Assembly: GCA_019635635.1 (NCBI GenBank)
Contig: JAHBZB010000001.1
Span: 248,001 to 312,000 of the forward strand
Length of the DNA: 64,000 bases
Direction of reading: 5' to 3'
From: Xanthobacteraceae bacterium
GTDB lineage: Bacteria; Pseudomonadota; Alphaproteobacteria; Rhizobiales; Xanthobacteraceae
Made by a program: the position numbers and the translations under genes
In this document: positions 1-64,000 of the stretch, piece after piece
Numbering within the stretch: the stretch's first letter is position 1
Layout: the number at the start of each line of letters is the position of its first letter
Notes under the pieces: generated by a model
Told to the model about the DNA's origin: nothing
The model's database searches: none
The model's input: only the letters and a program-made list of their open reading frames with translations

Positions 1-2
1 GC

Positions 3-128
3 GAGCGAAATCGCGCGTCCACGCAACTCGATCCCGCGCCGGACTTCTATTTTCCGATCTCGGGCAAGCCCGAGATCGGCGCGGCGCCGAACAAAACGAT
101 CCGCGAACAATTTCTCTTGGCTGTTTGA
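3..128 (+). CDS. C-terminal end of an unrecognised protein (partial)
   Basis: Frame 3 stays open from the window edge to a TGA at 126-128 and gives about 41 residues ending in KTIREQFLLAV. Composition is ordinary for this genome, and a strong hairpin follows 35 bases later, so this is probably the 3' end of a real gene. The other two forward frames read through as low-complexity Arg/Ser text. The family cannot be recognised from so short a tail. Confidence 0.45.
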   Translation, partial: ERNRASTQLDPAPDFYFPISGKPEIGAAPNKTIREQFLLAV

Positions 129-163
129 TATTTGAATCGGTTTTGTTGCAAAGCGGATAAGAG

Positions 164-190
164 AAACGCCCCGCTTTCGCGGGGCGTTTT
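164..190 (+). terminator. Rho-independent terminator after the first partial gene
   Basis: An 11-bp stem AAACGCCCCGC / GCGGGGCGTTT with a TTTC loop is followed by TTTTCGTTTT. The same hairpin with one changed loop base recurs at 1387-1412. Confidence 0.85.
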
Positions 191-215
191 CGTTTTACAT
201 GTTTTCTGTGAAACA

Positions 216-277
216 CCCCCACCCTTAATCCCTCCCGGCAAGCGCGGGAGGGAAGTGAGCGCAGCGAGCGGGTGGGG
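216..277. repeat. Interspersed palindromic element (REP-like)
   Basis: Nested inverted repeats: outer arms CCCCCACCC / GGGTGGGG at 216-224 and 270-277, inner arms CCTCCCG / CGGGAGG at 231-237 and 245-251. The text around it (ccctcccggcaagcgcggga) is the style of short dispersed palindromes common in intergenic regions of Rhizobiales. It lies between the terminator and the end of the PRC-barrel gene. Only one copy was noticed in this window, so the repeat status rests on general knowledge. Confidence 0.5.
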
Positions 278-287
278 TTGGTGGCGC

Positions 288-683
288 TCAAGCCCAATAG
301 GTCGGCACGCCGTAGTGGCCGTAGATTTTCTGGCCCTGCACGGTGTCCCAGGAATATTCCTTGCCCGGGTCGAAATGCGGCGCGGCTTTGAGTTCCGCTT
401 CCGTGATGTTCACCTCGTAGCCGCCGAGCTTCGGGTTGTAGTCGAGCTTGGCCCAAGGCACCGGATAATGATCGTGGCCGAGGCCGAGGAAGCCGCCGAA
501 GCTCATCACGGCATAGGCCACCTGTCCCGAATATTTGTCGATCATGACCCGCTCGATCGAGCCGATCTTGGTTCCGTCCGAGCGATAGACGTTGGTGCCT
601 TCGACGCGATCGCTCTCGATCAGGTCATGGGTGAGTTTGGTGTGCGCGGTATCGGCCATCGCGCGCGGTGCTGCTGTCGCCAT
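288..683 (-). CDS. PRC-barrel domain protein
   Basis: A 131-residue soluble protein. After a short Ala-rich leader, residues about 18-95 form a PRC-barrel: LIESDRVEGTNVYRSDGTKI, then IERVMIDKYSGQVAYAVMSF and HDHYPVPWAKLDYNP. PRC-barrels occur as stand-alone proteins in Rhizobiales and as modules in RNA-processing and photosynthetic reaction-centre proteins; the stand-alone ones have no settled function and are often found in stress or general-response neighbourhoods. The start is well supported by AGGAGG a few bases upstream of ATG 683. It is divergent from the Lys-rich protein gene at 823, and the 139-bp gap must hold both promoters. Confidence 0.85.
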   Translation of the reverse strand: MATAAPRAMADTAHTKLTHDLIESDRVEGTNVYRSDGTKIGSIERVMIDKYSGQVAYAVMSFGGFLGLGHDHYPVPWAKLDYNPKLGGYEVNITEAELKAAPHFDPGKEYSWDTVQGQKIYGHYGVPTYWA

Positions 684-822
684 CTGATCCTCCTGGAATG
701 CGGTTTGCCCTCCGCTTGCAATGAGAACGGCAGAACGAAATCATTGTTCCGTAAATCGAGGAACAAAGGGCACAAGCCCGCGTTCGCGCCAGACGGCGGA
801 CACATTCTTTATGGAGTCGAAC

Positions 823-1146
823 ATGCCTCGCGGAGACAAGTCGTCCTACACCGACAAGCAGAAGCGCAAGGCCGAGCATATCGAGGAAGGCTACGAAGAT
901 CGCGGAGTCGGCCACGAAGAGGCCGAGCGGCGCGCCTGGGCCACCGTGAATAAAGAGAGCGGCGGCGGCAAGAAATCCGGATCCGGCCGCGGCAAGAAGG
1001 AAAGCCACGCCGCCTCGCGCAAGGGCGGACGCAAAGGCGGGCGCGCTTCGGCTGCGCGCTCCAAGGCCGCGAAATCGCGCTCCGCAAAAAAGGCGGCGAA
1101 GACGCGGGCGCGGCGCAAATCGGCGAAGAAGCGCAAACGCGCTTGA
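823..1146 (+). CDS. Small basic protein with histone-H1-like Lys/Ala/Arg tail
   Basis: 107 residues. Residues 1-48 are acidic/polar and conserved-looking (MPRGDKSSYTDKQKRKAEHI, then EEGYEDRG and EEAERRAWATVNK); from about residue 49 the chain is a run of K, R, A, S and G ending KRKRA. Proteins of this layout are often labelled plasmid stabilisation protein in databases, but the tail suggests binding to DNA or RNA. I chose ATG 823 because GGAG lies seven bases upstream; ATG 811 (MESN...) has no ribosome site. It sits among small stress-type genes. The N-terminal label is by resemblance; the tail's function is inferred. Confidence 0.75.
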   Translation: MPRGDKSSYTDKQKRKAEHIEEGYEDRGVGHEEAERRAWATVNKESGGGKKSGSGRGKKESHAASRKGGRKGGRASAARSKAAKSRSAKKAAKTRARRKSAKKRKRA

Positions 1147-1201
1147 TCTCGTCGCTTGTTGCGCCAATGATGCCTTCCCGACACAAGAGGAGGAGGCTGC
1201 A

Positions 1202-1381
1202 ATGGCTTACAAGTTCGAGATTTACAAGGACAAAGCCGGCGAGTTTCGCGTGCGCTTCAAGGCGCCGAATGGCGAGAAAATGCTTTCGAGCGAAGGCTAT
1301 TCGAGCAAGGCGGCCGCGAAGAACTGCATCGAGTCGGTGAAAAAGAACGCCGCCGGCGCGGAAATCGAGGACAACTCCTAA
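1202..1381 (+). CDS. YegP-like DUF1508 protein
   Basis: 59 residues, MAYKFEIYKDKAGEFRVRFK followed by APNGEKMLSSEGYSSKAAAK and NCIESVKKNA. This is a single DUF1508 repeat, the small beta-beta-alpha unit found in E. coli YegP, which carries two copies. The family has no proven function. A good AGGAGG precedes ATG 1202, and a strong terminator follows the stop at once. It is only 55 bp downstream of the Lys-rich protein gene and may be co-transcribed with it. Confidence 0.85.
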   Translation: MAYKFEIYKDKAGEFRVRFKAPNGEKMLSSEGYSSKAAAKNCIESVKKNAAGAEIEDNS

Positions 1382-1386
1382 AAGCA

Positions 1387-1412
1387 AAACGCCCCGCTCT
1401 CGCGGGGCGTTT
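1387..1412 (+). terminator. Terminator after the YegP-like gene
   Basis: Stem AAACGCCCCGC / GCGGGGCGTTT, loop TCTC, then TTTCATT. It lies between the converging YegP-like and L,D-transpeptidase genes, so it may work in both directions. Confidence 0.85.
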
Positions 1413-1432
1413 CATTCGTCTCGCCGGTAAGC

Positions 1433-1930
1433 TCAGCGCACGAGCGAAGTGCTCGAAATCCGCTGGTCGTTGCGCACGACCACGACCTTCAGGCTCTGCG
1501 GCCCCCGCGCCTTCACCATCTCGAACAGGATTTTCGCGTTGTCCGGATGCAGCCGGGTGCAGCCCATCGAGGCGGTGCGGCCGAGCAGATGGATCGCCAT
1601 CGTGCCGTGGATCGCATAATGGCCGTCATAGAAGATGGCCCAGGGCATCGGCGCGTTGTTGAAGAGGCGCGACACCGCGTGCTGGTTCATCGACTGCACC
1701 TTGAAGGTGCCGGCGGGCGTAATCGCAACGCCGTCGCGTCCGGTCGAAACCGGCCAGACATATTTCTCGACGCCATCGACCACGACGTGCATTTCCTGCT
1801 TCGGCACATTGATCGTGACCTCGATGGTCGCTTCGGAGAGCGCCGCCGCCTGCTGGTTGTGCTGCTGCGCGCCCGCGGGAGAGACGGCGAGCGCGGTCAG
1901 GAACGCCGCGGCGACGAGAATCCGTTTCAT
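1433..1930 (-). CDS. Periplasmic L,D-transpeptidase (YkuD family)
   Basis: 165 residues with a Sec signal peptide (about 1-21, ending SPAGA). The YkuD domain fills residues 36-158. The catalytic site is visible as H108 in YAIHGT and S121-M-G-C124 in ASMGCTRLHP, matching the family pattern His-x(14-17)-S/T-x-G-C-x-R. Enzymes of this type make 3-3 cross-links in peptidoglycan or attach proteins to it by a cysteine-dependent, beta-lactam-insensitive reaction. ATG 1930 is chosen because it directly precedes the signal peptide; longer in-frame extensions have no signal and run through a different coding style. MepA, another wall enzyme, lies divergently 171 bp away. Confidence 0.9.
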   Translation of the reverse strand: MKRILVAAAFLTALAVSPAGAQQHNQQAAALSEATIEVTINVPKQEMHVVVDGVEKYVWPVSTGRDGVAITPAGTFKVQSMNQHAVSRLFNNAPMPWAIFYDGHYAIHGTMAIHLLGRTASMGCTRLHPDNAKILFEMVKARGPQSLKVVVVRNDQRISSTSLVR

Positions 1931-2101
1931 GAAAAGCCCCGTAAAGTTTCGATTCAGCCCGGGGATATTTATCGAGGCGGGGGCGAGGATGCGCAAGTGC
2001 GGGAGCGCCACACCCGGGCAATGTCGCGGTATTGTTACGCGGATAAGCCTTTCGGGCGCCCATTTTTGGCGGCTAGACAGGGTCTGGGGTAGGATTCGCA
2101 A

Positions 2102-2995
2102 ATGATCGTGATGCGCCGCTTTATCCTTTCCGCTCTCGCCCTCTCCGCGCCGGCGCTTGTCTGCGCCGGTGCCGCACAGGCGCAGGCCCCTGCTCCCAAT
2201 GCGCCGGCCAAGGAATTCTTCGGCAAGAAGGTGGATGCCGCGCCGCTGAAAGCGCGCTCGATCGGCTTCTACTCGAAGGGTTGTCTCGCCGGCGCGGTCG
2301 CGCTGCCGGTGAACGGCCAGACCTGGCAGGTGATGCGGCTTTCGCGCAACCGCAACTGGGGGCACCCGGACCTGATCTCGTTCCTCGAGCGCTTCGCGAC
2401 CAAAGTGCCAAAGGTCGCAGGCTGGAAGGGAATCCTCGTCGGGGATCTCGCGCAGCCGCGCGGCGGGCCGATGCTCACCGGCCACGCCTCGCATCAGGTG
2501 GGGTTAGATGCCGACATCTGGCTTACCCCGATGCCGGCTCGCACGCTCGGCAACGACGAGCGCGAAACTTTCCCGCCGCAACTGATGGTGCGCGCCGACC
2601 GCCGCGACGTGGATCCGAAATTCTTCACGCCCGGTCATGTGCAGGTGATCCGTGCTGCCGCGGAAGATCCGGAAGTCGAGCGGATTTTCGTGAACGCCGC
2701 GATCAAGAAGGCGCTGTGCCGCGAAGCGCCGCATGCCGCGTGGATGTCGAAGGTGCGGCCCTATTGGGGCCATGACTACCACATGCATGTCCGGCTGCAC
2801 TGTCCGAAGGACAGCCCGGACTGCAAGCCGCAAACGCCGCCCGGAAACGACGACGGCTGCGGCAAGGAACTAGACTGGTGGTTCCGCGACGCGATCATCA
2901 ATCCGCCGCCACCGAAGGAAAAGCCGAAGCCGAGACGCCCGATCACGATGGCGGAGTTGCCGCCATCGTGCCGGGACGTATTGCTTGCGAAGTAG
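2102..2995 (+). CDS. mepA: Penicillin-insensitive murein endopeptidase MepA
   Basis: 297 residues with a signal peptide (MRRFILSALALSAPALV...AQA). MepA is a periplasmic zinc metallopeptidase that cuts D-Ala-meso-DAP cross-bridges. The LAS-family zinc motif is present: H128-x2-H131-x4-D136 in GHASHQVGLDADIW, and H224-DYH227-M-H229 in WGHDYHMHVRLHC. Paired cysteines near 61/206 and 234/241 agree with the E. coli enzyme's disulfides. ATG 2102 or ATG 2111 (MRRF) are both possible starts. It is divergent from the L,D-transpeptidase and convergent with the Yip1-like gene, 3 bp after its stop. Confidence 0.93.
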   Translation: MIVMRRFILSALALSAPALVCAGAAQAQAPAPNAPAKEFFGKKVDAAPLKARSIGFYSKGCLAGAVALPVNGQTWQVMRLSRNRNWGHPDLISFLERFATKVPKVAGWKGILVGDLAQPRGGPMLTGHASHQVGLDADIWLTPMPARTLGNDERETFPPQLMVRADRRDVDPKFFTPGHVQVIRAAAEDPEVERIFVNAAIKKALCREAPHAAWMSKVRPYWGHDYHMHVRLHCPKDSPDCKPQTPPGNDDGCGKELDWWFRDAIINPPPPKEKPKPRRPITMAELPPSCRDVLLAK

Positions 2996-2998
2996 CGC

Positions 2999-3571
2999 CT
3001 AGCGCAGCAGCGCGCCGGCAAACGGCAGCAACAAGAGGCCACCGACCACCGAAACGATCACGAGCGAAACCACGATCGCGCAGATCAAAGCGACGATGAA
3101 GTAGCCCGTCACCTTGTCCGACGGCGTGCGCATCATGACCGGCAGGCCTATATACATCGTGTAGAGGCTGTAGATGCCGCCAAGCAACGCGATGATGCCG
3201 CCGAGCACCGGAATGAAGCCGAAGATGCCCGCGACCCACGACGCCGTGTAGGAATAGGCGGTCAGCTTGAGCGCGCTCGGCATGTGCTTTTCGCTGCTGA
3301 AGGTCGGCGCGAGCGCGTTGATGATGAAGGCGACGATATAAACTACGACCAGCGCCAGAATGAACTGCACGATCGCCAGCGGAATGACATAGGCGAGCGG
3401 CAGAATGCCGGAAACCAGTCCGCCAATAATGGTCCCGAGCAGCGGCAGCAGCGCGAGAATTGCGACGTAAGTAAAGACTTCCTTGGTGTCGCCGGCCTCG
3501 CCGTCGATCACCGGCCATTCGGCTTTCGGATTGAGCAAAATATTTTTTACGCGGTCGACAATTCCGGCCAT
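2999..3571 (-). CDS. Yip1/DUF1282-family membrane protein
   Basis: 190 residues. After a soluble N-terminus (MAGIVDRVKNILLNPKAEWP, typical of bacterial Yip1-domain proteins), there are five hydrophobic segments at about 35-58, 62-88, 108-125, 127-147 and 160-187. The central segment has PTFSSEKHMPSALKLTAYSY and the GxIPxLGGIIALLGG helix seen in the family. Its function in bacteria is not established. The start has AGGAGG upstream. It is monocistronic and convergent with mepA. Confidence 0.85.
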   Translation of the reverse strand: MAGIVDRVKNILLNPKAEWPVIDGEAGDTKEVFTYVAILALLPLLGTIIGGLVSGILPLAYVIPLAIVQFILALVVVYIVAFIINALAPTFSSEKHMPSALKLTAYSYTASWVAGIFGFIPVLGGIIALLGGIYSLYTMYIGLPVMMRTPSDKVTGYFIVALICAIVVSLVIVSVVGGLLLLPFAGALLR

Positions 3572-3746
3572 TTGAACCTCCTGCCCCGATGCCCCGACCC
3601 CCGAGGCGATTCGATTTCGCGACGGATATTCCCGCCGGGCTCATATAAAGTCACGCGGAACGGGCCGCAGATCAACGGATTTCATGGCTTTGGACCGGCC
3701 GGTAACCGCTGAAATTTTCGTGAAAACCGCTTTATATTTTAGAGCC

Positions 3747-4574
3747 ATGCGAAACTTCCCGCCCCGCCGCATCGTATGCCTGACGGAGGAGACCGTCGAA
3801 ACGCTTTATCTGCTTGGCGAGGATGCCCGGATTGTAGGCGTTTCGGGCTACGCGGTGCGGCCGCCGCAGGTGCGGCGCGAGAAGCCGCGGGTCGCGGCCT
3901 TCCTCTCCGCCGACGTGCCGAAGATCCTCGCGCTGGAGCCCGACCTCGTTCTCACCTTCTCCGATCTCCAGGCCGGGATCGTCGCCGATCTCGTCAAGGC
4001 CGGCGTCGCGGTCCACGCCTTCAACCATCGCGACGTCGAGGGCATCTTCGCGATGATCGAGACGGTCGGCGCTCTCACGGGCGCATCCGAAAAAGCTGGT
4101 TTGCTTTGCGCGAGCCTTCGCGCCCGGCTCGATGGCGTGCGGGCAAGAAGCGCAAGGCTCACGCGAAAGCCGCGCGTCTATTTCGAGGAATGGGACGAGC
4201 CGATGATCTCCGGCATTGGCTGGGTGTCGGAGCTGATCGAGATCGCGGGCGGCGTCGAGACCTTTCCTGCGCTGGCGGCAAAGAAATCCGCGCCGGAGCG
4301 CATCGTGACGCCGGAGCAGGTAATTGCCGCCCGCCCCGACATCATTGTCGGCTCCTGGTGTGGAAAGAAATTCGTGCCGTCGCGCGTATCGGCGCGCGCC
4401 GGCTTCGCCGCGATCCCGGCGGTGCGCGACGATTTTCTGCGCGAGATCAAATCGACCCTCATTCTTCAGCCCGGTCCGGCGGCGCTCACCGACGGACTTG
4501 CGGCAATCGAAGCCATCATCGGCGAATGGGCGGCACGGGCGGAAGGTAAACAAGCGCTTGCCGCCACGATCTGA
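3747..4574 (+). CDS. Cobalamin/iron-type substrate-binding protein without signal peptide
   Basis: 275 residues of the helical-backbone metal-receptor fold (BtuF-like): RRIVCLTEETVETLYLLGED, VPKILALEPDLVLTFSDLQA, DVEGIFAMIETVGALTG and VTPEQVIAARPDIIVGSWCG. BtuF captures vitamin B12 in the periplasm for BtuCD. This copy has no signal sequence from ATG 3747; the 21-residue extension to ATG 3684 is not signal-like either. It therefore looks cytosolic, as in the so-called cobalamin-binding proteins of Rhizobiales that have no partner permease. No btuC or btuD lies nearby. The substrate is unproven. Confidence 0.8.
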   Translation: MRNFPPRRIVCLTEETVETLYLLGEDARIVGVSGYAVRPPQVRREKPRVAAFLSADVPKILALEPDLVLTFSDLQAGIVADLVKAGVAVHAFNHRDVEGIFAMIETVGALTGASEKAGLLCASLRARLDGVRARSARLTRKPRVYFEEWDEPMISGIGWVSELIEIAGGVETFPALAAKKSAPERIVTPEQVIAARPDIIVGSWCGKKFVPSRVSARAGFAAIPAVRDDFLREIKSTLILQPGPAALTDGLAAIEAIIGEWAARAEGKQALAATI

Positions 4575-4640
4575 TCGCTTTTGCGATTCCCCGCCGCATT
4601 TGTTTTAGTAAGCCCTCACAGAAAGAACCGGCGCGGCCCC

Positions 4641-7553
4641 TTGGCAACCAACAAAAATTTCCTGAGCGAGCTTTTTCAGACCATCTCCGACCGCGGCCGG
4701 GATCTGCTCGCACGCGCGCGCGGACAGGCGCGGCCCGCTGGCGAAACCCGCACCGAAAATCTGGTCGAGCTTTGCGAGCATCTTCTGTCCGGACGCGGCG
4801 AGGCGTCTGGCGTAGCGCTTGCCGCCGAAATTCTCGACGCCTATCGCGAACTGAAAACCGGCGAGCGCGTCGCCTTCTTCGAGGCGCTCGCGCATCGTTT
4901 CGGCCCGGATCGCGAGAAGCTCAAGCAGGCGGCGGCGCAGTATCTTGAAACCACCGACGAAAAGGCGGAAGCCGCACTCCACGAAGCAAGCGAGCCGCGG
5001 CGGCAAGAGATCGTGCGGCGGCTGAACCTTGCGCCCGACGGCACCGAAACGCTGGTCGCCATGCGCGCGCACCTGATCGACGCGCTAGAGCGCCGCTCCG
5101 ATCTCGCGGCGGTGGACCGCGACTTCGTGCATCTGTTCGGCTCGTGGTTCAACCGTGGCTTTCTGGTGCTGCGGCGGGTCGACTGGGCCTCGCCCGCGAT
5201 CGTGCTCGAAAAGATCATCCGCTATGAAGCGGTCCACGAAATCCACGGCTGGGACGATCTGCGCGCGCGCATCGATCCACCCGACCGGCGCTGTTACGCT
5301 TTCTTTCATCCCGCACTCGTCGACGAGCCCCTGATCTTCGTCGAGGTTGCGCTGACCAAGGAAATTCCGGGCGCGATCGAGCCGATCCTCGCGCGGGGAC
5401 GAAAGCCGCTCGATCCGCGCGCGGCGACAACGGCCGTGTTCTATTCGATCTCGAATACGCAGCGTGGGCTTGCCGGGGTTTCGTTCGGCAGCTTTCTCAT
5501 CAAGCAGGTGGCGGAAGAGATTTCGCGCGAGTTTCCGAAACTCGAAACCTTCGTCACGCTTTCCCCCGTGCCCGGCTTTGCGAAGTGGCTTGCGCGCGAG
5601 CGCAAGAACGAAACCTCCGCCGCGATTCGCGAGTCCGACCGCACCGCGCTGGCACTGCTCGACCAGCCCGGATGGGAGCAGAGCGAAGCCAGCCGGGACA
5701 CGCTCGCGGGTCCGCTTTCGGCGCTTGCCGCGCATTATTTTCTGCAAGCCAAGACGAGCTACGGGCGGCCGCTCGACCCGGTCGCGCGATTCCACCTTGG
5801 CAACGGTGCTGCGCTCGCGCATATCCATGCCAATGCCGACCTGTCGCCGCGCGGCATCGCACAATCGCACGGCGTCATGGTGAACTACCGCTACGATCTC
5901 TCCGAGATCGAGAAGAACCACGAAGCCTATGCCGAGGCCGACGAAGTCGTCGCCAGCAAGGATGTCCGCAAGCTGCTGCGGCCCTCGCAACCGCCGCGGC
6001 CCGCAATCCAGAGACTGCCCGCAATGAATAACGCCAACTACCTTTTCTCCGCGCTGGAAGCCGCGATTCCCTCGCGCGACAAGATCCTGATCGAATTGCC
6101 GGACGGCAAGACTCATTCTTATGGCGAGGTGTTCGAGCTTGCCGCGAATATTTCCTCGCGCCTGATCCGGCTCGGTGTGGTGCCGGGCGACCGCGTCGCG
6201 GTGCAGGTCGAAAAATCCTGGCAGAATCTCGCGCTTTATCTCGGCGTGGTGCGCGCGGGCGGTGTTTATCTGCCGCTGAACACGGCCTACCCGCTTGCCG
6301 AACTCGAATATTTTCTGGGTGACGCCGAGCCTCGCGTCGTCGTCTGCAAACCGGAAACCGAAAGCGGCATCCGGCCGCTTGCACAGAAGCTGAAGATTCC
6401 AGCGGTCGAAACGCTTGGCACGAACGGCGATGGCTCACTGCTTGCGAACGCGAAGGACGCGCCCGCCGTGGCACCCGTCGCGCGTGGGGCGAAGGATCTT
6501 GCCGCCATTCTTTATACGTCCGGCACCACCGGCCGCTCGAAAGGCGCGATGCTTTCGCACGATAACCTGCTTTCGAACGCGATCACGCTGAAGGACTACT
6601 GGCGCTTCACGGCGGATGACGTGCTCCTGCACGCGCTGCCGATCTATCACACGCACGGGCTGTTCGTGGCGACCAACGTGGTGCTGCTTTCCGGCGCGTC
6701 GATGATTTTCTTCGGCAAGTTCGATGTGGAGGAAATGATCCGGCTGCTTCCCAAGGCGACCTCGATGATGGGCGTGCCGACGTTCTACGTGCGTTTCGCG
6801 GATCATCCGAAGATCACGAGAGATGTCACCAGGCACATGCGCCTGTTCGTGTCGGGCTCCGCGCCGCTGCTTGCCGAAACGCATCGCGCGTTTTCGGAAA
6901 AGACCGGGCACGCGATCCTCGAGCGCTACGGCATGACCGAAACCAACATGAACACGTCGAACCCTTACGACGGCGACCGGATTCCGGGCACTGTCGGCTT
7001 CCCGCTGCCGGGCGTGGAGTTGCGCGTTGCCGATCCCGAAAGCGGAAAGGTACTCGCCCAAGGTGAGATCGGTGTGCTCGAGGTCAAGGGACCGAACGTG
7101 TTTCAGGGCTACTGGCGGATGCCGGAGAAGACCGCGGCCGAATTCCGAGCGGACGGCTTCTTCATCACCGGCGACCTCGGCAAGATCGATGAGCGCGGCT
7201 ACGTCCACATCGTCGGGCGCGGCAAGGATCTTGTGATTTCCGGCGGCTTCAACGTCTACCCGAAGGAAGTTGAGAGCGAGATCGATGCAATTCCCGGCGT
7301 GGTCGAATCCGCCGTGATCGGGCTCGCGCATCCCGATCTCGGCGAAGGCGTTACGGCGGTTGTCGTGCGCGCGAAAGATGCTTCCGTTTCGGAAGCCGAC
7401 ATCTTAAGCGCGCTCGAAGGGCGGCTCGCGCGCTTCAAGCAGCCGAAGCGAGTGTTTTTCGTGGACGATCTGCCGCGCAACGCCATGGGCAAGGTGCAGA
7501 AGAACGTGCTCCGCGACACCTACGCCAAGACCTATTCCAAGAACGTCGCGTAA
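4641..7553 (+). CDS. Malonyl-CoA decarboxylase / malonyl-CoA synthetase fusion (MatA-MatB)
   Basis: One uninterrupted frame of about 970 residues. Residues 1-455 are malonyl-CoA decarboxylase: TLSPVPGF (about 306-313) and VARFHLGNGA (about 381-390) match the catalytic regions of the eukaryotic enzyme, followed by HGVMVNYRYDL. After a Pro-rich linker comes a complete malonyl-CoA synthetase from residue 462 (ATG 6024, MNNANYLF), with GDRVAVQVEKS, GAVYLPLNTAY-like GGVYLPLNTAYPLAELEYFL, the AMP-binding loop LYTSGTTGRSKGAM and the ERYGMTETNM motif. Together the two activate malonate and decarboxylate malonyl-CoA to acetyl-CoA. In Rhizobium and Sinorhizobium these are two genes, matA and matB. No ATG starts the MCD part: TTG 4641 is my choice, TTG 4581 is possible. 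It is convergent with a TRAP transporter. Confidence 0.9.
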   Translation: MATNKNFLSELFQTISDRGRDLLARARGQARPAGETRTENLVELCEHLLSGRGEASGVALAAEILDAYRELKTGERVAFFEALAHRFGPDREKLKQAAAQYLETTDEKAEAALHEASEPRRQEIVRRLNLAPDGTETLVAMRAHLIDALERRSDLAAVDRDFVHLFGSWFNRGFLVLRRVDWASPAIVLEKIIRYEAVHEIHGWDDLRARIDPPDRRCYAFFHPALVDEPLIFVEVALTKEIPGAIEPILARGRKPLDPRAATTAVFYSISNTQRGLAGVSFGSFLIKQVAEEISREFPKLETFVTLSPVPGFAKWLARERKNETSAAIRESDRTALALLDQPGWEQSEASRDTLAGPLSALAAHYFLQAKTSYGRPLDPVARFHLGNGAALAHIHANADLSPRGIAQSHGVMVNYRYDLSEIEKNHEAYAEADEVVASKDVRKLLRPSQPPRPAIQRLPAMNNANYLFSALEAAIPSRDKILIELPDGKTHSYGEVFELAANISSRLIRLGVVPGDRVAVQVEKSWQNLALYLGVVRAGGVYLPLNTAYPLAELEYFLGDAEPRVVVCKPETESGIRPLAQKLKIPAVETLGTNGDGSLLANAKDAPAVAPVARGAKDLAAILYTSGTTGRSKGAMLSHDNLLSNAITLKDYWRFTADDVLLHALPIYHTHGLFVATNVVLLSGASMIFFGKFDVEEMIRLLPKATSMMGVPTFYVRFADHPKITRDVTRHMRLFVSGSAPLLAETHRAFSEKTGHAILERYGMTETNMNTSNPYDGDRIPGTVGFPLPGVELRVADPESGKVLAQGEIGVLEVKGPNVFQGYWRMPEKTAAEFRADGFFITGDLGKIDERGYVHIVGRGKDLVISGGFNVYPKEVESEIDAIPGVVESAVIGLAHPDLGEGVTAVVVRAKDASVSEADILSALEGRLARFKQPKRVFFVDDLPRNAMGKVQKNVLRDTYAKTYSKNVA

Positions 7554-7571
7554 GCGCCTGACAAGCTGCCG

Positions 7572-8891
7572 CTACATGTGCGACGGCAACCAGGTCGCGA
7601 GCGCCGGGAACGCGACGATAATCAGAAGCCGCAGGATGTCGGTGATGATGAACGGCAGCACGCCATAAAAGATCGTCGAAATACTGACGCGCTCGATCAC
7701 GCTTTTTATCACGAAGATATTCATGCCAACCGGCGGGTGGATCAGGCCGAGTTCGACCGTCATCACGATGATGACGCCGAACCAGATTGGATCGAAGCCG
7801 AGCGACTGAATCACCGGAAAGATGATCGGCACCGTCAGGATGATCATCGCCAGCGCATCCATCAGACAGCCGAGTACGAGATACATCAGCAGTATCAAAA
7901 ACAGCACGCCATAGGGGCCGACGCCCAAGCCCGTGAGGAAGGCCGTCACCTTCTGCGGTGTCTGCGTGATCGTGAGAAAATAGCCGAACAGCATCGCGCC
8001 GATCAGAATCGTGAACACGGCGGCCGTCGTGCGCGTCGCTTCGAGCAGTGAGCGCAATATGTCGGCGCGAGAGAGTTTTCCGCGTGCGACGCCGATGAGG
8101 AACGCGCCCGCCGCGCCCATGCCGGCGGCTTCGGTTGCGGTGAATTTCGGCAGAAACGGCAGGCCGTAAAGCCCGCCGAGCACAAAGGCAAACAGCAACA
8201 GCGTAGCCCAGATGTGCTTGAGCGCGCTTACGCGCTCGCTCCAGGGGGCGCGCGGGCCGGCCGGCAGAAAGTCCGGACGCATATAGCTGATGAGCGTGAT
8301 CGTCAGCATATACATCGAAACGGCGAGGATCCCGGGAATGATGCCCGCGATGAAGAGCTTGGCGATATCCTGTTCGGTAATCAGGCCGTAAACCGCAAGC
8401 ACGGTCGACGGCGGAATCATGATGCCTAGCGTGCCGCCGGCGGCGATCACGCCAGTGGAAAACGAATCCGGATAGCCGAAGCGCTTCATCTCCGGATAAG
8501 CGACCTTGGAAAAGGTCGCGGCGGTCGCGACCGAAGAGCCGCAGATCGCAGCGAAGCCGCCGCAGGCGGCGATGGTCGCGATACCCAGGCCCCCCCGGAG
8601 ATGGCCGACAAAGGAATTCGCCGCGCGAAACAGTTCGCGGCTCATGCCCGAAGTGGTGGCGAAGGCGCCCATAAGCAGGAACAGTGGCACAACCGCGAAA
8701 TTCCAGTCGGTCACCGTGCGCATGGTGGTGTGGCCGACGATCTTGAGCGCGGGTCCGCCCGAGGTCAGATAGCCGAAGCCCGCGACACCGACCAGACCCA
8801 TCGCCATACCGATCGGCACGCGCAGAAGCATCAGCGCGAAGAGAGAAAGGAAGCCGACGATGGCGACGCCGTCCGGTCCGAGTACAGGCAT
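7572..8891 (-). CDS. TRAP transporter large permease (DctM family), probably for malonate
   Basis: 439 residues, about 12 hydrophobic segments, with DctM signatures: LLRVPIGMAMGLVG near the N-terminus, FAAICGSSVATAATFSKVAYPEM with the following TGVIAAGGTLGIMIPPS, and the C-terminal VELGLIHPPVGMNIFVI. DctM is the Na+/H+-driven translocating subunit. Its stop is 18 bp from the stop of the MatA-MatB fusion, and S. meliloti has the order matP-Q-M-A-B, so malonate is the likely cargo (inference). It overlaps nothing and starts 4 bp after the small permease. Confidence 0.9.
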   Translation of the reverse strand: MPVLGPDGVAIVGFLSLFALMLLRVPIGMAMGLVGVAGFGYLTSGGPALKIVGHTTMRTVTDWNFAVVPLFLLMGAFATTSGMSRELFRAANSFVGHLRGGLGIATIAACGGFAAICGSSVATAATFSKVAYPEMKRFGYPDSFSTGVIAAGGTLGIMIPPSTVLAVYGLITEQDIAKLFIAGIIPGILAVSMYMLTITLISYMRPDFLPAGPRAPWSERVSALKHIWATLLLFAFVLGGLYGLPFLPKFTATEAAGMGAAGAFLIGVARGKLSRADILRSLLEATRTTAAVFTILIGAMLFGYFLTITQTPQKVTAFLTGLGVGPYGVLFLILLMYLVLGCLMDALAMIILTVPIIFPVIQSLGFDPIWFGVIIVMTVELGLIHPPVGMNIFVIKSVIERVSISTIFYGVLPFIITDILRLLIIVAFPALATWLPSHM

Positions 8892-8894
8892 CGC

Positions 8895-9410
8895 TTACTC
8901 CGCGGTCTTCATGACGTCGGGCGGCGGCGCAATCAGATCAGGCCGGAAGATCAGACGATAGGTGCGGACCGCGATCAGCAACACCGCCGCAGCATCGCCG
9001 AGCCAGGCGAGCAGGAAGAACGGCCAGTGCGGAATCCGCAGGCCAAAGGTCTGCACGTTTGCGGCATAGGTGGTCGTGACTTTGTCGAACAAGGTGTAGG
9101 TCTGCACCGCGACCACGAAGAGCAGCACCAGCGTCGCGAAGATGTCGATCACCCGCTGCCAATTCTTGTTCACGTTGGCCCAGATCAGGTCGACCGTGAT
9201 GTGGGTGCCGCGATAGGAGGTCGCGGCGATCCCCCAGAAAATAAGAATGCCTAGCAACAACTGGCCGAATTCGTACCCGTCCGGAAGGTCGATCGAGAAC
9301 AAATTGCGCAGCATCACCGAGGCGAAAACCAGCAGCGCCACAATGCCGATGAAGATCGCGGCGACCCATTCGATCCCGTCGATGAAATGGTCCATCGCGT
9401 TACGTTTCAA
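8895..9410 (-). CDS. TRAP transporter small permease (DctQ family)
   Basis: 171 residues, four hydrophobic segments at about 13-37, 50-68, 88-108 and 130-152, the standard DctQ layout. Typical segments are YEFGQLLLGILIFWGIAATS and TYRGTHITVDLI. It forms the membrane complex with the DctM protein encoded 4 bp downstream. The gap to the upstream binding-protein gene holds a strong hairpin (9438-9468). Confidence 0.88.
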   Translation of the reverse strand: MKRNAMDHFIDGIEWVAAIFIGIVALLVFASVMLRNLFSIDLPDGYEFGQLLLGILIFWGIAATSYRGTHITVDLIWANVNKNWQRVIDIFATLVLLFVVAVQTYTLFDKVTTTYAANVQTFGLRIPHWPFFLLAWLGDAAAVLLIAVRTYRLIFRPDLIAPPPDVMKTAE

Positions 9411-9437
9411 GAAATCCCCCGGGGCGGAATTTGAAGA

Positions 9438-9468
9438 AACGGCGGCGGAAAAAAAATCCGCCGCCGTT
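9438..9468 (-). terminator. Intra-operon hairpin between TRAP binding-protein and permease genes
   Basis: A perfect 12-bp stem AACGGCGGCGGA / TCCGCCGCCGTT with a seven-A loop (poly-U loop in the minus-strand transcript), 22 bases after the binding-protein stop. It has no long U-tract on the minus strand, so partial termination or mRNA 3'-end protection of the binding-protein transcript is more likely than full stop. Confidence 0.6.
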
Positions 9469-9489
9469 CGATCCTGTCGAAGCGGATAG

Positions 9490-10512
9490 CTAGTAGGCCG
9501 CCTTGTACTTCGCGAGCGATTCTTTCAGCTCTTTCATCGCGGCTGCCGCATCGACGCCCGCCTTGGTAACGCCTTCGGCCCAAGCCTTTTCGAGCGGCTC
9601 GGCAGCCTTGCGCCACTGCGCGAGCTGGTCGGCCGAGATCGAATAGACCTCGTGGCCGGCGGCGGCTTTGAGCTTGGCGCGGCCGCCGAACTCGTAGTCC
9701 GCCCAAGGGGCGGCAACTTTCAGTGCCCATTCGGTCGAGCAGTGATCGTCGATGACCTTCTTCTGGTTCGCCGACATCTGCTCATAGACCGCCTTGTTCA
9801 TGACCCACGCGAAGGTCGTGGCATAAAGCGGAACGTCCATGTGGTACTTCGCAACGCTGTCGATCTTGAACAGAAGGATCGAGCCCCAAGGGAAGGTCAC
9901 CGCATCCGCGACACCCTTTTCGAGAATGTCACGCACTTCCGGCGCAGAGGACTGCACGTTGGTGCCGCCGAGCAGCGTCACGAACTGGCCCATGGTCGCG
10001 TGCGCGGGACGGATCTTCATGCCCTTGATGTCGCCGGGCACCATGACCTTTTTCTTCACCGAATGGATCGCGCCGGGATCGTGCACGAAGGCGAGACAGA
10101 ACTTCACGTCCTTCATCTCCTTCGCTGCGTATTTGCGATACCAGGCGTCGAGCGCCTGCGAGCCGCCCTTGCCGTTCGCCATCAGGAACGGCAGTTCGCC
10201 GGCGGCGATGACCGGAAAGCGGCCGGGCTGATAACCGGGATTGATGTAGGTGACATCGGCGATGCCGTCGCGCGCCATGTCGTAATGGTCGAACGCCTTG
10301 CCGAGCTGTTGGGCCGGAAACACCGAGAAGGTGATGGTGCCGTTCGACGCTTTCTGGATCGACGCGCCCCATTCCTCCATCGCCTTCTGCAACGGATGCG
10401 AAGGCGGGACCCAGTGGGACAATTTCAGATGAAAGCTCTTTTCTTGTGCGGCCGCGGAGCCGGCAATGCCGAAGGCAAGCAAGGCTCCCAGCGCACACGC
10501 GCGCAACTTCAT
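9490..10512 (-). CDS. TRAP transporter substrate-binding protein (DctP family), probably for malonate
   Basis: 340 residues with a clear signal peptide (1-22, ...AGSAAAQ) followed by HLKLSHWVPPSHPLQKAMEEW. DctP features include PGDIKGMKIRPAHATMGQFV, with the conserved carboxylate-binding Arg in the MKIRP motif, and EVRDILEKGVADAVTFPWGS. It captures the substrate in the periplasm and passes it to the DctQM pair encoded downstream. A strong GGAGG lies before ATG 10512. The promoter must be in the AT-richer 10513-10808 gap shared with the divergent MarR gene. Confidence 0.9.
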   Translation of the reverse strand: MKLRACALGALLAFGIAGSAAAQEKSFHLKLSHWVPPSHPLQKAMEEWGASIQKASNGTITFSVFPAQQLGKAFDHYDMARDGIADVTYINPGYQPGRFPVIAAGELPFLMANGKGGSQALDAWYRKYAAKEMKDVKFCLAFVHDPGAIHSVKKKVMVPGDIKGMKIRPAHATMGQFVTLLGGTNVQSSAPEVRDILEKGVADAVTFPWGSILLFKIDSVAKYHMDVPLYATTFAWVMNKAVYEQMSANQKKVIDDHCSTEWALKVAAPWADYEFGGRAKLKAAAGHEVYSISADQLAQWRKAAEPLEKAWAEGVTKAGVDAAAAMKELKESLAKYKAAY

Positions 10513-10714
10513 TGTAGTCCTCCCTTTTTATGCTCCGGTTATTTTCTGGCGTTACCGGAATTGTCAGGCCGGTTTTTCCGGCGCTACTAGTTATGCCACA
10601 GAACTATTCGCTTTTCTCGTTTCCTGTCGCGGTCCAAACTGTTACCCCACGGCCACAAACCGCCGCCGCGCGATTAACTTTGCGATTGAGCCAAAGCGCC
10701 AGGGGCTTGTAAAG

Positions 10715-10742
10715 TAAATTAGTTGGGTACAAAACCAATTTA
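10715..10742. promoter_or_regulatory. 28-bp imperfect palindrome, candidate MarR operator
   Basis: Half-sites TAAATTaGTTggGTAC and its mirror GTACaaAACcAATTTA: 22 of 28 positions are symmetric about the central GTAC. It is 67-94 bases upstream of the MarR start and in the middle of the 296-bp divergent region to the TRAP operon. An outer GGTAC ... GTACC pair (10726-10730, 10748-10752) overlaps it. MarR dimers commonly bind palindromes of this kind in their own promoter. The rest of the gap shows no gene. Confidence 0.6.
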
Positions 10743-10808
10743 GGCTAGTACCTTTCAAGGACTTATTGAATTTCGCCCGCGCCAACGGCCAATCGGGAAG
10801 TTCCGGAC

Positions 10809-11321
10809 ATGAAACAAGACGCACTCTCCCGCAGCGCGGAAGCCGACAGCGCTTCGCAACGCAAAGGCGCTGCAAACGAAAACGTAGATTTCGGGCCGCT
10901 CGCCGACTGGGTGGGCTTTCATTTGCGGCTGGCACAGACCGCGAGCTTCCAGGCCTTCGTCGAGGAAGCACGCGAAATCGATCTCAGCCCCGGTCGCTTC
11001 GCGACGCTGATGCTGATCGGGCGCAATCCCGGCATCAGCCAGACCGCGCTTGCGGTCGCAAACGGCCGGGATAAGTCGACGCTGACACCGATCCTCGAAG
11101 ATCTCGAGCGGCGCGGCTTCATCCTGCGCGAGAAACTGAAAACTGATCGGCGTAGTTATCAGCTCACGCTCACCGACGCGGGCAGGAAGATGCTGGAACA
11201 GCTCACTGCTTGCGCGAAGCGGCACGACGACAATCTCGACCGCATCATCGGCGCGAAGGATCGCGCGAAGTTCCTCAAGATTCTGCAGAAGATCACCGCC
11301 GAAATCGGCGGCGAAGCGTAA
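10809..11321 (+). CDS. MarR-family transcriptional regulator (ior operon)
   Basis: 170 residues. Winged-helix core at about 55-140: DLSPGRFATLMLIGRNPGIS-type helix 1-2 region, recognition helix VANGRDKSTLTPILEDLERR, wing LKTDRRSYQLTLTDAGRKML. The N-terminal 30 residues are variable. It starts the operon MarR-iorA-iorB-mobA (16-bp gap to iorA) and probably controls it through the palindrome at 10715-10742. An aryl-CoA or arylpyruvate ligand would suit the context (inference). Confidence 0.85.
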   Translation: MKQDALSRSAEADSASQRKGAANENVDFGPLADWVGFHLRLAQTASFQAFVEEAREIDLSPGRFATLMLIGRNPGISQTALAVANGRDKSTLTPILEDLERRGFILREKLKTDRRSYQLTLTDAGRKMLEQLTACAKRHDDNLDRIIGAKDRAKFLKILQKITAEIGGEA

Positions 11322-11337
11322 CAAGCGGAACGCACGA

Positions 11338-13488
11338 ATGGCCGAAGTCTCGTTTCATAGCGAGATCAAGAGTCTCACGCTCGGCGACGGCGACACGTTC
11401 CGCGGCGAAGGCATTCTCGCGGTCACGAAAGCGCTACTGCAATCGGGCGTCGCTTATGTCGGCGGCTATCAGGGCGCGCCGGTCAGCCACCTGCTTGACG
11501 TGCTGGTGCAGTCCGAAGACCTGCTTTCCGAACTCGGCGTACATCTGGAAACCTGCACCAACGAAGCGGCGGCGGCGGCCATGCTCGGCGCCTCGATCAA
11601 TTATCCGCTGCGCGGTGCGGTGACCTGGAAGTCGATTGTCGGCACCAATGTCGCGGCCGACGCGCTTTCCAATCTCGCATCCGCAGGCGTGATCGGCGGC
11701 GCGCTGATCGTGGTCGGCGAAGATTACGGCGAGGGCGCCAGCGTTATTCAGGAACGAACGCATGCATTCGCGCTGAAGTCTTCGCTCTGGCTGCTCGACC
11801 CGCGGCCCGATCTTCCGACCATCGTGCACATGGTGGAAAAAGGCTTCGAGCTTTCGGAAGCGAGCAACACGCCGGTGATGCTGGAACTGCGCATCCGCGC
11901 CTGCCACGTCTATGGCGCGTTCGACGCCAAGAACAACGTCGCCGCGAAATTCTCGGCGAAGCACAAGATTCCCTCGCCAGCCGTGTTCGAATACGACCGG
12001 CTCAGCCATCCGCCCGCGACCTTCGCCCAGGAAAAGCACAAGACCGAGCAGCGCCTGCCTGCCGCGCAAAAATTCATTCTGGAAAACAAGCTGAACGAAA
12101 TTCTCGGATCCGAGAACGGCGACGTTGGCATCATCGTACAGGGCGGGCTCTTCAACGTACTCAACGGCCGCCTCGCGCTAGCGGGTCTTTCCGACGCCTT
12201 CGGCAACGTGAAAGTGCCGACGCTGGTGCTGAACGTCACCTATCCGCTGGTGCCCGAGCAGATCGCAAGATTCTGCGCGGGCAAGAAATCGGTGCTGATC
12301 CTCGAGGAAGGCAATCCCGAATTCATCGAGCAGGCGGTCGGGCAGATTCTGCGCAAGGCCGACCTGAACACGAAGATTTTCGGCAAGGATGTGCTGCCGT
12401 CCGCGGGCGAATACACGCCGCTCGTGGTCGCGCGTGGATTAACAAAATTCTTCGAGGCCCACGGCCACGAGACTCCTGCGCTGGCCGACTGGTTAGCCGC
12501 GGCCGACGCGCACCAGAAGGAAGTCGCAAGCGCGCTCGGCGGCCCGCTGCCGCCGCGACCGCCGACCTTCTGCACCGGTTGCCCGGAGCGCCCGGTATTT
12601 TCGGCGATGAAGTTGCTGAAGCAGGAAATGGGTCCGGTGCATGTCGCCGCCGACATCGGCTGCCACGCCTTCGGAACCTTCGCACCGTTCAGCCAGGGCA
12701 ATTCGATCCTCGGTTACGGCATGTCGCTCGCTTCCGCCGCAGCCGTTTCCGGCACGCAGAGGCAACGCCCGGTCTCGATCATGGGCGACGGCGGCTTCTG
12801 GCATAACGGCTTGCTTTCGGGCGTCGCGGGCGCGGTCTTCAACAAAGACGATTCCGTGCTCGTCATCATGAACAACGGCTACTCCAGCGCGACCGGCCTG
12901 CAGGACATTCCCTCGAGTGCGCCGGAAAAAGACGGGCGCGGCAACGGTCTTGAAATCGAAAGCACGTTGAAAAGTCTCGGCGTGCCCTGGGTGAAAAGAC
13001 AGCGCACCTACGGCGTAGAAGGCATGATGGACACGCTGCGCGAGGCGCTCACCTCGGACGAAAAAGGCTTGAAGGTCGTGATCGCCGATGGCGAATGCCA
13101 GCTTGCGCGGCAGCGCCGCGTAAAGCCTGTGTTTGCGCGGCTGAAGAACGAAGGCAAGCGCGTCGAGCGCACGCGCTTCTGGGTCGATCCCGATGTCTGC
13201 ACCGGCGACCATTCCTGCATCCGCCTCTCCGGCTGCCCGTCGCTCACGATCAAGCCGAACGAAGATCCGCTGCGGCCCGATCCGATCGCGCATGTGAACA
13301 ACGACTGCGTCGGTTGTGGGCTCTGCGGCGAGGTAGCGCATGCCGCGCAGCTTTGCCCGTCGTTTGCCGAGATCAAGGTGATCGAAAATCCGAACGTGTT
13401 CGACCGGCTGAGGCATCGCATCGCCTCCGCGCTGATCCGCCTGATGGGCAGCGGACGCAAAGCGCCGATGCCGATGCCTGCGGAATAG
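11338..13488 (+). CDS. iorA: Indolepyruvate ferredoxin oxidoreductase, alpha subunit
   Basis: 716 residues. IorAB oxidatively decarboxylates aryl-2-oxoacids (indolepyruvate, phenylpyruvate, 4-hydroxyphenylpyruvate) to aryl-acetyl-CoA and passes electrons to ferredoxin. Residues about 1-200 hold the pyrimidine-binding domain (VGGYQGAPVSHLLDVL), 410-590 the TPP-binding domain with GDGGFWHNGL and VIMNNGYSSATG, and 620-690 a di-cluster ferredoxin domain: C-x5-C-x5-CP, then C-V-G-C-G-L-C with a later CP. It is co-transcribed with iorB four bases later. Together with the homoprotocatechuate genes at 39-43 kb it fits aromatic amino-acid breakdown. Confidence 0.92.
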   Translation: MAEVSFHSEIKSLTLGDGDTFRGEGILAVTKALLQSGVAYVGGYQGAPVSHLLDVLVQSEDLLSELGVHLETCTNEAAAAAMLGASINYPLRGAVTWKSIVGTNVAADALSNLASAGVIGGALIVVGEDYGEGASVIQERTHAFALKSSLWLLDPRPDLPTIVHMVEKGFELSEASNTPVMLELRIRACHVYGAFDAKNNVAAKFSAKHKIPSPAVFEYDRLSHPPATFAQEKHKTEQRLPAAQKFILENKLNEILGSENGDVGIIVQGGLFNVLNGRLALAGLSDAFGNVKVPTLVLNVTYPLVPEQIARFCAGKKSVLILEEGNPEFIEQAVGQILRKADLNTKIFGKDVLPSAGEYTPLVVARGLTKFFEAHGHETPALADWLAAADAHQKEVASALGGPLPPRPPTFCTGCPERPVFSAMKLLKQEMGPVHVAADIGCHAFGTFAPFSQGNSILGYGMSLASAAAVSGTQRQRPVSIMGDGGFWHNGLLSGVAGAVFNKDDSVLVIMNNGYSSATGLQDIPSSAPEKDGRGNGLEIESTLKSLGVPWVKRQRTYGVEGMMDTLREALTSDEKGLKVVIADGECQLARQRRVKPVFARLKNEGKRVERTRFWVDPDVCTGDHSCIRLSGCPSLTIKPNEDPLRPDPIAHVNNDCVGCGLCGEVAHAAQLCPSFAEIKVIENPNVFDRLRHRIASALIRLMGSGRKAPMPMPAE

Positions 13489-13492
13489 CGCG

Positions 13493-15007
13493 ATGAAGGA
13501 AATCCGTCCGGTTCGTCTTCTGATTGCGGCACTCGGCGGCGAAGGCGGCGGCGTGCTCGCCTCTTGGATCACGAACGCGGCGGTCGCGGCCGGGCATGTC
13601 GCGCAACGCACGTCCATTCCTGGCGTCGCGCAGCGTACCGGCGCGACGACCTATTATCTCGAGATAGCGCCTGACGCCGGCAACGGCGAAAAGCCCGTGC
13701 TCGCGCTGAACCCCGCACCCGGCGAAGTCGACGTGATGCTCGCCAGCGAGTTGCTGGAGACGACGCGCGCGGTGCAGGCCGGATCCATCACGCCCTCGCG
13801 CACGCATCTGATCGCATCCACGCATCGCGTGTTCACGGTCGAGGAGAAGTCGGCGATGGCCGACGGGCGCATTGACCCCGAGAAGATGCAGGGCGTGTTG
13901 CGGCAGTTCTCGAAAAGCGCGGTGCTAGCCGATCTTGCCGCGACTGCGCGAGCGGCGAACAGCCAATTGAATGCGGTTATGCTCGGTGCGCTCGCGGGCA
14001 CGAAAGCGCTGCCGATCGCGGATGACTATTTCCGCATGGCGATCCGCGCCGAGGGCAAGGCGATCGACGCCAATCTGCGCGGCTTCGAAGCGGGATATGC
14101 ACTCGCGGCGCAAGGAAACACAGCAGAAGAGAAGTCCACGCCCGTCCTTCGCGCGCCGCGCGCGGAAAACCAGATCGAAGCGCGCGCAATCCGTATTCTT
14201 CCCCGCGAAGCCGCGGAAATCGCGCTCGAAGGTGTGCGGCGGCTCACCGACTACCAGAACAAGGCCTATGCGGCGCGCTATCTCGACCGGCTCGAGCGCT
14301 TCGCGAAGAGACCGGTGGCGGATGCGGACTTCCTGCGCGAGCTTGCGCGTCTGCTCGCCGTGCGCATGTCGTTCGAGGATACGATCCGCGTCGCGCAACT
14401 GAAAATCCGCGAAGGCCGGATCGAGCGGCTGCGTCGTGAATCCGGCACCGGCGACGACGCGCTGATCCGCGTTTCCGAATTCATGAAGCCGGGCCCGGAA
14501 GAGATCTTCTCGATGCTGCCGCCCGCGCTCGCGCGGCGTGCGCTCGCTTGGGTAGAGCGGCGCGGCTGGAGCGAGCGTTCGATCAAGATGAAAGTTTCGA
14601 CGACCAGCGTATTCGGCTTTCTCCGGCTGCGGCTCCTTGCGGGCCTGCGCTGGTGGCGCCCGCGCACGCTACGCTTCGCCGAGGAAAACGCATGGGTCGA
14701 ACGCTGGCTCGATCTCGTCGAGCGCGCGCTTACGCGCGATCCGGAAGCGGCGAAAGCCGTGGTCGCTACCGCCTCGCTCGTCAAAGGCTATGGCGAGACC
14801 ATGAAGCGCGGCTTGAAGAACTGGAACCTGCTCGCCGATTTCGTGATCGAGCCGTTCCTCGACGGCAGGCTTCCGCGTGAGCAATTCGCCAATGCGGTAA
14901 CGCAAGGCCGGATCGCGGCGCTGAAAGATGCCGACGGCAGGCCGCTCGGGGCACTGATCGAATCCCTGCGCGCGCTGCCGGGCCCACAGCAGATCGCCGC
15001 GGAATGA
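13493..15007 (+). CDS. iorB: Indolepyruvate ferredoxin oxidoreductase, beta subunit (long form)
   Basis: 504 residues. Residues 1-190 are the gamma-type 2-oxoacid oxidoreductase domain: LLIAALGGEGGGVLASWI and SIPGVAQRTGATTYYLEI. The remaining 310 residues form the extension of long proteobacterial IorB proteins (DUF6537-like), with YQNKAYAARYLDRLERF and VSTTSVFGFLRLRLLAGLRW. Archaeal IorB has only the first domain (about 200 residues), so the extension is a lineage feature of unknown role. It overlaps mobA by four bases (ATGA). Confidence 0.9.
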   Translation: MKEIRPVRLLIAALGGEGGGVLASWITNAAVAAGHVAQRTSIPGVAQRTGATTYYLEIAPDAGNGEKPVLALNPAPGEVDVMLASELLETTRAVQAGSITPSRTHLIASTHRVFTVEEKSAMADGRIDPEKMQGVLRQFSKSAVLADLAATARAANSQLNAVMLGALAGTKALPIADDYFRMAIRAEGKAIDANLRGFEAGYALAAQGNTAEEKSTPVLRAPRAENQIEARAIRILPREAAEIALEGVRRLTDYQNKAYAARYLDRLERFAKRPVADADFLRELARLLAVRMSFEDTIRVAQLKIREGRIERLRRESGTGDDALIRVSEFMKPGPEEIFSMLPPALARRALAWVERRGWSERSIKMKVSTTSVFGFLRLRLLAGLRWWRPRTLRFAEENAWVERWLDLVERALTRDPEAAKAVVATASLVKGYGETMKRGLKNWNLLADFVIEPFLDGRLPREQFANAVTQGRIAALKDADGRPLGALIESLRALPGPQQIAAE

Positions 15008-15627
15008 ACGCTGCACCGATCTGCGGTGTGGTGCTTGCGGGCGGCCGCGCCTCGCGCATGGGCGGCGGCGACAAGGCGCTGCTCGAAATCGGCGGCGAAG
15101 CCATTCTCGACCGCGTGCTCGAGCGCATCGCGCCCTACTGCATCGACATCGTGCTGAATGCGAACGGGGATGCGTCGCGCTTTGCCGCCTTCGGTCTGCC
15201 GGTCGTCGCCGACAGCGTGCCAGATTTCGCGGGTCCGCTTGCGGGTATTCTCGCGGGCATGGACTGGGCGCAGGCGCATCACCCGGAAATCGAATGGATC
15301 GCAAGCGTCCCCGGCGACTGCCCGTTCCTGCCGTACGATCTTTTGCCGCGCTTGCAGGAAACGGCGCTCGACGCCGCAAGGCCGGCTGCTTGCGCGAAGT
15401 CCGGCGGACGACTGCATCCGCTGGCCGCGGTGTGGCGCATTTCGTTGCGCGGAGAATTGCGGCGCGCACTCGGCGCGGGCGAACGCAAGGTCGAACAATG
15501 GGCCGCGCGTCACGGCGTTGCGTATGCGGAATGGCCGATGAAGCCGTTCGATCCGTTCCTGAACGTGAACAGCCCGGAAGATCTGGAAGCAGCGGACGAA
15601 ATCGCCGAACGCGATCCGGAACTCTAG
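15004..15627 (+). CDS. mobA: Molybdenum cofactor guanylyltransferase MobA
   Basis: 207 residues. N-terminal nucleotide-binding loop GVVLAGGRASRMGGGDKALL, followed by SVPGDCPFLPYDLL (metal/GTP site) and WPMKPFDPFLNVNSPEDL near the C-terminus. It adds GMP to Mo-molybdopterin to form MGD. Its ATG overlaps the iorB stop, so it is translated from the ior transcript; IorAB itself needs no molybdenum. Its stop shares CTAG with the stop of the convergent mobB. Confidence 0.93.
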   Translation: MNAAPICGVVLAGGRASRMGGGDKALLEIGGEAILDRVLERIAPYCIDIVLNANGDASRFAAFGLPVVADSVPDFAGPLAGILAGMDWAQAHHPEIEWIASVPGDCPFLPYDLLPRLQETALDAARPAACAKSGGRLHPLAAVWRISLRGELRRALGAGERKVEQWAARHGVAYAEWPMKPFDPFLNVNSPEDLEAADEIAERDPEL

Positions 15628-16151
15628 CTGCCTTCGCGCATCGGCTTCAGGCGCTCCGCCGGCATTGCTTCCACCGTCATCACGTCCGCGATCTTTTCAA
15701 TATCGCCGATCGGAATCACCGGGACCTTCGCCTCCGGCACTTCGGCGTTGGATGTGATCGCGACGATGTAATCGTCGTCGGGATGCAGAAGCGGCTTGCC
15801 GACTTCGGGCCGGTAGATCTCGAGCTTCGGGTGGCGATGACGCTTGAAGCCTTCGACGATCAGGAGATCGACCGACGCGAGCATCGGAATGATGTCGGCG
15901 AGATCCGGCTCCGGCTCGTCGCGCAACTCATGCACCAGCGCCCAGCGCACACCGGAGGCCACGAAGACCTCGGTCGCGCCCGCCTCGCGGTGGCGATGCG
16001 AATCCTTGCCCGGCAGGTCGATGTCGAAACCCTTGTGCGCGTGCTTGACGGTCGAAACCTTCAAACCGCGCGCGCGGAAAACCGGAATGAGCTGGGTGAC
16101 CAGCGTGGTCTTTCCCGCTCCGCTCCATCCTGCAAGGCCGATAATGCGCAT
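15624..16151 (-). CDS. mobB: Molybdopterin-guanine dinucleotide biosynthesis protein MobB
   Basis: 175 residues. P-loop GWSGAGKTTLVTQLIPVF near the start, then LKVSTVKHAHKGFDIDLPGK and LLIVEGFKRHRHPKLEIYRP, which are MobB signatures. MobB binds GTP and assists MobA. ATG 16151 (MRIIGLAG) is preferred over the TTG six bases upstream. It is convergent with mobA with a four-base overlap of stop codons, an unusual split of the usual mobAB order. Confidence 0.92.
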   Translation of the reverse strand: MRIIGLAGWSGAGKTTLVTQLIPVFRARGLKVSTVKHAHKGFDIDLPGKDSHRHREAGATEVFVASGVRWALVHELRDEPEPDLADIIPMLASVDLLIVEGFKRHRHPKLEIYRPEVGKPLLHPDDDYIVAITSNAEVPEAKVPVIPIGDIEKIADVMTVEAMPAERLKPMREGS

Positions 16152-16256
16152 CTGCAATCTATAGCAGGGGAAGCGGCCGATCCGTAAAGGGCCTCTTGAC
16201 GCCGGAATACAGTGAGTCAGTGTCGGCGGTAATTCACGGTTTCGAGGTTATGCATC

Positions 16257-17099
16257 ATGCGCCGCCGGTTTTGCGCTTCCCTGTTCTGCGCTCTGTTCGC
16301 CCTCTCCGCCCCGGCCATGGCGGAGGCGCCTTACGACGGTCCGATCTTCGACGCGCACCTGCACTACAACTGGGAGCCGACGCCGCACTACAATCTCGAA
16401 GAGGTGTTCGCGCTTCTGAAGCGCAATAACGTGAAAGGGATTCTTGCGACCAGCCGGCCCAACACCGGCACGGTCGCGCTGATGGAAGCCAAACAGAGCG
16501 AAGTCTGGGTCGTCCCTTTCATCCGGCAATACAAGACGCGCGCGGACATCCCGACCTGGTTCAAAGACGACGCGATCTTCGAAATGACGAAGGACGAGTT
16601 CAAGCGCGGCTATTATCGCGGCGTCGGCGAATTTCACATCTACGGTAAGGCGGCGGCGACAGAAGGTGCGGCAAAGCTCGTGCGCTTCGCGGTCGAGAAC
16701 GACCTCTATATTCATGCGCATTGCGACGTCGAAGCGCTGGAACTGCTCTATTCGCACGACAAGCGCGCGCGGATCATCTGGGCGCATACCGGCTTTTCGA
16801 CGCCCGCGGCCGAGGTGAAAGCGCTACTTGCGAAATACCCGTCGCTGATGGGAGAGCTCTCCTATCGCGGCGGCATCACGCAAAGCGACGGCAAGCTGAC
16901 CGACGACTGGCGCGAGCTTTTCGTCCGGCATTCGGACCGTTTCCTGCTCGGCTCCGATACCTGGATCACGCCGCGCTGGCTGCAGTATGATGCGCTGATG
17001 ACGAACTACCGCACATGGCTCGGCCAGTTGCCGAAAGAGCACGCGCAGCGTATCGCTTTCGGAAACGCGGAACGCCTGTTCCGCTCCGAGAAGAAATAG
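16257..17099 (+). CDS. Exported amidohydrolase-family protein
   Basis: 280 residues with a signal peptide (MRRRFCASLFCALFALSAPA, then MAEA). Amidohydrolase-2-type TIM barrel: IFDAHLHYNW (metal-binding HxH), RGVGEFHIYG, LYIHAHCDVEALELL, IIWAHTGFSTP and LLGSDTWITPRW with the catalytic-type Asp. Exported relatives act on small cyclic or lactone substrates, but the substrate here is unknown. It is 16 bp upstream of a DapA-like gene and likely forms a two-gene unit. Confidence 0.8.
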   Translation: MRRRFCASLFCALFALSAPAMAEAPYDGPIFDAHLHYNWEPTPHYNLEEVFALLKRNNVKGILATSRPNTGTVALMEAKQSEVWVVPFIRQYKTRADIPTWFKDDAIFEMTKDEFKRGYYRGVGEFHIYGKAAATEGAAKLVRFAVENDLYIHAHCDVEALELLYSHDKRARIIWAHTGFSTPAAEVKALLAKYPSLMGELSYRGGITQSDGKLTDDWRELFVRHSDRFLLGSDTWITPRWLQYDALMTNYRTWLGQLPKEHAQRIAFGNAERLFRSEKK

Positions 17100-17115
17100 A
17101 AGAAAGACCCCTGGA

Positions 17116-18000
17116 ATGACCACAGCAACCGGCATCTGGCCGCCGGCGGCAACGCCGTTTCGCGAAGACCTTTCGATCGACACCGAGCGCTATGTCGCGT
17201 TCTGCCATGAGCTACTGCGAGACGGCGCGCATGGTCTCGCCGTGCTCGGCACCACCAGCGAGGCAAACTCGCTCGATTTCGAGGAGCGAAAAAGCCTACT
17301 CGAGAAACTCGTCGCTTCCGGAATCGATCCGGCGCAACTCCTGCCCGGCACCGGCGCGGCCTCGTTCGGCGACGCGGTGAAACTGACCAAACACGCAGCC
17401 GATCTCGGCGTGAAAGGTTCGCTGCTCTTGCCGCCGTTCTACTACAAGGGCGTTTCCGATGAGGGCCTGTTCGAATTCGTTTCCGAGGTGATTGCGCGCG
17501 TAAAAAACCCGCGCCTGCGGCTTTATCTCTACAACTTCCCGCAGCAGACCGGCCTCGTATGGTCACCGGAACTGATCGCGAAACTGCGCGGCGCGTTTCC
17601 GGAGACCGTTGTCGGTATCAAGGACTCCTCAGGCGACGCGAAGTACCTCAACGCGCTGCTCGAGAAATTTCCGGGCTTTGCGATTTTTCCCTCGTCGGAG
17701 TCGCTCATGGTCGATGCGCTCGGCAAGGGTGCCGCGGGCTGCATCTCGGCCAGCGCAAATACGCATGTGAAGGAAATCCGCGCGCTCTATGACGGCTGGA
17801 AATCGCCGGAAGCGGCGGCGATGAACGAGCGTGCAAGCGCGATCCGCGCATTGATCGTGTCTTTTCCGCTGATCGCCGCCGTGAAGGCGACGCTCGCCGA
17901 GCAGCATAAACATAAAGGCTGGCAGCGGCTGCGCCCGCCGCTGACGGCGCTCACCGATCGGCAAGCCCAAGACCTGCGCGACAAACTGGCCGCGCTTTAA
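17116..18000 (+). CDS. Dihydrodipicolinate synthase-family aldolase
   Basis: 294 residues, full-length DapA/NanA fold. Catalytic residues are visible: Y139 in LYLYNFPQQTG and Schiff-base K169 in VVGIKDSSGD; the GTTSEANS loop (45-52) replaces the GTTGEs loop of DapA. It could be a DapA homologue, a keto-deoxy sugar-acid aldolase or another pyruvate lyase; being next to an amidohydrolase favours a catabolic aldolase rather than lysine synthesis (inference). Confidence 0.85.
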   Translation: MTTATGIWPPAATPFREDLSIDTERYVAFCHELLRDGAHGLAVLGTTSEANSLDFEERKSLLEKLVASGIDPAQLLPGTGAASFGDAVKLTKHAADLGVKGSLLLPPFYYKGVSDEGLFEFVSEVIARVKNPRLRLYLYNFPQQTGLVWSPELIAKLRGAFPETVVGIKDSSGDAKYLNALLEKFPGFAIFPSSESLMVDALGKGAAGCISASANTHVKEIRALYDGWKSPEAAAMNERASAIRALIVSFPLIAAVKATLAEQHKHKGWQRLRPPLTALTDRQAQDLRDKLAAL

Positions 18001-18134
18001 GCCCCGCCGAGTGGGCGGAAGTGTGGGCAAGTCAACGTTTGCGCGATTTGGTCTTGCCGCAGCGCGTATTTGCGACCGGCCAAACTTGGGCTAGAACCGC
18101 CCTCAGAAGAAAATTGTAATAGGACATAACTACC

Positions 18135-19238
18135 ATGCAGAGGACAACGCCCCCGTTCCGCGCCGATCAGGTCGGCAGCATCCTGCGCACCGCGCCGCTG
18201 AAGGAAGCACGCGCCAAGCATGAGAAAGGCGAGATCGACGACGCCGCGCTGAAGGCGGTCGAAGACGCCGAGATCCTCAAGATTATCAAGAAGCAGGAAG
18301 AAGTCGGCTTGAAGAGCATCACCGACGGCGAATTCCGCCGCTCGTGGTGGCACTTCGACTTTCTGAAGAAACTCGACGGCGTCGAAGGCTATCAGGCGTC
18401 GCAGGGCATCCAGTTCGCCGGCGTGCAGACGCGCGCGGAAGGCGTGCGCATCGTCGGCAAGATCGGCTTCTCGACGCACCCGATGATCGAGCACTTCAAG
18501 TTTCTGAAAGCCAACACCAAAGAAACCGCGAAGATGACGATCCCCGCACCGTCGGTGCTGCACTTCCGCGGCGGCCGCAAGGGCATCAACGAAAAAATCT
18601 ATCCGGATCTCGACCAGTTCTTCCACGATCTGGGCGCGGCCTACAACAAGGCGGTGAAGGCGTTCTATGACGCGGGCTGCCGTTACCTGCAGCTCGACGA
18701 CACGGTCTGGGCCTATCTGTGCTCGGCGAAGGAATTGCAGGGCGCGAAGGATCGCGGCGACGAGCCGGAAAAGCTGCCGATGTGGTACGCGCGCACGATC
18801 AACCAGGCGCTCGCGAACAAGCCCGCCGACATGACGATCACGACCCATGTCTGCCGCGGCAATTTCCGTTCGACCTGGGTTTCCGAAGGCGGCTACGAGC
18901 CGGTGGCGGAACGTCTGTTCCAGGAAGTGAACTACGACGGCTACTTCCTCGAATACGACAACGACCGCTCCGGCGGCTTCGAGCCGCTGCGCTTCGTGCC
19001 GAAGGGCAAGAAGCAGATCGTGCTCGGCCTCGTCACCTCGAAGTCGGGCGAACTCGAAAATACCGACACCATCAAGAAGCGGATCGACGAAGCGACGAAA
19101 TATGTCGCGCTCGACCAGCTTTGCCTCTCTCCACAATGCGGCTTCGCTTCGACCGAGGAAGGCAACGTGCTCTCCGAGGACGAACAGTGGGCGAAGTTCA
19201 AAATGATCGTCGATGTGTCCAAGGACGTCTGGAAATAA
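18135..19238 (+). CDS. MetE C-terminal-domain-like methyltransferase
   Basis: 367 residues, equal to the catalytic half of cobalamin-independent methionine synthase. Zinc-site motifs HVCRGNF (TITTHVCRGNF) and LSPQCGFAS, plus DGEFRRSWWHFDFL and YLQLDDTVWAYL, are seen in the YxjG-type group. Such stand-alone proteins may methylate homocysteine with a simple methyl donor, or act as alkyl-thiol transferases related to coenzyme M enzymes. No metF or other methionine gene is adjacent. The 134-bp upstream gap shows no riboswitch that I can recognise. Confidence 0.85.
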   Translation: MQRTTPPFRADQVGSILRTAPLKEARAKHEKGEIDDAALKAVEDAEILKIIKKQEEVGLKSITDGEFRRSWWHFDFLKKLDGVEGYQASQGIQFAGVQTRAEGVRIVGKIGFSTHPMIEHFKFLKANTKETAKMTIPAPSVLHFRGGRKGINEKIYPDLDQFFHDLGAAYNKAVKAFYDAGCRYLQLDDTVWAYLCSAKELQGAKDRGDEPEKLPMWYARTINQALANKPADMTITTHVCRGNFRSTWVSEGGYEPVAERLFQEVNYDGYFLEYDNDRSGGFEPLRFVPKGKKQIVLGLVTSKSGELENTDTIKKRIDEATKYVALDQLCLSPQCGFASTEEGNVLSEDEQWAKFKMIVDVSKDVWK

Positions 19239-19243
19239 CGAAA

Positions 19244-19270
19244 GGGGCGGCGTAAAAGCCGCCCTCTTCT
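19244..19270 (+). terminator. Terminator after the MetE-like gene
   Basis: Stem GGGCGGC / GCCGCCC with loop GTAAAA, followed by TCTTCTTT. It lies 6 bases after the stop and just before the MarR start, so the MarR gene may depend on read-through or a short promoter here. Confidence 0.75.
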
Positions 19271-19285
19271 TTCCGGGAAATCGTG

Positions 19286-19798
19286 ATGGCGAACGCAAAA
19301 GCACTGAAGCCGAAGGAGCGCGACGAGGCGAACGCCGCCGATCATCTCGATCTCGGCGAATTGCCTTCGCTTTCGGGCTACATGCTGCGCCGCGCGCAGT
19401 TCGCGGCCTTCAACGATTTCCTGCGCTTCTTCGACGATCTCGGCGTGCGGCCCGTGCAATACGCGGTGCTGAACGTAATCGACCGCAATCCGGGGCTGAA
19501 ACAGTCGCAGGTGTCCGAGGCGCTCGGCATCAAGCGCGCGAACCTCGTCGCAATCCTCGATGCGCTGGAGCGCCGCCAGCTAGCAAAGCGCGAAGCGGTC
19601 GCGACCGACCGGCGCTCTTATGCGCTGCGGCTCACGGACAAAGGCAGCGCCTTGATGCAAGAATTGCGCGCACGCTCGGAAGCCCACGAGAAGCGCCTTG
19701 CCGCCGTGATCGGCGAAGACGGCAGGCAGCAGTTACTGAAATTGTTGCACGGCGTGATCGAGGCAGTCGGCCCGGGCAGCGAAGGCGACGAAGACTAG
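19286..19798 (+). CDS. MarR-family regulator, candidate regulator of the phenylpropanoid-type cluster
   Basis: 170 residues: helices LRFFDDLGVRPVQYAVLNVI, recognition region SEALGIKRANLVAILDALER, wing VATDRRSYALRLTDKGSALM. ATG 19286 is preferred to GTG 19283. Its 3' end overlaps the 3' end of the thioesterase gene by four bases, so it converges on the five-gene catabolic cluster. MarR proteins such as CouR of Rhodopseudomonas palustris sense hydroxycinnamoyl-CoA; a similar role here is inferred from context only. Confidence 0.83.
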   Translation: MANAKALKPKERDEANAADHLDLGELPSLSGYMLRRAQFAAFNDFLRFFDDLGVRPVQYAVLNVIDRNPGLKQSQVSEALGIKRANLVAILDALERRQLAKREAVATDRRSYALRLTDKGSALMQELRARSEAHEKRLAAVIGEDGRQQLLKLLHGVIEAVGPGSEGDED

Positions 19799-20232
19799 AC
19801 TTCGACCGTCTTCTTGCCGCGCAGCTTGTTTGCGACCTCGTCCGGAATCGGCTTCGATTTGATCTTCGCCGGGTCGTCGGGATGCGTTCCCACCCAGACG
19901 CGCTTTTCATGCGCCTCGATCGCGAGCTTGTCGCCTTTCCAGACCTTGTGCGAAATCTCGAAACTCGACGTGCCAAGCTCGGAGATCGTCGACTCGATCA
20001 CGATGTCGTCGCCGAATTTCGACGGTATGAAGAACTTCGCACCAGTATCGATCATCGGAAAGCCGACGAAGTCGTATTTCTTCGTCATCTGATATTTGGT
20101 GAAGCCGGTCGCGGCCTCGAGCAACATCGCGGTCGAGTGATCGAACATCGCGAAATAGCGCGGGTAATAGACGATGCCCGCGGGGTCGCAGTCGCCCCAT
20201 TCGATGCGGACCGTGCGGCGATTGACGAACAT
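19795..20232 (-). CDS. Acyl-CoA thioesterase, 4-hydroxybenzoyl-CoA thioesterase family
   Basis: 145 residues, hot-dog fold. RIEWGDCDPAGIVYYPRYFA carries the catalytic Asp of the 4HBT family, followed by MFDHSTAMLLEAATG. It would release the free aromatic acid (for example 4-hydroxybenzoate or vanillate) from the aroyl-CoA made by thiolysis. It is last of five minus-strand genes; its start overlaps the SDR stop by one base. Confidence 0.87.
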   Translation of the reverse strand: MFVNRRTVRIEWGDCDPAGIVYYPRYFAMFDHSTAMLLEAATGFTKYQMTKKYDFVGFPMIDTGAKFFIPSKFGDDIVIESTISELGTSSFEISHKVWKGDKLAIEAHEKRVWVGTHPDDPAKIKSKPIPDEVANKLRGKKTVEV

Positions 20233-20993
20233 TATTTGGGCGCCATACGCAGCGAGCCGTCGATGCGGACCACTTCGCCGTTGAGATAAGTGTTGCGCAC
20301 CATTTCCATCGCGAGCGACGCGTATTGCTCCGGCTTGCCCAGGAGCTTCGGGAACGGCACCGAAGCCGCAAGGCTCTGCTGCACTTCCTCCGAAAGACCG
20401 AGCAGCATGGGCGTGAGGAAAATGCCGGGCGCGATCGCAAGCACGCGGATGCCGAACTGCGCGAGCTCGCGCGCCGCGGGCAAGGTCAGGCCGACGATGC
20501 CGCCCTTGGATGCGGCATAAGCCGCCTGCCCGATCTGGCCTTCATAGGCCGCGACCGACGCAGTCGAGATGCAGACGCCGCGCTCGCCATCGGCCAGCGC
20601 CTCGGCGTTCTGCAAGTCGGCCGCGAACAGGCGCAGCACGTTGAAGGAGCCGATCAGGTTCACGCGGATGATGCGGTCGAAGTCGGCGAGCGGCTGCGGG
20701 CCGTCGCGCCCCAAAATCTTCTTCGGCGTGCCGATGCCGGCGCAATTGATGAGCACGCGCGCGACGCCATGCTTCTCGCGCGCTTCCTTCACCGCCGCGA
20801 CCGCGCTGTCGGAATCCGAAACGTCACACTTGATCGCGATGCCGCCGATCTTCGCGGCATGCGCCTTGGCGGCGTCGATGTTCACGTCGAGCAGCGCGAC
20901 CTTCGCGCCCGCAGCAGCCAGCGCCGACGCGGTCGCCGCGCCCAATCCCGAACCGCCGCCCGTGACCAGCGCGGCATGACCTTTTACGTCCAT
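20232..20993 (-). CDS. SDR 3-hydroxyacyl-CoA dehydrogenase
   Basis: 253 residues, short-chain dehydrogenase of the HSD17B10 (type II 3-hydroxyacyl-CoA dehydrogenase) group. NAD site TGGGSGLGAA (11-20), with D37 of ALLDVN favouring NAD+; NCAG at 83-86; catalytic S146, Y159 and K163 (YAASK). The oxidation of 3-hydroxyacyl-CoA to 3-ketoacyl-CoA fits between the crotonase and thiolase of the same operon. There is one base between its start and the thiolase stop. Confidence 0.88.
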   Translation of the reverse strand: MDVKGHAALVTGGGSGLGAATASALAAAGAKVALLDVNIDAAKAHAAKIGGIAIKCDVSDSDSAVAAVKEAREKHGVARVLINCAGIGTPKKILGRDGPQPLADFDRIIRVNLIGSFNVLRLFAADLQNAEALADGERGVCISTASVAAYEGQIGQAAYAASKGGIVGLTLPAARELAQFGIRVLAIAPGIFLTPMLLGLSEEVQQSLAASVPFPKLLGKPEQYASLAMEMVRNTYLNGEVVRIDGSLRMAPK

Positions 20994-20994
20994 A

Positions 20995-22248
20995 TCAGTG
21001 TTTCCGTGCGTTCATGTTTTCGACGAGCAACGCGATGCCCTGCCCGCCGCCAATGCAAGCGGATGCAATGCCATAACGCAAGCCCGCGCGCGACAGCTCG
21101 CGCGATACCGTGACCGCGAGACGCACGCCGGTCGCGCCCAAAGGATGGCCGATCGCGATGGCGCCGCCGTTCACGTTCAGCTTGTTCTCGTCGAGCCCGA
21201 GCTCGCGCGCGCAGGCCATGACCTGCGCGCCGAAAGCCTCGTTGATCTCGAAACGGTCGATGTCGGAGAGCTTCAATCCCGCCTTTTCCAGTACCGCCTT
21301 GATCGCGGGCACGGGGCCGATGCCCATGATTTCGGGCGGGCAGCCCACCGCAGCACCCGCGACGACGCGCGCGAGCGGCGTCTTGCCGTGCTTCTTCGCG
21401 TAATCGCCGGATGCGACGAGCGCCGCGGCCGCGCCATCGACGACGGCCGAAGAATTGCCACCGGTTTGTACACCGCCGAAGGCGGGACGAATTTTCGCGA
21501 GTGTCTCGAGCGGCGACGGGCGGATATGCGTGTCGTCTTTCAATTCTTCGATCTTGCTGGGAAGTTTGATCCCGCGTGCGTTATAGCCTTCGCGCTCGAA
21601 CTTCTCGGTCTTCACCGGCGCGATTTCGCCGGCAAGGAAGCCGCTCTTCTGTGCGGCAACCGCGCGCTCGAAGGAGCGCGCGGCGTAGGCGTCCACTTCC
21701 GCCCGCGTAATCTGATATTTCTGTGCGAGGTTCTCGGCGGTGTCGCCCATGGTCACGCTGGCCGCGGGATCGAGCAGCGCTTCCCACAGAAAATCCTTGA
21801 ACTCGACCTGACCCATGCGGAAGCCGTTACGCGACGTATAGGAAGCGACCGGATTGCGGCTCATCGATTCCGCGCCGACACAAAGCGCAAGATCGACACC
21901 GCGATGCGTGATCGCGTCGGCCGCCTGCATGATGACTTCGATGCCGGTGCCGCAGACGCGCTGGACCATATGCGCGGGCACTTCGATCGGCACGCCGGAA
22001 TAAAGCCCGACATGACGCGGCAACATGTAGGCGTCGAAACTCGCCTGCGCCATGTTGCCGGTGACGACGATGCCGACATCCTCCGGCGAAAGCTTCGTCT
22101 TCGCGAAAGCCTCGCGGGCGGCCTTGATGCCGAGGTCGATCGGCGACACTTGCGAGAGTGCGCCGGTATAGTCGGCAAACGGCGTGCGAACACCATCCAC
22201 GATCCAGACGTCGTTCCAGCTTGCCGCGAGCGGTTTCGGGTTCGCCAT
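20995..22248 (-). CDS. Thiolase (acetyl-CoA acyltransferase)
   Basis: 417 residues. Nucleophile C99 in QRVCGTGIEV, NEAFGAQVMA, GHPLGATG and the second active-site Cys in SACIGGGQG are all present. In this operon the reaction would be thiolysis of a 3-aryl-3-ketopropanoyl-CoA to aroyl-CoA plus acetyl-CoA (inferred). ATG 22248 has AAGGAAA six bases upstream, so it is preferred to GTG 22254. The upstream ligase stop is 2 bp away. Confidence 0.9.
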   Translation of the reverse strand: MANPKPLAASWNDVWIVDGVRTPFADYTGALSQVSPIDLGIKAAREAFAKTKLSPEDVGIVVTGNMAQASFDAYMLPRHVGLYSGVPIEVPAHMVQRVCGTGIEVIMQAADAITHRGVDLALCVGAESMSRNPVASYTSRNGFRMGQVEFKDFLWEALLDPAASVTMGDTAENLAQKYQITRAEVDAYAARSFERAVAAQKSGFLAGEIAPVKTEKFEREGYNARGIKLPSKIEELKDDTHIRPSPLETLAKIRPAFGGVQTGGNSSAVVDGAAAALVASGDYAKKHGKTPLARVVAGAAVGCPPEIMGIGPVPAIKAVLEKAGLKLSDIDRFEINEAFGAQVMACARELGLDENKLNVNGGAIAIGHPLGATGVRLAVTVSRELSRAGLRYGIASACIGGGQGIALLVENMNARKH

Positions 22249-22250
22249 CT

Positions 22251-24134
22251 TCACTTTCCTTCCGCAACAATGACCCGCGGGGACGGCGGGTTGGAGTAAA
22301 GTTCTTTCACAAGATCGGCGCGGCGGCCAAGCACCGCGCGCTGGTTGATCGAGCCTTTGTCCGTCATTTCGCCAGCGTCCATCGAGGGCGGCTCGGCCAT
22401 CAGGAGAATACGCGCCAGCCGGTTCGAGCTGCCGGTGCTTTCGCGCTGGAGCGCGGCAAGCCGCTCACCGACTTTCGCGCGCACGATTTCCGCGCCAAGC
22501 ACTTCCGCGTCGGAAAGATTTTTGTCGAGTTCGGGGTGCAGCGCGCGGATTCCCGGCATGTCGGGAATGCCGAGCGCGGTAACGTCGTTCTCGTTCTCGC
22601 CCGCCAGCACCACGTCGCGCATATAAGGCTGGAAGCGATTGATGATCTGCGTACGCAAAGGCCCGACGCTGACCCAGGTGCCGGTGGAGAGCTTGAAGTC
22701 TTCCGTCAGGCGGCCATCGAACAGGAGTCCTTTTCGCGGCTCGTTCGCATCTTCGAATTTCAGTGCGTCGCCGAGCCGGTAGAAACCCTCCTCATCGAAT
22801 GCTTTCGCGGTCAGTTCCGGCTGGCGCCAGTAACCGGGCGTGATGTTCGGACCTTTCAGCCGCGCCTCGAGTTTGCCCTGCGTGGGAACGAGTTTCAGCA
22901 CGATGCCCGGTGCAGGCAGCCCCATATTGGTCGAGTAGTCGCTGTCCCACATGCGGCCCAGCGCCATCGGCGCGGTTTCGGTCGAGCCGAGTCCGGTCAG
23001 AAACGGAATTCGCTCGCCACAGGTTTCGACGGCCAGATCTTTCATGGCGTCGAATACCGGCTGCGAAAGCGCGGCACCCGCGAACCAGAGCACTTTCAGT
23101 TTGCTGAAAAAGTTTTCGCGCAGTTCGCGGTCTGCGCGCAGAAACGGAATTAGCGCTTCGTAACCCTTAGGGACAGTGAAATACCAGGTCGGCGCGACGT
23201 CGCGTAAGTTTCGCACCGTCAGTTCGATCGCGCCCGGCGCGGGCTTGCCTTCATCCACATAGAACGTGCCGCCGTTATAAAGCACGAGATAGACGTCGTG
23301 ATTGCCGCCGGCGGTGTGATGCCACGGCGCCCAGTCGAGTACGACCGGCGGCTCGTCCTGAAAATATTGAAGGGACGAGCGCAGCATGACCTGGTTCGAG
23401 CAGAGCATGCGCTGGGTATTGATGACGCCCTTCGGCACGCCGGTCGAACCGGACGTGAACAGGAATTTCGCAATGGTATCCGGGCCGACTTTGCGGTGCG
23501 CGTCGTCGATTGCGGAAGTCGGCGCGGTGCGTGCGAGATCGGAGAGCGATGTCGTCTTGCGGCGTTTCAGCGGATTCTTCGCGACCACCACTTCGAGGTC
23601 GGCCGGAACCACCGTTTCGATCGCTTTTTCGAACGGCGCACCGTCGGCCACGAAGACGAGGCCCGGCGTCAGCAGCTTGAAGATGTCGCGCAGCTTTCCG
23701 AAGTCGGTTGAAATCAGCGAATAGGCAGGCGAAATCGGTGCATAGGCGATTCCCGCATAAAGCGCGCCGAGCGAAAGCATCTGGTGATCGACGCCGTTGC
23801 CGGAAAGAATGACCAAGGGCCGCTCCGCCGAGAGATTGCGCGACACGAGCGCTTCGCCGTAGCTGCGCGCAAGCGAGAGCGTCTCGGCGTAGGTAACCTT
23901 GCGCCAGCCGCCGCGCTCGTCACGCTCGGCCATGAAGACGCGGTCGGGTGCTGCTTTGGCCCAATGTTCGAGGCGCTCGGTGATTTTCTCGGGAAACGCA
24001 TCGAGCTCGTCCCGGCACGTCATCAGGATCGCGCCGTCGGCACGCCGCTCTATGTTCGGTTCGAGCCGGCTCAGGCGAACCTTGCGAACCGGAATTTCAG
24101 CGGCGGAATTTTCCCGCCGCGCCGTGTTGGACAT
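22251..24134 (-). CDS. Feruloyl-CoA synthetase-like acyl-CoA ligase
   Basis: 627 residues. AMP-binding signature KFLFTSGSTGVPKGVINTQR, then LDWAPWHHTAGGNHDVYLVL and FLTGLGSTETAP. The WAPWHHTAGGNH stretch and the C-terminal LFDGRLTEDFKLSTGTWVSV are typical of the feruloyl-CoA synthase group of bacterial ligases. It would activate a hydroxycinnamate or similar aryl-propenoate at the start of the pathway. ATG 24134 is preceded by GGGAGAG; a much longer in-frame extension has no codon character. A 56-bp gap separates it from the crotonase gene. Confidence 0.87.
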   Translation of the reverse strand: MSNTARRENSAAEIPVRKVRLSRLEPNIERRADGAILMTCRDELDAFPEKITERLEHWAKAAPDRVFMAERDERGGWRKVTYAETLSLARSYGEALVSRNLSAERPLVILSGNGVDHQMLSLGALYAGIAYAPISPAYSLISTDFGKLRDIFKLLTPGLVFVADGAPFEKAIETVVPADLEVVVAKNPLKRRKTTSLSDLARTAPTSAIDDAHRKVGPDTIAKFLFTSGSTGVPKGVINTQRMLCSNQVMLRSSLQYFQDEPPVVLDWAPWHHTAGGNHDVYLVLYNGGTFYVDEGKPAPGAIELTVRNLRDVAPTWYFTVPKGYEALIPFLRADRELRENFFSKLKVLWFAGAALSQPVFDAMKDLAVETCGERIPFLTGLGSTETAPMALGRMWDSDYSTNMGLPAPGIVLKLVPTQGKLEARLKGPNITPGYWRQPELTAKAFDEEGFYRLGDALKFEDANEPRKGLLFDGRLTEDFKLSTGTWVSVGPLRTQIINRFQPYMRDVVLAGENENDVTALGIPDMPGIRALHPELDKNLSDAEVLGAEIVRAKVGERLAALQRESTGSSNRLARILLMAEPPSMDAGEMTDKGSINQRAVLGRRADLVKELYSNPPSPRVIVAEGK

Positions 24135-24190
24135 TCCGCTCTCCCGACCTTCGAACCGTTTGCCGGTTTCTTCGTTCTCGATTTCGATTC

Positions 24191-24997
24191 TCAGCGAACG
24201 ACTTTCGGTCCGCGCTTTTCCAGAAAATCCCGCAGCCGCTTCTTGGCTTCCTCGTCGGATGAGGCGACCGAGGAGATGATCGACTCCACCACATAGCCGC
24301 CCGCGGTATCGAATTCGGCAATACGCGGCAGCACGTTGGTGATCGCGAAGTTGGTAAGCGGCGCATTCTCGGCGATGCGCTTTGCGAGCGCGATGCCTTT
24401 CGCCAGACCCTCGCCGTTCTCGACCAGATAATTCGAAATGCCCATCTGCTGGCCATCGTCGGCGCCGAAGATGCGGCCGGTCAGCATCATGTCCATCATC
24501 TTCGCGGTGCCGATCAGGCGCGGGATCCGCACCGAACCGCCGCCGCCGACATAGATGCCGCGGCTGCCTTCGGGCAGCGCGTAATACGCCGACTTCTCCG
24601 CGACGCGGATATGGGTCGCGCAAGCCAACTCGAGACCGCCGCCGACCACCGCTCCATGTAACACGGACACGACCGGCGCGCGGCCGAACTCGATGCGTTC
24701 GAAGGCGTAATGCCAGCCGCGCGAGTGATGGTAGCCCTCGGTAAAATCGGTTTCGGTGAGCGAGGAAAGGTCAAGGCCGGCCGAGAAGTGCTCGCCTTCG
24801 CCGTGCAGCACCACCGCCTTCACGTCCGAAGGCAGATCGATGAAGAAGTTTTCGAGCCCGCGCACGATTTCGTTGTTCAGTGCGTTGCGCTTGTCGGGGC
24901 GCGCAAGCTTCAGAATCGCGATCTCGCCGTCGAACTCGACGGCAAGCGACGACGGCAGGCTTTGCGCAAGCCGGCTTTTGGCGGAAGTAGCGGGCAT
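24191..24997 (-). CDS. Enoyl-CoA hydratase/isomerase family protein (crotonase)
   Basis: 268 residues. Oxyanion-hole elements EHFSAGLDLSSL and LHGAVVGGGLELACATHIRV, then ALPEGSRGIYVGGGGSVRIP. In the operon it would hydrate the aryl-propenoyl-CoA. With a separate SDR and thiolase present, simple hydration (beta-oxidation) rather than hydration plus retro-aldol cleavage (Ech/CouA type) is likely, though both are crotonase reactions. It is first in the five-gene operon; GGGAG precedes ATG 24997. A perfect palindrome lies 20 bases upstream. Confidence 0.87.
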   Translation of the reverse strand: MPATSAKSRLAQSLPSSLAVEFDGEIAILKLARPDKRNALNNEIVRGLENFFIDLPSDVKAVVLHGEGEHFSAGLDLSSLTETDFTEGYHHSRGWHYAFERIEFGRAPVVSVLHGAVVGGGLELACATHIRVAEKSAYYALPEGSRGIYVGGGGSVRIPRLIGTAKMMDMMLTGRIFGADDGQQMGISNYLVENGEGLAKGIALAKRIAENAPLTNFAITNVLPRIAEFDTAGGYVVESIISSVASSDEEAKKRLRDFLEKRGPKVVR

Positions 24998-25016
24998 CTC
25001 AGCTCCCAAGAATTTT

Positions 25017-25031
25017 GTTATATAATATAAC
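25017..25031. promoter_or_regulatory. Perfect 15-bp palindrome GTTATATAATATAAC, candidate MarR operator
   Basis: GTTATAT-A-ATATAAC, in an AT-rich patch 20-34 bases upstream of the crotonase ATG. The position overlaps where a -10 element or transcription start would be, so a bound dimer would block the five-gene operon. The likely protein is the MarR encoded at 19286 (inference). Confidence 0.6.
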
Positions 25032-25095
25032 TTTCTTGGCGGGCTGCAAGCTGTCGATTTTCTTAAGCGATTACAACCGCTTATTCTCCGGTCAT

Positions 25096-25548
25096 CTAAA
25101 GCACTTCGAACAGGTCGAGCTTCACTTTCATCTTCTCGCGCGCGCCGACGGCAATGCAGAGCACACGGTTGAGCCAGTCCGCTTGCGAATCCCCGGTCTC
25201 GAAACGCACGCAGGTCCGGAAATAATACTGGTCGCGCGGGACGGCCTCGCCCTTCGCGAGTCTTGCGATCACCTCCGGCGGGCCATGGCGCAGCCCGGCA
25301 CTCGTCACCAGCACGAAGCCGCCGCCATCGATCTGAACCGTGTACTTCGCGAAGATGTCGGCCGCGCCGTCGGCGCGGATGATCTGCCAGTCCGCGCCCC
25401 CGGGCAGTATTTTTCCGCGCAGTCGCGGACCGGAGACCTTGCCGCCGGTGATATTGATGACGCGCCGCTCGCCGTACGGCGTGTTGCCGAAGAGTTGCGG
25501 CGCCTCCAGATCGGCCTCGATCTGCATGATCGGATCATTCGACAGCAT
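25096..25548 (-). CDS. DUF3237 domain protein
   Basis: 150 residues. Recognised by VINITGGKVSGPRLRGKILP, GGADWQIIRADGAADIFAKY and YYFRTCVRFETGD, the hallmarks of DUF3237, a beta-barrel family without known activity. DUF3237 genes are often seen near aromatic or CoA-linked catabolic genes. It is not clearly in an operon with the crotonase: its stop is 99 bp upstream of that start and the palindrome lies between. Confidence 0.83.
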   Translation of the reverse strand: MLSNDPIMQIEADLEAPQLFGNTPYGERRVINITGGKVSGPRLRGKILPGGADWQIIRADGAADIFAKYTVQIDGGGFVLVTSAGLRHGPPEVIARLAKGEAVPRDQYYFRTCVRFETGDSQADWLNRVLCIAVGAREKMKVKLDLFEVL

Positions 25549-25850
25549 CGGCGTTCCCCAAATTCATTCTTCGATTATCGCGATCGTTGCCCGATCGCTT
25601 GCGTACTCACCAGTCGCTCTTGCGACTCAATCGCGGAAGAAACATTTCAATAGGAACACTCTATTGCTTTCGACTAATCGATTCAAAAACTCGCACGTGC
25701 GGTACGATCATTCGCGCAGTGCATCAACGATTTCAGCAACTTCCGTGGAATAATGTATGCACAATTCACTGGACTCCGTGGAAGTTCGGATTAGCCTTCG
25801 TTCATCCCAACCCGACGTTAGATCGCGTGGGACTGTCTAGGGAGGACGGG
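25549..25850. other. 302-bp promoter region upstream of the TTT transporter
   Basis: No gene seen. It is lower in GC than its flanks. It holds inverted arms AACTTCC and GGAAGTT (about 25738 and 25787), with CCGTGGAA repeated directly in both, and between them the sequence AATAATGTATGCACAATTC (25749-25767), which resembles a GntR operator. AGGGAGG at 25839-25845 is the ribosome site for the binding-protein gene. Confidence 0.55.
25749..25767. promoter_or_regulatory. Candidate GntR operator upstream of tctC-like gene
   Basis: AATAATGTATGCACAATTC. The first ten bases match the first ten of a site at 29084 in front of the GntR gene (AATTATGTAT) at nine of ten positions. Reversed, ATTGTGCATACATTATT fits the loose TGT..ACA style of FadR-subfamily operators. 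The match suggests that one regulator controls both transport and catabolic halves. Confidence 0.4.
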
Positions 25851-26855
25851 ATGATCCAATCCAAATCGACATCTTTCTATGTAGCAGCCGCGGCACTCGG
25901 TCTTGCGCTCAGCGGAACGCCTGCACTCGCACAATGGGAGCCGCAGCGCCCCGTTGAAATCATCGTACCCGCCGGCACCGGCGGCGGCGCGGACCAGATG
26001 GCACGCGCGATCCAGGGCATCGTCGCCAAACACAACCTGATGAAGCAACCCCTCGTCGTCATCAACAAGGCGGGTGGCGCCGGCGGCGAAGGCTTCCTCG
26101 ACGTGAAGGACTCGAAGGGCAATCCGCACAAGCTCATCATCACGCTTTCGAACCTGTTTACGACGCCGCTTGCGACCGACATTCCGTTCAACTGGAAAGA
26201 CCTGACCCCGGTCGCGATGCTCGCGCTCGATGAATTCGTGCTCTGGGTGAACGCCGAGAAGCCCTACAAGAACGTGAAGGAATATCTTGAAGCGGCGAAG
26301 AAGGGCGGCTTCAAGATGGCCGGCACCGGTTCGCGGCAGGAAGACCAGATCATTACGGTCGCGATTCAGAAGGCCGCGGGTGTCAAGTTCACTTACGTGC
26401 CGTATCGCGGCGGCGGCGAAGTCGCCGTCCAGCTCGTCGGCAACCATGTCGACTCGACGGTGAACAACCCGATCGAAGCGGTTGCGCACTGGCGCGGCGG
26501 CAAGTTGCGTCCGCTCTGCGTGTTCGACTCCAAGCCCTTGGCCTATAACGAGAAGGTCGCGGGCGACAAACCGTGGAGCTCGATCCCGACCTGCAAATCG
26601 CAAGGTCTCGACGTCGAATACCTGATGCTGCGCGGCTTCTTCATGCCGGCTGGCGTCACCCCGGATCAGGTCAAGTTCTATGTCGACCTGTTCCGCAAGG
26701 TCCGCGACACTCAGGAATGGAAAGACCTGATGGCGAACGGCGCCTTCAACACGACGTTCATGATCGGCGACGAGTTCAAGGGCTGGGTGGCGAAAGAAGA
26801 GAAGCGCCACTACGAGCTGATGAAAGACGCGGGCTTCCTCGCCAAGAAGAGCTGA
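25851..26855 (+). CDS. Tripartite tricarboxylate transporter substrate-binding protein (TctC/Bug family)
   Basis: 334 residues with a signal peptide (1-28, ...TPALAQ). Bug-family motifs: RPVEIIVPAGTGGGADQMAR and VVINKAGGAGGEGFLDV, then VPYRGGGEVAVQLVGNHVDS. It captures a carboxylate in the periplasm. The downstream oxalate genes suggest oxalate or a related C2/C3 dicarboxylate as ligand (inference). ATG 25851 follows AGGGAGG; an 88-codon upstream extension is not coding-like. A strong hairpin separates it from tctB. Confidence 0.9.
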   Translation: MIQSKSTSFYVAAAALGLALSGTPALAQWEPQRPVEIIVPAGTGGGADQMARAIQGIVAKHNLMKQPLVVINKAGGAGGEGFLDVKDSKGNPHKLIITLSNLFTTPLATDIPFNWKDLTPVAMLALDEFVLWVNAEKPYKNVKEYLEAAKKGGFKMAGTGSRQEDQIITVAIQKAAGVKFTYVPYRGGGEVAVQLVGNHVDSTVNNPIEAVAHWRGGKLRPLCVFDSKPLAYNEKVAGDKPWSSIPTCKSQGLDVEYLMLRGFFMPAGVTPDQVKFYVDLFRKVRDTQEWKDLMANGAFNTTFMIGDEFKGWVAKEEKRHYELMKDAGFLAKKS

Positions 26856-26863
26856 GTGCCTAG

Positions 26864-26896
26864 CGCCGGCGGATCTTTCGATCCGCCGGCGGTTTT
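26864..26896 (+). terminator. Hairpin between tctC-like and tctB-like genes
   Basis: Perfect 12-bp stem CGCCGGCGGATC / GATCCGCCGGCG, loop TTTC, followed by GTTTTCTTCTT. It is a complete intrinsic terminator placed inside the operon, 9 bases after the tctC stop, expected to give more binding protein than permease. Confidence 0.85.
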
Positions 26897-26935
26897 CTTC
26901 TTCAATTTCAAAATTCGCAAAACGGGAATGGCGTC

Positions 26936-27439
26936 ATGAGTGGCGATAGGAACAGTGCGGCCAAAGGACCCTCGCAGCGGTCGGTAGAGATCGGTCTGGC
27001 GCTGCTGATTTTGGTATTCGGCCTGATCATCATGGCCGGCGCGCTGAAAGCCGGCATCGGCTGGGGCTTCGACGGACCGAACGCCGGCTTCTTCCCGTTC
27101 TATGTCGCTCTTCTCGTCATCGTCGCGGCGCTCATCACCCTGTTCAACGAGTGGTCGAACAAGGAATCACAGAAGACTTTCGCGGAATGGGACCAGCTCA
27201 AGCAGGTGCTTTCGGTGGCGGTGCCGACGCTGGTCTACGTCATCATGATTGCGTTTCTCGGCATCTACGTCTCGTCCGCGATCCTGATCGCCTATTTCAT
27301 GCGGGTGATCTCGAGCTTCAGCGTTCTACGTACCGCACTGATCGCGATCCTCGTGCCGCTCGTCACCTTTTTCGTATTCGAGAAATGGTTCCTGGTCGCG
27401 CTCCCGAAGGGGCCGCTCGAGACTTTCCTCGGCTACTAA
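26936..27439 (+). CDS. Tripartite tricarboxylate transporter small subunit (TctB)
   Basis: 167 residues with four hydrophobic segments at about 19-38, 55-73, 95-120 and 128-148. The stretch GWGFDGPNAGFFPFYVALLV is the TctB signature. It pairs with TctA in the membrane. It lies between the post-tctC hairpin and tctA. Confidence 0.88.
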   Translation: MSGDRNSAAKGPSQRSVEIGLALLILVFGLIIMAGALKAGIGWGFDGPNAGFFPFYVALLVIVAALITLFNEWSNKESQKTFAEWDQLKQVLSVAVPTLVYVIMIAFLGIYVSSAILIAYFMRVISSFSVLRTALIAILVPLVTFFVFEKWFLVALPKGPLETFLGY

Positions 27440-27490
27440 ACGCAAACCCGAACAACAACAGCGCTTCGCATAAGAATCAGAGAGTTCGTC

Positions 27491-29038
27491 ATGGAAGAGA
27501 TCGGTAACCTGTTTCACGGCTTCGCGACGGTTTTAGCCTTCCGTGACATGAACATTTTCGGCGTCACGATGAGCATCCCGTTCAACGTGATCCTGATGGT
27601 GATCGGCATCGTGCTCGGCATTATCATCGGCATTCTGCCGGGGCTCGGCGGCGCGAACGGCGTTGCAATCCTGCTTCCCCTCACCTTCTCGATGCAGCCG
27701 ACATCCGCGATCATCCTGCTCTCATGCATCTACTGGGGGGCGCTGTTCGGCGGCGCGATCACCTCGATTCTATTCAATATTCCGGGTGAGCCTTGGTCGG
27801 TCGCGACGACCTTCGACGGCTATCCGATGGCGCAACAGGGCCGCGCCGGAGAAGCGCTGACCGCCGCCTTCACCTCGTCTTTCGTGGGCGCATTGTTTGC
27901 GATCATCCTGATCACGCTGCTCGCGCCGCTGGTCGCGAACTTCGCGCTGCGCTTCGGCGCGGCGGAGAAGTTCGCGGTCTACTTCCTTGCGTTCTGTTCC
28001 TTCGTCGGTCTTTCGAAGGAACCGCCGTTCAAGACGCTGGCCGCGATGATGATCGGATTCGCGCTTGCCACCATCGGCACCGACCAAATCACCGGCCAGC
28101 TTCGCCTGACCTATGGGTCCACCGAACTGATCGCGGGCTTCGACTTCCTGATCGCGGTGATTGGCCTGTTCGGCATCGGCGAAATTCTGCTGACCATGGA
28201 AGAAGGCCTCAGCTTCAAGGGTCGCGACGCCAAGATGAACATGAAGATTGTGGTGCAGACCTGGGGCAAACTCCTCCAATACTGGTGGCTGTCGCTGCGC
28301 TCCTGCATCATCGGCTGCTGGATGGGCATTACGCCGGCGGGCGCCACGCCTGCGTCCTTTATGAGCTACGGCATCGCCAAGCGCATCTCGAAGAATGGCA
28401 AGAATTTCGGCAACGGCGAAATCGAAGGCGTGGTTGCGCCGGAAACCGCAGCGCATGCGGCCGGCACCTCCGCGCTTCTCCCGATGCTGGCGCTCGGCGT
28501 GCCAGGTTCGCCCACGGCGGCAGTGCTCCTCGGCGGCCTCCTGATCTGGAACCTGCAGCCCGGTCCGATGCTGTTCGTCGAGAACAAGGAATTCGTCTGG
28601 GGCCTGATCGCCTCGATGTACCTCGGCAACGTCGTCGGCCTGATCATCGTGCTCACCTGCGTGCCGCTGCTCGCATCGATCCTGCGCATTCCGTTCGGCA
28701 TCATCGCGCCGATCATTCTCGTGTTCTGTGCGATCGGCGCCTACACGGTTCACAACAACTTCTTCGACGTGGTCATGATGCTGGTGTTCGGCGTCCTCGG
28801 CTACGCGCTGAAGAAATGCAATTACCCGCTCGCGCCGCTGGTGCTCGCAATGGTGCTCGGCGACCGCGCGGAAGAAGCCTTCCGCCAGGCGTTGATCACC
28901 TCGGACGGCAGCCTCGGCGTGTTCTTCGAGAACGGCCTGGTTAGCACCATCATGACGCTCGGCCTGATCGCGCTGTTCTGGTCGGTCATTTCGGCAGGCA
29001 TCAGCCGCATCCGCGGCACGGCGCCGGCCACGGCCTGA
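27491..29038 (+). CDS. Tripartite tricarboxylate transporter large subunit (TctA)
   Basis: 515 residues, about 11-12 hydrophobic segments. TctA motifs: GILPGLGGANGVAILLPLTF, SILFNIPGEPWSVATTFDGY with PMAQQGRAGEAL, and the mirrored LPMLALGVPGSPTAAVLLGG. It is the translocating subunit. A strong terminator follows. Confidence 0.92.
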   Translation: MEEIGNLFHGFATVLAFRDMNIFGVTMSIPFNVILMVIGIVLGIIIGILPGLGGANGVAILLPLTFSMQPTSAIILLSCIYWGALFGGAITSILFNIPGEPWSVATTFDGYPMAQQGRAGEALTAAFTSSFVGALFAIILITLLAPLVANFALRFGAAEKFAVYFLAFCSFVGLSKEPPFKTLAAMMIGFALATIGTDQITGQLRLTYGSTELIAGFDFLIAVIGLFGIGEILLTMEEGLSFKGRDAKMNMKIVVQTWGKLLQYWWLSLRSCIIGCWMGITPAGATPASFMSYGIAKRISKNGKNFGNGEIEGVVAPETAAHAAGTSALLPMLALGVPGSPTAAVLLGGLLIWNLQPGPMLFVENKEFVWGLIASMYLGNVVGLIIVLTCVPLLASILRIPFGIIAPIILVFCAIGAYTVHNNFFDVVMMLVFGVLGYALKKCNYPLAPLVLAMVLGDRAEEAFRQALITSDGSLGVFFENGLVSTIMTLGLIALFWSVISAGISRIRGTAPATA

Positions 29039-29050
29039 GAAATTTAAGGG

Positions 29051-29082
29051 CGGGGAAGGCGACAAAGCAGTCGCCTTCCCCG
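29051..29082 (+). terminator. Terminator after tctA
   Basis: A 13-bp stem CGGGGAAGGCGAC / GTCGCCTTCCCCG, loop AAAGCA, followed by TAATTATG. The U-tract is weak but the stem is strong. Confidence 0.8.
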
Positions 29083-29096
29083 TAATTATGTATTAC
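29082..29096. promoter_or_regulatory. Candidate GntR autoregulatory operator GTAATTATGTATTAC
   Basis: Inverted repeat GTAAT-TATGT-ATTAC, 38-52 bases upstream of the GntR start. It shares AATWATGTAT with the site upstream of the tctC-like gene (25749). Confidence 0.45.
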
Positions 29097-29133
29097 AGTA
29101 AAAATATCATGCGGTTAGCATGTGGGTTAGAGT

Positions 29134-29859
29134 ATGAGCACACCATTGACCGGCGTGAGCGTCGCACAGGAAGAAGCCGAGCGGATCACCGCCGAGCCGC
29201 TTGAGGGCACCGCGACCTTCAAGGACCGCGCCTATAACGCGCTGAAAGATGTTCTTCTGTCGCTCGACATCTACGGGCGGCGCGGAGAAATCCGCCTCGA
29301 CGAGCGCGCGCTGGCGCTGCAATTCGGCATCAGCCGCACGCCGGTCCGCGAAGCGATGGCGCAGCTCGAGCGCGAAGGTTTCGTGCGCTCCGTTCCCCGC
29401 CGCGGCATCTACATCGTGCGCAAGACCAAGCGCGAAGTCGTCGAACTGATCGAAGCCTGGGCCGCGCTTGAGAGCATGGCTGCACGCCTGATTACCGAGA
29501 ACTGCTCGGACGAAGAGATTTCACATCTGCGCGAAATGTTCGCGAAGTTCGAGAACGGCAAGCTTCACGTGAAGCTCGACGAATATTCCGAAGTGAACAT
29601 CCAGTTTCACCAGACCATCATCTCGATGAGCAAGAACGCGACGCTGATCCGGCTCGCGGAAAACCTGTTCACGCATATGCGGATGATCCGCCGCAAGACC
29701 ATCGTGGAAAAGAACCGCGCCGACCGTTCGATCCACGATCACCTGAACATCATCGAAGCGATCGAATCGCGCGATACTGCACGCGCGGAATCGCTCGTTC
29801 GCCAGCACGCGCTCGGTCTCGCCGATCACGTCGCCAAGAACGCCGACTATCTCGACTGA
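29134..29859 (+). CDS. GntR-family regulator (FCD/FadR subfamily) of oxalate genes
   Basis: 241 residues. N-terminal winged helix at about 30-95 (DERALALQFGISRTPVREAM, QLEREGFVRSVPRRGIYIVR), C-terminal FCD ligand domain at about 105-235 with conserved acidic/His residues (EVNIQFHQTIISMSKNATL, RSIHDHLNIIEAIESRD). FCD domains bind small carboxylates, often with a metal. It lies between the transporter and oxc, so oxalate, formyl-CoA-related acids or glyoxylate are possible effectors (inference). Confidence 0.88.
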   Translation: MSTPLTGVSVAQEEAERITAEPLEGTATFKDRAYNALKDVLLSLDIYGRRGEIRLDERALALQFGISRTPVREAMAQLEREGFVRSVPRRGIYIVRKTKREVVELIEAWAALESMAARLITENCSDEEISHLREMFAKFENGKLHVKLDEYSEVNIQFHQTIISMSKNATLIRLAENLFTHMRMIRRKTIVEKNRADRSIHDHLNIIEAIESRDTARAESLVRQHALGLADHVAKNADYLD

Positions 29860-29886
29860 CCAAGACAAGAATTTCTGGAGGACCAA

Positions 29887-31611
29887 ATGGCAGAAGCGGC
29901 ATTGAAAGCAGCCGGGCCGGAAGAAGAGCTGACCGACGGCTTCAATCTGATCATCGACGCGCTGAAACTGAACGGCATCAAGAACATCTATGCCGTTCCC
30001 GGCATCCCGATCACCGATTTCCTGCGCATGTCGCAGGCCGCAGGTCTTCGCGTCCTCTCTTTCCGCCACGAACAGAACGCGGGCTACGCCGCCTCGATCG
30101 CGGGCTGGCTGACCAAGCAGCCCGGCGTTTGCGTAACCGTCTCCGCCCCGGGTTTCCTGAACGGCCTGACCGCGCTCGCACACGCCACCACCAACTGTTT
30201 CCCGATGATCATGATCTCCGGTTCGTCGGAGCGCGAAGTCGTCGACCTGCAACAGGGCGACTACGAAGAAATGGATCAGCTCGCGGTCGCCAAGACCATG
30301 TGCAAAGCGGCTTATCGCGTGCTGCACGCGCAGGACATCGGCATCGGGATCGCGCGCGCGATCCGCGCGGCGGTTTCGGGCCGTCCCGGCGGCGTCTATC
30401 TCGACCTGCCCGCAAAACTCTTCGGCCAGGTCATGGGCGCGGAAGTCGGAAAGAAGTCGCTCGTCAAAGTAATCGACGCCGCGCCCGCGCAGATTCCCGG
30501 CGCCGATGCGGTCAAACGCGCGCTCGATGTCATCAAGGGCGCTAAGAAGCCGCTCATCATTCTCGGCAAGGGCGCGGCCTACGCGCAGGCCGACGAAGCA
30601 ATCAAGGATTTCGTCGAGAAGTCCGGCATTCCGTTCCTGCCGATGTCGATGGCGAAGGGCCTGTTGCCCGACACGCATCCGCAATGCGCGGGTGCCGCGC
30701 GTTCGCTGGTGCTGAAGGATTCCGACGTCGTCATCATGATGGGTGCGCGTCTCAACTGGCTCCTCTCGCACGGCAAGGGCAAGAACTGGGGCGAACTGCC
30801 CAAGAAATTCGTGCAGCTCGACATCGAGCCGAAGGAAATGGACTCGAACGTGGAGATCGTGGCGCCGGTCGTCGGCGACATGGGCTCGTGCGTAAGCGCG
30901 TTGCTTTCCGCCATGGGTAATAATTTCCCGAAGGGAAATGCCGACTGGATGGCGACCGTCGCCAAGAAGCGCGACGAGAACGTCGCCAAGATGGCGCCGA
31001 AGCTCATGAACAACAACGTGCCGATGGACTATCACGGCGCGCTCGGCGTTATTAAGCAGGTCATCAAGGAACGCCCCGACACGATCCTCGTCAACGAAGG
31101 CGCGAACACGCTCGATCTCGCGCGCGGCATCATCGATATCTACAAGCCGCGCAAGCGCATCGACGTCGGCACATGGGGCATCATGGGCATCGGCATGGGC
31201 TACTCGGTCGCCGCCGCGGTCGAAACCGGCCACAAGGTGCTCGCGGTCGAGGGCGACTCGGCGTTCGGGTTTTCCGGCATGGAGACCGAAACCATCGCCC
31301 GCTACAAGCTTCCGGTCTGCATCGTCATCTTCAACAATGACGGCATCTATCGCGGCACCGACACGAACGCCGCCAGCAGCGACCCGGCAACCACCGTGTT
31401 CGTTAAGGGCGCGCGCTACGACAAGATGATGGAAGGCTTCGGCGGCGTCGGCGTGAACGCGACTTCACCCGACGAACTGCGCCAGGCGATCAACGCGGCA
31501 CTCGACAGCGGCAAACCGACACTGATCAACGCGGTGATCGATCCGGCAGCGGGCTCGGAGTCCGGCCGCATCGGCAATCTCAACCCGCAAAGCGCACTCA
31601 AGAAAAAGTAA
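29887..31611 (+). CDS. oxc: Oxalyl-CoA decarboxylase
   Basis: 574 residues, thiamine-diphosphate enzyme that turns oxalyl-CoA into formyl-CoA and CO2. N-terminal [23 protein letters not shown]-activating E62 in [34 protein letters not shown] (close to the Oxalobacter formigenes enzyme), and the TPP motif [20 protein letters not shown] ending in [16 protein letters not shown] precedes the ATG. It is followed 17 bp later by frc; the two enzymes cycle CoA between oxalate and formate. Confidence 0.95.
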
Positions 31612-31628
31612 TTCGAGCGAGAACAGTC

Positions 31629-33032
31629 ATGGCAAAAGCAAAGAAGAAATCGAAACTCAAAGCCGTCAAGACGAAGAAGCCTGCCGCGAAAAAGGCGGCG
31701 GCGAAGAAATCGAACGGTCTCCCCTCGCCCTCGAAGAAGCCGTTCGGCCAGGCGGGATTGGCACTCGACGGCGTGCGCATTCTCGACTTCACGCATGTTC
31801 AGTCCGGCCCGACCTGCACGCAGTTGCTGGCATGGTTTGGCGCGGACGTGATTAAGGTCGAGCGTCCGGGCGTCGGTGACATCACGCGGGGCCAGCTCGT
31901 GGACGTAAAGGGCGCGGACTCGCTCTATTTCACGATGCTGAACCACAACAAGCGCTCGATCACGATCGATTCGAAGCACAAGAAGGGCAAGGAAATCCTC
32001 GATCGCCTTATTAAAGAGTGCGACGTGCTGGTCGAAAACTTCGCGCCGGGTGCATTGGACCGCATGGGCCTTACCTGGGAGCACATCCACAAGCTGAACC
32101 CGCGCATGATCGTCGCTTCCGTCAAGGGCTTCGGTCCCGGACCCTACGAAGACTGCAAGGTTTACGAAAACGTCGCGCAGTGCACCGGCGGCTCGGCATC
32201 CACCACGGGTTTCCGCGACGGTCCGCCGCTCGTGACCGGCGCGCAGATCGGCGACTCCGGCACCGGCCTGCATCTCGCGCTCGGCATCGTGACGGCGCTT
32301 TATCAGCGCAGCCGCACCGGTCGCGGCCAGAAGGTGCTCTGCGCGATGCAGGACGGCGTGCTCAATCTCGCGCGCGTGAAACTGCGCGACCAGCAGCGCC
32401 TGAAGCACGGCCCGCTCACCGAATACTCGCAATACGGCGAAGGCATTCCCTTCGGCGACGCAACGCCGCGCGCGGGCAACGACTCCGGCGGCGGCCAGCC
32501 GGGCCGGATTCTGAAGTGCAAAGGCGCGCCGCAGGATCCGAACGCCTACATCTATTTCATTACGCAGGCGCCGGTCTGGGAATCGATCTGCGACGTGATC
32601 GGCGAACCGACCTGGAAGACCGATCCGGAATTCTCGACGCCGAAGGCGCGCCTGCCGAAGCTGAACGCAATCTTCGAACGGATCGAGCGCTGGACCATGA
32701 CCAAGACCAAGTTCGAGGCCATGGACATCCTCAACAAATACGACATTCCGTGCGGCCCGATTTTGTCGATGAAAGAGCTCGCCGAGGACCAGTCGCTGCG
32801 CAAGACCGGCACGGTGGTCGAAGTCGACCATCCGAAGCGCGGTAAATACCTCTCGGTCGGCAACCCGATCAAGCTCTCGGACTCGATCTCGAAGGTGAAG
32901 CGCTCGCCGCTTTTGGGCGAGCACACCGACGAAATTCTCAAGGATGTGCTGCGCTATTCGGCCAAGGAGATCGCCGACATCAAGGTGTCGGGCGCCATCA
33001 CCGCGCCGGAGAAGAAAGAGAAAGCGGCTTAA
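31629..33032 (+). CDS. frc: Formyl-CoA:oxalate CoA-transferase with a Lys/Ala-rich N-terminal tail
   Basis: 467 residues, class III CoA-transferase. From residue 45 it follows the Oxalobacter enzyme closely: [57 protein letters not shown], catalytic D209 in [24 protein letters not shown]. It moves CoA from formyl-CoA to oxalate. Residues 1-39 are an added tail with 15 or more lysines ([20 protein letters not shown] and onward) absent from the Oxalobacter protein. The ATG has no good alternative before residue 45, so the tail seems real. A terminator follows. Confidence 0.93.
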
Positions 33033-33041
33033 GACGAAATC

Positions 33042-33070
33042 ACCCCGCCTCCGAACGGGGCGGGGTTTTC
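33042..33070 (+). terminator. Terminator after frc
   Basis: Stem ACCCCGCC / GGCGGGGT with a nine-base loop followed by TTTTC, 9 bases after the frc stop. The next gene has its own AGGGAGAT ribosome site, so transcription may be only partly stopped. Confidence 0.7.
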
Positions 33071-33097
33071 AATAGAAAATTCGAGGGAGATCAGACG

Positions 33098-34024
33098 ATG
33101 CGTATCGTCGTGCATGGCCAGCAGGCCTTCGGCAAAGCCGTTCTCGAAGCGCTCATCAAGCGCGGTGAAAATGTGGTCGGCGTTTACGTCGCGCCGGAGA
33201 AGCCGGGACAGAAGGCAGACCCGCTGAAAGAGGCCGCGCTCGCCGCGAAACTCCCGGTGTTCCAGCCGGAATCCTACAAGAACCCGGAAGTGTGGGAGCA
33301 GTTCAAGTCGCTGAAACCCGATCTTCAGGTTATGGCTTTCGTGACGCTGTTCGTGCCGGAAGAATTCCTCAACATTCCGACGCACGGCTCGATCCAGTAT
33401 CACCCGTCGCTGCTGCCGCTCTATCGTGGCGCGTCGGCGATCAACTGGCCGATCATCAAGGGCGAGAAGGAAACCGGGCTTTCGATCTTCTGGCCGGATA
33501 ACGGTCTCGATACCGGCGACATTCTCATCCAGAAGACGACGCCGATCTCCGGCAAGGACACGCTCGGCACCGTCTATTTTGACCGCCTGTTTCCGATGGG
33601 CGTCGATGCGATGATGGAATCGGTCGATCTCGTGAAAGCCGGAAAGGCGCCGCGCGTAAAGCAGGATCACTCAAAGGCGACCTATGAAGGCCTGTGTCGC
33701 CCCGACAACGCGCATATCGATTTCGGCAAGCCGTGGGAGCAGATCGACCGCCTGATCCGCGGCTGCAATCCCGCACCCGCCGCCTGGGCCACGATCAACG
33801 GGACCAAGCTCAAGATTCTCGAAGCGACGCCGTTGCCGGCGCGCGACCCGAAAGGCATCGGCGGCAAGCTCGGCGAAGTCGTGCTCGTCGAAAGCGACGG
33901 CGTCACGGTCGTTTGCGCCGACGGCCGCTTCAAGCTGACGCGCGTACAGGCCGATGGGCCGAAGGTGGGCGCAGGCGAATGGGCAGCCGCGGCGAAAATC
34001 GAAAAAGGCGCGCGCTTTTCATAA
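33098..34024 (+). CDS. Stand-alone 10-formyltetrahydrofolate hydrolase-like formyltransferase
   Basis: 308 residues. It matches the N-terminal hydrolase domain of 10-formyl-THF dehydrogenase (ALDH1L1) rather than ordinary Fmt: GQQAFGKAVLEAL, EKPGQKADPLKEAA, HGSIQYHPSLLPLYRGASAI, SIFWPDNGLDTGDILIQ. H102 and D138 have the same 36-residue spacing as the catalytic His106 and Asp142 of the mammalian domain. The C-terminal OB-like domain is present; carrier and aldehyde-dehydrogenase domains are absent. It sits between frc and fhs, so its substrate is likely 10-formyl-THF and perhaps formyl-CoA (inference). A generic methionyl-tRNA formyltransferase label would be misleading. Confidence 0.82.
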   Translation: MRIVVHGQQAFGKAVLEALIKRGENVVGVYVAPEKPGQKADPLKEAALAAKLPVFQPESYKNPEVWEQFKSLKPDLQVMAFVTLFVPEEFLNIPTHGSIQYHPSLLPLYRGASAINWPIIKGEKETGLSIFWPDNGLDTGDILIQKTTPISGKDTLGTVYFDRLFPMGVDAMMESVDLVKAGKAPRVKQDHSKATYEGLCRPDNAHIDFGKPWEQIDRLIRGCNPAPAAWATINGTKLKILEATPLPARDPKGIGGKLGEVVLVESDGVTVVCADGRFKLTRVQADGPKVGAGEWAAAAKIEKGARFS

Positions 34025-34072
34025 CGACTTTCACTAGCTTCTCGAAACTCATCCAGTCACGGATCAAGTCAC

Positions 34073-35770
34073 ATGCCCGCTTCACAACACCAGAATCCGA
34101 AATCGGATATCGAAATCGCCCAGGCCGCGAAGATGCGGCCGATCGTGGATGTCGCGAAAGAACGCCTCGGCATCGACGCGAAGAATCTCGAGCCTTATGG
34201 CCACTACAAGGCCAAGGTCTCGATGGACTACATCAAGTCGCTCGCGGGCAAGAAGGACGGCAAGCTCATTCTCGTTACCGCGATCTCGCCGACACCCGCG
34301 GGCGAAGGCAAGACCACGACCACCGTCGGCCTGACGGATGCGCTGAACCACATCGGCAAGAAAGCGATGTGCGCGCTGCGCGAGCCTTCGCTCGGTCCCT
34401 GCTTCGGCGTCAAAGGGGGTGCCGCCGGCGGCGGCTACGCGCAGGTCGTGCCGATGGAGGATATCAACCTCCACTTTACCGGCGACTTCCATGCGATCAC
34501 GTCGGCGCACAATCTCCTCTCCGCGCTGATCGACAACCACATCTATTGGGGCAACCCGACCGGCATGGACTCGCGCCGCGTCGCCTGGCGCCGCGTGCTG
34601 GACATGAATGACCGGGCGCTGCGCGAAATCGTCTGCTCGCTCGGCGGAGTTGCGAACGGTTACCCGCGCGAAGCCGGCTTCGACATCACGGTTGCCTCCG
34701 AAGTCATGGCGATCTTCTGTCTTGCGAAGGACCTCGAAGACCTCAAGACCCGCCTCGGCAACATCATCGTGGGCTATACGCGCGAGCGTAAACCGATCCG
34801 CGCCAGCGAGATGAAGGCGCACGGCGCGATGACCGCGCTTCTTAAAGACGCGATCGCGCCGAACTTGGTCCAGACGCTCGAAGGTACGCCCGCGTTCATT
34901 CACGGCGGCCCGTTCGCGAATATCGCGCATGGCTGCAACTCGGTGTCGGCGACAACGTCGGCGCTGAAGCTCGCGGACTATGTCGTGACCGAGGCCGGCT
35001 TCGGCGCAGATCTCGGTGCCGAGAAATTCCTCGACATCAAGTGCCGCAAGGCCGGTCTCAAGCCCGATTGCGTTGTCATCGTCGCGACTATCCGCGCGCT
35101 CAAGATGCATGGCGGCGTCGCGAAGAACGACCTCAAGAAAGAAGACCTGAAGGCGCTGGAAGCCGGCATGTCGAACCTTCAGCGGCATATCGAGAACATC
35201 AAGAAGTTCGGGCTACCCGCGGTCGTATCGATCAATCGCTTCTCCGCCGACACCGATGCCGAGATCGCGCTGGTGAAGGAAAAATGCAAGGCGCTCGGCG
35301 TCGAAGCGCTGATGGCCGACCACTGGGCCGAAGGCGGCGCGGGTGCAGCCGATGTGGCGAAAGCCGTCGTCAGGATCTGCGACGAAGGCAAGGCGAACCT
35401 CAAGCTGCTCTATCCCGACGAAATGCCGCTGTTCGAAAAGATTCGCACGATCGCGAAGGAAGTCTATCGCGCGGACGACGCCACCGCCGACAAATCGGTG
35501 AAGGATCAGCTCAAGACCTGGGAAGAAATGGGCTTCGGCAAGCTGCCTGTTTGTATCGCCAAGACGCAGTACTCGTTCTCGACCAACCCGGACGCGAAAG
35601 GTGCGCCGACCGGCTTCAACATTCCGGTCCGCGAAGTGCGTCTCTCGGCGGGTGCGGAGTTCATCGTCGCGATCTGCGGTGAGATCATGACCATGCCGGG
35701 CCTGCCAAAGGTGCCGTCGGCCGACTCGATCGACGTCAACGCCGAAGGCAAGATTGTCGGCCTGTTCTGA
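34073..35770 (+). CDS. fhs: Formate-tetrahydrofolate ligase
   Basis: 565 residues, full length. ATP loop [18 protein letters not shown] (about 74-91), [20 protein letters not shown], the folate region [20 protein letters not shown], and the C-terminal [17 protein letters not shown]. It makes 10-formyl-THF from formate, ATP and THF. In this cluster it takes formate from the Oxc/Frc cycle into the C1-folate pool. It lies 48 bp downstream of the formyltransferase-like gene, and a strong terminator follows. Confidence 0.95.
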
Positions 35771-35810
35771 CGGAAAGAACGAAGGGACGTCCCGTCCCCT
35801 TTTAAACTTG

Positions 35811-35840
35811 AAGCCGCCCCGAGGGGCGGCTTCTTTTTTT
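35811..35840 (+). terminator. Terminator after fhs
   Basis: Stem AAGCCGCCCC / GGGGCGGCTT, loop GA, followed by CTTTTTTT. It ends the oxc-frc-formyltransferase-fhs unit. The U-tract touches the stop codon of the convergent OmpA-like gene. Confidence 0.92.
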
Positions 35841-36249
35841 AGATGATCGTCACTTCGACGCGACGGTTCTGCGGCTCTTTAATATTCGGGCCGGTTCGCA
35901 CCAGCGGTGTCGAGACGCCGTTGGTGATGACGTTGAAGCGCACTTTCGCAAGCGAGGGCTTGCGGAGAAAATATTTCAGCACTTCGTTGCCGCGCGCGTA
36001 AGAAATCCGCTCCGGCGAGGTTTCGGCGGTGTCCGCATTGCCGGCAAGCGTCACGCGCGCGCTCGGCAGGATTTCCCGTGCGAGTGCTTCGACGATTTGA
36101 GAAGCTGAAGGCGAAAGCTCCACGCTCTCGAAGTCGAAGAATATGTTGAACGGACGCGACTGGATCGACGCGAAGGCAGGCGACACGGCCGCTAGGCTAC
36201 AGGCCGCGGCAAATTGCAGAACGCTTCGGCGGTTGGGGGAAAATAGCAT
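35839..36249 (-). CDS. OmpA-domain peptidoglycan-binding protein, possible Tat export
   Basis: 136 residues. The leader NRRSVLQFAAACSLAAVSPA has twin arginines and a hydrophobic core, so Tat or Sec export is possible. The rest is one OmpA C-terminal domain: NIFFDFESVELSPSASQIVE, AGNADTAETSPERISYARGN and NRRVEVTII, with the Asp and Arg used to bind diaminopimelate. It would anchor to the cell wall. Its stop codon overlaps the fhs terminator tail; it shares no operon. Confidence 0.82.
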   Translation of the reverse strand: MLFSPNRRSVLQFAAACSLAAVSPAFASIQSRPFNIFFDFESVELSPSASQIVEALAREILPSARVTLAGNADTAETSPERISYARGNEVLKYFLRKPSLAKVRFNVITNGVSTPLVRTGPNIKEPQNRRVEVTII

Positions 36250-36301
36250 GATCCACCTCTTCTGCTCTCGACGTGTGCGATGCAGCAGGAGGCGGACGGA
36301 C

Positions 36302-37225
36302 TTAAGAGCCGCTTTCTATATGCTCGCGCACCTCGGCGCTCAGATCGGAGCCGATTCGCTTGGCTTCCGCAACGAGCGCTGCGGTAAGCGGCGTCATCGG
36401 CTCGCGCTGCGGTACCACGAGGCCGACGGTATGGACGGCCTCCGGTTCTACAATCGGGATCGCGCGAATTGTTTCCGTGAGCCCCAGCGTTTCCGCGAGT
36501 TTTTCCGGCATCACGCTCGCCCATTTGCCAGTACGGACATGGGCGAAAAGCACGATCATGGAATTGGATTCCAGCATCGGCCGCGGCTCGCCGCCGGCCG
36601 CGCGCAGGAGCCCTTCGATGATGCGCCGGTTCTGCATGTCGGGGGTCAGCAGGCAAAGCGGGACGCGGGCGACTTCCGCCCAGGTGACGCTGTCGCGATT
36701 GCCGAGCGCCGCCTCGGAAGAGGTCAGCAGGCAGTACCGCTCTCGATACAGCGGCACCATGCTGACACGGCCCAGCGGTTCGTTGTCGAGATAGGTGATG
36801 CCGGCGTCGATCTCGAGGTTTTCGAGCGCAGTGAGAATCTGGATCGAGGTCGCGGAGGAAATGGTGAAGCGGACCTCCGGATGACGCGCGCGATAAGGCG
36901 TCGTCAGTTCGGCGACCATGGCAAGCGCGGTCGGAATCGCCGCGATGCGCAGTTGCCCGGCGAGGCCCGATTTCAGCGCGCGCATTTCCTCATGGAGCGT
37001 GCGGCTGTCGGCGAGGATGCGGCGCGCCCAGTCGAGCGTGCGCTCGCCCTCCGGCGTGAAGCCGATGAAGCGCGAACCGCGCTGGACGAGGAGCACGCCG
37101 AGCTGCGCTTCGAGCTGCTTGATGCCTGCCGACAAGGTTGGCTGCGTCACGCCACAGGCCTCGGCTGCGCGGCCGAAATGGCGCTCGCGCGCCAGCGCCA
37201 TCAGATATTCAAGCTTGTCTATCAA
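36302..37225 (-). CDS. LysR-family transcriptional regulator
   Basis: 307 residues. N-terminal helix-turn-helix FGRAAEACGVTQPTLSAGIK followed by QLEAQLGVLLVQRGSRFIGF; periplasmic-binding-like effector domain from about residue 90. The start is TTG 37225 (LIDK read as MIDK), supported by AGGGAAGG seven bases upstream. Close relatives in Rhizobiales often stand beside formate dehydrogenase genes; none is in the window, but oxalate-to-formate genes are 0.5 kb away, so a formate-related role is possible (weak inference). Confidence 0.85.
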   Translation of the reverse strand: MIDKLEYLMALARERHFGRAAEACGVTQPTLSAGIKQLEAQLGVLLVQRGSRFIGFTPEGERTLDWARRILADSRTLHEEMRALKSGLAGQLRIAAIPTALAMVAELTTPYRARHPEVRFTISSATSIQILTALENLEIDAGITYLDNEPLGRVSMVPLYRERYCLLTSSEAALGNRDSVTWAEVARVPLCLLTPDMQNRRIIEGLLRAAGGEPRPMLESNSMIVLFAHVRTGKWASVMPEKLAETLGLTETIRAIPIVEPEAVHTVGLVVPQREPMTPLTAALVAEAKRIGSDLSAEVREHIESGS

Positions 37226-37318
37226 GGCGTTACCTTCCCTTTGAGGGAGCCTAGCGCATCAATAGATTTTTTCAATCGTGTCGTTCCGGCGTGTCTGGAG
37301 CCGCCCAAAAAAGAAAAA

Positions 37319-37340
37319 GCCCCGCGCTTTCGCACGGGGC
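37319..37340 (-). terminator. Terminator after the first small secreted protein
   Basis: Stem GCCCCG-x-GC / GC-x-CGGGGC with a TTTC loop. On the minus strand it is followed by TTTTTCTTTTTT, a good U-tract, 25 bases after the stop. Confidence 0.85.
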
Positions 37341-37365
37341 CATTCTCGCAACGATCGCTCGTTGC

Positions 37366-37752
37366 TTAGTCGAGCCACCACAGCAGGCCGTGGTTACGGC
37401 GGTGATAGCGCTTCGCATAAACGTACTGGCCGTTCTTGCAGCCCGAACCGCCCAGAATAGCGTGGAAGCCGGTGCACGGCGTGGTCGCGGCATGGATCAG
37501 CGCGGTGGTCGCGATCCCCGCGATCAGGCCGCCGGCGATCGCGCCGCCAGTGCTGTTCACGCCGAGCGTGGCGAGCGACGAATTACCGAGCCAGCTCGAA
37601 CCGTTGTAGAGGCTAATGCCGATTACGGTGCCAACGACGGCGCCCGCGACCACTGCCTTCTTGTTGTGGTTGTACTTGTAGCCGGCGCTGGCCGGCGACG
37701 ACGCGAACGCGACAGCCAAAGCAGCCACCAGCGTGAGAATAATCTTGCGCAT
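37366..37752 (-). CDS. Small secreted Gly-rich protein, paralogue A
   Basis: 128 residues, not recognised as a named family. Signal peptide 1-23 (...SSPASA), then a basic patch KYNHNKK, a Gly/Ala-rich hydrophobic region (AVVAGAVVGTVIGISL; GGAIAGGLIAGIATTALIHA) that could be one or two membrane helices, and a Cys-containing motif TTPCTGFHAILGGSGCKNGQ before a basic/Trp-rich end. AGGAG precedes the ATG. The gene downstream of the 304-bp gap (38057) encodes a clear paralogue. Confidence 0.8.
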   Translation of the reverse strand: MRKIILTLVAALAVAFASSPASAGYKYNHNKKAVVAGAVVGTVIGISLYNGSSWLGNSSLATLGVNSTGGAIAGGLIAGIATTALIHAATTPCTGFHAILGGSGCKNGQYVYAKRYHRRNHGLLWWLD

Positions 37753-38056
37753 TTCTGCACTCCTAAAAATGTTGCGTCATCCACCCAGCCGGGAGGACGC
37801 GCGACAGAGAAGCCATCGGCAAATCCAATGGCAGGTTGTTGCCGCGGAAGCGCAGAAACCTGATTCTTGAGCGAAATGCAAAAGGAAAAGGCAGTTTTGC
37901 TGTCACGGTTGAGTGACATTCGATTGCAGAACCGCACGCTGGTTAATCGGTATCTCCGCGTTCATTTCGTATTCATCTAAAAATGAAAGGAGCCCCGCGA
38001 AGACGCTTCGCGGGGCTCGAAGATCGAATTGACGTAACGTCAACTTGAGGCTGGCG
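37753..38056. other. 304-bp gap between the two paralogous small-protein genes
   Basis: Holds the promoter of paralogue A on the minus strand (AGGAG at its ATG) and the terminator of paralogue B at 37990-38018. Nothing else recognisable. Confidence 0.6.
37990..38018 (-). terminator. Terminator after the second small secreted protein
   Basis: A 13-bp perfect stem GAGCCCCGCGAAG / CTTCGCGGGGCTC with a three-base loop; on the minus strand it is followed by CTTTCATTTTT. Confidence 0.88.
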
Positions 38057-38410
38057 TTATCCGCCGACGTATTGGCCGTTCACGCAGCCCGAGCCGCCGA
38101 ACAGGGCATGAAAGCCCGTGCACGGAGTGGTCACCGCATGGATGAGCGCGATCGTACCGGCGCCGGCAAGGATGCCGCCGGCAAACGCGCCGCCGGTGGT
38201 CGAACCGAACGTGGTCGCAAGCGTCGAGCCGCCCCACCAGCCTTGCGAAAGGCCCACACCGACAACGGTGCCCGTCGCTACACCCGCGACCGGTGCGACC
38301 GCGGCGTGATTATGATGATGACGATGCTGCCACTGATTGGCGAGCGCAGGCGAAGCCGCAGAGCCGGCGAGCGCGGCCGCGGCAGTAAGCGCAATAAGTG
38401 TCTTACGCAT
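38057..38410 (-). CDS. Small secreted Gly/His-rich protein, paralogue B
   Basis: 117 residues. Signal peptide (MRKTLIALTAAAALAGSAAS, cleavage near PALA), then a His-rich stretch QWQHRHHHNH, Gly/Val-rich hydrophobic segments, and TTPCTGFHALFGGSGCVNGQ at the C-terminus, which aligns with paralogue A over about 40 residues. The His run could bind metal (inference). ATG 38410 follows GAGG; the GTG five codons upstream is less likely. Function unknown. Confidence 0.8.
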   Translation of the reverse strand: MRKTLIALTAAAALAGSAASPALANQWQHRHHHNHAAVAPVAGVATGTVVGVGLSQGWWGGSTLATTFGSTTGGAFAGGILAGAGTIALIHAVTTPCTGFHALFGGSGCVNGQYVGG

Positions 38411-38609
38411 TTTGAATATCCTCACGTTTGATCGCCCTCCGCCGAATAGAAAAACGCTGTGTTTCCAACAGTGTTCCTAACAAATGCACGGGGCGCGACA
38501 TTGCCGGAACCATGGCAACAGCGTGACGGTTTCGTGAGGCACCGAAAGCTGCGGCAACACTTCGTGACATGCGAAAGTGCAACGAAGTTACGTCGCGGCT
38601 ACGCGATTG

Positions 38610-39089
38610 CTATTCGCGCGAGGAAGCGGCTGGTGCCGCGCGAATGGTCTTGTCCAGCAGATCGTAAAGCAGCTTCACGTCATGCGAACCGATGCGCCGC
38701 TCGATCGCACGGTAGATTTCCTCGGATTCTTTCGCGACGCGCTCGAACAGCGTTCTTCCTTTCGCCGTGATCGACACGATCGTGTAGCGCTGGTCGTCCG
38801 TGTCGGCCCGCCGTTCGATGCGGCCTTCTTTCTCGAGATTGGGCAGCATGCGCGAAAGACTCGCCGGATGAATCTGGCAAGCCTCGCCAAGCGCGTTGAT
38901 TTCCATCGACCCGGTTTCCACCAACGCGCGCACCACGCGCCATTGCTGCTCGCTCAAACCCCGTGCGCGCAGATGCGGGCGGAACTGCTGCATCAGCGCT
39001 TCACGCGCGCGCAGAAGCTGCATCGGCAGCGAGCGCGCAAAGGGGCGCATGGCCAGGCTATCCGACGCAGAAGATTTGCGGCCGCTCAT
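38610..39089 (-). CDS. hpaR: MarR-family regulator of the homoprotocatechuate cluster (HpaR/HpcR-like)
   Basis: 159 residues: LSEQQWRVVRALVETGSMEI, LGEACQIHPASLSRMLPNLE (recognition helix), wing IERRADTDDQRYTIVSITAK. The LSEQQWRVxRxL text is typical of HpaR. ATG 39089 overlaps the stop of the hydrolase gene (ATGA), so the two are co-transcribed. HpaR represses the meta-cleavage operon until 4-hydroxyphenylacetate-type inducers bind; the perfect palindrome at 39965-39980 is the likely target. Confidence 0.87.
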   Translation of the reverse strand: MSGRKSSASDSLAMRPFARSLPMQLLRAREALMQQFRPHLRARGLSEQQWRVVRALVETGSMEINALGEACQIHPASLSRMLPNLEKEGRIERRADTDDQRYTIVSITAKGRTLFERVAKESEEIYRAIERRIGSHDVKLLYDLLDKTIRAAPAASSRE

Positions 39090-39922
39090 GCTTCCGCGAC
39101 GACTTGATTGGAAAGCATGCCGATATCCGGCACCTCGACTTCGACGACATCGCCCGCTTTCAGCCATTTCGGCGGATCAAAACGCGCGCCGGCCCCGGTC
39201 GGCGTGCCGGTGACGATCATGTCGCCGGGCTTCAGCGTCGTGAAGGTCGTGATGTAGGCGAGCAATTCGGCGAAGGAAAAGATCAAGTTTTCCGTGGTGT
39301 CGTGCTGGCGAACTTCGCCATTCACGCGGGTCGTGAGTTCAAGCGGCTTCGAGGGATCGAGTTCGTCCACCGTCACCATCCATGGACCGATGCTGCCGGA
39401 AGCGTCGAAATTCTTGCCCTGCGTCACATTGAACTTGCCATGACGCAGCCAGTCGCGCACCGAGCCTTCGTTGCAGAGCGTCATGCCGGCAACGTGCTCG
39501 AGCGCGCGCTCGCGCGGAATGCGGCGGCCACCCTTTCCAATCACGAGCACGATCTCGCCCTCGTAGTCGAACTGATCCGACTCGCGCGGCTTCACCAGCG
39601 GCACGTCATGGCCGACGAAGGAGCCGGGCACACGCATGAACAGGCTCGGATATTTCGGGCGCTCGGTGCCGTCTTTATATTCCTCGTTGCGGTTCGCGTA
39701 GTTCACGCCGACGCAGAGGATCTTTTCCGGCTGTGTCACGGGCGGCAGCAGCGTGACCTCGTGGAGCGCGTATTCCGCACCGCCCGCTTTCAGCGAGGAA
39801 AGCGCGCCGCGCCGCAGCACATCGAGCAACGTAGCGCCCTGCCCGCTGCAATCGGCGATGCGGCCGCCCGAGACCAGGCCGAAACTTTCCTTATTCCCTT
39901 TGCGAAAACTCGCGATTTTCAA
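39086..39922 (-). CDS. Fumarylacetoacetate hydrolase-family protein (HpaG/HpcE-like isomerase/decarboxylase)
   Basis: 278 residues. FAH-fold metal enzyme: LCVGVNYANRNEEYKDG, DQFDYEGEIVLVIGKGGRRI (metal-binding Glu pair) and EGSVRDWLRHGKFNVTQGKN, then GDMIVTGTPTGAG. In the homoprotocatechuate pathway the FAH protein decarboxylates 5-oxopent-3-ene-1,2,5-tricarboxylate and isomerises the product. E. coli has a two-domain fusion; this is a single domain. TTG 39922 is the start, with AGGAAAGG upstream. It is divergent from hpcD across the palindrome. Confidence 0.83.
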   Translation of the reverse strand: MKIASFRKGNKESFGLVSGGRIADCSGQGATLLDVLRRGALSSLKAGGAEYALHEVTLLPPVTQPEKILCVGVNYANRNEEYKDGTERPKYPSLFMRVPGSFVGHDVPLVKPRESDQFDYEGEIVLVIGKGGRRIPRERALEHVAGMTLCNEGSVRDWLRHGKFNVTQGKNFDASGSIGPWMVTVDELDPSKPLELTTRVNGEVRQHDTTENLIFSFAELLAYITTFTTLKPGDMIVTGTPTGAGARFDPPKWLKAGDVVEVEVPDIGMLSNQVVAEA

Positions 39923-39964
39923 GGGTCACCTTTCCTGCTTGACGGGAGAGTGCTTCCGCCAGAT

Positions 39965-39980
39965 ACTTAACATGTTAAGT
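39965..39980. promoter_or_regulatory. Perfect 16-bp palindrome ACTTAACATGTTAAGT, candidate HpaR operator
   Basis: A complete self-complementary 16-mer in the 94-bp divergent region between the FAH-marR unit and hpcD-hpcC-hpcB. Its central position would let a MarR dimer control both directions. Confidence 0.7.
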
Positions 39981-40016
39981 TTATGGACGAGGCGGGTCAA
40001 CCGCCCGAAACACGCC

Positions 40017-40411
40017 ATGCCCCATTTCGTAATCGAATATTCCGCCAATCTCGAGCCCGACGTCGATCTACGCGCAGTGGTCGATGCCGTGCACAAATCG
40101 GCGGTGGATTCGGGTCTATTCAAGATCGGCGGCATCCGCGTGCGGACCTTGCGGCACGAAATCTACAAGATCGCAGACGGCAATCCCGAACACGCATTCC
40201 TGCATGTGCGGGCAAATATTCTCGAAGGGCGTTCGGTCGAGGACCGCGAGCGGCTCGGTAACGCCATGATCGCCGCGGTCGATGCGCTGTTGGGTAATGC
40301 ACACAAAAAGCGCGGCATCGCGCTTTCGGTCGAGATCGGCGAGATCGATCACAACATGAGCTTCAAGAAAAATTCGCTGCACGCGCAGCTTGCAAACAAA
40401 GGAGGCGCGGC

Positions 40412-40415
<4 letters not shown>
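40017..40415 (+). CDS. hpcD: 5-carboxymethyl-2-hydroxymuconate delta-isomerase
   Basis: 132 residues. MPHFVIEYSANLEPDVDLRA: after Met removal Pro-1 is the catalytic base of this tautomerase-superfamily enzyme, as in E. coli HpcD/HpaF. Other family segments are FKIGGIRVRTLRHEIYKIAD and HAFLHVRANILEGRS. The start is ATG 40017; a longer frame from 39753 runs through the promoter region and is rejected. Its stop overlaps the hpcC start (ATGA). Confidence 0.9.
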
Positions 40416-41920
<1,505 letters not shown>

Positions 41921-41933
41921 GGGGCTTAAGCCA

Positions 41934-42914
41934 ATGCCAATCCGCAATCCCGTTTTCAACCCGCCGTTCAATGTCGTGCGCGTTTCGCATGTCGAGTTCG
42001 GCGTCTCCGACCTCGAGCGCTCGCGCACCTTCTATGTCGATTGCCTCGGTTATGCGGTGACCGCTACCTATAAGGACGCGCTGCATCTGCGCGCGATCGA
42101 GGAGCGCAATCATCACTCGATCATCCTGAAGAGAGCCGAGGCAAAGGCGCGCGCGCTCGGCTTCAAGGTCGGCAGCGAGGAAGATCTCGAACGTGCCCGG
42201 CACTGGTTCGAAAAGAAGGGTCTGCCCGCGAAATTCGTGGAGATTCCGCATCAGGGCCGCACGCTGCACGCGAGCGACCCGCTCGGCATGCCGCTCGAAT
42301 TCTATTTCTCGATGGATCAGGCGAACTCGCTCCTGCAGAAATACGGCGAGCATCGCGGCGCGCGCATCCAGCGCATCGACCATGTGAACTGCTTCACACC
42401 GGACGTGCAGAAAAGCGTCGATTTCTATACCGAGCTCGGTTTCCGCGCGACCGAATACACCGAGACGGAAGACGCCGATCCGAAGCTCTGGGCGGTGTGG
42501 ATGCACCGCAAGGGCAACGTCCACGACCTCGCCTTTACCAACGGCTACGGGCCGAAGCTGCACCACATCGGCGTCTGGACCGCGACGCCGATGGACATTC
42601 TCAACATCTGCGACGTGATGGCGACGACCGGTTTTCTCAAGAACATGGAGCGCGGTCCCGGCCGCCACGGAATCTCGAACGCTTTCTTCTTATATGTGCG
42701 CGATCCGGACGGTCACCGCGTCGAGCTCTTCACCAGCGACTATCTCACCGCCGATCCCGACCACGCGCCGATCCGCTGGACCTTGCGCGACCCGCAGCGC
42801 CAGACGCTCTGGGGACACCCTGCCCCGCAGTCCTGGTTCGAAGAGGGTTCGGAGTTTCCGGGCGTGCCGGTGATCGAGCCGGTGCTGAAAGCACAACCGA
42901 TCGTCGCGCGCTAG
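41934..42914 (+). CDS. hpcB: 3,4-dihydroxyphenylacetate 2,3-dioxygenase
   Basis: 326 residues, two-domain type I extradiol (vicinal oxygen chelate) dioxygenase. Each half begins with a His-containing VOC strand (VSHVEFGVSDLERSRTFYVD; RIDHVNCFTPDVQKSVDFYT); the C-terminal half has LHHIGVWT and DPDGHRVELFTSDY, which supply the His and Glu iron ligands. The C-terminal PAPQSWFEEGSEFPGV is characteristic of homoprotocatechuate dioxygenases (HPCD). It cleaves the ring at the 2,3 bond. Last gene of the plus-strand hpc operon. Confidence 0.92.
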   Translation: MPIRNPVFNPPFNVVRVSHVEFGVSDLERSRTFYVDCLGYAVTATYKDALHLRAIEERNHHSIILKRAEAKARALGFKVGSEEDLERARHWFEKKGLPAKFVEIPHQGRTLHASDPLGMPLEFYFSMDQANSLLQKYGEHRGARIQRIDHVNCFTPDVQKSVDFYTELGFRATEYTETEDADPKLWAVWMHRKGNVHDLAFTNGYGPKLHHIGVWTATPMDILNICDVMATTGFLKNMERGPGRHGISNAFFLYVRDPDGHRVELFTSDYLTADPDHAPIRWTLRDPQRQTLWGHPAPQSWFEEGSEFPGVPVIEPVLKAQPIVAR

Positions 42915-42923
42915 GCGCGCGCG

Positions 42924-43553
42924 TTAGCGCGCGTTGCGGATCGAATCGTCCAGAAGGTCGATGTTGTTCTGGATGTATTTGTTGTTCGGGGCTTTGGCTT
43001 TCGCCTGCGCAAGCGTGACGCGCGCGCTCTTGTAGTCGCCGCGCAGGATATAAGAATAGCCGTGATTGTTCAGGAGTTCCGGCGTCGGCCCGACGATCGA
43101 GAACGCCTGCTTGTAGGCGCGATCCGCGAGATCGAAGCGGCGCAGCTTGTCATAAGATGCCGCTAACCCCATCCATGCCTCGGCGTTGCGCGGTGACGCT
43201 TCGACCGCGCGGCGGAAGTGACGTTCGGCGAGACCGAAATTCTGTTCGCGATAATGCTTCTTGCCGAGCTTGATGTCGTCGGCCGGATTGTTTCCGGTCA
43301 AGGCTTCGCCGCGCGGCGTGTTGTTCAGCGGATTGTTGTAGACCGGCTGCTGCTCCTGCGCGGGCGGCGGCGCGTCCTGCTCGCCGTAACTGGTCGCCCG
43401 CGGTGCCGGCGGCTGGTCGAACGCAGCGTTCGCGTTCGGCGCGGGCTGTTCGTTCATGCCGAAGAAATCGAATGAGCCGTCGGTCTGGCAACCGGCAAGC
43501 GCCAGCGCCGTGACGGAGGCGAAGATCAGCGAACGCACAGCTACCAGACGCAT
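42924..43553 (-). CDS. tadD: TadD-like TPR lipoprotein of the Tad pilus
   Basis: 209 residues. Lipobox LALAGC places the lipidated Cys near residue 21; a Pro/Gln-rich spacer (about 30-75) leads to TPR repeats at about 85-190 (KLGKKHYREQNFGLAERHFR, PRNAEAWMGLAASYDKLRRF, DLADRAYKQAF). TadD assists assembly of the pilus machine at the outer membrane. ATG 43553 is chosen for the signal sequence. It is separated from tadC by 144 bp with short direct repeats (GGCTCACATGGG). Confidence 0.87.
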   Translation of the reverse strand: MRLVAVRSLIFASVTALALAGCQTDGSFDFFGMNEQPAPNANAAFDQPPAPRATSYGEQDAPPPAQEQQPVYNNPLNNTPRGEALTGNNPADDIKLGKKHYREQNFGLAERHFRRAVEASPRNAEAWMGLAASYDKLRRFDLADRAYKQAFSIVGPTPELLNNHGYSYILRGDYKSARVTLAQAKAKAPNNKYIQNNIDLLDDSIRNAR

Positions 43554-43697
43554 TGGCTCACACATGGGGCTCACATGGGGGCTTTCGAAGCGGAACACGC
43601 TCCGCCCGGACGCGCGAAAGCACACGCTGCCGGACAGCCCACCCCGGGAAGGAGAGTAAAAGCAGGCGGTAAAGGAAACCTTGCAGGCGATCCTTCA

Positions 43698-44678
43698 TCA
43701 GAATGGTCCGTATTTCACGCGGATATAGGCGGGCAGCATGGTGACGATGACCAGCACCGGGAAGATACAAAGCACGAGCGGCACTGAGAGCTTGGCGGGC
43801 AAGCTGTAGGCCTTCTCCTCCGCGGTCGAGAGCCGCTTGTGGCGCATGTCGTCGGAATAGACGCGAAGCGCGTCGGTGAGGCTGGAACCCAGTTCAGCGG
43901 ACTGTTGCAGAAGGGTCGCAAAGGCGCGCGCTTCCTCAAGTCCGAGACGATCCGCGAGATGCTCGAGCGCCTCGCTTAGCGTCCGGCCAGCACGGATTTC
44001 GAGTGTCGCCATATGAATGTTCGCGCTCAGCGACGGATAGGAATCCGAAAGCTCGCGGCCCACCCGGTCGAGCGCCGCTTCGATCGAAAGTCCGGCATCG
44101 GCGCAGACCACGAGCAGGTCCATGAAATCGGGAAAACCCGCGCGATGCTCGACCTGCCGTGCCTTGATGCGGCGGTCGAGATAAAGGCTTGGCGCCATGT
44201 AGCCGACCATACCGGCGCTGATGACGCACATCCAGAACCAGCTCGGCGTCAGACCTGGCAGCGCCATCGGCACCAGCGGCAAAGCCGCGCCGGCAAAAAG
44301 GATCGCAAGCGCGGTACGCGCGATGAAGAAGAAGCCCGGCGCACGCGGATCGAGGATGCCGGCCTCGACCAGGCGCTTGCGCAGCACCTTCATGTTCGCG
44401 TCGTCGGCGGAGGCGTAGTGCTTGGTGGTGTATTCGATCAGCTTCTGCGCCGCCGTGATGCTCGAGAACCGCAGCGAACGCTTATCGGCGGCATCGTTGA
44501 CGCGCCCCGGAATATCGACGGTGATGGCCGCGGCGCGGCGCTTGAGCTCTGCGCGACTTTTCATCACCGACATGATGCCGAGCGAAAGCGCTGCCGCCGC
44601 GAAGAAGATCAGCGCGCTGACCAGCGTCACCGGATTGTTGCCGAGGACCGGCGCGAACGCGGAAAGAATCGTATTCAT
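43698..44678 (-). CDS. tadC: Tad pilus inner-membrane platform protein TadC
   Basis: 326 residues. Hydrophobic segments near 15-35, 118-138, 142-163 and 295-317. The T2SS-F domain sits at about 180-290: FPDFMDLLVVCADAGLSIEA and LEEARAFATLLQQSAELGSS. With TadB it forms the platform on which pilin is assembled. It starts 4 bp after the tadB stop. Confidence 0.9.
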   Translation of the reverse strand: MNTILSAFAPVLGNNPVTLVSALIFFAAAALSLGIMSVMKSRAELKRRAAAITVDIPGRVNDAADKRSLRFSSITAAQKLIEYTTKHYASADDANMKVLRKRLVEAGILDPRAPGFFFIARTALAILFAGAALPLVPMALPGLTPSWFWMCVISAGMVGYMAPSLYLDRRIKARQVEHRAGFPDFMDLLVVCADAGLSIEAALDRVGRELSDSYPSLSANIHMATLEIRAGRTLSEALEHLADRLGLEEARAFATLLQQSAELGSSLTDALRVYSDDMRHKRLSTAEEKAYSLPAKLSVPLVLCIFPVLVIVTMLPAYIRVKYGPF

Positions 44679-44682
44679 CTCG

Positions 44683-45651
44683 CTAGATCCTGAAATTCAC
44701 GAGACGCCACATGATGTAGTTTCCGGTCAGCATCCATGCGGCGGCGCAGCCGAGCACGATCTTGGTGAGATCGATGTGCCAGACTTTGCCGTAGAAATCC
44801 GGCGTCATGCTCTGAAGGATTGCGAACATCGCAACCGGAAGGCCCGAGAGAATGAAGGCGGAATACTTACCTTCCGCCGCCAGCGCCTTGACCTTGCGCC
44901 GCATCTTGAAGCGCAGACGGATGATCGCAGAAAGATTCTGCAGGATTTCGCTCAAGTTGCCGCCGGTCGAACCCTGAATGGCGACCGCGGTCACGAATAG
45001 CGGCAGATCGTCCTGCCCGACCCGGAAGTAAAGATTCCGCATTGCGGTTTCGAGATCCGCGCCATAGGTCACTTCGTCGGAGACGATGCCGAATTCGGAG
45101 CCGACGGGATCGGGCATTTCGCGCGCGACCATGGAGATCGCGACCGGCACCGGATGGCCCGCCTTGAGGCTTCGCACGATGATGTCGATCGCGTCGGGGA
45201 ACTGCGCGCCGAACATCTTATGACGGCGCGCGCGCTTCGCACGCAGCATCATGAGCGGAACGAGGATCGCGCAGAAGAAGGCCGCGATCGCCGCTTGAAG
45301 GATCGAGCCGCGCATCATCCAGGTGAGTGCGAGAATCACGACAAACAGAACGCCGCAGACGATCATCAGCTTGCCGACCCGCATCTTCACGCCGGATTGC
45401 AGCACCAGACGGTTGAGCGACGTGAAGGCGCTCGCATAAGTGCCGGCCGAGGTCAGCGAACGCTCCCGGCGCAGCTGCACCAGGATTTGTTCGCGGTTCG
45501 GCTGATGCTTCATCAGCCGGAGCCGCCGGTTCAGATGACTGCGATAAGACGCCTTGTTGTAGAAAAACAGATAGCCCGCCTCGGCGACAAGAATCGCTGA
45601 GACCGCCGCCAGAAAATAGAAGAGTGTCAGTTCGTTGATCTCGAACGGCAT
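44683..45651 (-). CDS. tadB: Tad pilus inner-membrane platform protein TadB
   Basis: 322 residues. N-terminal TM at about 9-28, two adjoining TMs at about 94-135 and C-terminal TMs near 265-315; T2SS-F domain with FPDAIDIIVRSLKAGHPVPV and TAVAIQGSTGGNLSEILQNL. ATG 45651 is the internal start that gives the usual TadB length; the longer frame upstream overlaps cpaF and is rejected. Confidence 0.9.
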   Translation of the reverse strand: MPFEINELTLFYFLAAVSAILVAEAGYLFFYNKASYRSHLNRRLRLMKHQPNREQILVQLRRERSLTSAGTYASAFTSLNRLVLQSGVKMRVGKLMIVCGVLFVVILALTWMMRGSILQAAIAAFFCAILVPLMMLRAKRARRHKMFGAQFPDAIDIIVRSLKAGHPVPVAISMVAREMPDPVGSEFGIVSDEVTYGADLETAMRNLYFRVGQDDLPLFVTAVAIQGSTGGNLSEILQNLSAIIRLRFKMRRKVKALAAEGKYSAFILSGLPVAMFAILQSMTPDFYGKVWHIDLTKIVLGCAAAWMLTGNYIMWRLVNFRI

Positions 45652-45659
45652 CGACGTTC

Positions 45660-47084
45660 CTAAAGCGGCTGGGCCGGGTCGAAATAGGCGCCGGGGATGT
45701 TGATGCCGCGCGCAACGAGGTCGGCAAGAAAGCGCGGGCGCACGCCGGTCGCACGAAACTCGCCTTCGACCGTGCCGTCGGCGGCGGTGCCGGTGCGGTG
45801 ATACTTGTAAATCTCCTGCATTTGCAGGATGTCGCCCTCCATGCCGGTGATCTCGGCGATGCTGGTCACCTTGCGCTTGCCGTCGGAGAGACGCTGCAAC
45901 TGCACGATCATGCGCACGGCCGAAGCGATCTGGCCGCGGATCGAAGCAATCGTCATGGGCATACCGGCCATGCCGATCATCTGCTCGAGACGCGAAATCG
46001 CCTCGCGCGGGGCGTTCGCGTGGATCGTCGCCATCGAGCCTTCGTGGCCGGTGTTCATCGCCTGCAACATGTCGAACGCCTCTTCGCCGCGACATTCGCC
46101 GAGGATGATGCGGTCGGGACGCATACGCAGCGCATTCTTGACAAGTTCGCGCTGGCGAATTTCGCCCTTGCCTTCGATATTTGGCGGCCGCGTTTCCATG
46201 CGACCGACATGCGGCTGCTGAAGCTGCAATTCGGCGGCGTCTTCGATCGTGACGAGACGCTCCTTCTCCGAGATGAAAGCGGAGAGCGCATTCAGCATCG
46301 TGGTCTTGCCGGAACCGGTGCCGCCGGAAATCAGGAGCGTTACGCGCGCCTTCACGGCGGCGGCAAGCACTTCGGCCATCTGCGGACGGATCGCGCCGAT
46401 GTCGATCAGTTTGTTGAGGTTGAAGGGCTTCTTGGAAAACTTACGGATCGAGACCAGCGGACCATCAACCGCGATCGGGCGGATCGCGACGTTGACGCGC
46501 GAGCCGTCGAGCAAACGCGCATCGCAAAGCGGATGCGATTCGTCGACACGGCGGCCGACCGCGGCGACGATCTTGTTCACGATGCGCAGGAGATGCGGCT
46601 CGTCCTTGAAGCGCACCGGAGTCGCTTCGAGCATACCGAGGCGCTCGACGAAAACGCATTCCGGACCGTTGATCAGGATGTCGTTGATGGTCGGGTCTTT
46701 CAGCAGCGGCTCGATCGGACCGAGGCCGGTCATCTCGTCGATGATCTCGCTGACGAAGTCGTCGAGTTCGTTGCCGTTCAGCGCGATGCGCTCGGCCTTC
46801 GTGAACTGCGAGACCATGTTGTAGACCTGCCGGCGGACCTCCTCCTCCGGCATCTTGTCCATCGCGGACAGATTGAACTCTTCGATCACCTTGCGGTGCA
46901 GGCGCACTTTCGCGTCCAGCATCTTGCCGGTGATCAGGAGATTTTGCGCGCCCTCCGGCTCGGGTTCGGGTTTGCTCGCAAGATGATCGAGCAGCGACGG
47001 CTCGAGCTTCGGCGCCTCGACCACCGGAAGCGTTGCCGGCTGCGAAGCCGCGGTTCGCGCGCTGAAACGTCCGAGTACGGGCAT
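45660..47084 (-). CDS. cpaF: Tad pilus ATPase CpaF/TadA
   Basis: 474 residues, secretion-ATPase family. Pro/Glu-rich leader to about 45, N-terminal domain to 230, Walker [10 protein letters not shown] at 254-262, Asp/Glu box and Walker B within [20 protein letters not shown], then [20 protein letters not shown] with the conserved His. It powers pilus extension and, in the Tad system, retraction as well. It starts 4 bp after cpaE. Confidence 0.94.
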
Positions 47085-47087
47085 GCG

Positions 47088-48287
47088 CTATCCTGCCTTG
47101 CTGAACATGCGCGAAATTCCTTTCGCCTGCTTGGTTTCCTTGGCGGCCGGAAGAATGAGTTTTTTCAGCGCCAGCACGACGTTGTTGCCGGGCTTTACTT
47201 CCTCGAGCGGGATGCCGCGGTCGATCGCCTCGCGCACGATACGGAAATTGTTCGGCACCGAGCCGGCGAAGGCTTTGCCGAGCGCGCTCTCGATGTCGGC
47301 AAGCCTGAGACCCGGCGCGAACATGCGGCTCTCGAAGCGATTCACGATCACCTGCGGATTCGCACTTTCGCCGAGACGCTCGTTGATCGCGGAGACGAGT
47401 TTCTTCGCATGACGCAGACCGGGAATCGTCATTTCGCTGACGATGAAAAGCTTGTTGGAGCCGAGCAGTACGCTGTCGGTCCATGGAAACCAGGTGCGCG
47501 GCATGTCGATCACGACATAGCGGAAGTGCGAGGACACGAGATCGAGGAGCCGCGTTACCATAACCGGATCGAACGAGCGCATTTCGGCGGGCCGATTTGG
47601 CGCCGCGATCACCGAGAGGCCGGAGGAATGCTGCGTCAGCATGATCTCGAGCAGATGCCGGTCAAGCCGTTCCGGGCGCGGCTCGATTTCGCTCAGGTCG
47701 AGGCGTGGCTCGATGTCGAGATAATCGGCGACCGCGCCGTGCTGGAAATCGAGATCAACCAGACAGGTCGAAGAGCCGCCGCGCGTCGAGTCCTGCAACA
47801 GGAGCGCGGACTGAATCGCGATCGACGTTACGCCGACGCCGCCGGCGGAAGGCAGGAACGTAAAAATTTCGGCTTCGGCGGAAGATTCGCACGCTGCCGG
47901 CGTCTTCGCCGCACGCGCGCAGGCGCGCACCAGCTCGATCGGCGCGACCGGCTTCACCAGAAAATCCGCCACGCGAATCTGCAACAGGCGTCGCGCGACA
48001 TTCTCGTCGAACAGCTGCGTGACGACGACCGTGGGTGCGCCTCCCGGCCTCGTGGTAATGCGCGAAAGGGCTGCGACCTGCGCTTCGTTCGAGGCGTCGA
48101 GATCGACTACGATCACGGCGGCGTTGTCGAGCGGCGCATCCTCGATACGGGTGAGATCCGCCTCGAGCATTTCCAGCGAAATCTGAAGTTGCGAGGAAAA
48201 GGTATTTTCGACCATCCGCCGGAATTCTGCATCCGACGAAATCGTCACGACGTGCGTCGCGCCCCTTTTCTTGCTTTGCTCGTTCAT
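47088..48287 (-). CDS. cpaE: Tad pilus localisation protein CpaE/TadZ
   Basis: 399 residues. An N-terminal receiver-like domain (about 12-125) lacks a clear phosphoacceptor signature, followed by a ParA/MinD-like domain with the modified P-loop LPSAGGVGVTSIAIQSALLL (no Lys in the usual position), DLDFQHGAVADYLDIEPRLD and RYVVIDMPRTW. CpaE places the pilus machine at a cell pole. The 192-bp upstream gap carries a hairpin and a small palindrome (ATGCG TTT CGCAT at 48403-48415), so cpaE may have its own promoter. Confidence 0.9.
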   Translation of the reverse strand: MNEQSKKRGATHVVTISSDAEFRRMVENTFSSQLQISLEMLEADLTRIEDAPLDNAAVIVVDLDASNEAQVAALSRITTRPGGAPTVVVTQLFDENVARRLLQIRVADFLVKPVAPIELVRACARAAKTPAACESSAEAEIFTFLPSAGGVGVTSIAIQSALLLQDSTRGGSSTCLVDLDFQHGAVADYLDIEPRLDLSEIEPRPERLDRHLLEIMLTQHSSGLSVIAAPNRPAEMRSFDPVMVTRLLDLVSSHFRYVVIDMPRTWFPWTDSVLLGSNKLFIVSEMTIPGLRHAKKLVSAINERLGESANPQVIVNRFESRMFAPGLRLADIESALGKAFAGSVPNNFRIVREAIDRGIPLEEVKPGNNVVLALKKLILPAAKETKQAKGISRMFSKAG

Positions 48288-48434
48288 CGCGCCCAGTAGT
48301 CCCCGGCATTGGCCGCATTTTTCGCGGCTTCCTTGCCTCCAGTTCTAGCGTGGGGCGCCTTTCTTCTCGATGAAATTGAGGAATTGAATTGAGTAGAATT
48401 TTATGCGTTTCGCATGAAATCCGGAAACGAATTT

Positions 48435-48461
48435 CCCGCCCGCGCGGAAAGCACGGGCGGG
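48435..48461 (-). terminator. Hairpin after the small Tad-locus lipoprotein gene
   Basis: Stem CCCGCCCG / CGGGCGGG with an 11-base partly paired loop, 18 bases after the stop. On the minus strand it is followed by AAATTCGTTTCC, so termination is probably partial. It separates cpaB-cpaC-lipoprotein from cpaE onward. Confidence 0.6.
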
Positions 48462-48479
48462 ACCAATTTATCGCCGCGG

Positions 48480-48806
48480 CTACTTCTGGTCGTTCTGTGA
48501 AGCGGCGCTCGGCGAAATCTCGATCGAGCTGGTGCCGAGGCCGCGCGGCGGCGTGACCTTGCCTTCCTTGTAGCGCTGGATCGCAGGCTGGATTTTTTCG
48601 CCGTTGGTCTGAATGTCGCGGTAAGCGGCATGACGCGGCCACGGATCGATGGTCTGCGAGGCAATGTTCGATGCGTTGGCGTCGCCCGCCGACAGATGGA
48701 TCGCATCGCGGCGGTCGTAATAGATGTCCGGTCCGGCCGAACAGGCGGCGAGCGTCGCAGTCAATACCAGCGCTGCGACGGCTTTGTTCAGACGGTCAGT
48801 GGCCAT
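48480..48806 (-). CDS. Small lipoprotein of the Tad locus (CpaD position)
   Basis: 108 residues. Lipobox LAAC (TATLAACSAGPDIYYDRRDA) gives a mature protein of about 88 residues with TIDPWPRHAAYRDIQTNGEK and VTPPRGLGTSS. It has the place of cpaD between the secretin and cpaE genes, but CpaD is about twice as long, so this may be a shortened CpaD-type lipoprotein or another component. ATG 48806 has GGAG and overlaps the secretin gene by 11 bases, indicating translational coupling. Confidence 0.75.
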   Translation of the reverse strand: MATDRLNKAVAALVLTATLAACSAGPDIYYDRRDAIHLSAGDANASNIASQTIDPWPRHAAYRDIQTNGEKIQPAIQRYKEGKVTPPRGLGTSSIEISPSAASQNDQK

Positions 48807-50235
48807 TGGTGATCTCCGGAAGATCGAGTTGATGGCCGACCTGCGAGCGCTGCGTGATGGGGCCATAGAGTTTGCGAACGTCGGCGGCGGTCATTTCCAT
48901 CTTGCCGTAGAGGAACAGGTCGTTGTCGTTCGGCGGCACAGTCGCATCAAGCGGCGTGCGCAACACGTCGCCGGGCCGCGTCGGCCGCACGAGGCGCGGC
49001 GTCACGATGATCACGAGATCAGTCTCGCGCTTCTGGAACGAGGCGGAGCGGAACAGCGAGCCGATCACCGGCACCTCTGCGATCCAAGGAAGCTGATCGG
49101 CGGTCGTGCTGTTCGTCGCCTGCAAGAGGCCCGCGATCGCGAAGCTCTGGCCGTCACGCAATTCGATCGTGGTGCTCGCGCGACGCACGATCAGGCTCGG
49201 CACCGCGATGTTGCCGACCTGCACTACGTTGGTCGGGTCGAGCTGGCTGACTTCCGGCTCGATCTTCAGATTGATCAGGCCATGCGAAAGCACGGTCGGC
49301 GTGAAGGCAAGACCGACACCGAATTTCTTGAACTGGATCGTGACCTGGTTGAACTGCGATGCGACGGGGAACGGAAACTCGCCGCCCGCAAGGAAGCTCG
49401 CCGTGTCGCCGGATAGCGCGACGAGATTCGGCTCGGCGAGACGGCGCGCGACGCCCTTCTCCTCGAGCGCGTTGATCATGGCGTCGACCTTGACGCCCCG
49501 GTCGATCAGGCGGCCGAGCACGGAACCGAACGGCGTGCCCGAGAGCACACCCGCGGTGCCGGCGGTCGCGAGTAGATTGTTGCCGGCGACGTCCCAGCGG
49601 ATGCCGAGTTCACGGCCCGCGTTGCGCGAGGCTTCGATGAAGCGGACTTCGAGCAACACCTGCTGTGGCTGCGCGACGCTCATCGAGTTGATGACGTCCG
49701 GGCTGAACTGCTTGGCGAATTGCAGCGCCTTGTCGAGCGTCACCGCGTCGGGAACGACGCCGGACAGCATGATGCGGCCGTTGACGGTAGAGACGCGAAC
49801 CTTGGCTTCGGGAAACTGCGCGCGGATCGCCCCGGCAATCGCGTTGGTATCGTGCGAAACCTCGACATCGAACACGCCGACGAGCTGCTTTCCCTCGCCA
49901 TAAACCGAAATGCGGGTCAGGCCGACCTTGCGGCCGAGCACGGAGAGTGTGCGGTCGGTGAGCGGCATCACGTCGGCGATCTCCGGATCGCCTACCACGA
50001 CATCGGCGAAGCCTGCGCTGGTGCGGATATTCTCCGACTTGCCGAGCGGGACCAGTACTTGCGAAGTACGCTCGTTCGGAGAGAGTTTCACGAGACGCTT
50101 GTTCGCTTGCGCCTGCGCTTCGCTCGCGGCGATGGACGCGAGCGGGCTCGACAATGCAAGCAGCGCGACGAGCCAGGAGATCGTGGCGCGCCTGAAGAGC
50201 GCCCAGCCGACTAGGTTGGATTGCTTCGTGTTCAC
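48796..50235 (-). CDS. cpaC: Tad pilus outer-membrane secretin CpaC/RcpA
   Basis: 479 residues. Signal peptide to about residue 43 (...SEAQA). N-terminal domain with LVPLGKSENIRTSAGFADVV and DRTLSVLGRKVGLTRISVYG, BON-like part, and secretin domain from about 195: QPQQVLLEVRFIEASRNAGR, LSGDTASFLAGGEFPFPV and IVTPRLVRPTRPGD. It forms the outer-membrane channel. The start is GTG 50235; a longer open frame runs upstream through cpaB and is rejected. Follows cpaB by 26 bp. Confidence 0.9.
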   Translation of the reverse strand: MNTKQSNLVGWALFRRATISWLVALLALSSPLASIAASEAQAQANKRLVKLSPNERTSQVLVPLGKSENIRTSAGFADVVVGDPEIADVMPLTDRTLSVLGRKVGLTRISVYGEGKQLVGVFDVEVSHDTNAIAGAIRAQFPEAKVRVSTVNGRIMLSGVVPDAVTLDKALQFAKQFSPDVINSMSVAQPQQVLLEVRFIEASRNAGRELGIRWDVAGNNLLATAGTAGVLSGTPFGSVLGRLIDRGVKVDAMINALEEKGVARRLAEPNLVALSGDTASFLAGGEFPFPVASQFNQVTIQFKKFGVGLAFTPTVLSHGLINLKIEPEVSQLDPTNVVQVGNIAVPSLIVRRASTTIELRDGQSFAIAGLLQATNSTTADQLPWIAEVPVIGSLFRSASFQKRETDLVIIVTPRLVRPTRPGDVLRTPLDATVPPNDNDLFLYGKMEMTAADVRKLYGPITQRSQVGHQLDLPEITNGH

Positions 50236-50261
50236 GTCTGTGCCCCGTTTGCCCGCCAGCC

Positions 50262-51143
50262 CTAGCGGGTCGCCTCTTGATTGATTGCGCTGTTGGTGAG
50301 CGTCTTCTGTGTTGCTTCGGCGGGAACGCTGTAGTTTTCCTTCTTCGTTCCGCGCGTAACCGTAATCGTCGAATAATTTCCGTTCGGACCGTTCTTCTTC
50401 TGCGATTTGCCGAGATCTTCCGAGGTGATCTGGCGCGACGGCTGGGCGGCAAGATCGCCGGCCTTGCGCAAGGCGAGCGTTAGCGTGCCGAGCGACGCAG
50501 CGAGCGCCAGCTTCTGGCCATCGGACATTTCGACTTCGAGCGTCACGGCCTTGACCACGGCCGGTTTGTCGATGCGGTCGTCCGCGATCTGGTCGATCGC
50601 AAGTACGCGCACGTTTTGCAGCACGACGTCGGAACTGCTGTTCGCGTTCACGCCCCGCTCGGATGAAGTGTTCCGGGTAAGGAGAATGTCGACGCGGTCG
50701 CCGGGCAGCACGAAGCCCGCGACGCCTTCGATATCGTTCACGCGAACAGTGACGGCTTTCATACCCGGCGTGAGCACGGCCGAAAGCGTGGCGCGCTGGC
50801 CGGGACCGGTGATCTTGGCGGCGAGCACCGGCTCGTTCTCGGCAATCGCGGTCAGCACCATGCGCTTGCCGGCCGAGAGCAACGCTTCGATCGAAGCGAA
50901 CGATCCGTCCGGCACCGCGTTCTCGGGCCATGGCACTTCGCGCAGATTGCCCGCATTCAATTCGACGCCGAAGCGCAGCGGCGCAGTCGCCACCACGATC
51001 TTGCGCGTCTTCACCGCGACCGGCGCGGGAACGTTTTTCAGGCGCGCGTCGTTCTGACTGTTAAGCCAGGATTGCGCGACGAAAACCGCGAGCGCGCCGA
51101 AAACGAGCGCGACGACGATCATGAGAACGGCGCTGATACGCAA
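50262..51143 (-). CDS. cpaB: Tad pilus assembly protein CpaB/RcpC
   Basis: 293 residues. N-terminal membrane anchor (4-24), SAF domain at about 45-115 (VVATAPLRFGVELNAGNLRE), then GMKAVTVRVNDIEGVAGFVL and PGDRVDILLTRN. CpaB acts in the periplasm with the secretin. The start is TTG 51143, preceded by GGAG nine bases upstream. It is the first gene of the pilus operon and is divergent from the rpfF-like gene across 497 bp. No Flp pilin gene is next to it. Confidence 0.88.
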   Translation of the reverse strand: MRISAVLMIVVALVFGALAVFVAQSWLNSQNDARLKNVPAPVAVKTRKIVVATAPLRFGVELNAGNLREVPWPENAVPDGSFASIEALLSAGKRMVLTAIAENEPVLAAKITGPGQRATLSAVLTPGMKAVTVRVNDIEGVAGFVLPGDRVDILLTRNTSSERGVNANSSSDVVLQNVRVLAIDQIADDRIDKPAVVKAVTLEVEMSDGQKLALAASLGTLTLALRKAGDLAAQPSRQITSEDLGKSQKKNGPNGNYSTITVTRGTKKENYSVPAEATQKTLTNSAINQEATR

Positions 51144-51640
51144 AAGAATGCACTCCGCGGACGAGAACTTGTTCTTGTTGCCTAATGGAACATCGTCCGC
51201 AGTGTGGATTCAGTGAAAGAATTCCGCGCATTTGATTTATAATGAAAGGCAACTGAACCCGTATCGTTTTTGCTTCGTTACTTCACGCGCGGTGACGAAA
51301 CGCGGGCGAAGGCCGGGCGGTTTCTTTGCGATTGATTCAGGATACCGAACGCGTTGCGCGCGTCCTGTTCGCAAATCCGGACGGGCGAAGCGCCGCGCCC
51401 GCGCGAGCGGCGACTGAACCGTGGTGGCGACGGCCGGCATTCCCGTCATATTGGTATGGTTAATGCATATTAACCATTTGAAGCAAAAGCCCGCTTTTAT
51501 GGTGAAGGATGCGTTAATATGTTCGAGTTCGGTGGCGGACCCGATGCGGCAAATTTCGGCGTTCCCGTTCAAGAAGGCCTGTTATTCAAGCCTTTTTGCT
51601 TGTGCCGAGCTCGTATGAGTTGCGTTGGGGATGCGTAACA
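51144..51640. other. 497-bp divergent intergenic region between cpaB and the rpfF-like gene
   Basis: No coding frame with the local codon style, and no Flp-type pilin was found on either strand. It includes an AT-rich patch near 51225-51245 (ATTTGATTTATAATG), the CtrA-like palindrome at 51456-51477, and a second TTAA-containing AT-rich stretch near 51510 (GCGTTAATATGTTCG). It must hold the promoters of both the pilus operon and the rpfF-like gene. Confidence 0.7.
51456..51477. promoter_or_regulatory. 22-bp palindrome of two TTAACCAT half-sites, candidate CtrA site
   Basis: Perfect arms ATGGTTAAT and ATTAACCAT separated by GCAT, 164 bases upstream of the rpfF-like ATG and 313 bases upstream of the cpaB start. 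TTAACCAT is the known CtrA half-site in alphaproteobacteria; the full CtrA motif is usually TTAA-N7-TTAA in direct order, whereas here the two half-sites face each other with TTAA-N6-TTAA. Another palindrome-binding regulator is an equal possibility. Confidence 0.55.
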
Positions 51641-52606
51641 ATGAGCCAGCCGAAATACACTTTGATCTCGAACCCTTGGTTCGTGCCGCCTGAAAATTAC
51701 GGCGACGCCTACCATCTGCCGCCTGCGCAGGCGAAATTTACCAGCCAGCGCTTTGCCGAACTTCAGGTCGAGTTCGACGAAAAGACGCGCGCCTGCTGGT
51801 GCTTCATGAAACCGCACGGACGCCCAAGCTACACGCCGGGGCTTTTGCGCGATCTCGATACGCTGCAACAGGCGATCAAGAAGGAAAGCACCGAGGCGCG
51901 CGCGAACCGCGAACTGCCGGTGCAGTATTTCGTTCTGGCTTCGAAAATTCCGGGAATCTTCAACCTCGGCGGCGATCTCACGCTGCTCGCGCACCACATC
52001 CGCGCACAGGACCGTCACGGCCTGATGTCCTATGCCCGCGCTTGCATCGACGTGCTGCATTCAAATGCAGTCGGTCTCGACGTGCCGCTGATGACGATCG
52101 CACTGGTGCAGGGAGATGCACTGGGCGGCGGCTTCGAATCCGCGCTCGCCTGCGACTTCATCGTCGCTGAACGGCATTCGAAATTCGGCTTTCCGGAAAT
52201 CCTGTTCAATCTGTTCCCCGGCATGGGCGCCTATAGCCTGCTCAGCCGGAAACTCGACGCTGCGCGCGCCGAGCGCATGATTCTCTCCGGCAAGGTCTAC
52301 GACGCCGAAGAGCTTTACGAGATGGGCATCATCAACATGCTCGTCGATTCCGGACAGGGCGAAGCGGCGTTGCGCGACTATCTCGCGAGCCGCGGCCGGC
52401 GCTTTACTTCACAATGCGCGGTCTATGAAGCGCGGCGCAAGGCGCAGCCATTGCCGTTCGAGGAACTGCGCGACATTGTTGAAATCTGGGTCGATACCGC
52501 GCTGAAGCTTCAGGAGATCGACCTGCGCAAGATGGAGCGGCTGGTCGCCGCCCAGGATAAGCGCAGGAACGGCGGCGGCAGCCTGCGGCCGGTCACCCAG
52601 GAGTAA
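51641..52606 (+). CDS. rpfF: RpfF-like DSF (cis-2-unsaturated fatty acid) synthase
   Basis: 321 residues, crotonase superfamily, RpfF group. RpfF uses two glutamates 20 residues apart (E141/E161 in Xanthomonas) to dehydrate 3-hydroxyacyl-ACP and release cis-2-enoic acid. Here E166 in QGDALGGGFESALACDFIVA and E186 in FGFPEILFNLFPGMGAYSLL keep that spacing and context. Other RpfF text: CWCFMKPHGRPSYTPGLLRD, IPGIFNLGGDLTLL, EELYEMGIINMLV, EIWVDTALKLQEIDLRKMER. It is somewhat longer than Xanthomonas RpfF (289). ATG 51641 is chosen; the frame to 51596 has no ribosome site. It converges with the RpfC-like gene, 6 bp apart. Confidence 0.9.
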   Translation: MSQPKYTLISNPWFVPPENYGDAYHLPPAQAKFTSQRFAELQVEFDEKTRACWCFMKPHGRPSYTPGLLRDLDTLQQAIKKESTEARANRELPVQYFVLASKIPGIFNLGGDLTLLAHHIRAQDRHGLMSYARACIDVLHSNAVGLDVPLMTIALVQGDALGGGFESALACDFIVAERHSKFGFPEILFNLFPGMGAYSLLSRKLDAARAERMILSGKVYDAEELYEMGIINMLVDSGQGEAALRDYLASRGRRFTSQCAVYEARRKAQPLPFEELRDIVEIWVDTALKLQEIDLRKMERLVAAQDKRRNGGGSLRPVTQE

Positions 52607-52612
52607 GTGCGT

Positions 52613-55165
52613 TCAAGCCTGCTGCGAGACTTCCGCGGAACGCTGCGAAGAATACGCCATGAGTGCGTCGCGAACGCGATCGAACTCCGAGCCGAGCTTG
52701 GCTAGATAATCGGTGCCGCGCATTTCTAGTTCGCGCTCGCCGATGTGGCGCCACGACAGACACATCTTGTAGATCCGGCGCGCGCCGATGTTCGCCGCAC
52801 CGCTGCGCATCGCATGCAACTGCTCGCGGAACGCCGTGACGTCGCCCGCTTTCGCGGACTGCTTGAGTTCGAGCAGCAGCGTTTCGGTATCGCGATTGAA
52901 ATCGCCGATCAGTTCGTCCACGAATTTCGCACCGCCAAGCACTTCGAGATCGGTCAGCGCGCGGAGATCGATCGCGGATGCGTCGGACGAACGGAATTTC
53001 GGATGCGACGTGATGCGCTTCACGGTTTCGCTTTCCGCGAAAGCCTGCTTATCGCTGACCTGCTTTTCGCCCACGATCGAATCGATAATGTTCAGGAGAC
53101 GGGCGGGCTCGATCGGTTTGATCACGCAGGCGTCCATGCCGGCTTCCTCGCAACGCTGCTTGGTTTCCGGCGTCGCGTCGGCGGTCAGCGCCACGATCGG
53201 CAGGCGCTGCTTGCCTAGCGAAGCAAAGCGATGAAGCTTCGTCGCTTCGATGCCGTTCAGCACCGGCATGTTCACGTCCATCAACGCGATGTCGAATACC
53301 TTCGCCTGCATGGCGTCGAGCGCCTGCTCGCCGTTGTCGACGATACTGACGTCGTGACCGGCGCGCTCCAGGATCTTGCCGATGACCTTCTGGTTAGTGC
53401 GGTTGTCGTCGGCGACCAGGATGGAGAGCTTGCGGCTCGGCGCGTGATTGGCGGGATTGACCTCGTCGTCCATTCCGATCGCATCGACCGCTTTTGCCGC
53501 CCGCAGTGCGGCACCCAGCGCCGCCGGCGTCAGTGGCATTGCGGCCATCGACACGAATTCGAAGCGGAGCGGAAGCGGCAGCATCGCCGCAGCGGCGGTT
53601 CCGGACAGCAGAATGAGCGAAAGGTTTGCGCCATGATGCATCTTGTTCAGCGTCGAGGCGACCGTTTCCAGATCGGCATCGAACTGATCGCCGTCGAGCA
53701 GTACAACGGTACGGCGAATGCCCGCCGCTTCGGGAAGCGCAAGCTGATCGCAAGCCTGACCCGGCGTGCGGACGACTTCAACCAAGGCGCCGAACGGCTC
53801 CAGCATCTTTTCGATGACCGCTGCGTTGTCGCTGTCCCGGGAAAGCAGCAGCACGCGCGCGTCGGAAAGATCGGGAATTATATCCGCCGCCCCGCGTTCG
53901 CGGATGCCATAGGGCAGTTCGAACCAGAAGGTGCTGCCCTCGCCGGATTTGCTGTCGACGCCGATGGTGCCGCTCTGGCGCTCGACAAGCTGCTTGACGA
54001 TCGCAAGGCCGAGGCCGGTTCCGCCGAAACGATCGACGATCGTTTCGTCGGCCTGCGTGAAGCTCTGGAAGATTTTCTCGCGTGCGGCTTCCGCGATACC
54101 GATGCCGGTGTCGGTGACTTCGAAACGGATGCGCGTCGGGCCGTCCTGCTGCCCCACGGCACAAGCGGCGATCGAGATATTGCCGCGTTCGGTAAACTTA
54201 ACCGCATTCGCGGTGAGATTCGTCAGAATGTCGTGGAGCGCCCGCGAATTGCCGTGCAGCAGGTTCGGCGTCTGCGGCGCGACGTGCAGCGAAAGCCGCA
54301 CGCCCTTTTCCTTCGCCTGCGCGACCAGCATCGAACGAACCTGCCCCATGATCGCGTGAAGATCGAAATCCACCGACTGGTCCGGCATCTGGCCAGCTTC
54401 GATACGAGAATATTTCAGAATGTCATTGATCTGGGCGAGCAGCGCGCGCGCCGAGCCGCGGATCGTCTGCGTCATGTCGAGCTGCTCGGCATTGAGCTTG
54501 GTATCGCGCAACATGTCGCTCATGCCGATCACGGCATTCAGCGGCGTGCGAAACTCGTGGCTTACGCTCGCAAGAAAGAGGCTTTTCGCCTTGTTCGCCT
54601 GCTCGGCTTCGTTCTTCGCAGCCTGCAACTTGCGGATCAGCGTCGCGGCATAGAGCGGCAGGATCACAAGGCCGCCGATCAGTCCGTATGCGAGCTTGTA
54701 ATGTGCCGCCCAGTAGCCGGTCGTAGCAACCACCGCCGAGAAGCCGGTGACGGCGACCAGCATCGAGCCGAACAGGTAGGTCAGACCGAAACGGAAACCG
54801 TTGCCGAAGATGATCCAGAGATAGATCGGATAAAGCAGCGAAAGCGTTTCGTCGCCAGCGTGAATGCCCCACGACAGAAAACCGAGATCGGAGATGATCG
54901 CAATGGTGCGGCGGGGAACCGAAACGCCCGGCTTCCACAGCATGTGCGCGAGGAACGCGAAGGAGATTCCGAAGAACGACGCGGTGAGCACCAGCGCATC
55001 GTGCACGCTGGTATCGCCGAACAACGCCGCGCCGCAGAGATAAAGCAGGATCAACGCGCTGATCACAACGCGATTGATGACCATTTCGTGCTCGCCATCC
55101 GGACGATTCTGAAGACGGCTCTTCAGAAACCCGATCGGCAAGAAACGAAATTTTTCGGCCATCAT
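52613..55165 (-). CDS. rpfC: RpfC-like hybrid sensor histidine kinase (TM-HK-REC-HPt)
   Basis: 850 residues. Five or so TM segments at about 28-50, 55-76, 88-100, 107-122 and 128-177, containing LLYPIYLWIIFGNGFRFGLT, which matches the RpfC sensor region. HisKA with H203 (SVSHEFRTPLNAVIGMSDML), HATPase_c (about 305-420; GGTGLGLAIVKQLVER), a degenerate receiver (about 435-560), a receiver with D630 (ILVADDNRTNQKVIGKILER; FDIALMDVNMPVLNGIEATK) and a C-terminal HPt with H784 (REQLHAMRSGAANIGARRIY). RpfC senses DSF and controls RpfF activity and phosphorelay. Starts ATGATG at 55165 after GAGG, 10 bases after the upstream gene. Confidence 0.88.
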   Translation of the reverse strand: MMAEKFRFLPIGFLKSRLQNRPDGEHEMVINRVVISALILLYLCGAALFGDTSVHDALVLTASFFGISFAFLAHMLWKPGVSVPRRTIAIISDLGFLSWGIHAGDETLSLLYPIYLWIIFGNGFRFGLTYLFGSMLVAVTGFSAVVATTGYWAAHYKLAYGLIGGLVILPLYAATLIRKLQAAKNEAEQANKAKSLFLASVSHEFRTPLNAVIGMSDMLRDTKLNAEQLDMTQTIRGSARALLAQINDILKYSRIEAGQMPDQSVDFDLHAIMGQVRSMLVAQAKEKGVRLSLHVAPQTPNLLHGNSRALHDILTNLTANAVKFTERGNISIAACAVGQQDGPTRIRFEVTDTGIGIAEAAREKIFQSFTQADETIVDRFGGTGLGLAIVKQLVERQSGTIGVDSKSGEGSTFWFELPYGIRERGAADIIPDLSDARVLLLSRDSDNAAVIEKMLEPFGALVEVVRTPGQACDQLALPEAAGIRRTVVLLDGDQFDADLETVASTLNKMHHGANLSLILLSGTAAAAMLPLPLRFEFVSMAAMPLTPAALGAALRAAKAVDAIGMDDEVNPANHAPSRKLSILVADDNRTNQKVIGKILERAGHDVSIVDNGEQALDAMQAKVFDIALMDVNMPVLNGIEATKLHRFASLGKQRLPIVALTADATPETKQRCEEAGMDACVIKPIEPARLLNIIDSIVGEKQVSDKQAFAESETVKRITSHPKFRSSDASAIDLRALTDLEVLGGAKFVDELIGDFNRDTETLLLELKQSAKAGDVTAFREQLHAMRSGAANIGARRIYKMCLSWRHIGERELEMRGTDYLAKLGSEFDRVRDALMAYSSQRSAEVSQQA

Positions 55166-55175
55166 CGCGTTATCC

Positions 55176-57320
55176 TCACGCGGTTCTCGCCAGCAGATTC
55201 TGCTGGTTAAAAAGGAAACCGAAGTCCTCCGCGGGAACCGGCGGGCTGAAATAGAAGCCCTGCACCTCGTCGCAACCCTCATTGCGGACGAAGGCAAGCT
55301 GTTCGGCGGTTTCGACGCCTTCAGCCATGATCTTCAGGTTGAGGCTGTGCCCAAGATTGATGATCGCGCGCACGATCGCCGCGTCGTTCGGATCGGTATT
55401 GACGTTGCGGATGAAGCCCTGATCGACCTTGAGGCGGTCGACCGGCAGGTTCTTCACGTAAGAGAGCGAGGAATAGCCAACGCCGAAATCGTCGATCGAG
55501 AAGGTGACGCCGAGTTCCTGGAGGAAGCGGACATCGTTCGCGGCCGACTCCGGATTCTGCATCAGGATGCTTTCGGTCAGTTCGAGTTCAAGCGCTTTCG
55601 GATCGAGGCCGGTTTTCTCCAGCACGTCGATCACATGCTGGCGGATGTCCTGCTTGCGGAACTGCACGGGCGAAAGGTTCACTGCCATGCGGAAGCCGGG
55701 ATGTTCCTTGGCCCAGATCTTGGCCTGCATGCAGGCCTCGAACATGACCCATTCGTTGATCGGAACGATGAGGCCATTTTCTTCCGCGAGCGGCAGGAAT
55801 TCGGCCGGGCGCACGAGACCGCTGCCCGGTCGGCGCCAGCGCAGGAGCGCTTCGGCGCCGACGATGCGGCCCGAGCGCAGATCGATCTGCGGCTGATAGT
55901 TCAGCAGGAACTGCTTCTTGGCGAGCGCCTGACGCAGATCGCCTTCGAGCACGATCGCTTCTCGCGCGGTCGCATGCATGTCGGACGCGAACACGCGCCA
56001 GGCATTCCGGCCTTCTGCCTTGGCCTGATACATCGCGAGATCCGCGTTCTTGATCAGTGCATCGACATCGACGCCGTCGGTCGGATGCACGGTGATGCCG
56101 ATGCTCGCCGTCGTATTGATTTCCTGGCCCTCGAGCTCGAAGGGCTGTTCGAGCGCTTCGATGATCTTCTTCGCGAGCGTGACCGCGTCGTCGGTGCGGC
56201 CGATCTCGGTCTGGAGAATCGCGAATTCGTCGCCGCCAAGGCGCGCGACAATGTCGGTTTCGCGAACCGTGTTGCACAGCCGCTGCGACACGGCTTTGAG
56301 CAACTGGTCGCCCTGATGATGACCGAGCACGTCGTTGACGCCTTTGAAGCGGTCGAGGTCGAGCAGGAGCAGCGCGAATTGCTTGTCGCCACGGCGGGTG
56401 CGGGCGATCTGCTTGCGGACGCTGTCATGGAAATACGTGCGGTTCGGCAAGCCGGTGAGCGGATCGTGATGCGCGAGGTGATGGAGGTGTTCCTCTGCCT
56501 GCTTGCGCTCGGTGATATTCAGGGACGTCGTGAGCACGTTCACGACCTTGCCGGCGCGGTCGCGCAACGGCGATTTCGTGGTTAGAAAGACGTGACGGTT
56601 GCCGGCGCGATCGACGATTTCTTCCTCATAGCTCGGCAGGCCCTTGCCGTTCTCGAAGACGACGCGATCGAGGCCAGCGCTTTGCGGGCCGAAATTGGAG
56701 CCGAAGATTTCGGCCGCGGTCTTGCCGCTCGCCTGGGTCGGATCGACGCCGTAGAAATTCGCGGTGAAGGCGTTGAGGAAGACGCAACGGCCGTCTCGGT
56801 CGGTCGCAGAAATCAGCGCGGGCACGGTATCGATGACCTGCGCCAGGCGCTCGCGGCTGTCGCGCAGCACTTCCTTACGGAAGCGCTCGCTGTCCATGAG
56901 TTCGCGCTCGAGCTCAGTTGCGCGGCTCTTGATGACAAGCTGCTGCTTGCGAAGCTTCAGAAGGTTGCGCGCGCGCGTGAGAAATTCGTGATGATCGACC
57001 GGGCTTTGCAGGAAGTCGGTGGCGCCAGCTTCGAGCGCCTTGATCCGGTGCGAGCGTTCCTCGTAAACGGTGATGACGACGGCCGGAACATCCACACATT
57101 CCGGAAGCTGCCGGAACCGGCGCACGAATTCCGCGCCGTTCATGTTCGGCATCTTGTAGTCGGTGACGACGAGATCGGGCGTGTTGTCTTTGAGCCAGTC
57201 GAGCGCTTCCACGGGATCGCCGAACGCGCGAACGGCCACGCCCTCTTCGATCGAAGTGGCGAGCTTCGCAAAAATGTTCCGGTTCGTAATCCGGTCATCT
57301 ACGATGACGATCAACGACAT
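55176..57320 (-). CDS. Response regulator REC-PAS-GGDEF-EAL, occupying the rpfG position
   Basis: 714 residues. REC at 1-120 with phosphoacceptor D54 (LVVTDYKMPNMNGAEFVRRF) and RpfG-like text (FGDPVEALDWL; DVPAVVITVYEERSHRIKAL; EAGATDFLQSPVDHHEFLTR). PAS at about 155-275, GGDEF at 362-366 (RLGGDEFAIL) with a full active site, and EAL at 490-492 (GAEALLRWRRP) with ELTES, SIDDFGVGYSSLSYV, LKVDQGFI and MAEGVET intact. It can in principle both make and break c-di-GMP. ATG 57320 is chosen as the start of the receiver; upstream in-frame starts at 57365 and 57404 are possible. It is co-transcribed with the RpfC-like kinase. Confidence 0.87.
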   Translation of the reverse strand: MSLIVIVDDRITNRNIFAKLATSIEEGVAVRAFGDPVEALDWLKDNTPDLVVTDYKMPNMNGAEFVRRFRQLPECVDVPAVVITVYEERSHRIKALEAGATDFLQSPVDHHEFLTRARNLLKLRKQQLVIKSRATELERELMDSERFRKEVLRDSRERLAQVIDTVPALISATDRDGRCVFLNAFTANFYGVDPTQASGKTAAEIFGSNFGPQSAGLDRVVFENGKGLPSYEEEIVDRAGNRHVFLTTKSPLRDRAGKVVNVLTTSLNITERKQAEEHLHHLAHHDPLTGLPNRTYFHDSVRKQIARTRRGDKQFALLLLDLDRFKGVNDVLGHHQGDQLLKAVSQRLCNTVRETDIVARLGGDEFAILQTEIGRTDDAVTLAKKIIEALEQPFELEGQEINTTASIGITVHPTDGVDVDALIKNADLAMYQAKAEGRNAWRVFASDMHATAREAIVLEGDLRQALAKKQFLLNYQPQIDLRSGRIVGAEALLRWRRPGSGLVRPAEFLPLAEENGLIVPINEWVMFEACMQAKIWAKEHPGFRMAVNLSPVQFRKQDIRQHVIDVLEKTGLDPKALELELTESILMQNPESAANDVRFLQELGVTFSIDDFGVGYSSLSYVKNLPVDRLKVDQGFIRNVNTDPNDAAIVRAIINLGHSLNLKIMAEGVETAEQLAFVRNEGCDEVQGFYFSPPVPAEDFGFLFNQQNLLARTA

Positions 57321-57527
57321 TCCGCGAACGCAGTCCCCTGGCACGCCGCGATTTTGCGGCTTCATTTTTATTCTGGATCGCCCTTCGTCTGCGCGTATTT
57401 TCATACGCGAGACGCAATGCGCCCTCGTTTTTTCTAGCAAGGATTGTTGAAGAACCTGCTAATCGCAGCGCTACGAATTGTTAGCGTTGTTCCACCAAGT
57501 GATGGGAACTTCGGTAACGATTCCGGA

Positions 57528-57545
57528 TTCGTTAAGGCTAACGAA
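57528..57545. promoter_or_regulatory. Inverted repeat TTCGTTA-AGGC-TAACGAA upstream of the GGDEF-EAL gene
   Basis: Seven-base perfect arms with a four-base spacer, about 210-225 bases upstream of the chosen start. GTTAGC, GGTAACG and GCGTTAC occur within 60 bases of it. It could be an operator of the regulator-kinase operon; a simple hairpin role is also possible. Confidence 0.4.
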
Positions 57546-57559
57546 GCGTTACAAAATGC

Positions 57560-57587
57560 AAAAACTCCCCGCCTTGCGGCGGGGAGT
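57560..57587 (-). terminator. Terminator of the liv operon
   Basis: Stem ACTCCCCGCC / GGCGGGGAGT with a four-base loop, followed on the minus strand by TTTTTGC. It lies 34 bases after the livK-like stop. Confidence 0.9.
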
Positions 57588-57620
57588 CCTTATATACGCG
57601 TATATGGGTGCGGCTCGCGT

Positions 57621-58847
57621 TTAGCTGCCGCGCACTTCGCCCGACAGGATCGGGCCGAAGAACTCCCACTTATTTTCCTTGGCGTTGAATTTCATCATCT
57701 GCTGCTGCTCGATCGGATAGAAATCCGTGGCGCTGGTGTTGATCTTGATGCCCGGAAGCAGGAGATCGAGGTCGAGGTCCTTCATGTTGGCGGCAGCCTT
57801 CATGACGGCGTCGCGGGTGACGTTCTTGCCGAGGCCGAGCAGAATCTTGTGGAGGTTCTGCGCGACCGTGTAGCCATAAGTATTGAAGCTCGAAGTCTTG
57901 TCGCCGTCCGGATAATATTTGTCCATGAAGGCGAACCACTTCTTCATGCCGGCGTCATCCTTCCATTGCGGATCGTTCTGATCCTTCAGGTAGCCGGTCG
58001 AGAAAATGCCGTCTGCATTTTCAGGGCCGGCGGGCTTGATAACGCCGCCCACCGAGTTCGACACCTGGTTCAAAAAGTGAACCGGCTTCCAGCCGATCTC
58101 GGCCATCTTCTTGATCGACTGGGCCGCGAATTTCGGCGTGGTAGCGTTGAAGAGGATGTCGGCGCCGGAGGCCTTCAGCGCGATGATCTGGCTGTCCACC
58201 GTCGGATCGGCCACTTCATAAGGCTGCTCGGAGACGATCATGGTTTTCGCCTTCGCACCCAAGCCGTCTTTCAGACCTTTGAGATAGTCCTTGCCGTAAT
58301 CGTCGTTCTGATAGAGCACGCCGATTTTGCCGTTCGGGTAGTTTTTCAGGATGTAGGCGGCGTAGATGCGGCCTTCACTCTGGTAGTTCGGCTGCCAGCC
58401 CATAGTCCAGGGAAACTTCTTCGGGTTGCCCCACTTGGTAGCGCCGGTCGCGACGAAAAGTTGCGGAACTTTCTTGCCGTTCAGGTAGCCCTGAATCGCG
58501 GTGTTCGATGGCGTGCCGAGCGGCTGGAACACCAAGAGCACGTTGTCGGATTCCACGAGCTTGCGCACCTGCTCGAGCGATTTCGGCGGCGAGTAGCTGT
58601 CGTCGTAGGAGATGAAATTGACCAGGCGGCCGTTGATGCCGCCTTCGGCGTTCACCATCTTGAAATAAGCGGCGATCGCCTTGCCGATGGTGCCGTAGGC
58701 GGACGCGGGTCCGCTGTACGGATTCAAGTGACCGATCTTGATTTCCTTGTCCGTCACGCCCGGCGACTGCGCGAAGGCGGAGCCGGCCATTGCCACGGCG
58801 AAGCCCAGCGCGAGTGCCGGGATCATTCCGTACTTCTTTGTCTTCAT
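57621..58847 (-). CDS. Branched-chain amino-acid-type ABC transporter substrate-binding protein (LivK family)
   Basis: 408 residues, signal peptide 1-26 (...AGSAFAQ). Type I periplasmic-binding fold: IKIGHLNPYSGPASAYGTIG, VFQPLGTPSNTAIQGYLNGK, ADILFNATTPKFAAQSIKKM. This subgroup often binds aromatic or other carboxylates instead of branched-chain amino acids; the ligand cannot be told from sequence. ATG 58847 follows GGGAGG. Last gene of the liv operon. Confidence 0.88.
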   Translation of the reverse strand: MKTKKYGMIPALALGFAVAMAGSAFAQSPGVTDKEIKIGHLNPYSGPASAYGTIGKAIAAYFKMVNAEGGINGRLVNFISYDDSYSPPKSLEQVRKLVESDNVLLVFQPLGTPSNTAIQGYLNGKKVPQLFVATGATKWGNPKKFPWTMGWQPNYQSEGRIYAAYILKNYPNGKIGVLYQNDDYGKDYLKGLKDGLGAKAKTMIVSEQPYEVADPTVDSQIIALKASGADILFNATTPKFAAQSIKKMAEIGWKPVHFLNQVSNSVGGVIKPAGPENADGIFSTGYLKDQNDPQWKDDAGMKKWFAFMDKYYPDGDKTSSFNTYGYTVAQNLHKILLGLGKNVTRDAVMKAAANMKDLDLDLLLPGIKINTSATDFYPIEQQQMMKFNAKENKWEFFGPILSGEVRGS

Positions 58848-58873
58848 TGTTTCCTCCCTTGGAAAAAGGCCGC

Positions 58874-59971
58874 CTAGCTTCTCGCTCGCGCGAGGCGCTC
58901 CGCGGCCAGTCGAAGCAATCCGGCGAGGCCGGACGGCATTACGTAAATGAGCAGAATGAGAAAGACGCCGTAGACCGTACCCGTCAGACCCTTGGCGCTC
59001 TGCTCGCTGACAGTCGGAAAGAACGGAACGACCGAGCGGATTAGATCGAAAACCCACCCGAGGCCGTGCGCAATGTGTTCGGCGATATTCGGCACGAACA
59101 GAATGAAAAGGCCGCCGAGAAAGGCGCCGGGAATCCACCCCACGCCTCCGACCACCATGCCGACGAAAATCGCAATCGCGAGCGTGATCTGGAAACTGTC
59201 CGGCGCGACGAAGGCGATCAGAAGTGCGCTCAAGGAACCGGCGACGCCGGTGAAAAGCGCGCTCATGCCGAAGGTGAGCGTCTTGAACAGCGAAAGATTG
59301 ATGCCGGTGACCTTGGCCGCGATCTGGTTATCGCGGATTGCTTTCATTGCGCGGCCCGATCGGCTGTTCACAAGACTGAAGGCGATAAAGAACATCAGGA
59401 TCGTGACCGCGAAGGTGACGTAGAAAGTCCATTGATCCTGATCGAACGGCAGCCCGAACGGTGCTTCCGGTTTCAGATTGAACAAGGCAAGACCCTGCAC
59501 GCCGCCGGTGAGGTGTTCGATCGGCTTGAATTTGAGAATTTGCGGCGTCGCAATCGCCAGCGCGAAAGTCGCAAGCGCCAGATAGATGCCTTCGAGCCGC
59601 AAAGCCGGCAGGCCGAACAGGAAGCCGAAGACGAAGCAGACCACCGCCGCCACCGGAATTGTCCAATAGAACGGCATTTCGTATTGCGTCATCAGTACCG
59701 CGGATACATAGGCGCCGATGGCATAGAAAGCGCTATGGCCCAGCGAGAACTGGCCGTTGAAACCGGTAAGCAGGTTCAGGCCCGCGATCGCGATCGCATA
59801 AATCAGCAGCTGCGTGATCTGAAACGTGAAGACACCGGTGGCGACCAGCGGGAAAATCGCGCCTGCGATCAATATCAGTACGAAGCCCGCGAGCTTCCAG
59901 TTGTTGCCGAGCGTAATCAGCGTCGCGCCGATGGCGGCAATGATCGAGGTGACGGGGGAGGTCGTTTTCAT
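58874..59971 (-). CDS. ABC transporter permease LivM family
   Basis: 365 residues with about nine hydrophobic segments. LivM motifs LTGFNGQFSLGHSAFYAIGA and AIRDNQIAAKVTGINLSLFK, the latter being the cytoplasmic loop that contacts the ATPases. It starts 4 bp after livH and has the usual C-terminal hydrophobic extension. Confidence 0.9.
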   Translation of the reverse strand: MKTTSPVTSIIAAIGATLITLGNNWKLAGFVLILIAGAIFPLVATGVFTFQITQLLIYAIAIAGLNLLTGFNGQFSLGHSAFYAIGAYVSAVLMTQYEMPFYWTIPVAAVVCFVFGFLFGLPALRLEGIYLALATFALAIATPQILKFKPIEHLTGGVQGLALFNLKPEAPFGLPFDQDQWTFYVTFAVTILMFFIAFSLVNSRSGRAMKAIRDNQIAAKVTGINLSLFKTLTFGMSALFTGVAGSLSALLIAFVAPDSFQITLAIAIFVGMVVGGVGWIPGAFLGGLFILFVPNIAEHIAHGLGWVFDLIRSVVPFFPTVSEQSAKGLTGTVYGVFLILLIYVMPSGLAGLLRLAAERLARARS

Positions 59972-59975
59972 GGCG

Positions 59976-60851
59976 CTAGACCCGGCTCACAATTCTTCGG
60001 CCGAACAGGCCGTTGGGCTTCAGCGTCAGCACCAGGATGATGAGCGCGAGCGCGATCGTGAGTTTCATCTCCGCGCCGAAATGGGGAACGAAGGACGCAA
60101 GATTCTCGACGACGCCAACTGCGAAGCCGCCGAAGACCGCGCCGCCGGGGCTGGTCAGGCCGCCGACCACCGCGCCGGCAAAGCCGTAAAGCAGGATCGT
60201 CACCATCATGTTCGGTTCGAGAAACACGACCGGCGCGATCATAATGCCGGCAACGGCGCCGATCGCGGCGGCCATGCCCCAACCGACAGCGTTCATGAAA
60301 CCGACACGAATGCCGACGAGGCGGGCAGAGTCCGGGTTCGCCGCCGCAGCCCGCATTGCAAGACCCACGCGCGTGAAACGAAAAAAGAGATAAAGCAGCG
60401 CGAGCATAATGCCGGTAACCGCGATCATGCCGGCGCCGTGCGCGCTTAAGAGACCGTCGCCGAGTACGGATTTGGTGCCGAACGGCGTCGGGAATGGCTT
60501 GATCGTGAACTCCCAGATGAAGCCCGCCATCGAATTGATGATCGCAAACAGCGCGATGAAGATCACGACGTGGCTCAGAACCGAGGCGTTGTGCACCGGC
60601 TTGAAGACGATGCGCTCGATCGCGTAGCCGAGCACGAAGGAGATCGCGACGGTGAGAAAGAACGCGAACCAGTAAGGCATTCCCCATTCCATCAGCTGCC
60701 AGGCGATGTAGGTGGAGAACATCGCCATTTCGCCCTGCGCGAAATTCAGGTGGTCGATGGCCTGGTAAATCATGACGATCGCGAGTGCGATGCAGGCATA
60801 GATCGCGCCCGTCGCCAGTCCGCCGATCACCTGCTGTACGACCTGTTCCAT
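59976..60851 (-). CDS. ABC transporter permease LivH family
   Basis: 291 residues, about eight hydrophobic segments; YQAIDHLNFAQGEMAMFSTY near the N-terminus and MRAAAANPDSARLVGIRVGF are LivH signatures. It pairs with the LivM protein. Located 9 bp after livF. Confidence 0.9.
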   Translation of the reverse strand: MEQVVQQVIGGLATGAIYACIALAIVMIYQAIDHLNFAQGEMAMFSTYIAWQLMEWGMPYWFAFFLTVAISFVLGYAIERIVFKPVHNASVLSHVVIFIALFAIINSMAGFIWEFTIKPFPTPFGTKSVLGDGLLSAHGAGMIAVTGIMLALLYLFFRFTRVGLAMRAAAANPDSARLVGIRVGFMNAVGWGMAAAIGAVAGIMIAPVVFLEPNMMVTILLYGFAGAVVGGLTSPGGAVFGGFAVGVVENLASFVPHFGAEMKLTIALALIILVLTLKPNGLFGRRIVSRV

Positions 60852-60860
60852 CGTTCTTCC

Positions 60861-61574
60861 TCAGTATCCGAGATAAGCGCGCCGGATGCTTTCATCCTGG
60901 CTGAGTTCTTTCGCCGGTCCCGACATCACGACGCGGCCGGTTTCCAGAAGATAAGCGTGGTCTGCGAGATCGAGCGCGAGCGAAGCGTTCTGCTCGACCA
61001 GGAACATGCTCACCTTTTCCTTCTCGTTCAGCGTCCGCAGGATCGAAAACATTTCCTGCACGATGAGCGGCGCGAGGCCGAAGGAAGGCTCGTCGAGCAG
61101 CATGATCTTCGGCCGCAACATCAGCGCGCGGCCGATTGCGAGCATCTGCTGTTCGCCGCCGGAAAGCGTGCCGGCCTGTTGACGGAAGCGCTCTTTCAGT
61201 CGCGGGAAATAGGCAAAAACCCGCTCCATATCGGCGGAAATCTGCCCGGCGGGCTGCGTGATACCGCCGAGTTGCAGATTTTCCTCGACCGTCTGACGCA
61301 CGAAAGTACCGCGGCCTTCGGGCACATGCGCCACCCCGAGACGGACAATGTCGGCGGTATCCTTGTTCGAGATCACTTTGCCCTCGAAGCGGATTTCGCC
61401 GCCGGTTTTCACCATGCCGGAAAGCGCGCGCAACGTGGTCGTCTTGCCCGCGCCGTTCGCGCCGAGCAGCGTGGTGATGCCGCCTTCGTGCATATCGAAA
61501 TTGAGATCGAACAGAATCTGCGTCGGGCCATAGAAGGCGCGGAGATTCTTCGCGGAAAGCAGCGGTGCCGTCAT
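60861..61574 (-). CDS. ABC transporter ATP-binding protein LivF family
   Basis: 237 residues. Walker A LLGANGAGKTTTLRAL, signature TLSGGEQQMLAIGRALMLRP, Walker B PKIMLLDEPSFGLAPLIVQE. ATG overlaps the livG stop (ATGA), so the two ATPases are translationally coupled. Confidence 0.93.
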   Translation of the reverse strand: MTAPLLSAKNLRAFYGPTQILFDLNFDMHEGGITTLLGANGAGKTTTLRALSGMVKTGGEIRFEGKVISNKDTADIVRLGVAHVPEGRGTFVRQTVEENLQLGGITQPAGQISADMERVFAYFPRLKERFRQQAGTLSGGEQQMLAIGRALMLRPKIMLLDEPSFGLAPLIVQEMFSILRTLNEKEKVSMFLVEQNASLALDLADHAYLLETGRVVMSGPAKELSQDESIRRAYLGY

Positions 61575-62401
61575 TTCTTGCCGCTCCCAAGATAGGCGCG
61601 GATCACTTCCGGATCCTTCTGCACTTCAGCGGGCGTGCCTTCGGCGATCTTCCTGCCGAAATCGAGCGCCACCACCTTGTCGGAGATCGACATAACAAGG
61701 CTCATGTGGTGCTCGACGAGAAGCACGGTGACTCCGCGGTCATTCCTGATCTGCTTGATCAATTCGCCGAGTTCGCCGACTTCGTGGTGCGTCAGACCGG
61801 CCGCCGGTTCGTCGAGCAGCAGGAGTTTCGGCTTCGCGGCGAGTGCGCGGCCCAGTTCCACGCGTTTCTGCGTGCCGATAGAAAGTCCCGAGACCAGCGT
61901 GTTCGCGACCTTGCGCAACTCGAGATAGTCGATAATCGCGTGCGCTTCCCGGTCGATGTCGCATTCCTGTGCGCGCACCCAGGGAAGACGGAAAGAGTCG
62001 CTGAAGTAATCGCTGTTCGTAACCGGATGAAACCCGACCTTGATGTTGTCGAGCACGGTCATGTTCTTGAACAGCGCGAGATTCTGGAAGGTGCGGGCGA
62101 TGCCGAGCCCGGCGATGCGGTGCGGCGCGAGTTTCAGAATCGACTTGCCGCCGAAAGTGATGTCGCCCGTGTTCGGCGAATAAAGCCGGCTCAGGCAATT
62201 GAACATCGTGGTCTTGCCCGCTCCGTTCGGGCCGATCAGACCGAGAATCGTGCCTTCATCCTGATCGAAGGAAATGCCGTCGAGCGCGACGATGCCGCCG
62301 AAGCGGACGCCGACTTTCCGCACCGAAAGAATGGTGCGCGGCGAAGCCGATGTTTGTTTTGCGACCGGAGCCGAAGGTCCGGCCACGCGCATATCCATCA
62401 T
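61571..62401 (-). CDS. ABC transporter ATP-binding protein LivG family
   Basis: 276 residues. Walker A LIGPNGAGKTTMFNCLSRLY, signature SGLSIGTQKRVELGRALAAK (the LivG variant of LSGGQ), Walker B PKLLLLDEPAAGLTHHEVGE. The N-terminal 22 residues are a variable lead. ATG 62401 or 62398 are both possible. First gene of the liv operon, 70 bp downstream of the IclR gene on the same strand. Confidence 0.92.
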   Translation of the reverse strand: MMDMRVAGPSAPVAKQTSASPRTILSVRKVGVRFGGIVALDGISFDQDEGTILGLIGPNGAGKTTMFNCLSRLYSPNTGDITFGGKSILKLAPHRIAGLGIARTFQNLALFKNMTVLDNIKVGFHPVTNSDYFSDSFRLPWVRAQECDIDREAHAIIDYLELRKVANTLVSGLSIGTQKRVELGRALAAKPKLLLLDEPAAGLTHHEVGELGELIKQIRNDRGVTVLLVEHHMSLVMSISDKVVALDFGRKIAEGTPAEVQKDPEVIRAYLGSGKK

Positions 62402-62471
62402 CGCATCTCAAAGCGATGATGCAGTGTCTCCTTGCTGCTCACTTGCCTTCCCCTGCTTCACGTCGCTTCCC

Positions 62472-63296
62472 TCAACCGCCGCTTAGCGCGGCTTCTACGT
62501 TTTTAGCGAGATTAACGAGACGCGGCCCGACTTCCCCTTCGAGCTTCTCTCGCGATGTCTGATAGACGTTCGCGCCACAATTAAATGCGAACACGCCGGA
62601 ATCGTCCGGCGGAATCAGCGGCACGCCGACGGCAAACACATCCCTTTCCCACTCGCCGAACGAGGTCGTAAAGCCGCGTTCGGCAAGATCGAGAACCGCC
62701 TTTTCGATCCCGGCCTTCACCTGCTGCCAGTCGCTGCCGGCATGGCGTTTGACATGGCCCATGAGCCAATCGCGCTCGTCCTCTGGAAGTGCTGCGATCA
62801 ACGCACGGCCCATCGCCGTCGTCGCGATCGGAATACGCGAGCCGAGATTGAGACGTAGCAAGCCGTCGGATTTGGAGCGGCAATGCTCGATATAAATGAC
62901 GTGCATGCGGTCGCGGCTGCCGAGCGCGACGGATGCGCCCGCGTAATTCGCGAAATCCTGCATCTGCTTGCGCGCCACCTGGCGGATCCGCAGGTTCGCA
63001 AGCGTGGAATAGCCGATGGAAAGTGCCGCGGGCGCCAGCGAGTATTTGCCGAGCCGCTCGACATGGGTGAGGTAACCGAGCTTGGTCAGGGTGTAGGTCA
63101 ACCGCGAGATCGTGGTTTTCGGCAGGCCGGTGCGCTCGGCGATTTCGTTATTGCCGAGCAACCACTCGCCGGGTGTGAAGGCGCGCAGAACGTCGAGCCC
63201 GCGCGCCAGCGCCACCACAAACTTCCGATCGTTGCCCTCGTCGAGTTCGGTGAACTGACTGTCGGTACGCTTCGCCGCTGCACTCGGACTATGCAC
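62472..63296 (-). CDS. IclR-family transcriptional regulator
   Basis: 274 residues. Winged helix at about 28-95: ARGLDVLRAFTPGEWLLGNN, ERTGLPKTTISRLTYTLTKL; effector domain to the C-terminus with RIPIATTAMGRALIAALPED, RGFTTSFGEWERDVFAVGVP. The start is GTG 63296 with a purine-rich stretch upstream. It precedes the liv operon and is divergent from the FadB-like gene, so it may control either or both. Confidence 0.88.
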   Translation of the reverse strand: MHSPSAAAKRTDSQFTELDEGNDRKFVVALARGLDVLRAFTPGEWLLGNNEIAERTGLPKTTISRLTYTLTKLGYLTHVERLGKYSLAPAALSIGYSTLANLRIRQVARKQMQDFANYAGASVALGSRDRMHVIYIEHCRSKSDGLLRLNLGSRIPIATTAMGRALIAALPEDERDWLMGHVKRHAGSDWQQVKAGIEKAVLDLAERGFTTSFGEWERDVFAVGVPLIPPDDSGVFAFNCGANVYQTSREKLEGEVGPRLVNLAKNVEAALSGG

Positions 63297-63512
63297 TTCT
63301 GAAGCCCCTGCTCATGCGCGAACTTTATTGACTTGGATCGCACCACTTTCTAGCTTTTGCGTCAAGAATGCAGAACAAAGTTCCGCATAGCGGAATTCCA
63401 CTTTCGGAGACTGCAACAGGGTCTTGAGTTGGGAACGGCTCGCCGCGCCGCGAAAATCCGCTACGCTCCGAGCCAACAAAAAGACGATCAGGAAACGCCA
63501 AGGAAAATAGAA

Positions 63513-64000
63513 GTGAGTGATCCAGTCACGCTGCGCCGCGAGGGCGTAATCGCCGTCATCACCGTCGACAATCCGCCCGTGAACGCGCTGAAGCACGCAG
63601 TGCGTGCCGGTTTGCAAAAATTGTTCAAGGAGGCGGACGCTGACGCAGGCATCGAGGCGATCGTACTCACTTGCGCGGGCCGCACCTTCATCGCCGGCGC
63701 CGACATCACCGAATTCGGCAAGCCGCCGATGGCGCCTTCGCTGATCGAAGCGATTACCGACATCGACAACGTGTCAAAGCCGACGGTTGCCGCAATCCAC
63801 GGCACCGCACTCGGCGGCGGCCTCGAAGTCGCGCTCGGCTGCAATTATCGCGTGGCAAGCAAGGACGCGAAATTGGGCCTGCCCGAAATCAAGCTCGGCC
63901 TCATTCCGGGTGCCGGCGGCACACAGCGGCTGCCGCGCCTGATCGGAATCGAGAAGGCCCTGACGATCATCCTCTCCGGCAATCCGATTTCGGCGTCGCA
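63513..64000 (+). CDS. Enoyl-CoA hydratase/3-hydroxyacyl-CoA dehydrogenase, FadB/FadJ-like (partial)
   Basis: 162 codons visible before the window ends. The start is GTG 63513, with AGGAAA upstream. Crotonase motifs: [60 protein letters not shown] (oxyanion hole) and [20 protein letters not shown] with the catalytic Glu. The PPVNAL start and ITEFGKPP text are typical of the bifunctional peroxisomal-type/FadJ proteins of about 690-700 residues, so a dehydrogenase half probably follows outside the window. The 216-bp gap to the IclR gene is AT-richer and holds no gene. Confidence 0.88.

Follow-up and report, generated by a model that had tools for sequence, protein, structure and literature searches.

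We analysed a 64,000 nucleotide stretch of DNA from a Xanthobacteraceae bacterium, hereafter the window. Three adjacent genes within it form the locus described here. An rpfF-type gene (positions 51641..52606, plus strand, ATG 51641, stop 52606) encodes a crotonase-fold synthase of 321 amino acids. A gap of 6 bp (52607..52612) separates its stop codon from that of a convergent gene (52613..55165, minus strand, ATG 55165, stop 52613), encoding an RpfC-type hybrid kinase of 850 amino acids. The sensor domain of the kinase (54596..55165, minus strand) has the N-terminal motif RPDGEHEM and six predicted long helices. The position of rpfG is taken by a response regulator gene (55176..57320, minus strand, ATG 57320, stop 55176) encoding 714 amino acids, with 10 bp between its stop codon and the kinase ATG. 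These open reading frame coordinates agree with a preliminary description of the DNA, which placed a synthase gene convergent with a regulator-then-kinase operon. The alphaproteobacterial (Rhizobiales) host that it proposed was also supported.

The same description had suggested examining conservation of the block in relatives. Counting the window, the three genes are together in seven of the eight genomes of the genus; in the eighth, a contig end falls inside the kinase gene and interrupts the block. Hence, the arrangement is not due to chance. Flanking tad genes are common to all eight genomes. Compared with six congeners, dN/dS ranged from 0.018 to 0.149 for rpfF, from 0.073 to 0.187 for the kinase, and from 0.019 to 0.097 for the regulator.

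The synthase scored 375.9 bits against NCBIfam PRK08788 (cut-off 177) and 227.6 bits against the RpfF equivalog NF053515, below the cut-off of 550. Note that the latter cut-off was passed by just 3 of the 398 Pseudomonadota genomes sampled. Hence, we take this model to mark the xanthomonad orthologue, and call the window protein RpfF-type. In a fold search of the PDB, RpfF or DfsA chains filled the best 12 places, with E values from 1.2e-28 to 4.8e-25, and the first other crotonase followed at 8.7e-17. We then used PDB 3m6m (RpfF with the RpfC receiver) for the structural alignment proposed earlier. Residues E166 and E186 of the synthase, spaced by 20 residues, matched the catalytic pair E141 and E161 of Xanthomonas RpfF (3m6m chain numbering minus 16, for a 16-residue tag deduced from chain length). 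Both are among 22 columns invariant across 27 aligned homologues. Residues G110, G111, G163 and W283 are likewise invariant in all 27.

In a tree of 128 RpfF rows (the window and 127 of the 132 other loci surveyed below), these separated from 9 crotonases at 100%, although this split is partly by construction because rows were picked by similarity to the window protein. The outgroup comprised the 9 of 17 candidate crotonases that passed a motif filter. A subset tree separated 36 RpfF rows from 4 crotonases at 100/100, with the same reservation on row choice. An ordinary crotonase is ruled out by the fold ranking and both trees; grouping with non-RpfF crotonases, the outcome that the preliminary description set against its own proposal, was not seen. 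In the subset tree, for which rows were chosen, the window RpfF groups with 98/98 support in a clade of 22 rows, with xanthomonad-type rows outside. A topology that unites the known synthase groups in one clade and leaves out the window remained acceptable (p-AU 0.154). Hence, the bracketing of the window by known DSF producers is no more than suggestive. Six alphaproteobacterial RpfFs (L105, L106, L107, L109, L186 and L236) fall outside the main alphaproteobacterial groups in the larger tree, and are absent from the subset tree. To our knowledge, no DSF producer has been characterised from the clade containing the window RpfF. We conclude that, judged by fold, family model and phylogeny, the synthase belongs with DSF synthases rather than ordinary crotonases; its product is predicted. 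Note that DspI, proposed as the maker of cis-2-decenoic acid (PMC5834635), ranked among ordinary crotonases in the fold search. Hence, the product cannot be read from fold rank alone.

The kinase has Pfam matches above cut-offs for HisKA (70.6 bits), HATPase_c (90.8 bits), Response_reg (84.7 bits) and Hpt (28.9 bits). The order is membrane sensor, HisKA, HATPase_c, about 160 amino acids with no Pfam match, REC and Hpt; the hydrophobic N-terminus contains LLYPIYLWIIFGNGFRFGLT. All parts of RpfC, with the multi-TM input as predicted helices, are therefore present, as had been claimed. With xanthomonad-type RpfC as the query, the window kinase was the best of 43 matches in the genome (287 bits, next 195), and its receiver matched the RpfC receiver 3m6m_D with an E value of 8.6e-25.

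In RpfC of Xcc, sensing of DSF needs five residues: R15, D17, S18, E19 and Q22 (PMC5391125). Locating these in the window by motif spacing, rather than by alignment to the Xcc sequence, we found R, D and E to be kept, with two of five changed (S18 to Gly and Q22 to Met). The motif is RPDGEHEM in the window and RPDSEHGQ in xanthomonad-type rows. Hence, we use the name RpfC-type rather than strict RpfC. In a tree of 75 of the 78 surveyed kinases and that of the window, the latter is in a clade with Met, Leu or Ile at the Q22 position. The Gln-to-Met change tracks one branch (100/100, with motif columns included in the tree). Hence, its association with GGDEF-EAL output counts as a single event rather than as repeated covariation. 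Loci L105 and L143, in the other kinase clade, have GGDEF-EAL partners and keep Gln. A fold search with the sensor listed 84 matches, none at E 0.001 or better. The published drawing of the RpfC sensor reportedly shows five helices. Unlike this drawing, the window sensor may have six membrane helices and a cytoplasmic N-terminus, so that detection of the acid would take place in the inner leaflet or from it.

The regulator, for which the preliminary description gave no output domain, is where the locus departs from expectation. Its Pfam domains are REC-PAS_4-GGDEF-EAL, and the GGDEF motif, the RxxD upstream and the EAL motifs are all present. Searching the genome with xanthomonad-type RpfG gave 26 matches, among which the receiver of this protein ranked first (114.9 bits, 42% identity, next 55.7 bits). 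By this comparison, the receiver is the genome's counterpart of the RpfG receiver, but carries PAS-GGDEF-EAL. The output domain of RpfG is HD-GYP (PMC4504480). The HD-GYP model PF13487 had no match in the window's genome, and matched in 4 of 14 controls. This absence, and the REC-PAS-GGDEF-EAL output, rule out RpfG itself. Hence, of the complete xanthomonad-type Rpf locus originally described, the synthase, kinase and convergent layout stand, and the regulator does not; the two changed sensor residues and a Ser at the switch-Lys position of the receiver also count against completeness. Residues 161-714 of the regulator (P0003) align at 36-37% with two RpfR-type proteins. The fatty-acid-contacting residues of RpfR are S169, N172, Y183, R187 and N202, as given in PMC6361424. 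By alignment, the window PAS has S, L, L, E and T at these positions; one of five is kept, ruling out RpfR. Similarly, the N-terminus is a Response_reg domain where RpfR has an FI domain. Asp8, Asp9 and Asp54 are retained in all 66 partner regulators tallied, which belong to three classes; two 'other' partners are not counted. The switch-Lys position in the window receiver is Ser106. Hence, activation by phosphorylation is uncertain.

To place the locus among others, we used 132 rpfF loci, excluding the window, chosen by BLAST scores above 165 bits to the window protein; three genomes were noticed twice (L082/L110, L098/L127 and L120/L231). Alphaproteobacterial loci examined include Rhizobium, Microvirga, Methylopila, Ancylobacter, Pseudovibrio and Inquilinus. 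The three-gene block also occurs in a cultured species, Methylopila turkensis VKM B-2748 (L120). An RpfC-type kinase is near rpfF in 78 loci, with convergence in 74 of these; in L080 and L086, a contig end leaves no more than a fragment of the kinase. The kinase partner is GGDEF-EAL in 32 cases, HD-GYP in 21 (mainly beta- and gammaproteobacterial), a second histidine kinase in 16, other in 2, and none was found in 7. Since partners were classed by motif search, with the EAL motif obligatory for the GGDEF-EAL class, degenerate domains may be misfiled. The GGDEF-EAL label needs 9 changes on the RpfF tree and 4 on the kinase tree. Sphingomonad rows L137, L156 and L235 sit beside histidine kinase rows in the former and GGDEF-EAL rows in the latter. 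This partial disagreement suggests that synthase and kinase histories may differ. The LuxI profile (PF00765) had no matches in the window's genome or in the controls, and hence this negative does not establish that LuxI is absent.

We think it probable that the locus encodes an autoinducer system of the DSF type (signalling by cis-2-unsaturated fatty acids) whose output has been exchanged. Briefly, RpfF would dehydrate 3-hydroxyacyl-ACP to cis-2-enoyl-ACP, then cleave the thioester to free the cis-2 fatty acid. The acid would affect the kinase through its membrane sensor. Phosphate would then pass from His to Asp to Hpt, and on to Asp54 of the regulator, shifting its balance of diguanylate cyclase and phosphodiesterase activity and hence cyclic-di-GMP. 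The kinase receiver may also keep RpfF inactive at low signal, as in Xanthomonas (3m6m). For RpfG and RpfR, the reported direction is a fall in cyclic-di-GMP; by analogy, we guess that a fall is the likeliest net effect here. More tentatively, and with the odds against it, the locus may represent a second DSF-type branch. Here, an alphaproteobacterial receptor clade, with Met, Leu or Ile for Gln22 and a sensor of maybe six helices with a cytoplasmic N-terminus, would detect a different fatty acid and drive a two-enzyme cyclic-di-GMP regulator via a receiver with no switch lysine.

Other explanations must be weighed. The RpfF homologue might mainly be an acyl-ACP thioesterase/hydratase for lipid homeostasis, with the kinase pair sensing membrane fatty acids generally and no dedicated signal. 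Variants of S. maltophilia RpfF reportedly release several ordinary fatty acids (PMC4517397), and the altered S18 and Q22 equivalents, compared with xanthomonad-type rows, would suit such a role. However, invariance of both glutamates and the neighbouring glycines in 27 of 27 homologues, and the presence of an RpfC-type kinase close to rpfF in 78 of the 132 loci, make this unlikely. Slightly less likely again is that the regulator responds mainly via PAS, as an RpfR-like cytosolic receptor with a vestigial receiver. The alignment with RpfR-type proteins and loss of the switch Lys point that way; the single PAS contact kept, the receiver in place of the FI domain, and the aspartates retained in all 66 partners argue against it.

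Recent transfer of a xanthomonad rpf cluster would account for the gene order and convergence, and is highly improbable. Over 252 amino acids, the window RpfF shares 43% identity with the xanthomonad-type protein, its clade in the chosen subset has no xanthomonad-type rows, and the tad flanks are genus-wide; together, these largely contradict such transfer, and we reject it. The different output domain also speaks against it.

In the open-access literature searched, accounts of DSF signalling concern Gammaproteobacteria, Betaproteobacteria and Leptospirillum. No alphaproteobacterial rpfF-rpfC-GGDEF-EAL locus was named among the matches listed from open-access PubMed Central articles, preprints aside. 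If the loci work, production and perception of cis-2 fatty acids could extend to a patchy but wide set of alphaproteobacteria. The joining of one receiver to three outputs would lend itself to comparing how a quorum signal is coupled to cyclic-di-GMP. The Gln-to-Met branch, in turn, offers a point at which ligand choice can be tested.

Several known systems come close to this locus. As in Xanthomonas rpfF/rpfGHC, an RpfF-type synthase gene is convergent with a regulator-then-kinase operon, the kinase combines a membrane sensor, HK, REC and Hpt, the regulator receiver is homologous, and the output is a cyclic-di-GMP enzyme. Unlike Xanthomonas, the window has PAS-GGDEF-EAL for HD-GYP, altered S18 and Q22 equivalents, Ser at the switch-Lys position, and no rpfH between the regulator and kinase genes. 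RpfF-RpfR of Burkholderia and Cronobacter also pairs an RpfF-type synthase with convergent genes that include a PAS-GGDEF-EAL protein. However, RpfR works as a one-component receptor and has an FI domain as well as a PAS that binds fatty acids. In the window, the N-terminal domain is a receiver, the PAS keeps one of the five contact residues, and the kinase gene lies in between. Leptospirillum, like the window, has RpfF and RpfC homologues outside xanthomonads; DSF production is reported for its rpfF-rpfC-rpfG locus, and hence the family makes DSF beyond Gammaproteobacteria. That locus differs in its HD-GYP output and unidirectional operon (all from PMC8357829). The RpfC-RpfG pair is also listed from KEGG for alpha- and betaproteobacteria in PMC8895600. 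Also related, from the survey, are the 16 of 132 loci where alphaproteobacterial rpfF-rpfC has a REC-PAS-histidine-kinase partner. These differ in having a second histidine kinase as output and in keeping the sensor Gln (15 of 15). Conversely, their receiver and first PAS are 37-56% identical to those of the window regulator, and 14 of 15 share Ser at the switch-Lys position, with Thr in the other.

The locus comprises three genes. The rpfF-like gene (51641-52606, + strand) encodes 321 aa, with Pfam ECH_1 over the cut-off. Its stop converges, across 6 bp, with that of the kinase gene (52613-55165, - strand; 850 aa), for which HisKA, HATPase_c, Response_reg and Hpt each exceed their Pfam cut-offs. 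The regulator gene (55176-57320, - strand; 714 aa; Response_reg, PAS_4, GGDEF and EAL, each over cut-off) stops 10 bp before the kinase ATG. These open reading frames and convergent stops lie where the preliminary description placed them. Against six congeners, dN/dS is low for each of the three genes. The genome (3.37 Mb, 4 contigs, completeness score 100%) belongs, with good support, to Rhizobiales (Hyphomicrobiales). Divergent from rpfF are tad/Flp pilus genes (43698-51143, - strand), in which CpaB/RcpC, secretin, T2SSE ATPase and T2SSF exceed their Pfam cut-offs and a CpaE-like protein falls below. In 8/8 genomes of the genus, cpaB adjoins rpfF.

The synthase scored 375.9 bits against NCBIfam PRK08788 (cut-off 177). 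It missed the cut-off of the RpfF equivalog (227.6 bits; cut-off 550), which just 3 of 398 sampled Pseudomonadota genomes reached. Hits in families f231 and f214, by inference Burkholderiaceae and Enterobacteriaceae, scored 175-188 bits in that survey, less than the window synthase. We searched the PDB with an AlphaFold2 model (mean pLDDT 89.3). The 12 best matches were chains titled RpfF (3m6m and 3m6n, from Xanthomonas), B. cenocepacia DfsA (5fus), RpF-1 (7zq7) and Cronobacter RpfF (6dgn). Remaining crotonases, including DspI (1.4e-15), ranked eight orders of magnitude lower. A tree built on 128 RpfF rows with 9 crotonases separated the two sets at 100%, and a smaller, more careful tree at 100/100, though partly by construction, as the RpfF rows were picked by similarity; the fold search is independent of that choice. 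Hence, the synthase does not group with non-RpfF crotonases, and its earlier identification as RpfF-type is supported. The genome holds 20 other ECH_1 matches.

Identification of the kinase as RpfC-type is likewise upheld, by its domains and by a search with a xanthomonad-type RpfC (L220). Of the 43 genomic matches to L220, the window kinase ranked first (287 bits; second 195). In Xcc RpfC, residues R15, D17, S18, E19 and Q22 of an N-terminal motif are described as needed for DSF sensing (PMC5391125). Aligned by motif spacing, the window kinase has R, D, G, E and M. The Q22 column is Q in all distinct kinases paired with HD-GYP (21/21) or second histidine kinase (HK; 15/15) partners, and M, L or I in 29/31 paired with GGDEF-EAL, the window kinase among them (M 23, I 3, L 3, Q 2). 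A tree of 76 kinases split at 100/100 into 46 rows, with Q wherever the column is shown, and a 30-row group that holds the window kinase (29 GGDEF-EAL, plus L087, for which no partner was found). Both Q-bearing GGDEF-EAL kinases, L105 and L143, fall among the 46. The departure from Q is thus one old change, a lineage mark; the tree puts it on a single 100/100 branch with L105 and L143 outside. Kinase residues ~421-582, between HATPase_c and REC, form a stretch of ~160 aa that is unmatched in Pfam and may be a degenerate receiver; the shorter kinases L223 (730 aa) and L224 (717 aa) may lack it.

The regulator is a different matter. With a xanthomonad-type RpfG as query, its receiver ranked first of 26 matches (42%, 114.9 bits; second 55.7). 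However, the regulator is not RpfG, because its output is PAS_4-GGDEF-EAL rather than the HD-GYP domain described for RpfG (PMC4504480). A profile search of the genome for PF13487 gave no match (4/14 controls did). Hence, of the complete xanthomonad locus proposed, synthase, kinase and layout stand; completeness and the xanthomonad output do not. Among 66 tallied partners, receiver residues Asp8, Asp9 and Asp54 are always kept; Thr84 is kept in 64, the other 2 having Ser. At the switch-Lys position (K109 in CheY), HD-GYP partners have K or R (20/20), GGDEF-EAL partners S (29/31; T 1, K 1) and HK partners S (14/15) or T (1/15). GGDEF with its upstream RxxD, and EAL, are catalytic motifs; the window regulator has them all. 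Of the 31 GGDEF-EAL partners, 13 miss the joint RxxD-GGDEF pattern and 2 miss DDFG, which is not a class criterion; all 31 have EAL, as the class was defined by it.

The PRK08788 cut-off was passed in 8/8 genomes of the genus, 1/17 others of the family, 2/16 of the order and 24/385 sampled Alphaproteobacteria (window's genome included). The three-gene block is whole in 7/8 genomes of the genus; in the eighth (L080), a contig end falls inside the kinase. Of 132 rpfF-type loci besides that of the window, 78 have an RpfC-type kinase nearby, convergent in 74 (exceptions L112, L143, L144 and L155). Partners are GGDEF-EAL (32), HD-GYP (21), HK (16), other (2) or none found (7). HD-GYP partners are mainly beta- and gammaproteobacterial; L143 (Ectothiorhodospiraceae) is an exception, with a GGDEF-EAL partner that keeps the Lys. 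Carriers of the GGDEF-EAL block include Methylopila turkensis, Microvirga brassicacearum, Ancylobacter moscoviensis, Agaricicola taiwanensis, Inquilinus limosus, two Rhizobium and two Pseudovibrio. HK is the commoner partner among L083-L109, the 27 loci (26 genomes) from the family, order and sampled-Alphaproteobacteria surveys, genus excluded: 14 HK, 3 GGDEF-EAL, 1 kinase only and 9 without a whole kinase. Leptospirillum is a reported DSF producer outside Gammaproteobacteria (PMC8357829). One Leptospirillum RpfF (L142) falls in the group containing the HD-GYP loci (97%, larger RpfF tree). Our searches of open-access articles in PubMed Central listed no paper that characterises a member of the window's clade.

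Other arrangements were seen. In several sphingomonads and on Methylobacterium plasmids, rpfF is convergent with a GGDEF-EAL gene (L254, 7859-10189; L257, 5823-7781; L122, L129, L138, L141, L154, L185), and no RpfC-type kinase was found beside rpfF at these loci. The Methylobacterium protein has PAS_7; the Sphingomonas protein lacks a Pfam input domain, and six sphingomonad proteins align a hydrophobic stretch at RpfR's PAS position. Homologues of rpfF also occur on large Methylobacterium, Bosea and Sphingomonas plasmids (NC_010510.1, NZ_CP087107.1, NZ_CP016463.1, NZ_CP155750.1); 16 plasmid records, two from E. coli, match at E 1e-30 or better. In genome G047 (L054/L101), one TAG lies within the RpfF-family match.

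We propose that RpfF would release a cis-2 fatty acid, sensed in the membrane by the kinase. Its kinase, receiver and Hpt domains suggest a phosphorelay to Asp54 of the regulator, whose PAS-GGDEF-EAL part would change cyclic-di-GMP. By analogy with 3m6m, the kinase's receiver might inhibit RpfF. The neighbouring tad/Flp pilus genes as output target are a guess.

The positive-inside rule orients membrane helices. AlphaFold2 modelled the sensor (mean pLDDT 92.7) with six long helices (25-48, 52-77, 83-104, 107-126, 128-148, 156-189); a plain hydropathy scan gives fewer clear segments. With these bounds fixed beforehand, mean net charge over 36 sequences alternates (N-terminus +2.11; loops -0.78, +2.58, -0.86, +1.53, -0.42; C-terminus +0.94), so both ends would, by that rule, be cytoplasmic. 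Three xanthomonad-type rows have weaker N-terminal charge (1, 0, 0). Columns without variation across the 36 aligned sensors are E25, R85, D93, G121, G123, R125, G127, F142 and W152.

This predicted topology differs from RpfC as drawn in PMC5391125, with five helices and a putatively periplasmic N-terminus. Kinases L220-L222 (910 aa; L223-L225 are shorter) seem to have a doubled input domain, resembling S. maltophilia RpfC, described with ten membrane segments and such a domain (PMC4517397). In L113 (12767-14484; titled Mycobacterium sp. KBS0706 but likely mislabelled) and L114 (Inquilinus limosus, 12716-14708), rpfC and the GGDEF-EAL gene are separated by two additional ORFs whose products have RpfC-like sensors; these ORFs recall rpfH. 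Compared with RpfR, for which PMC6361424 describes five fatty-acid-contacting PAS residues, the window PAS keeps one of the five by alignment, and the regulator begins with a receiver rather than an FI domain.
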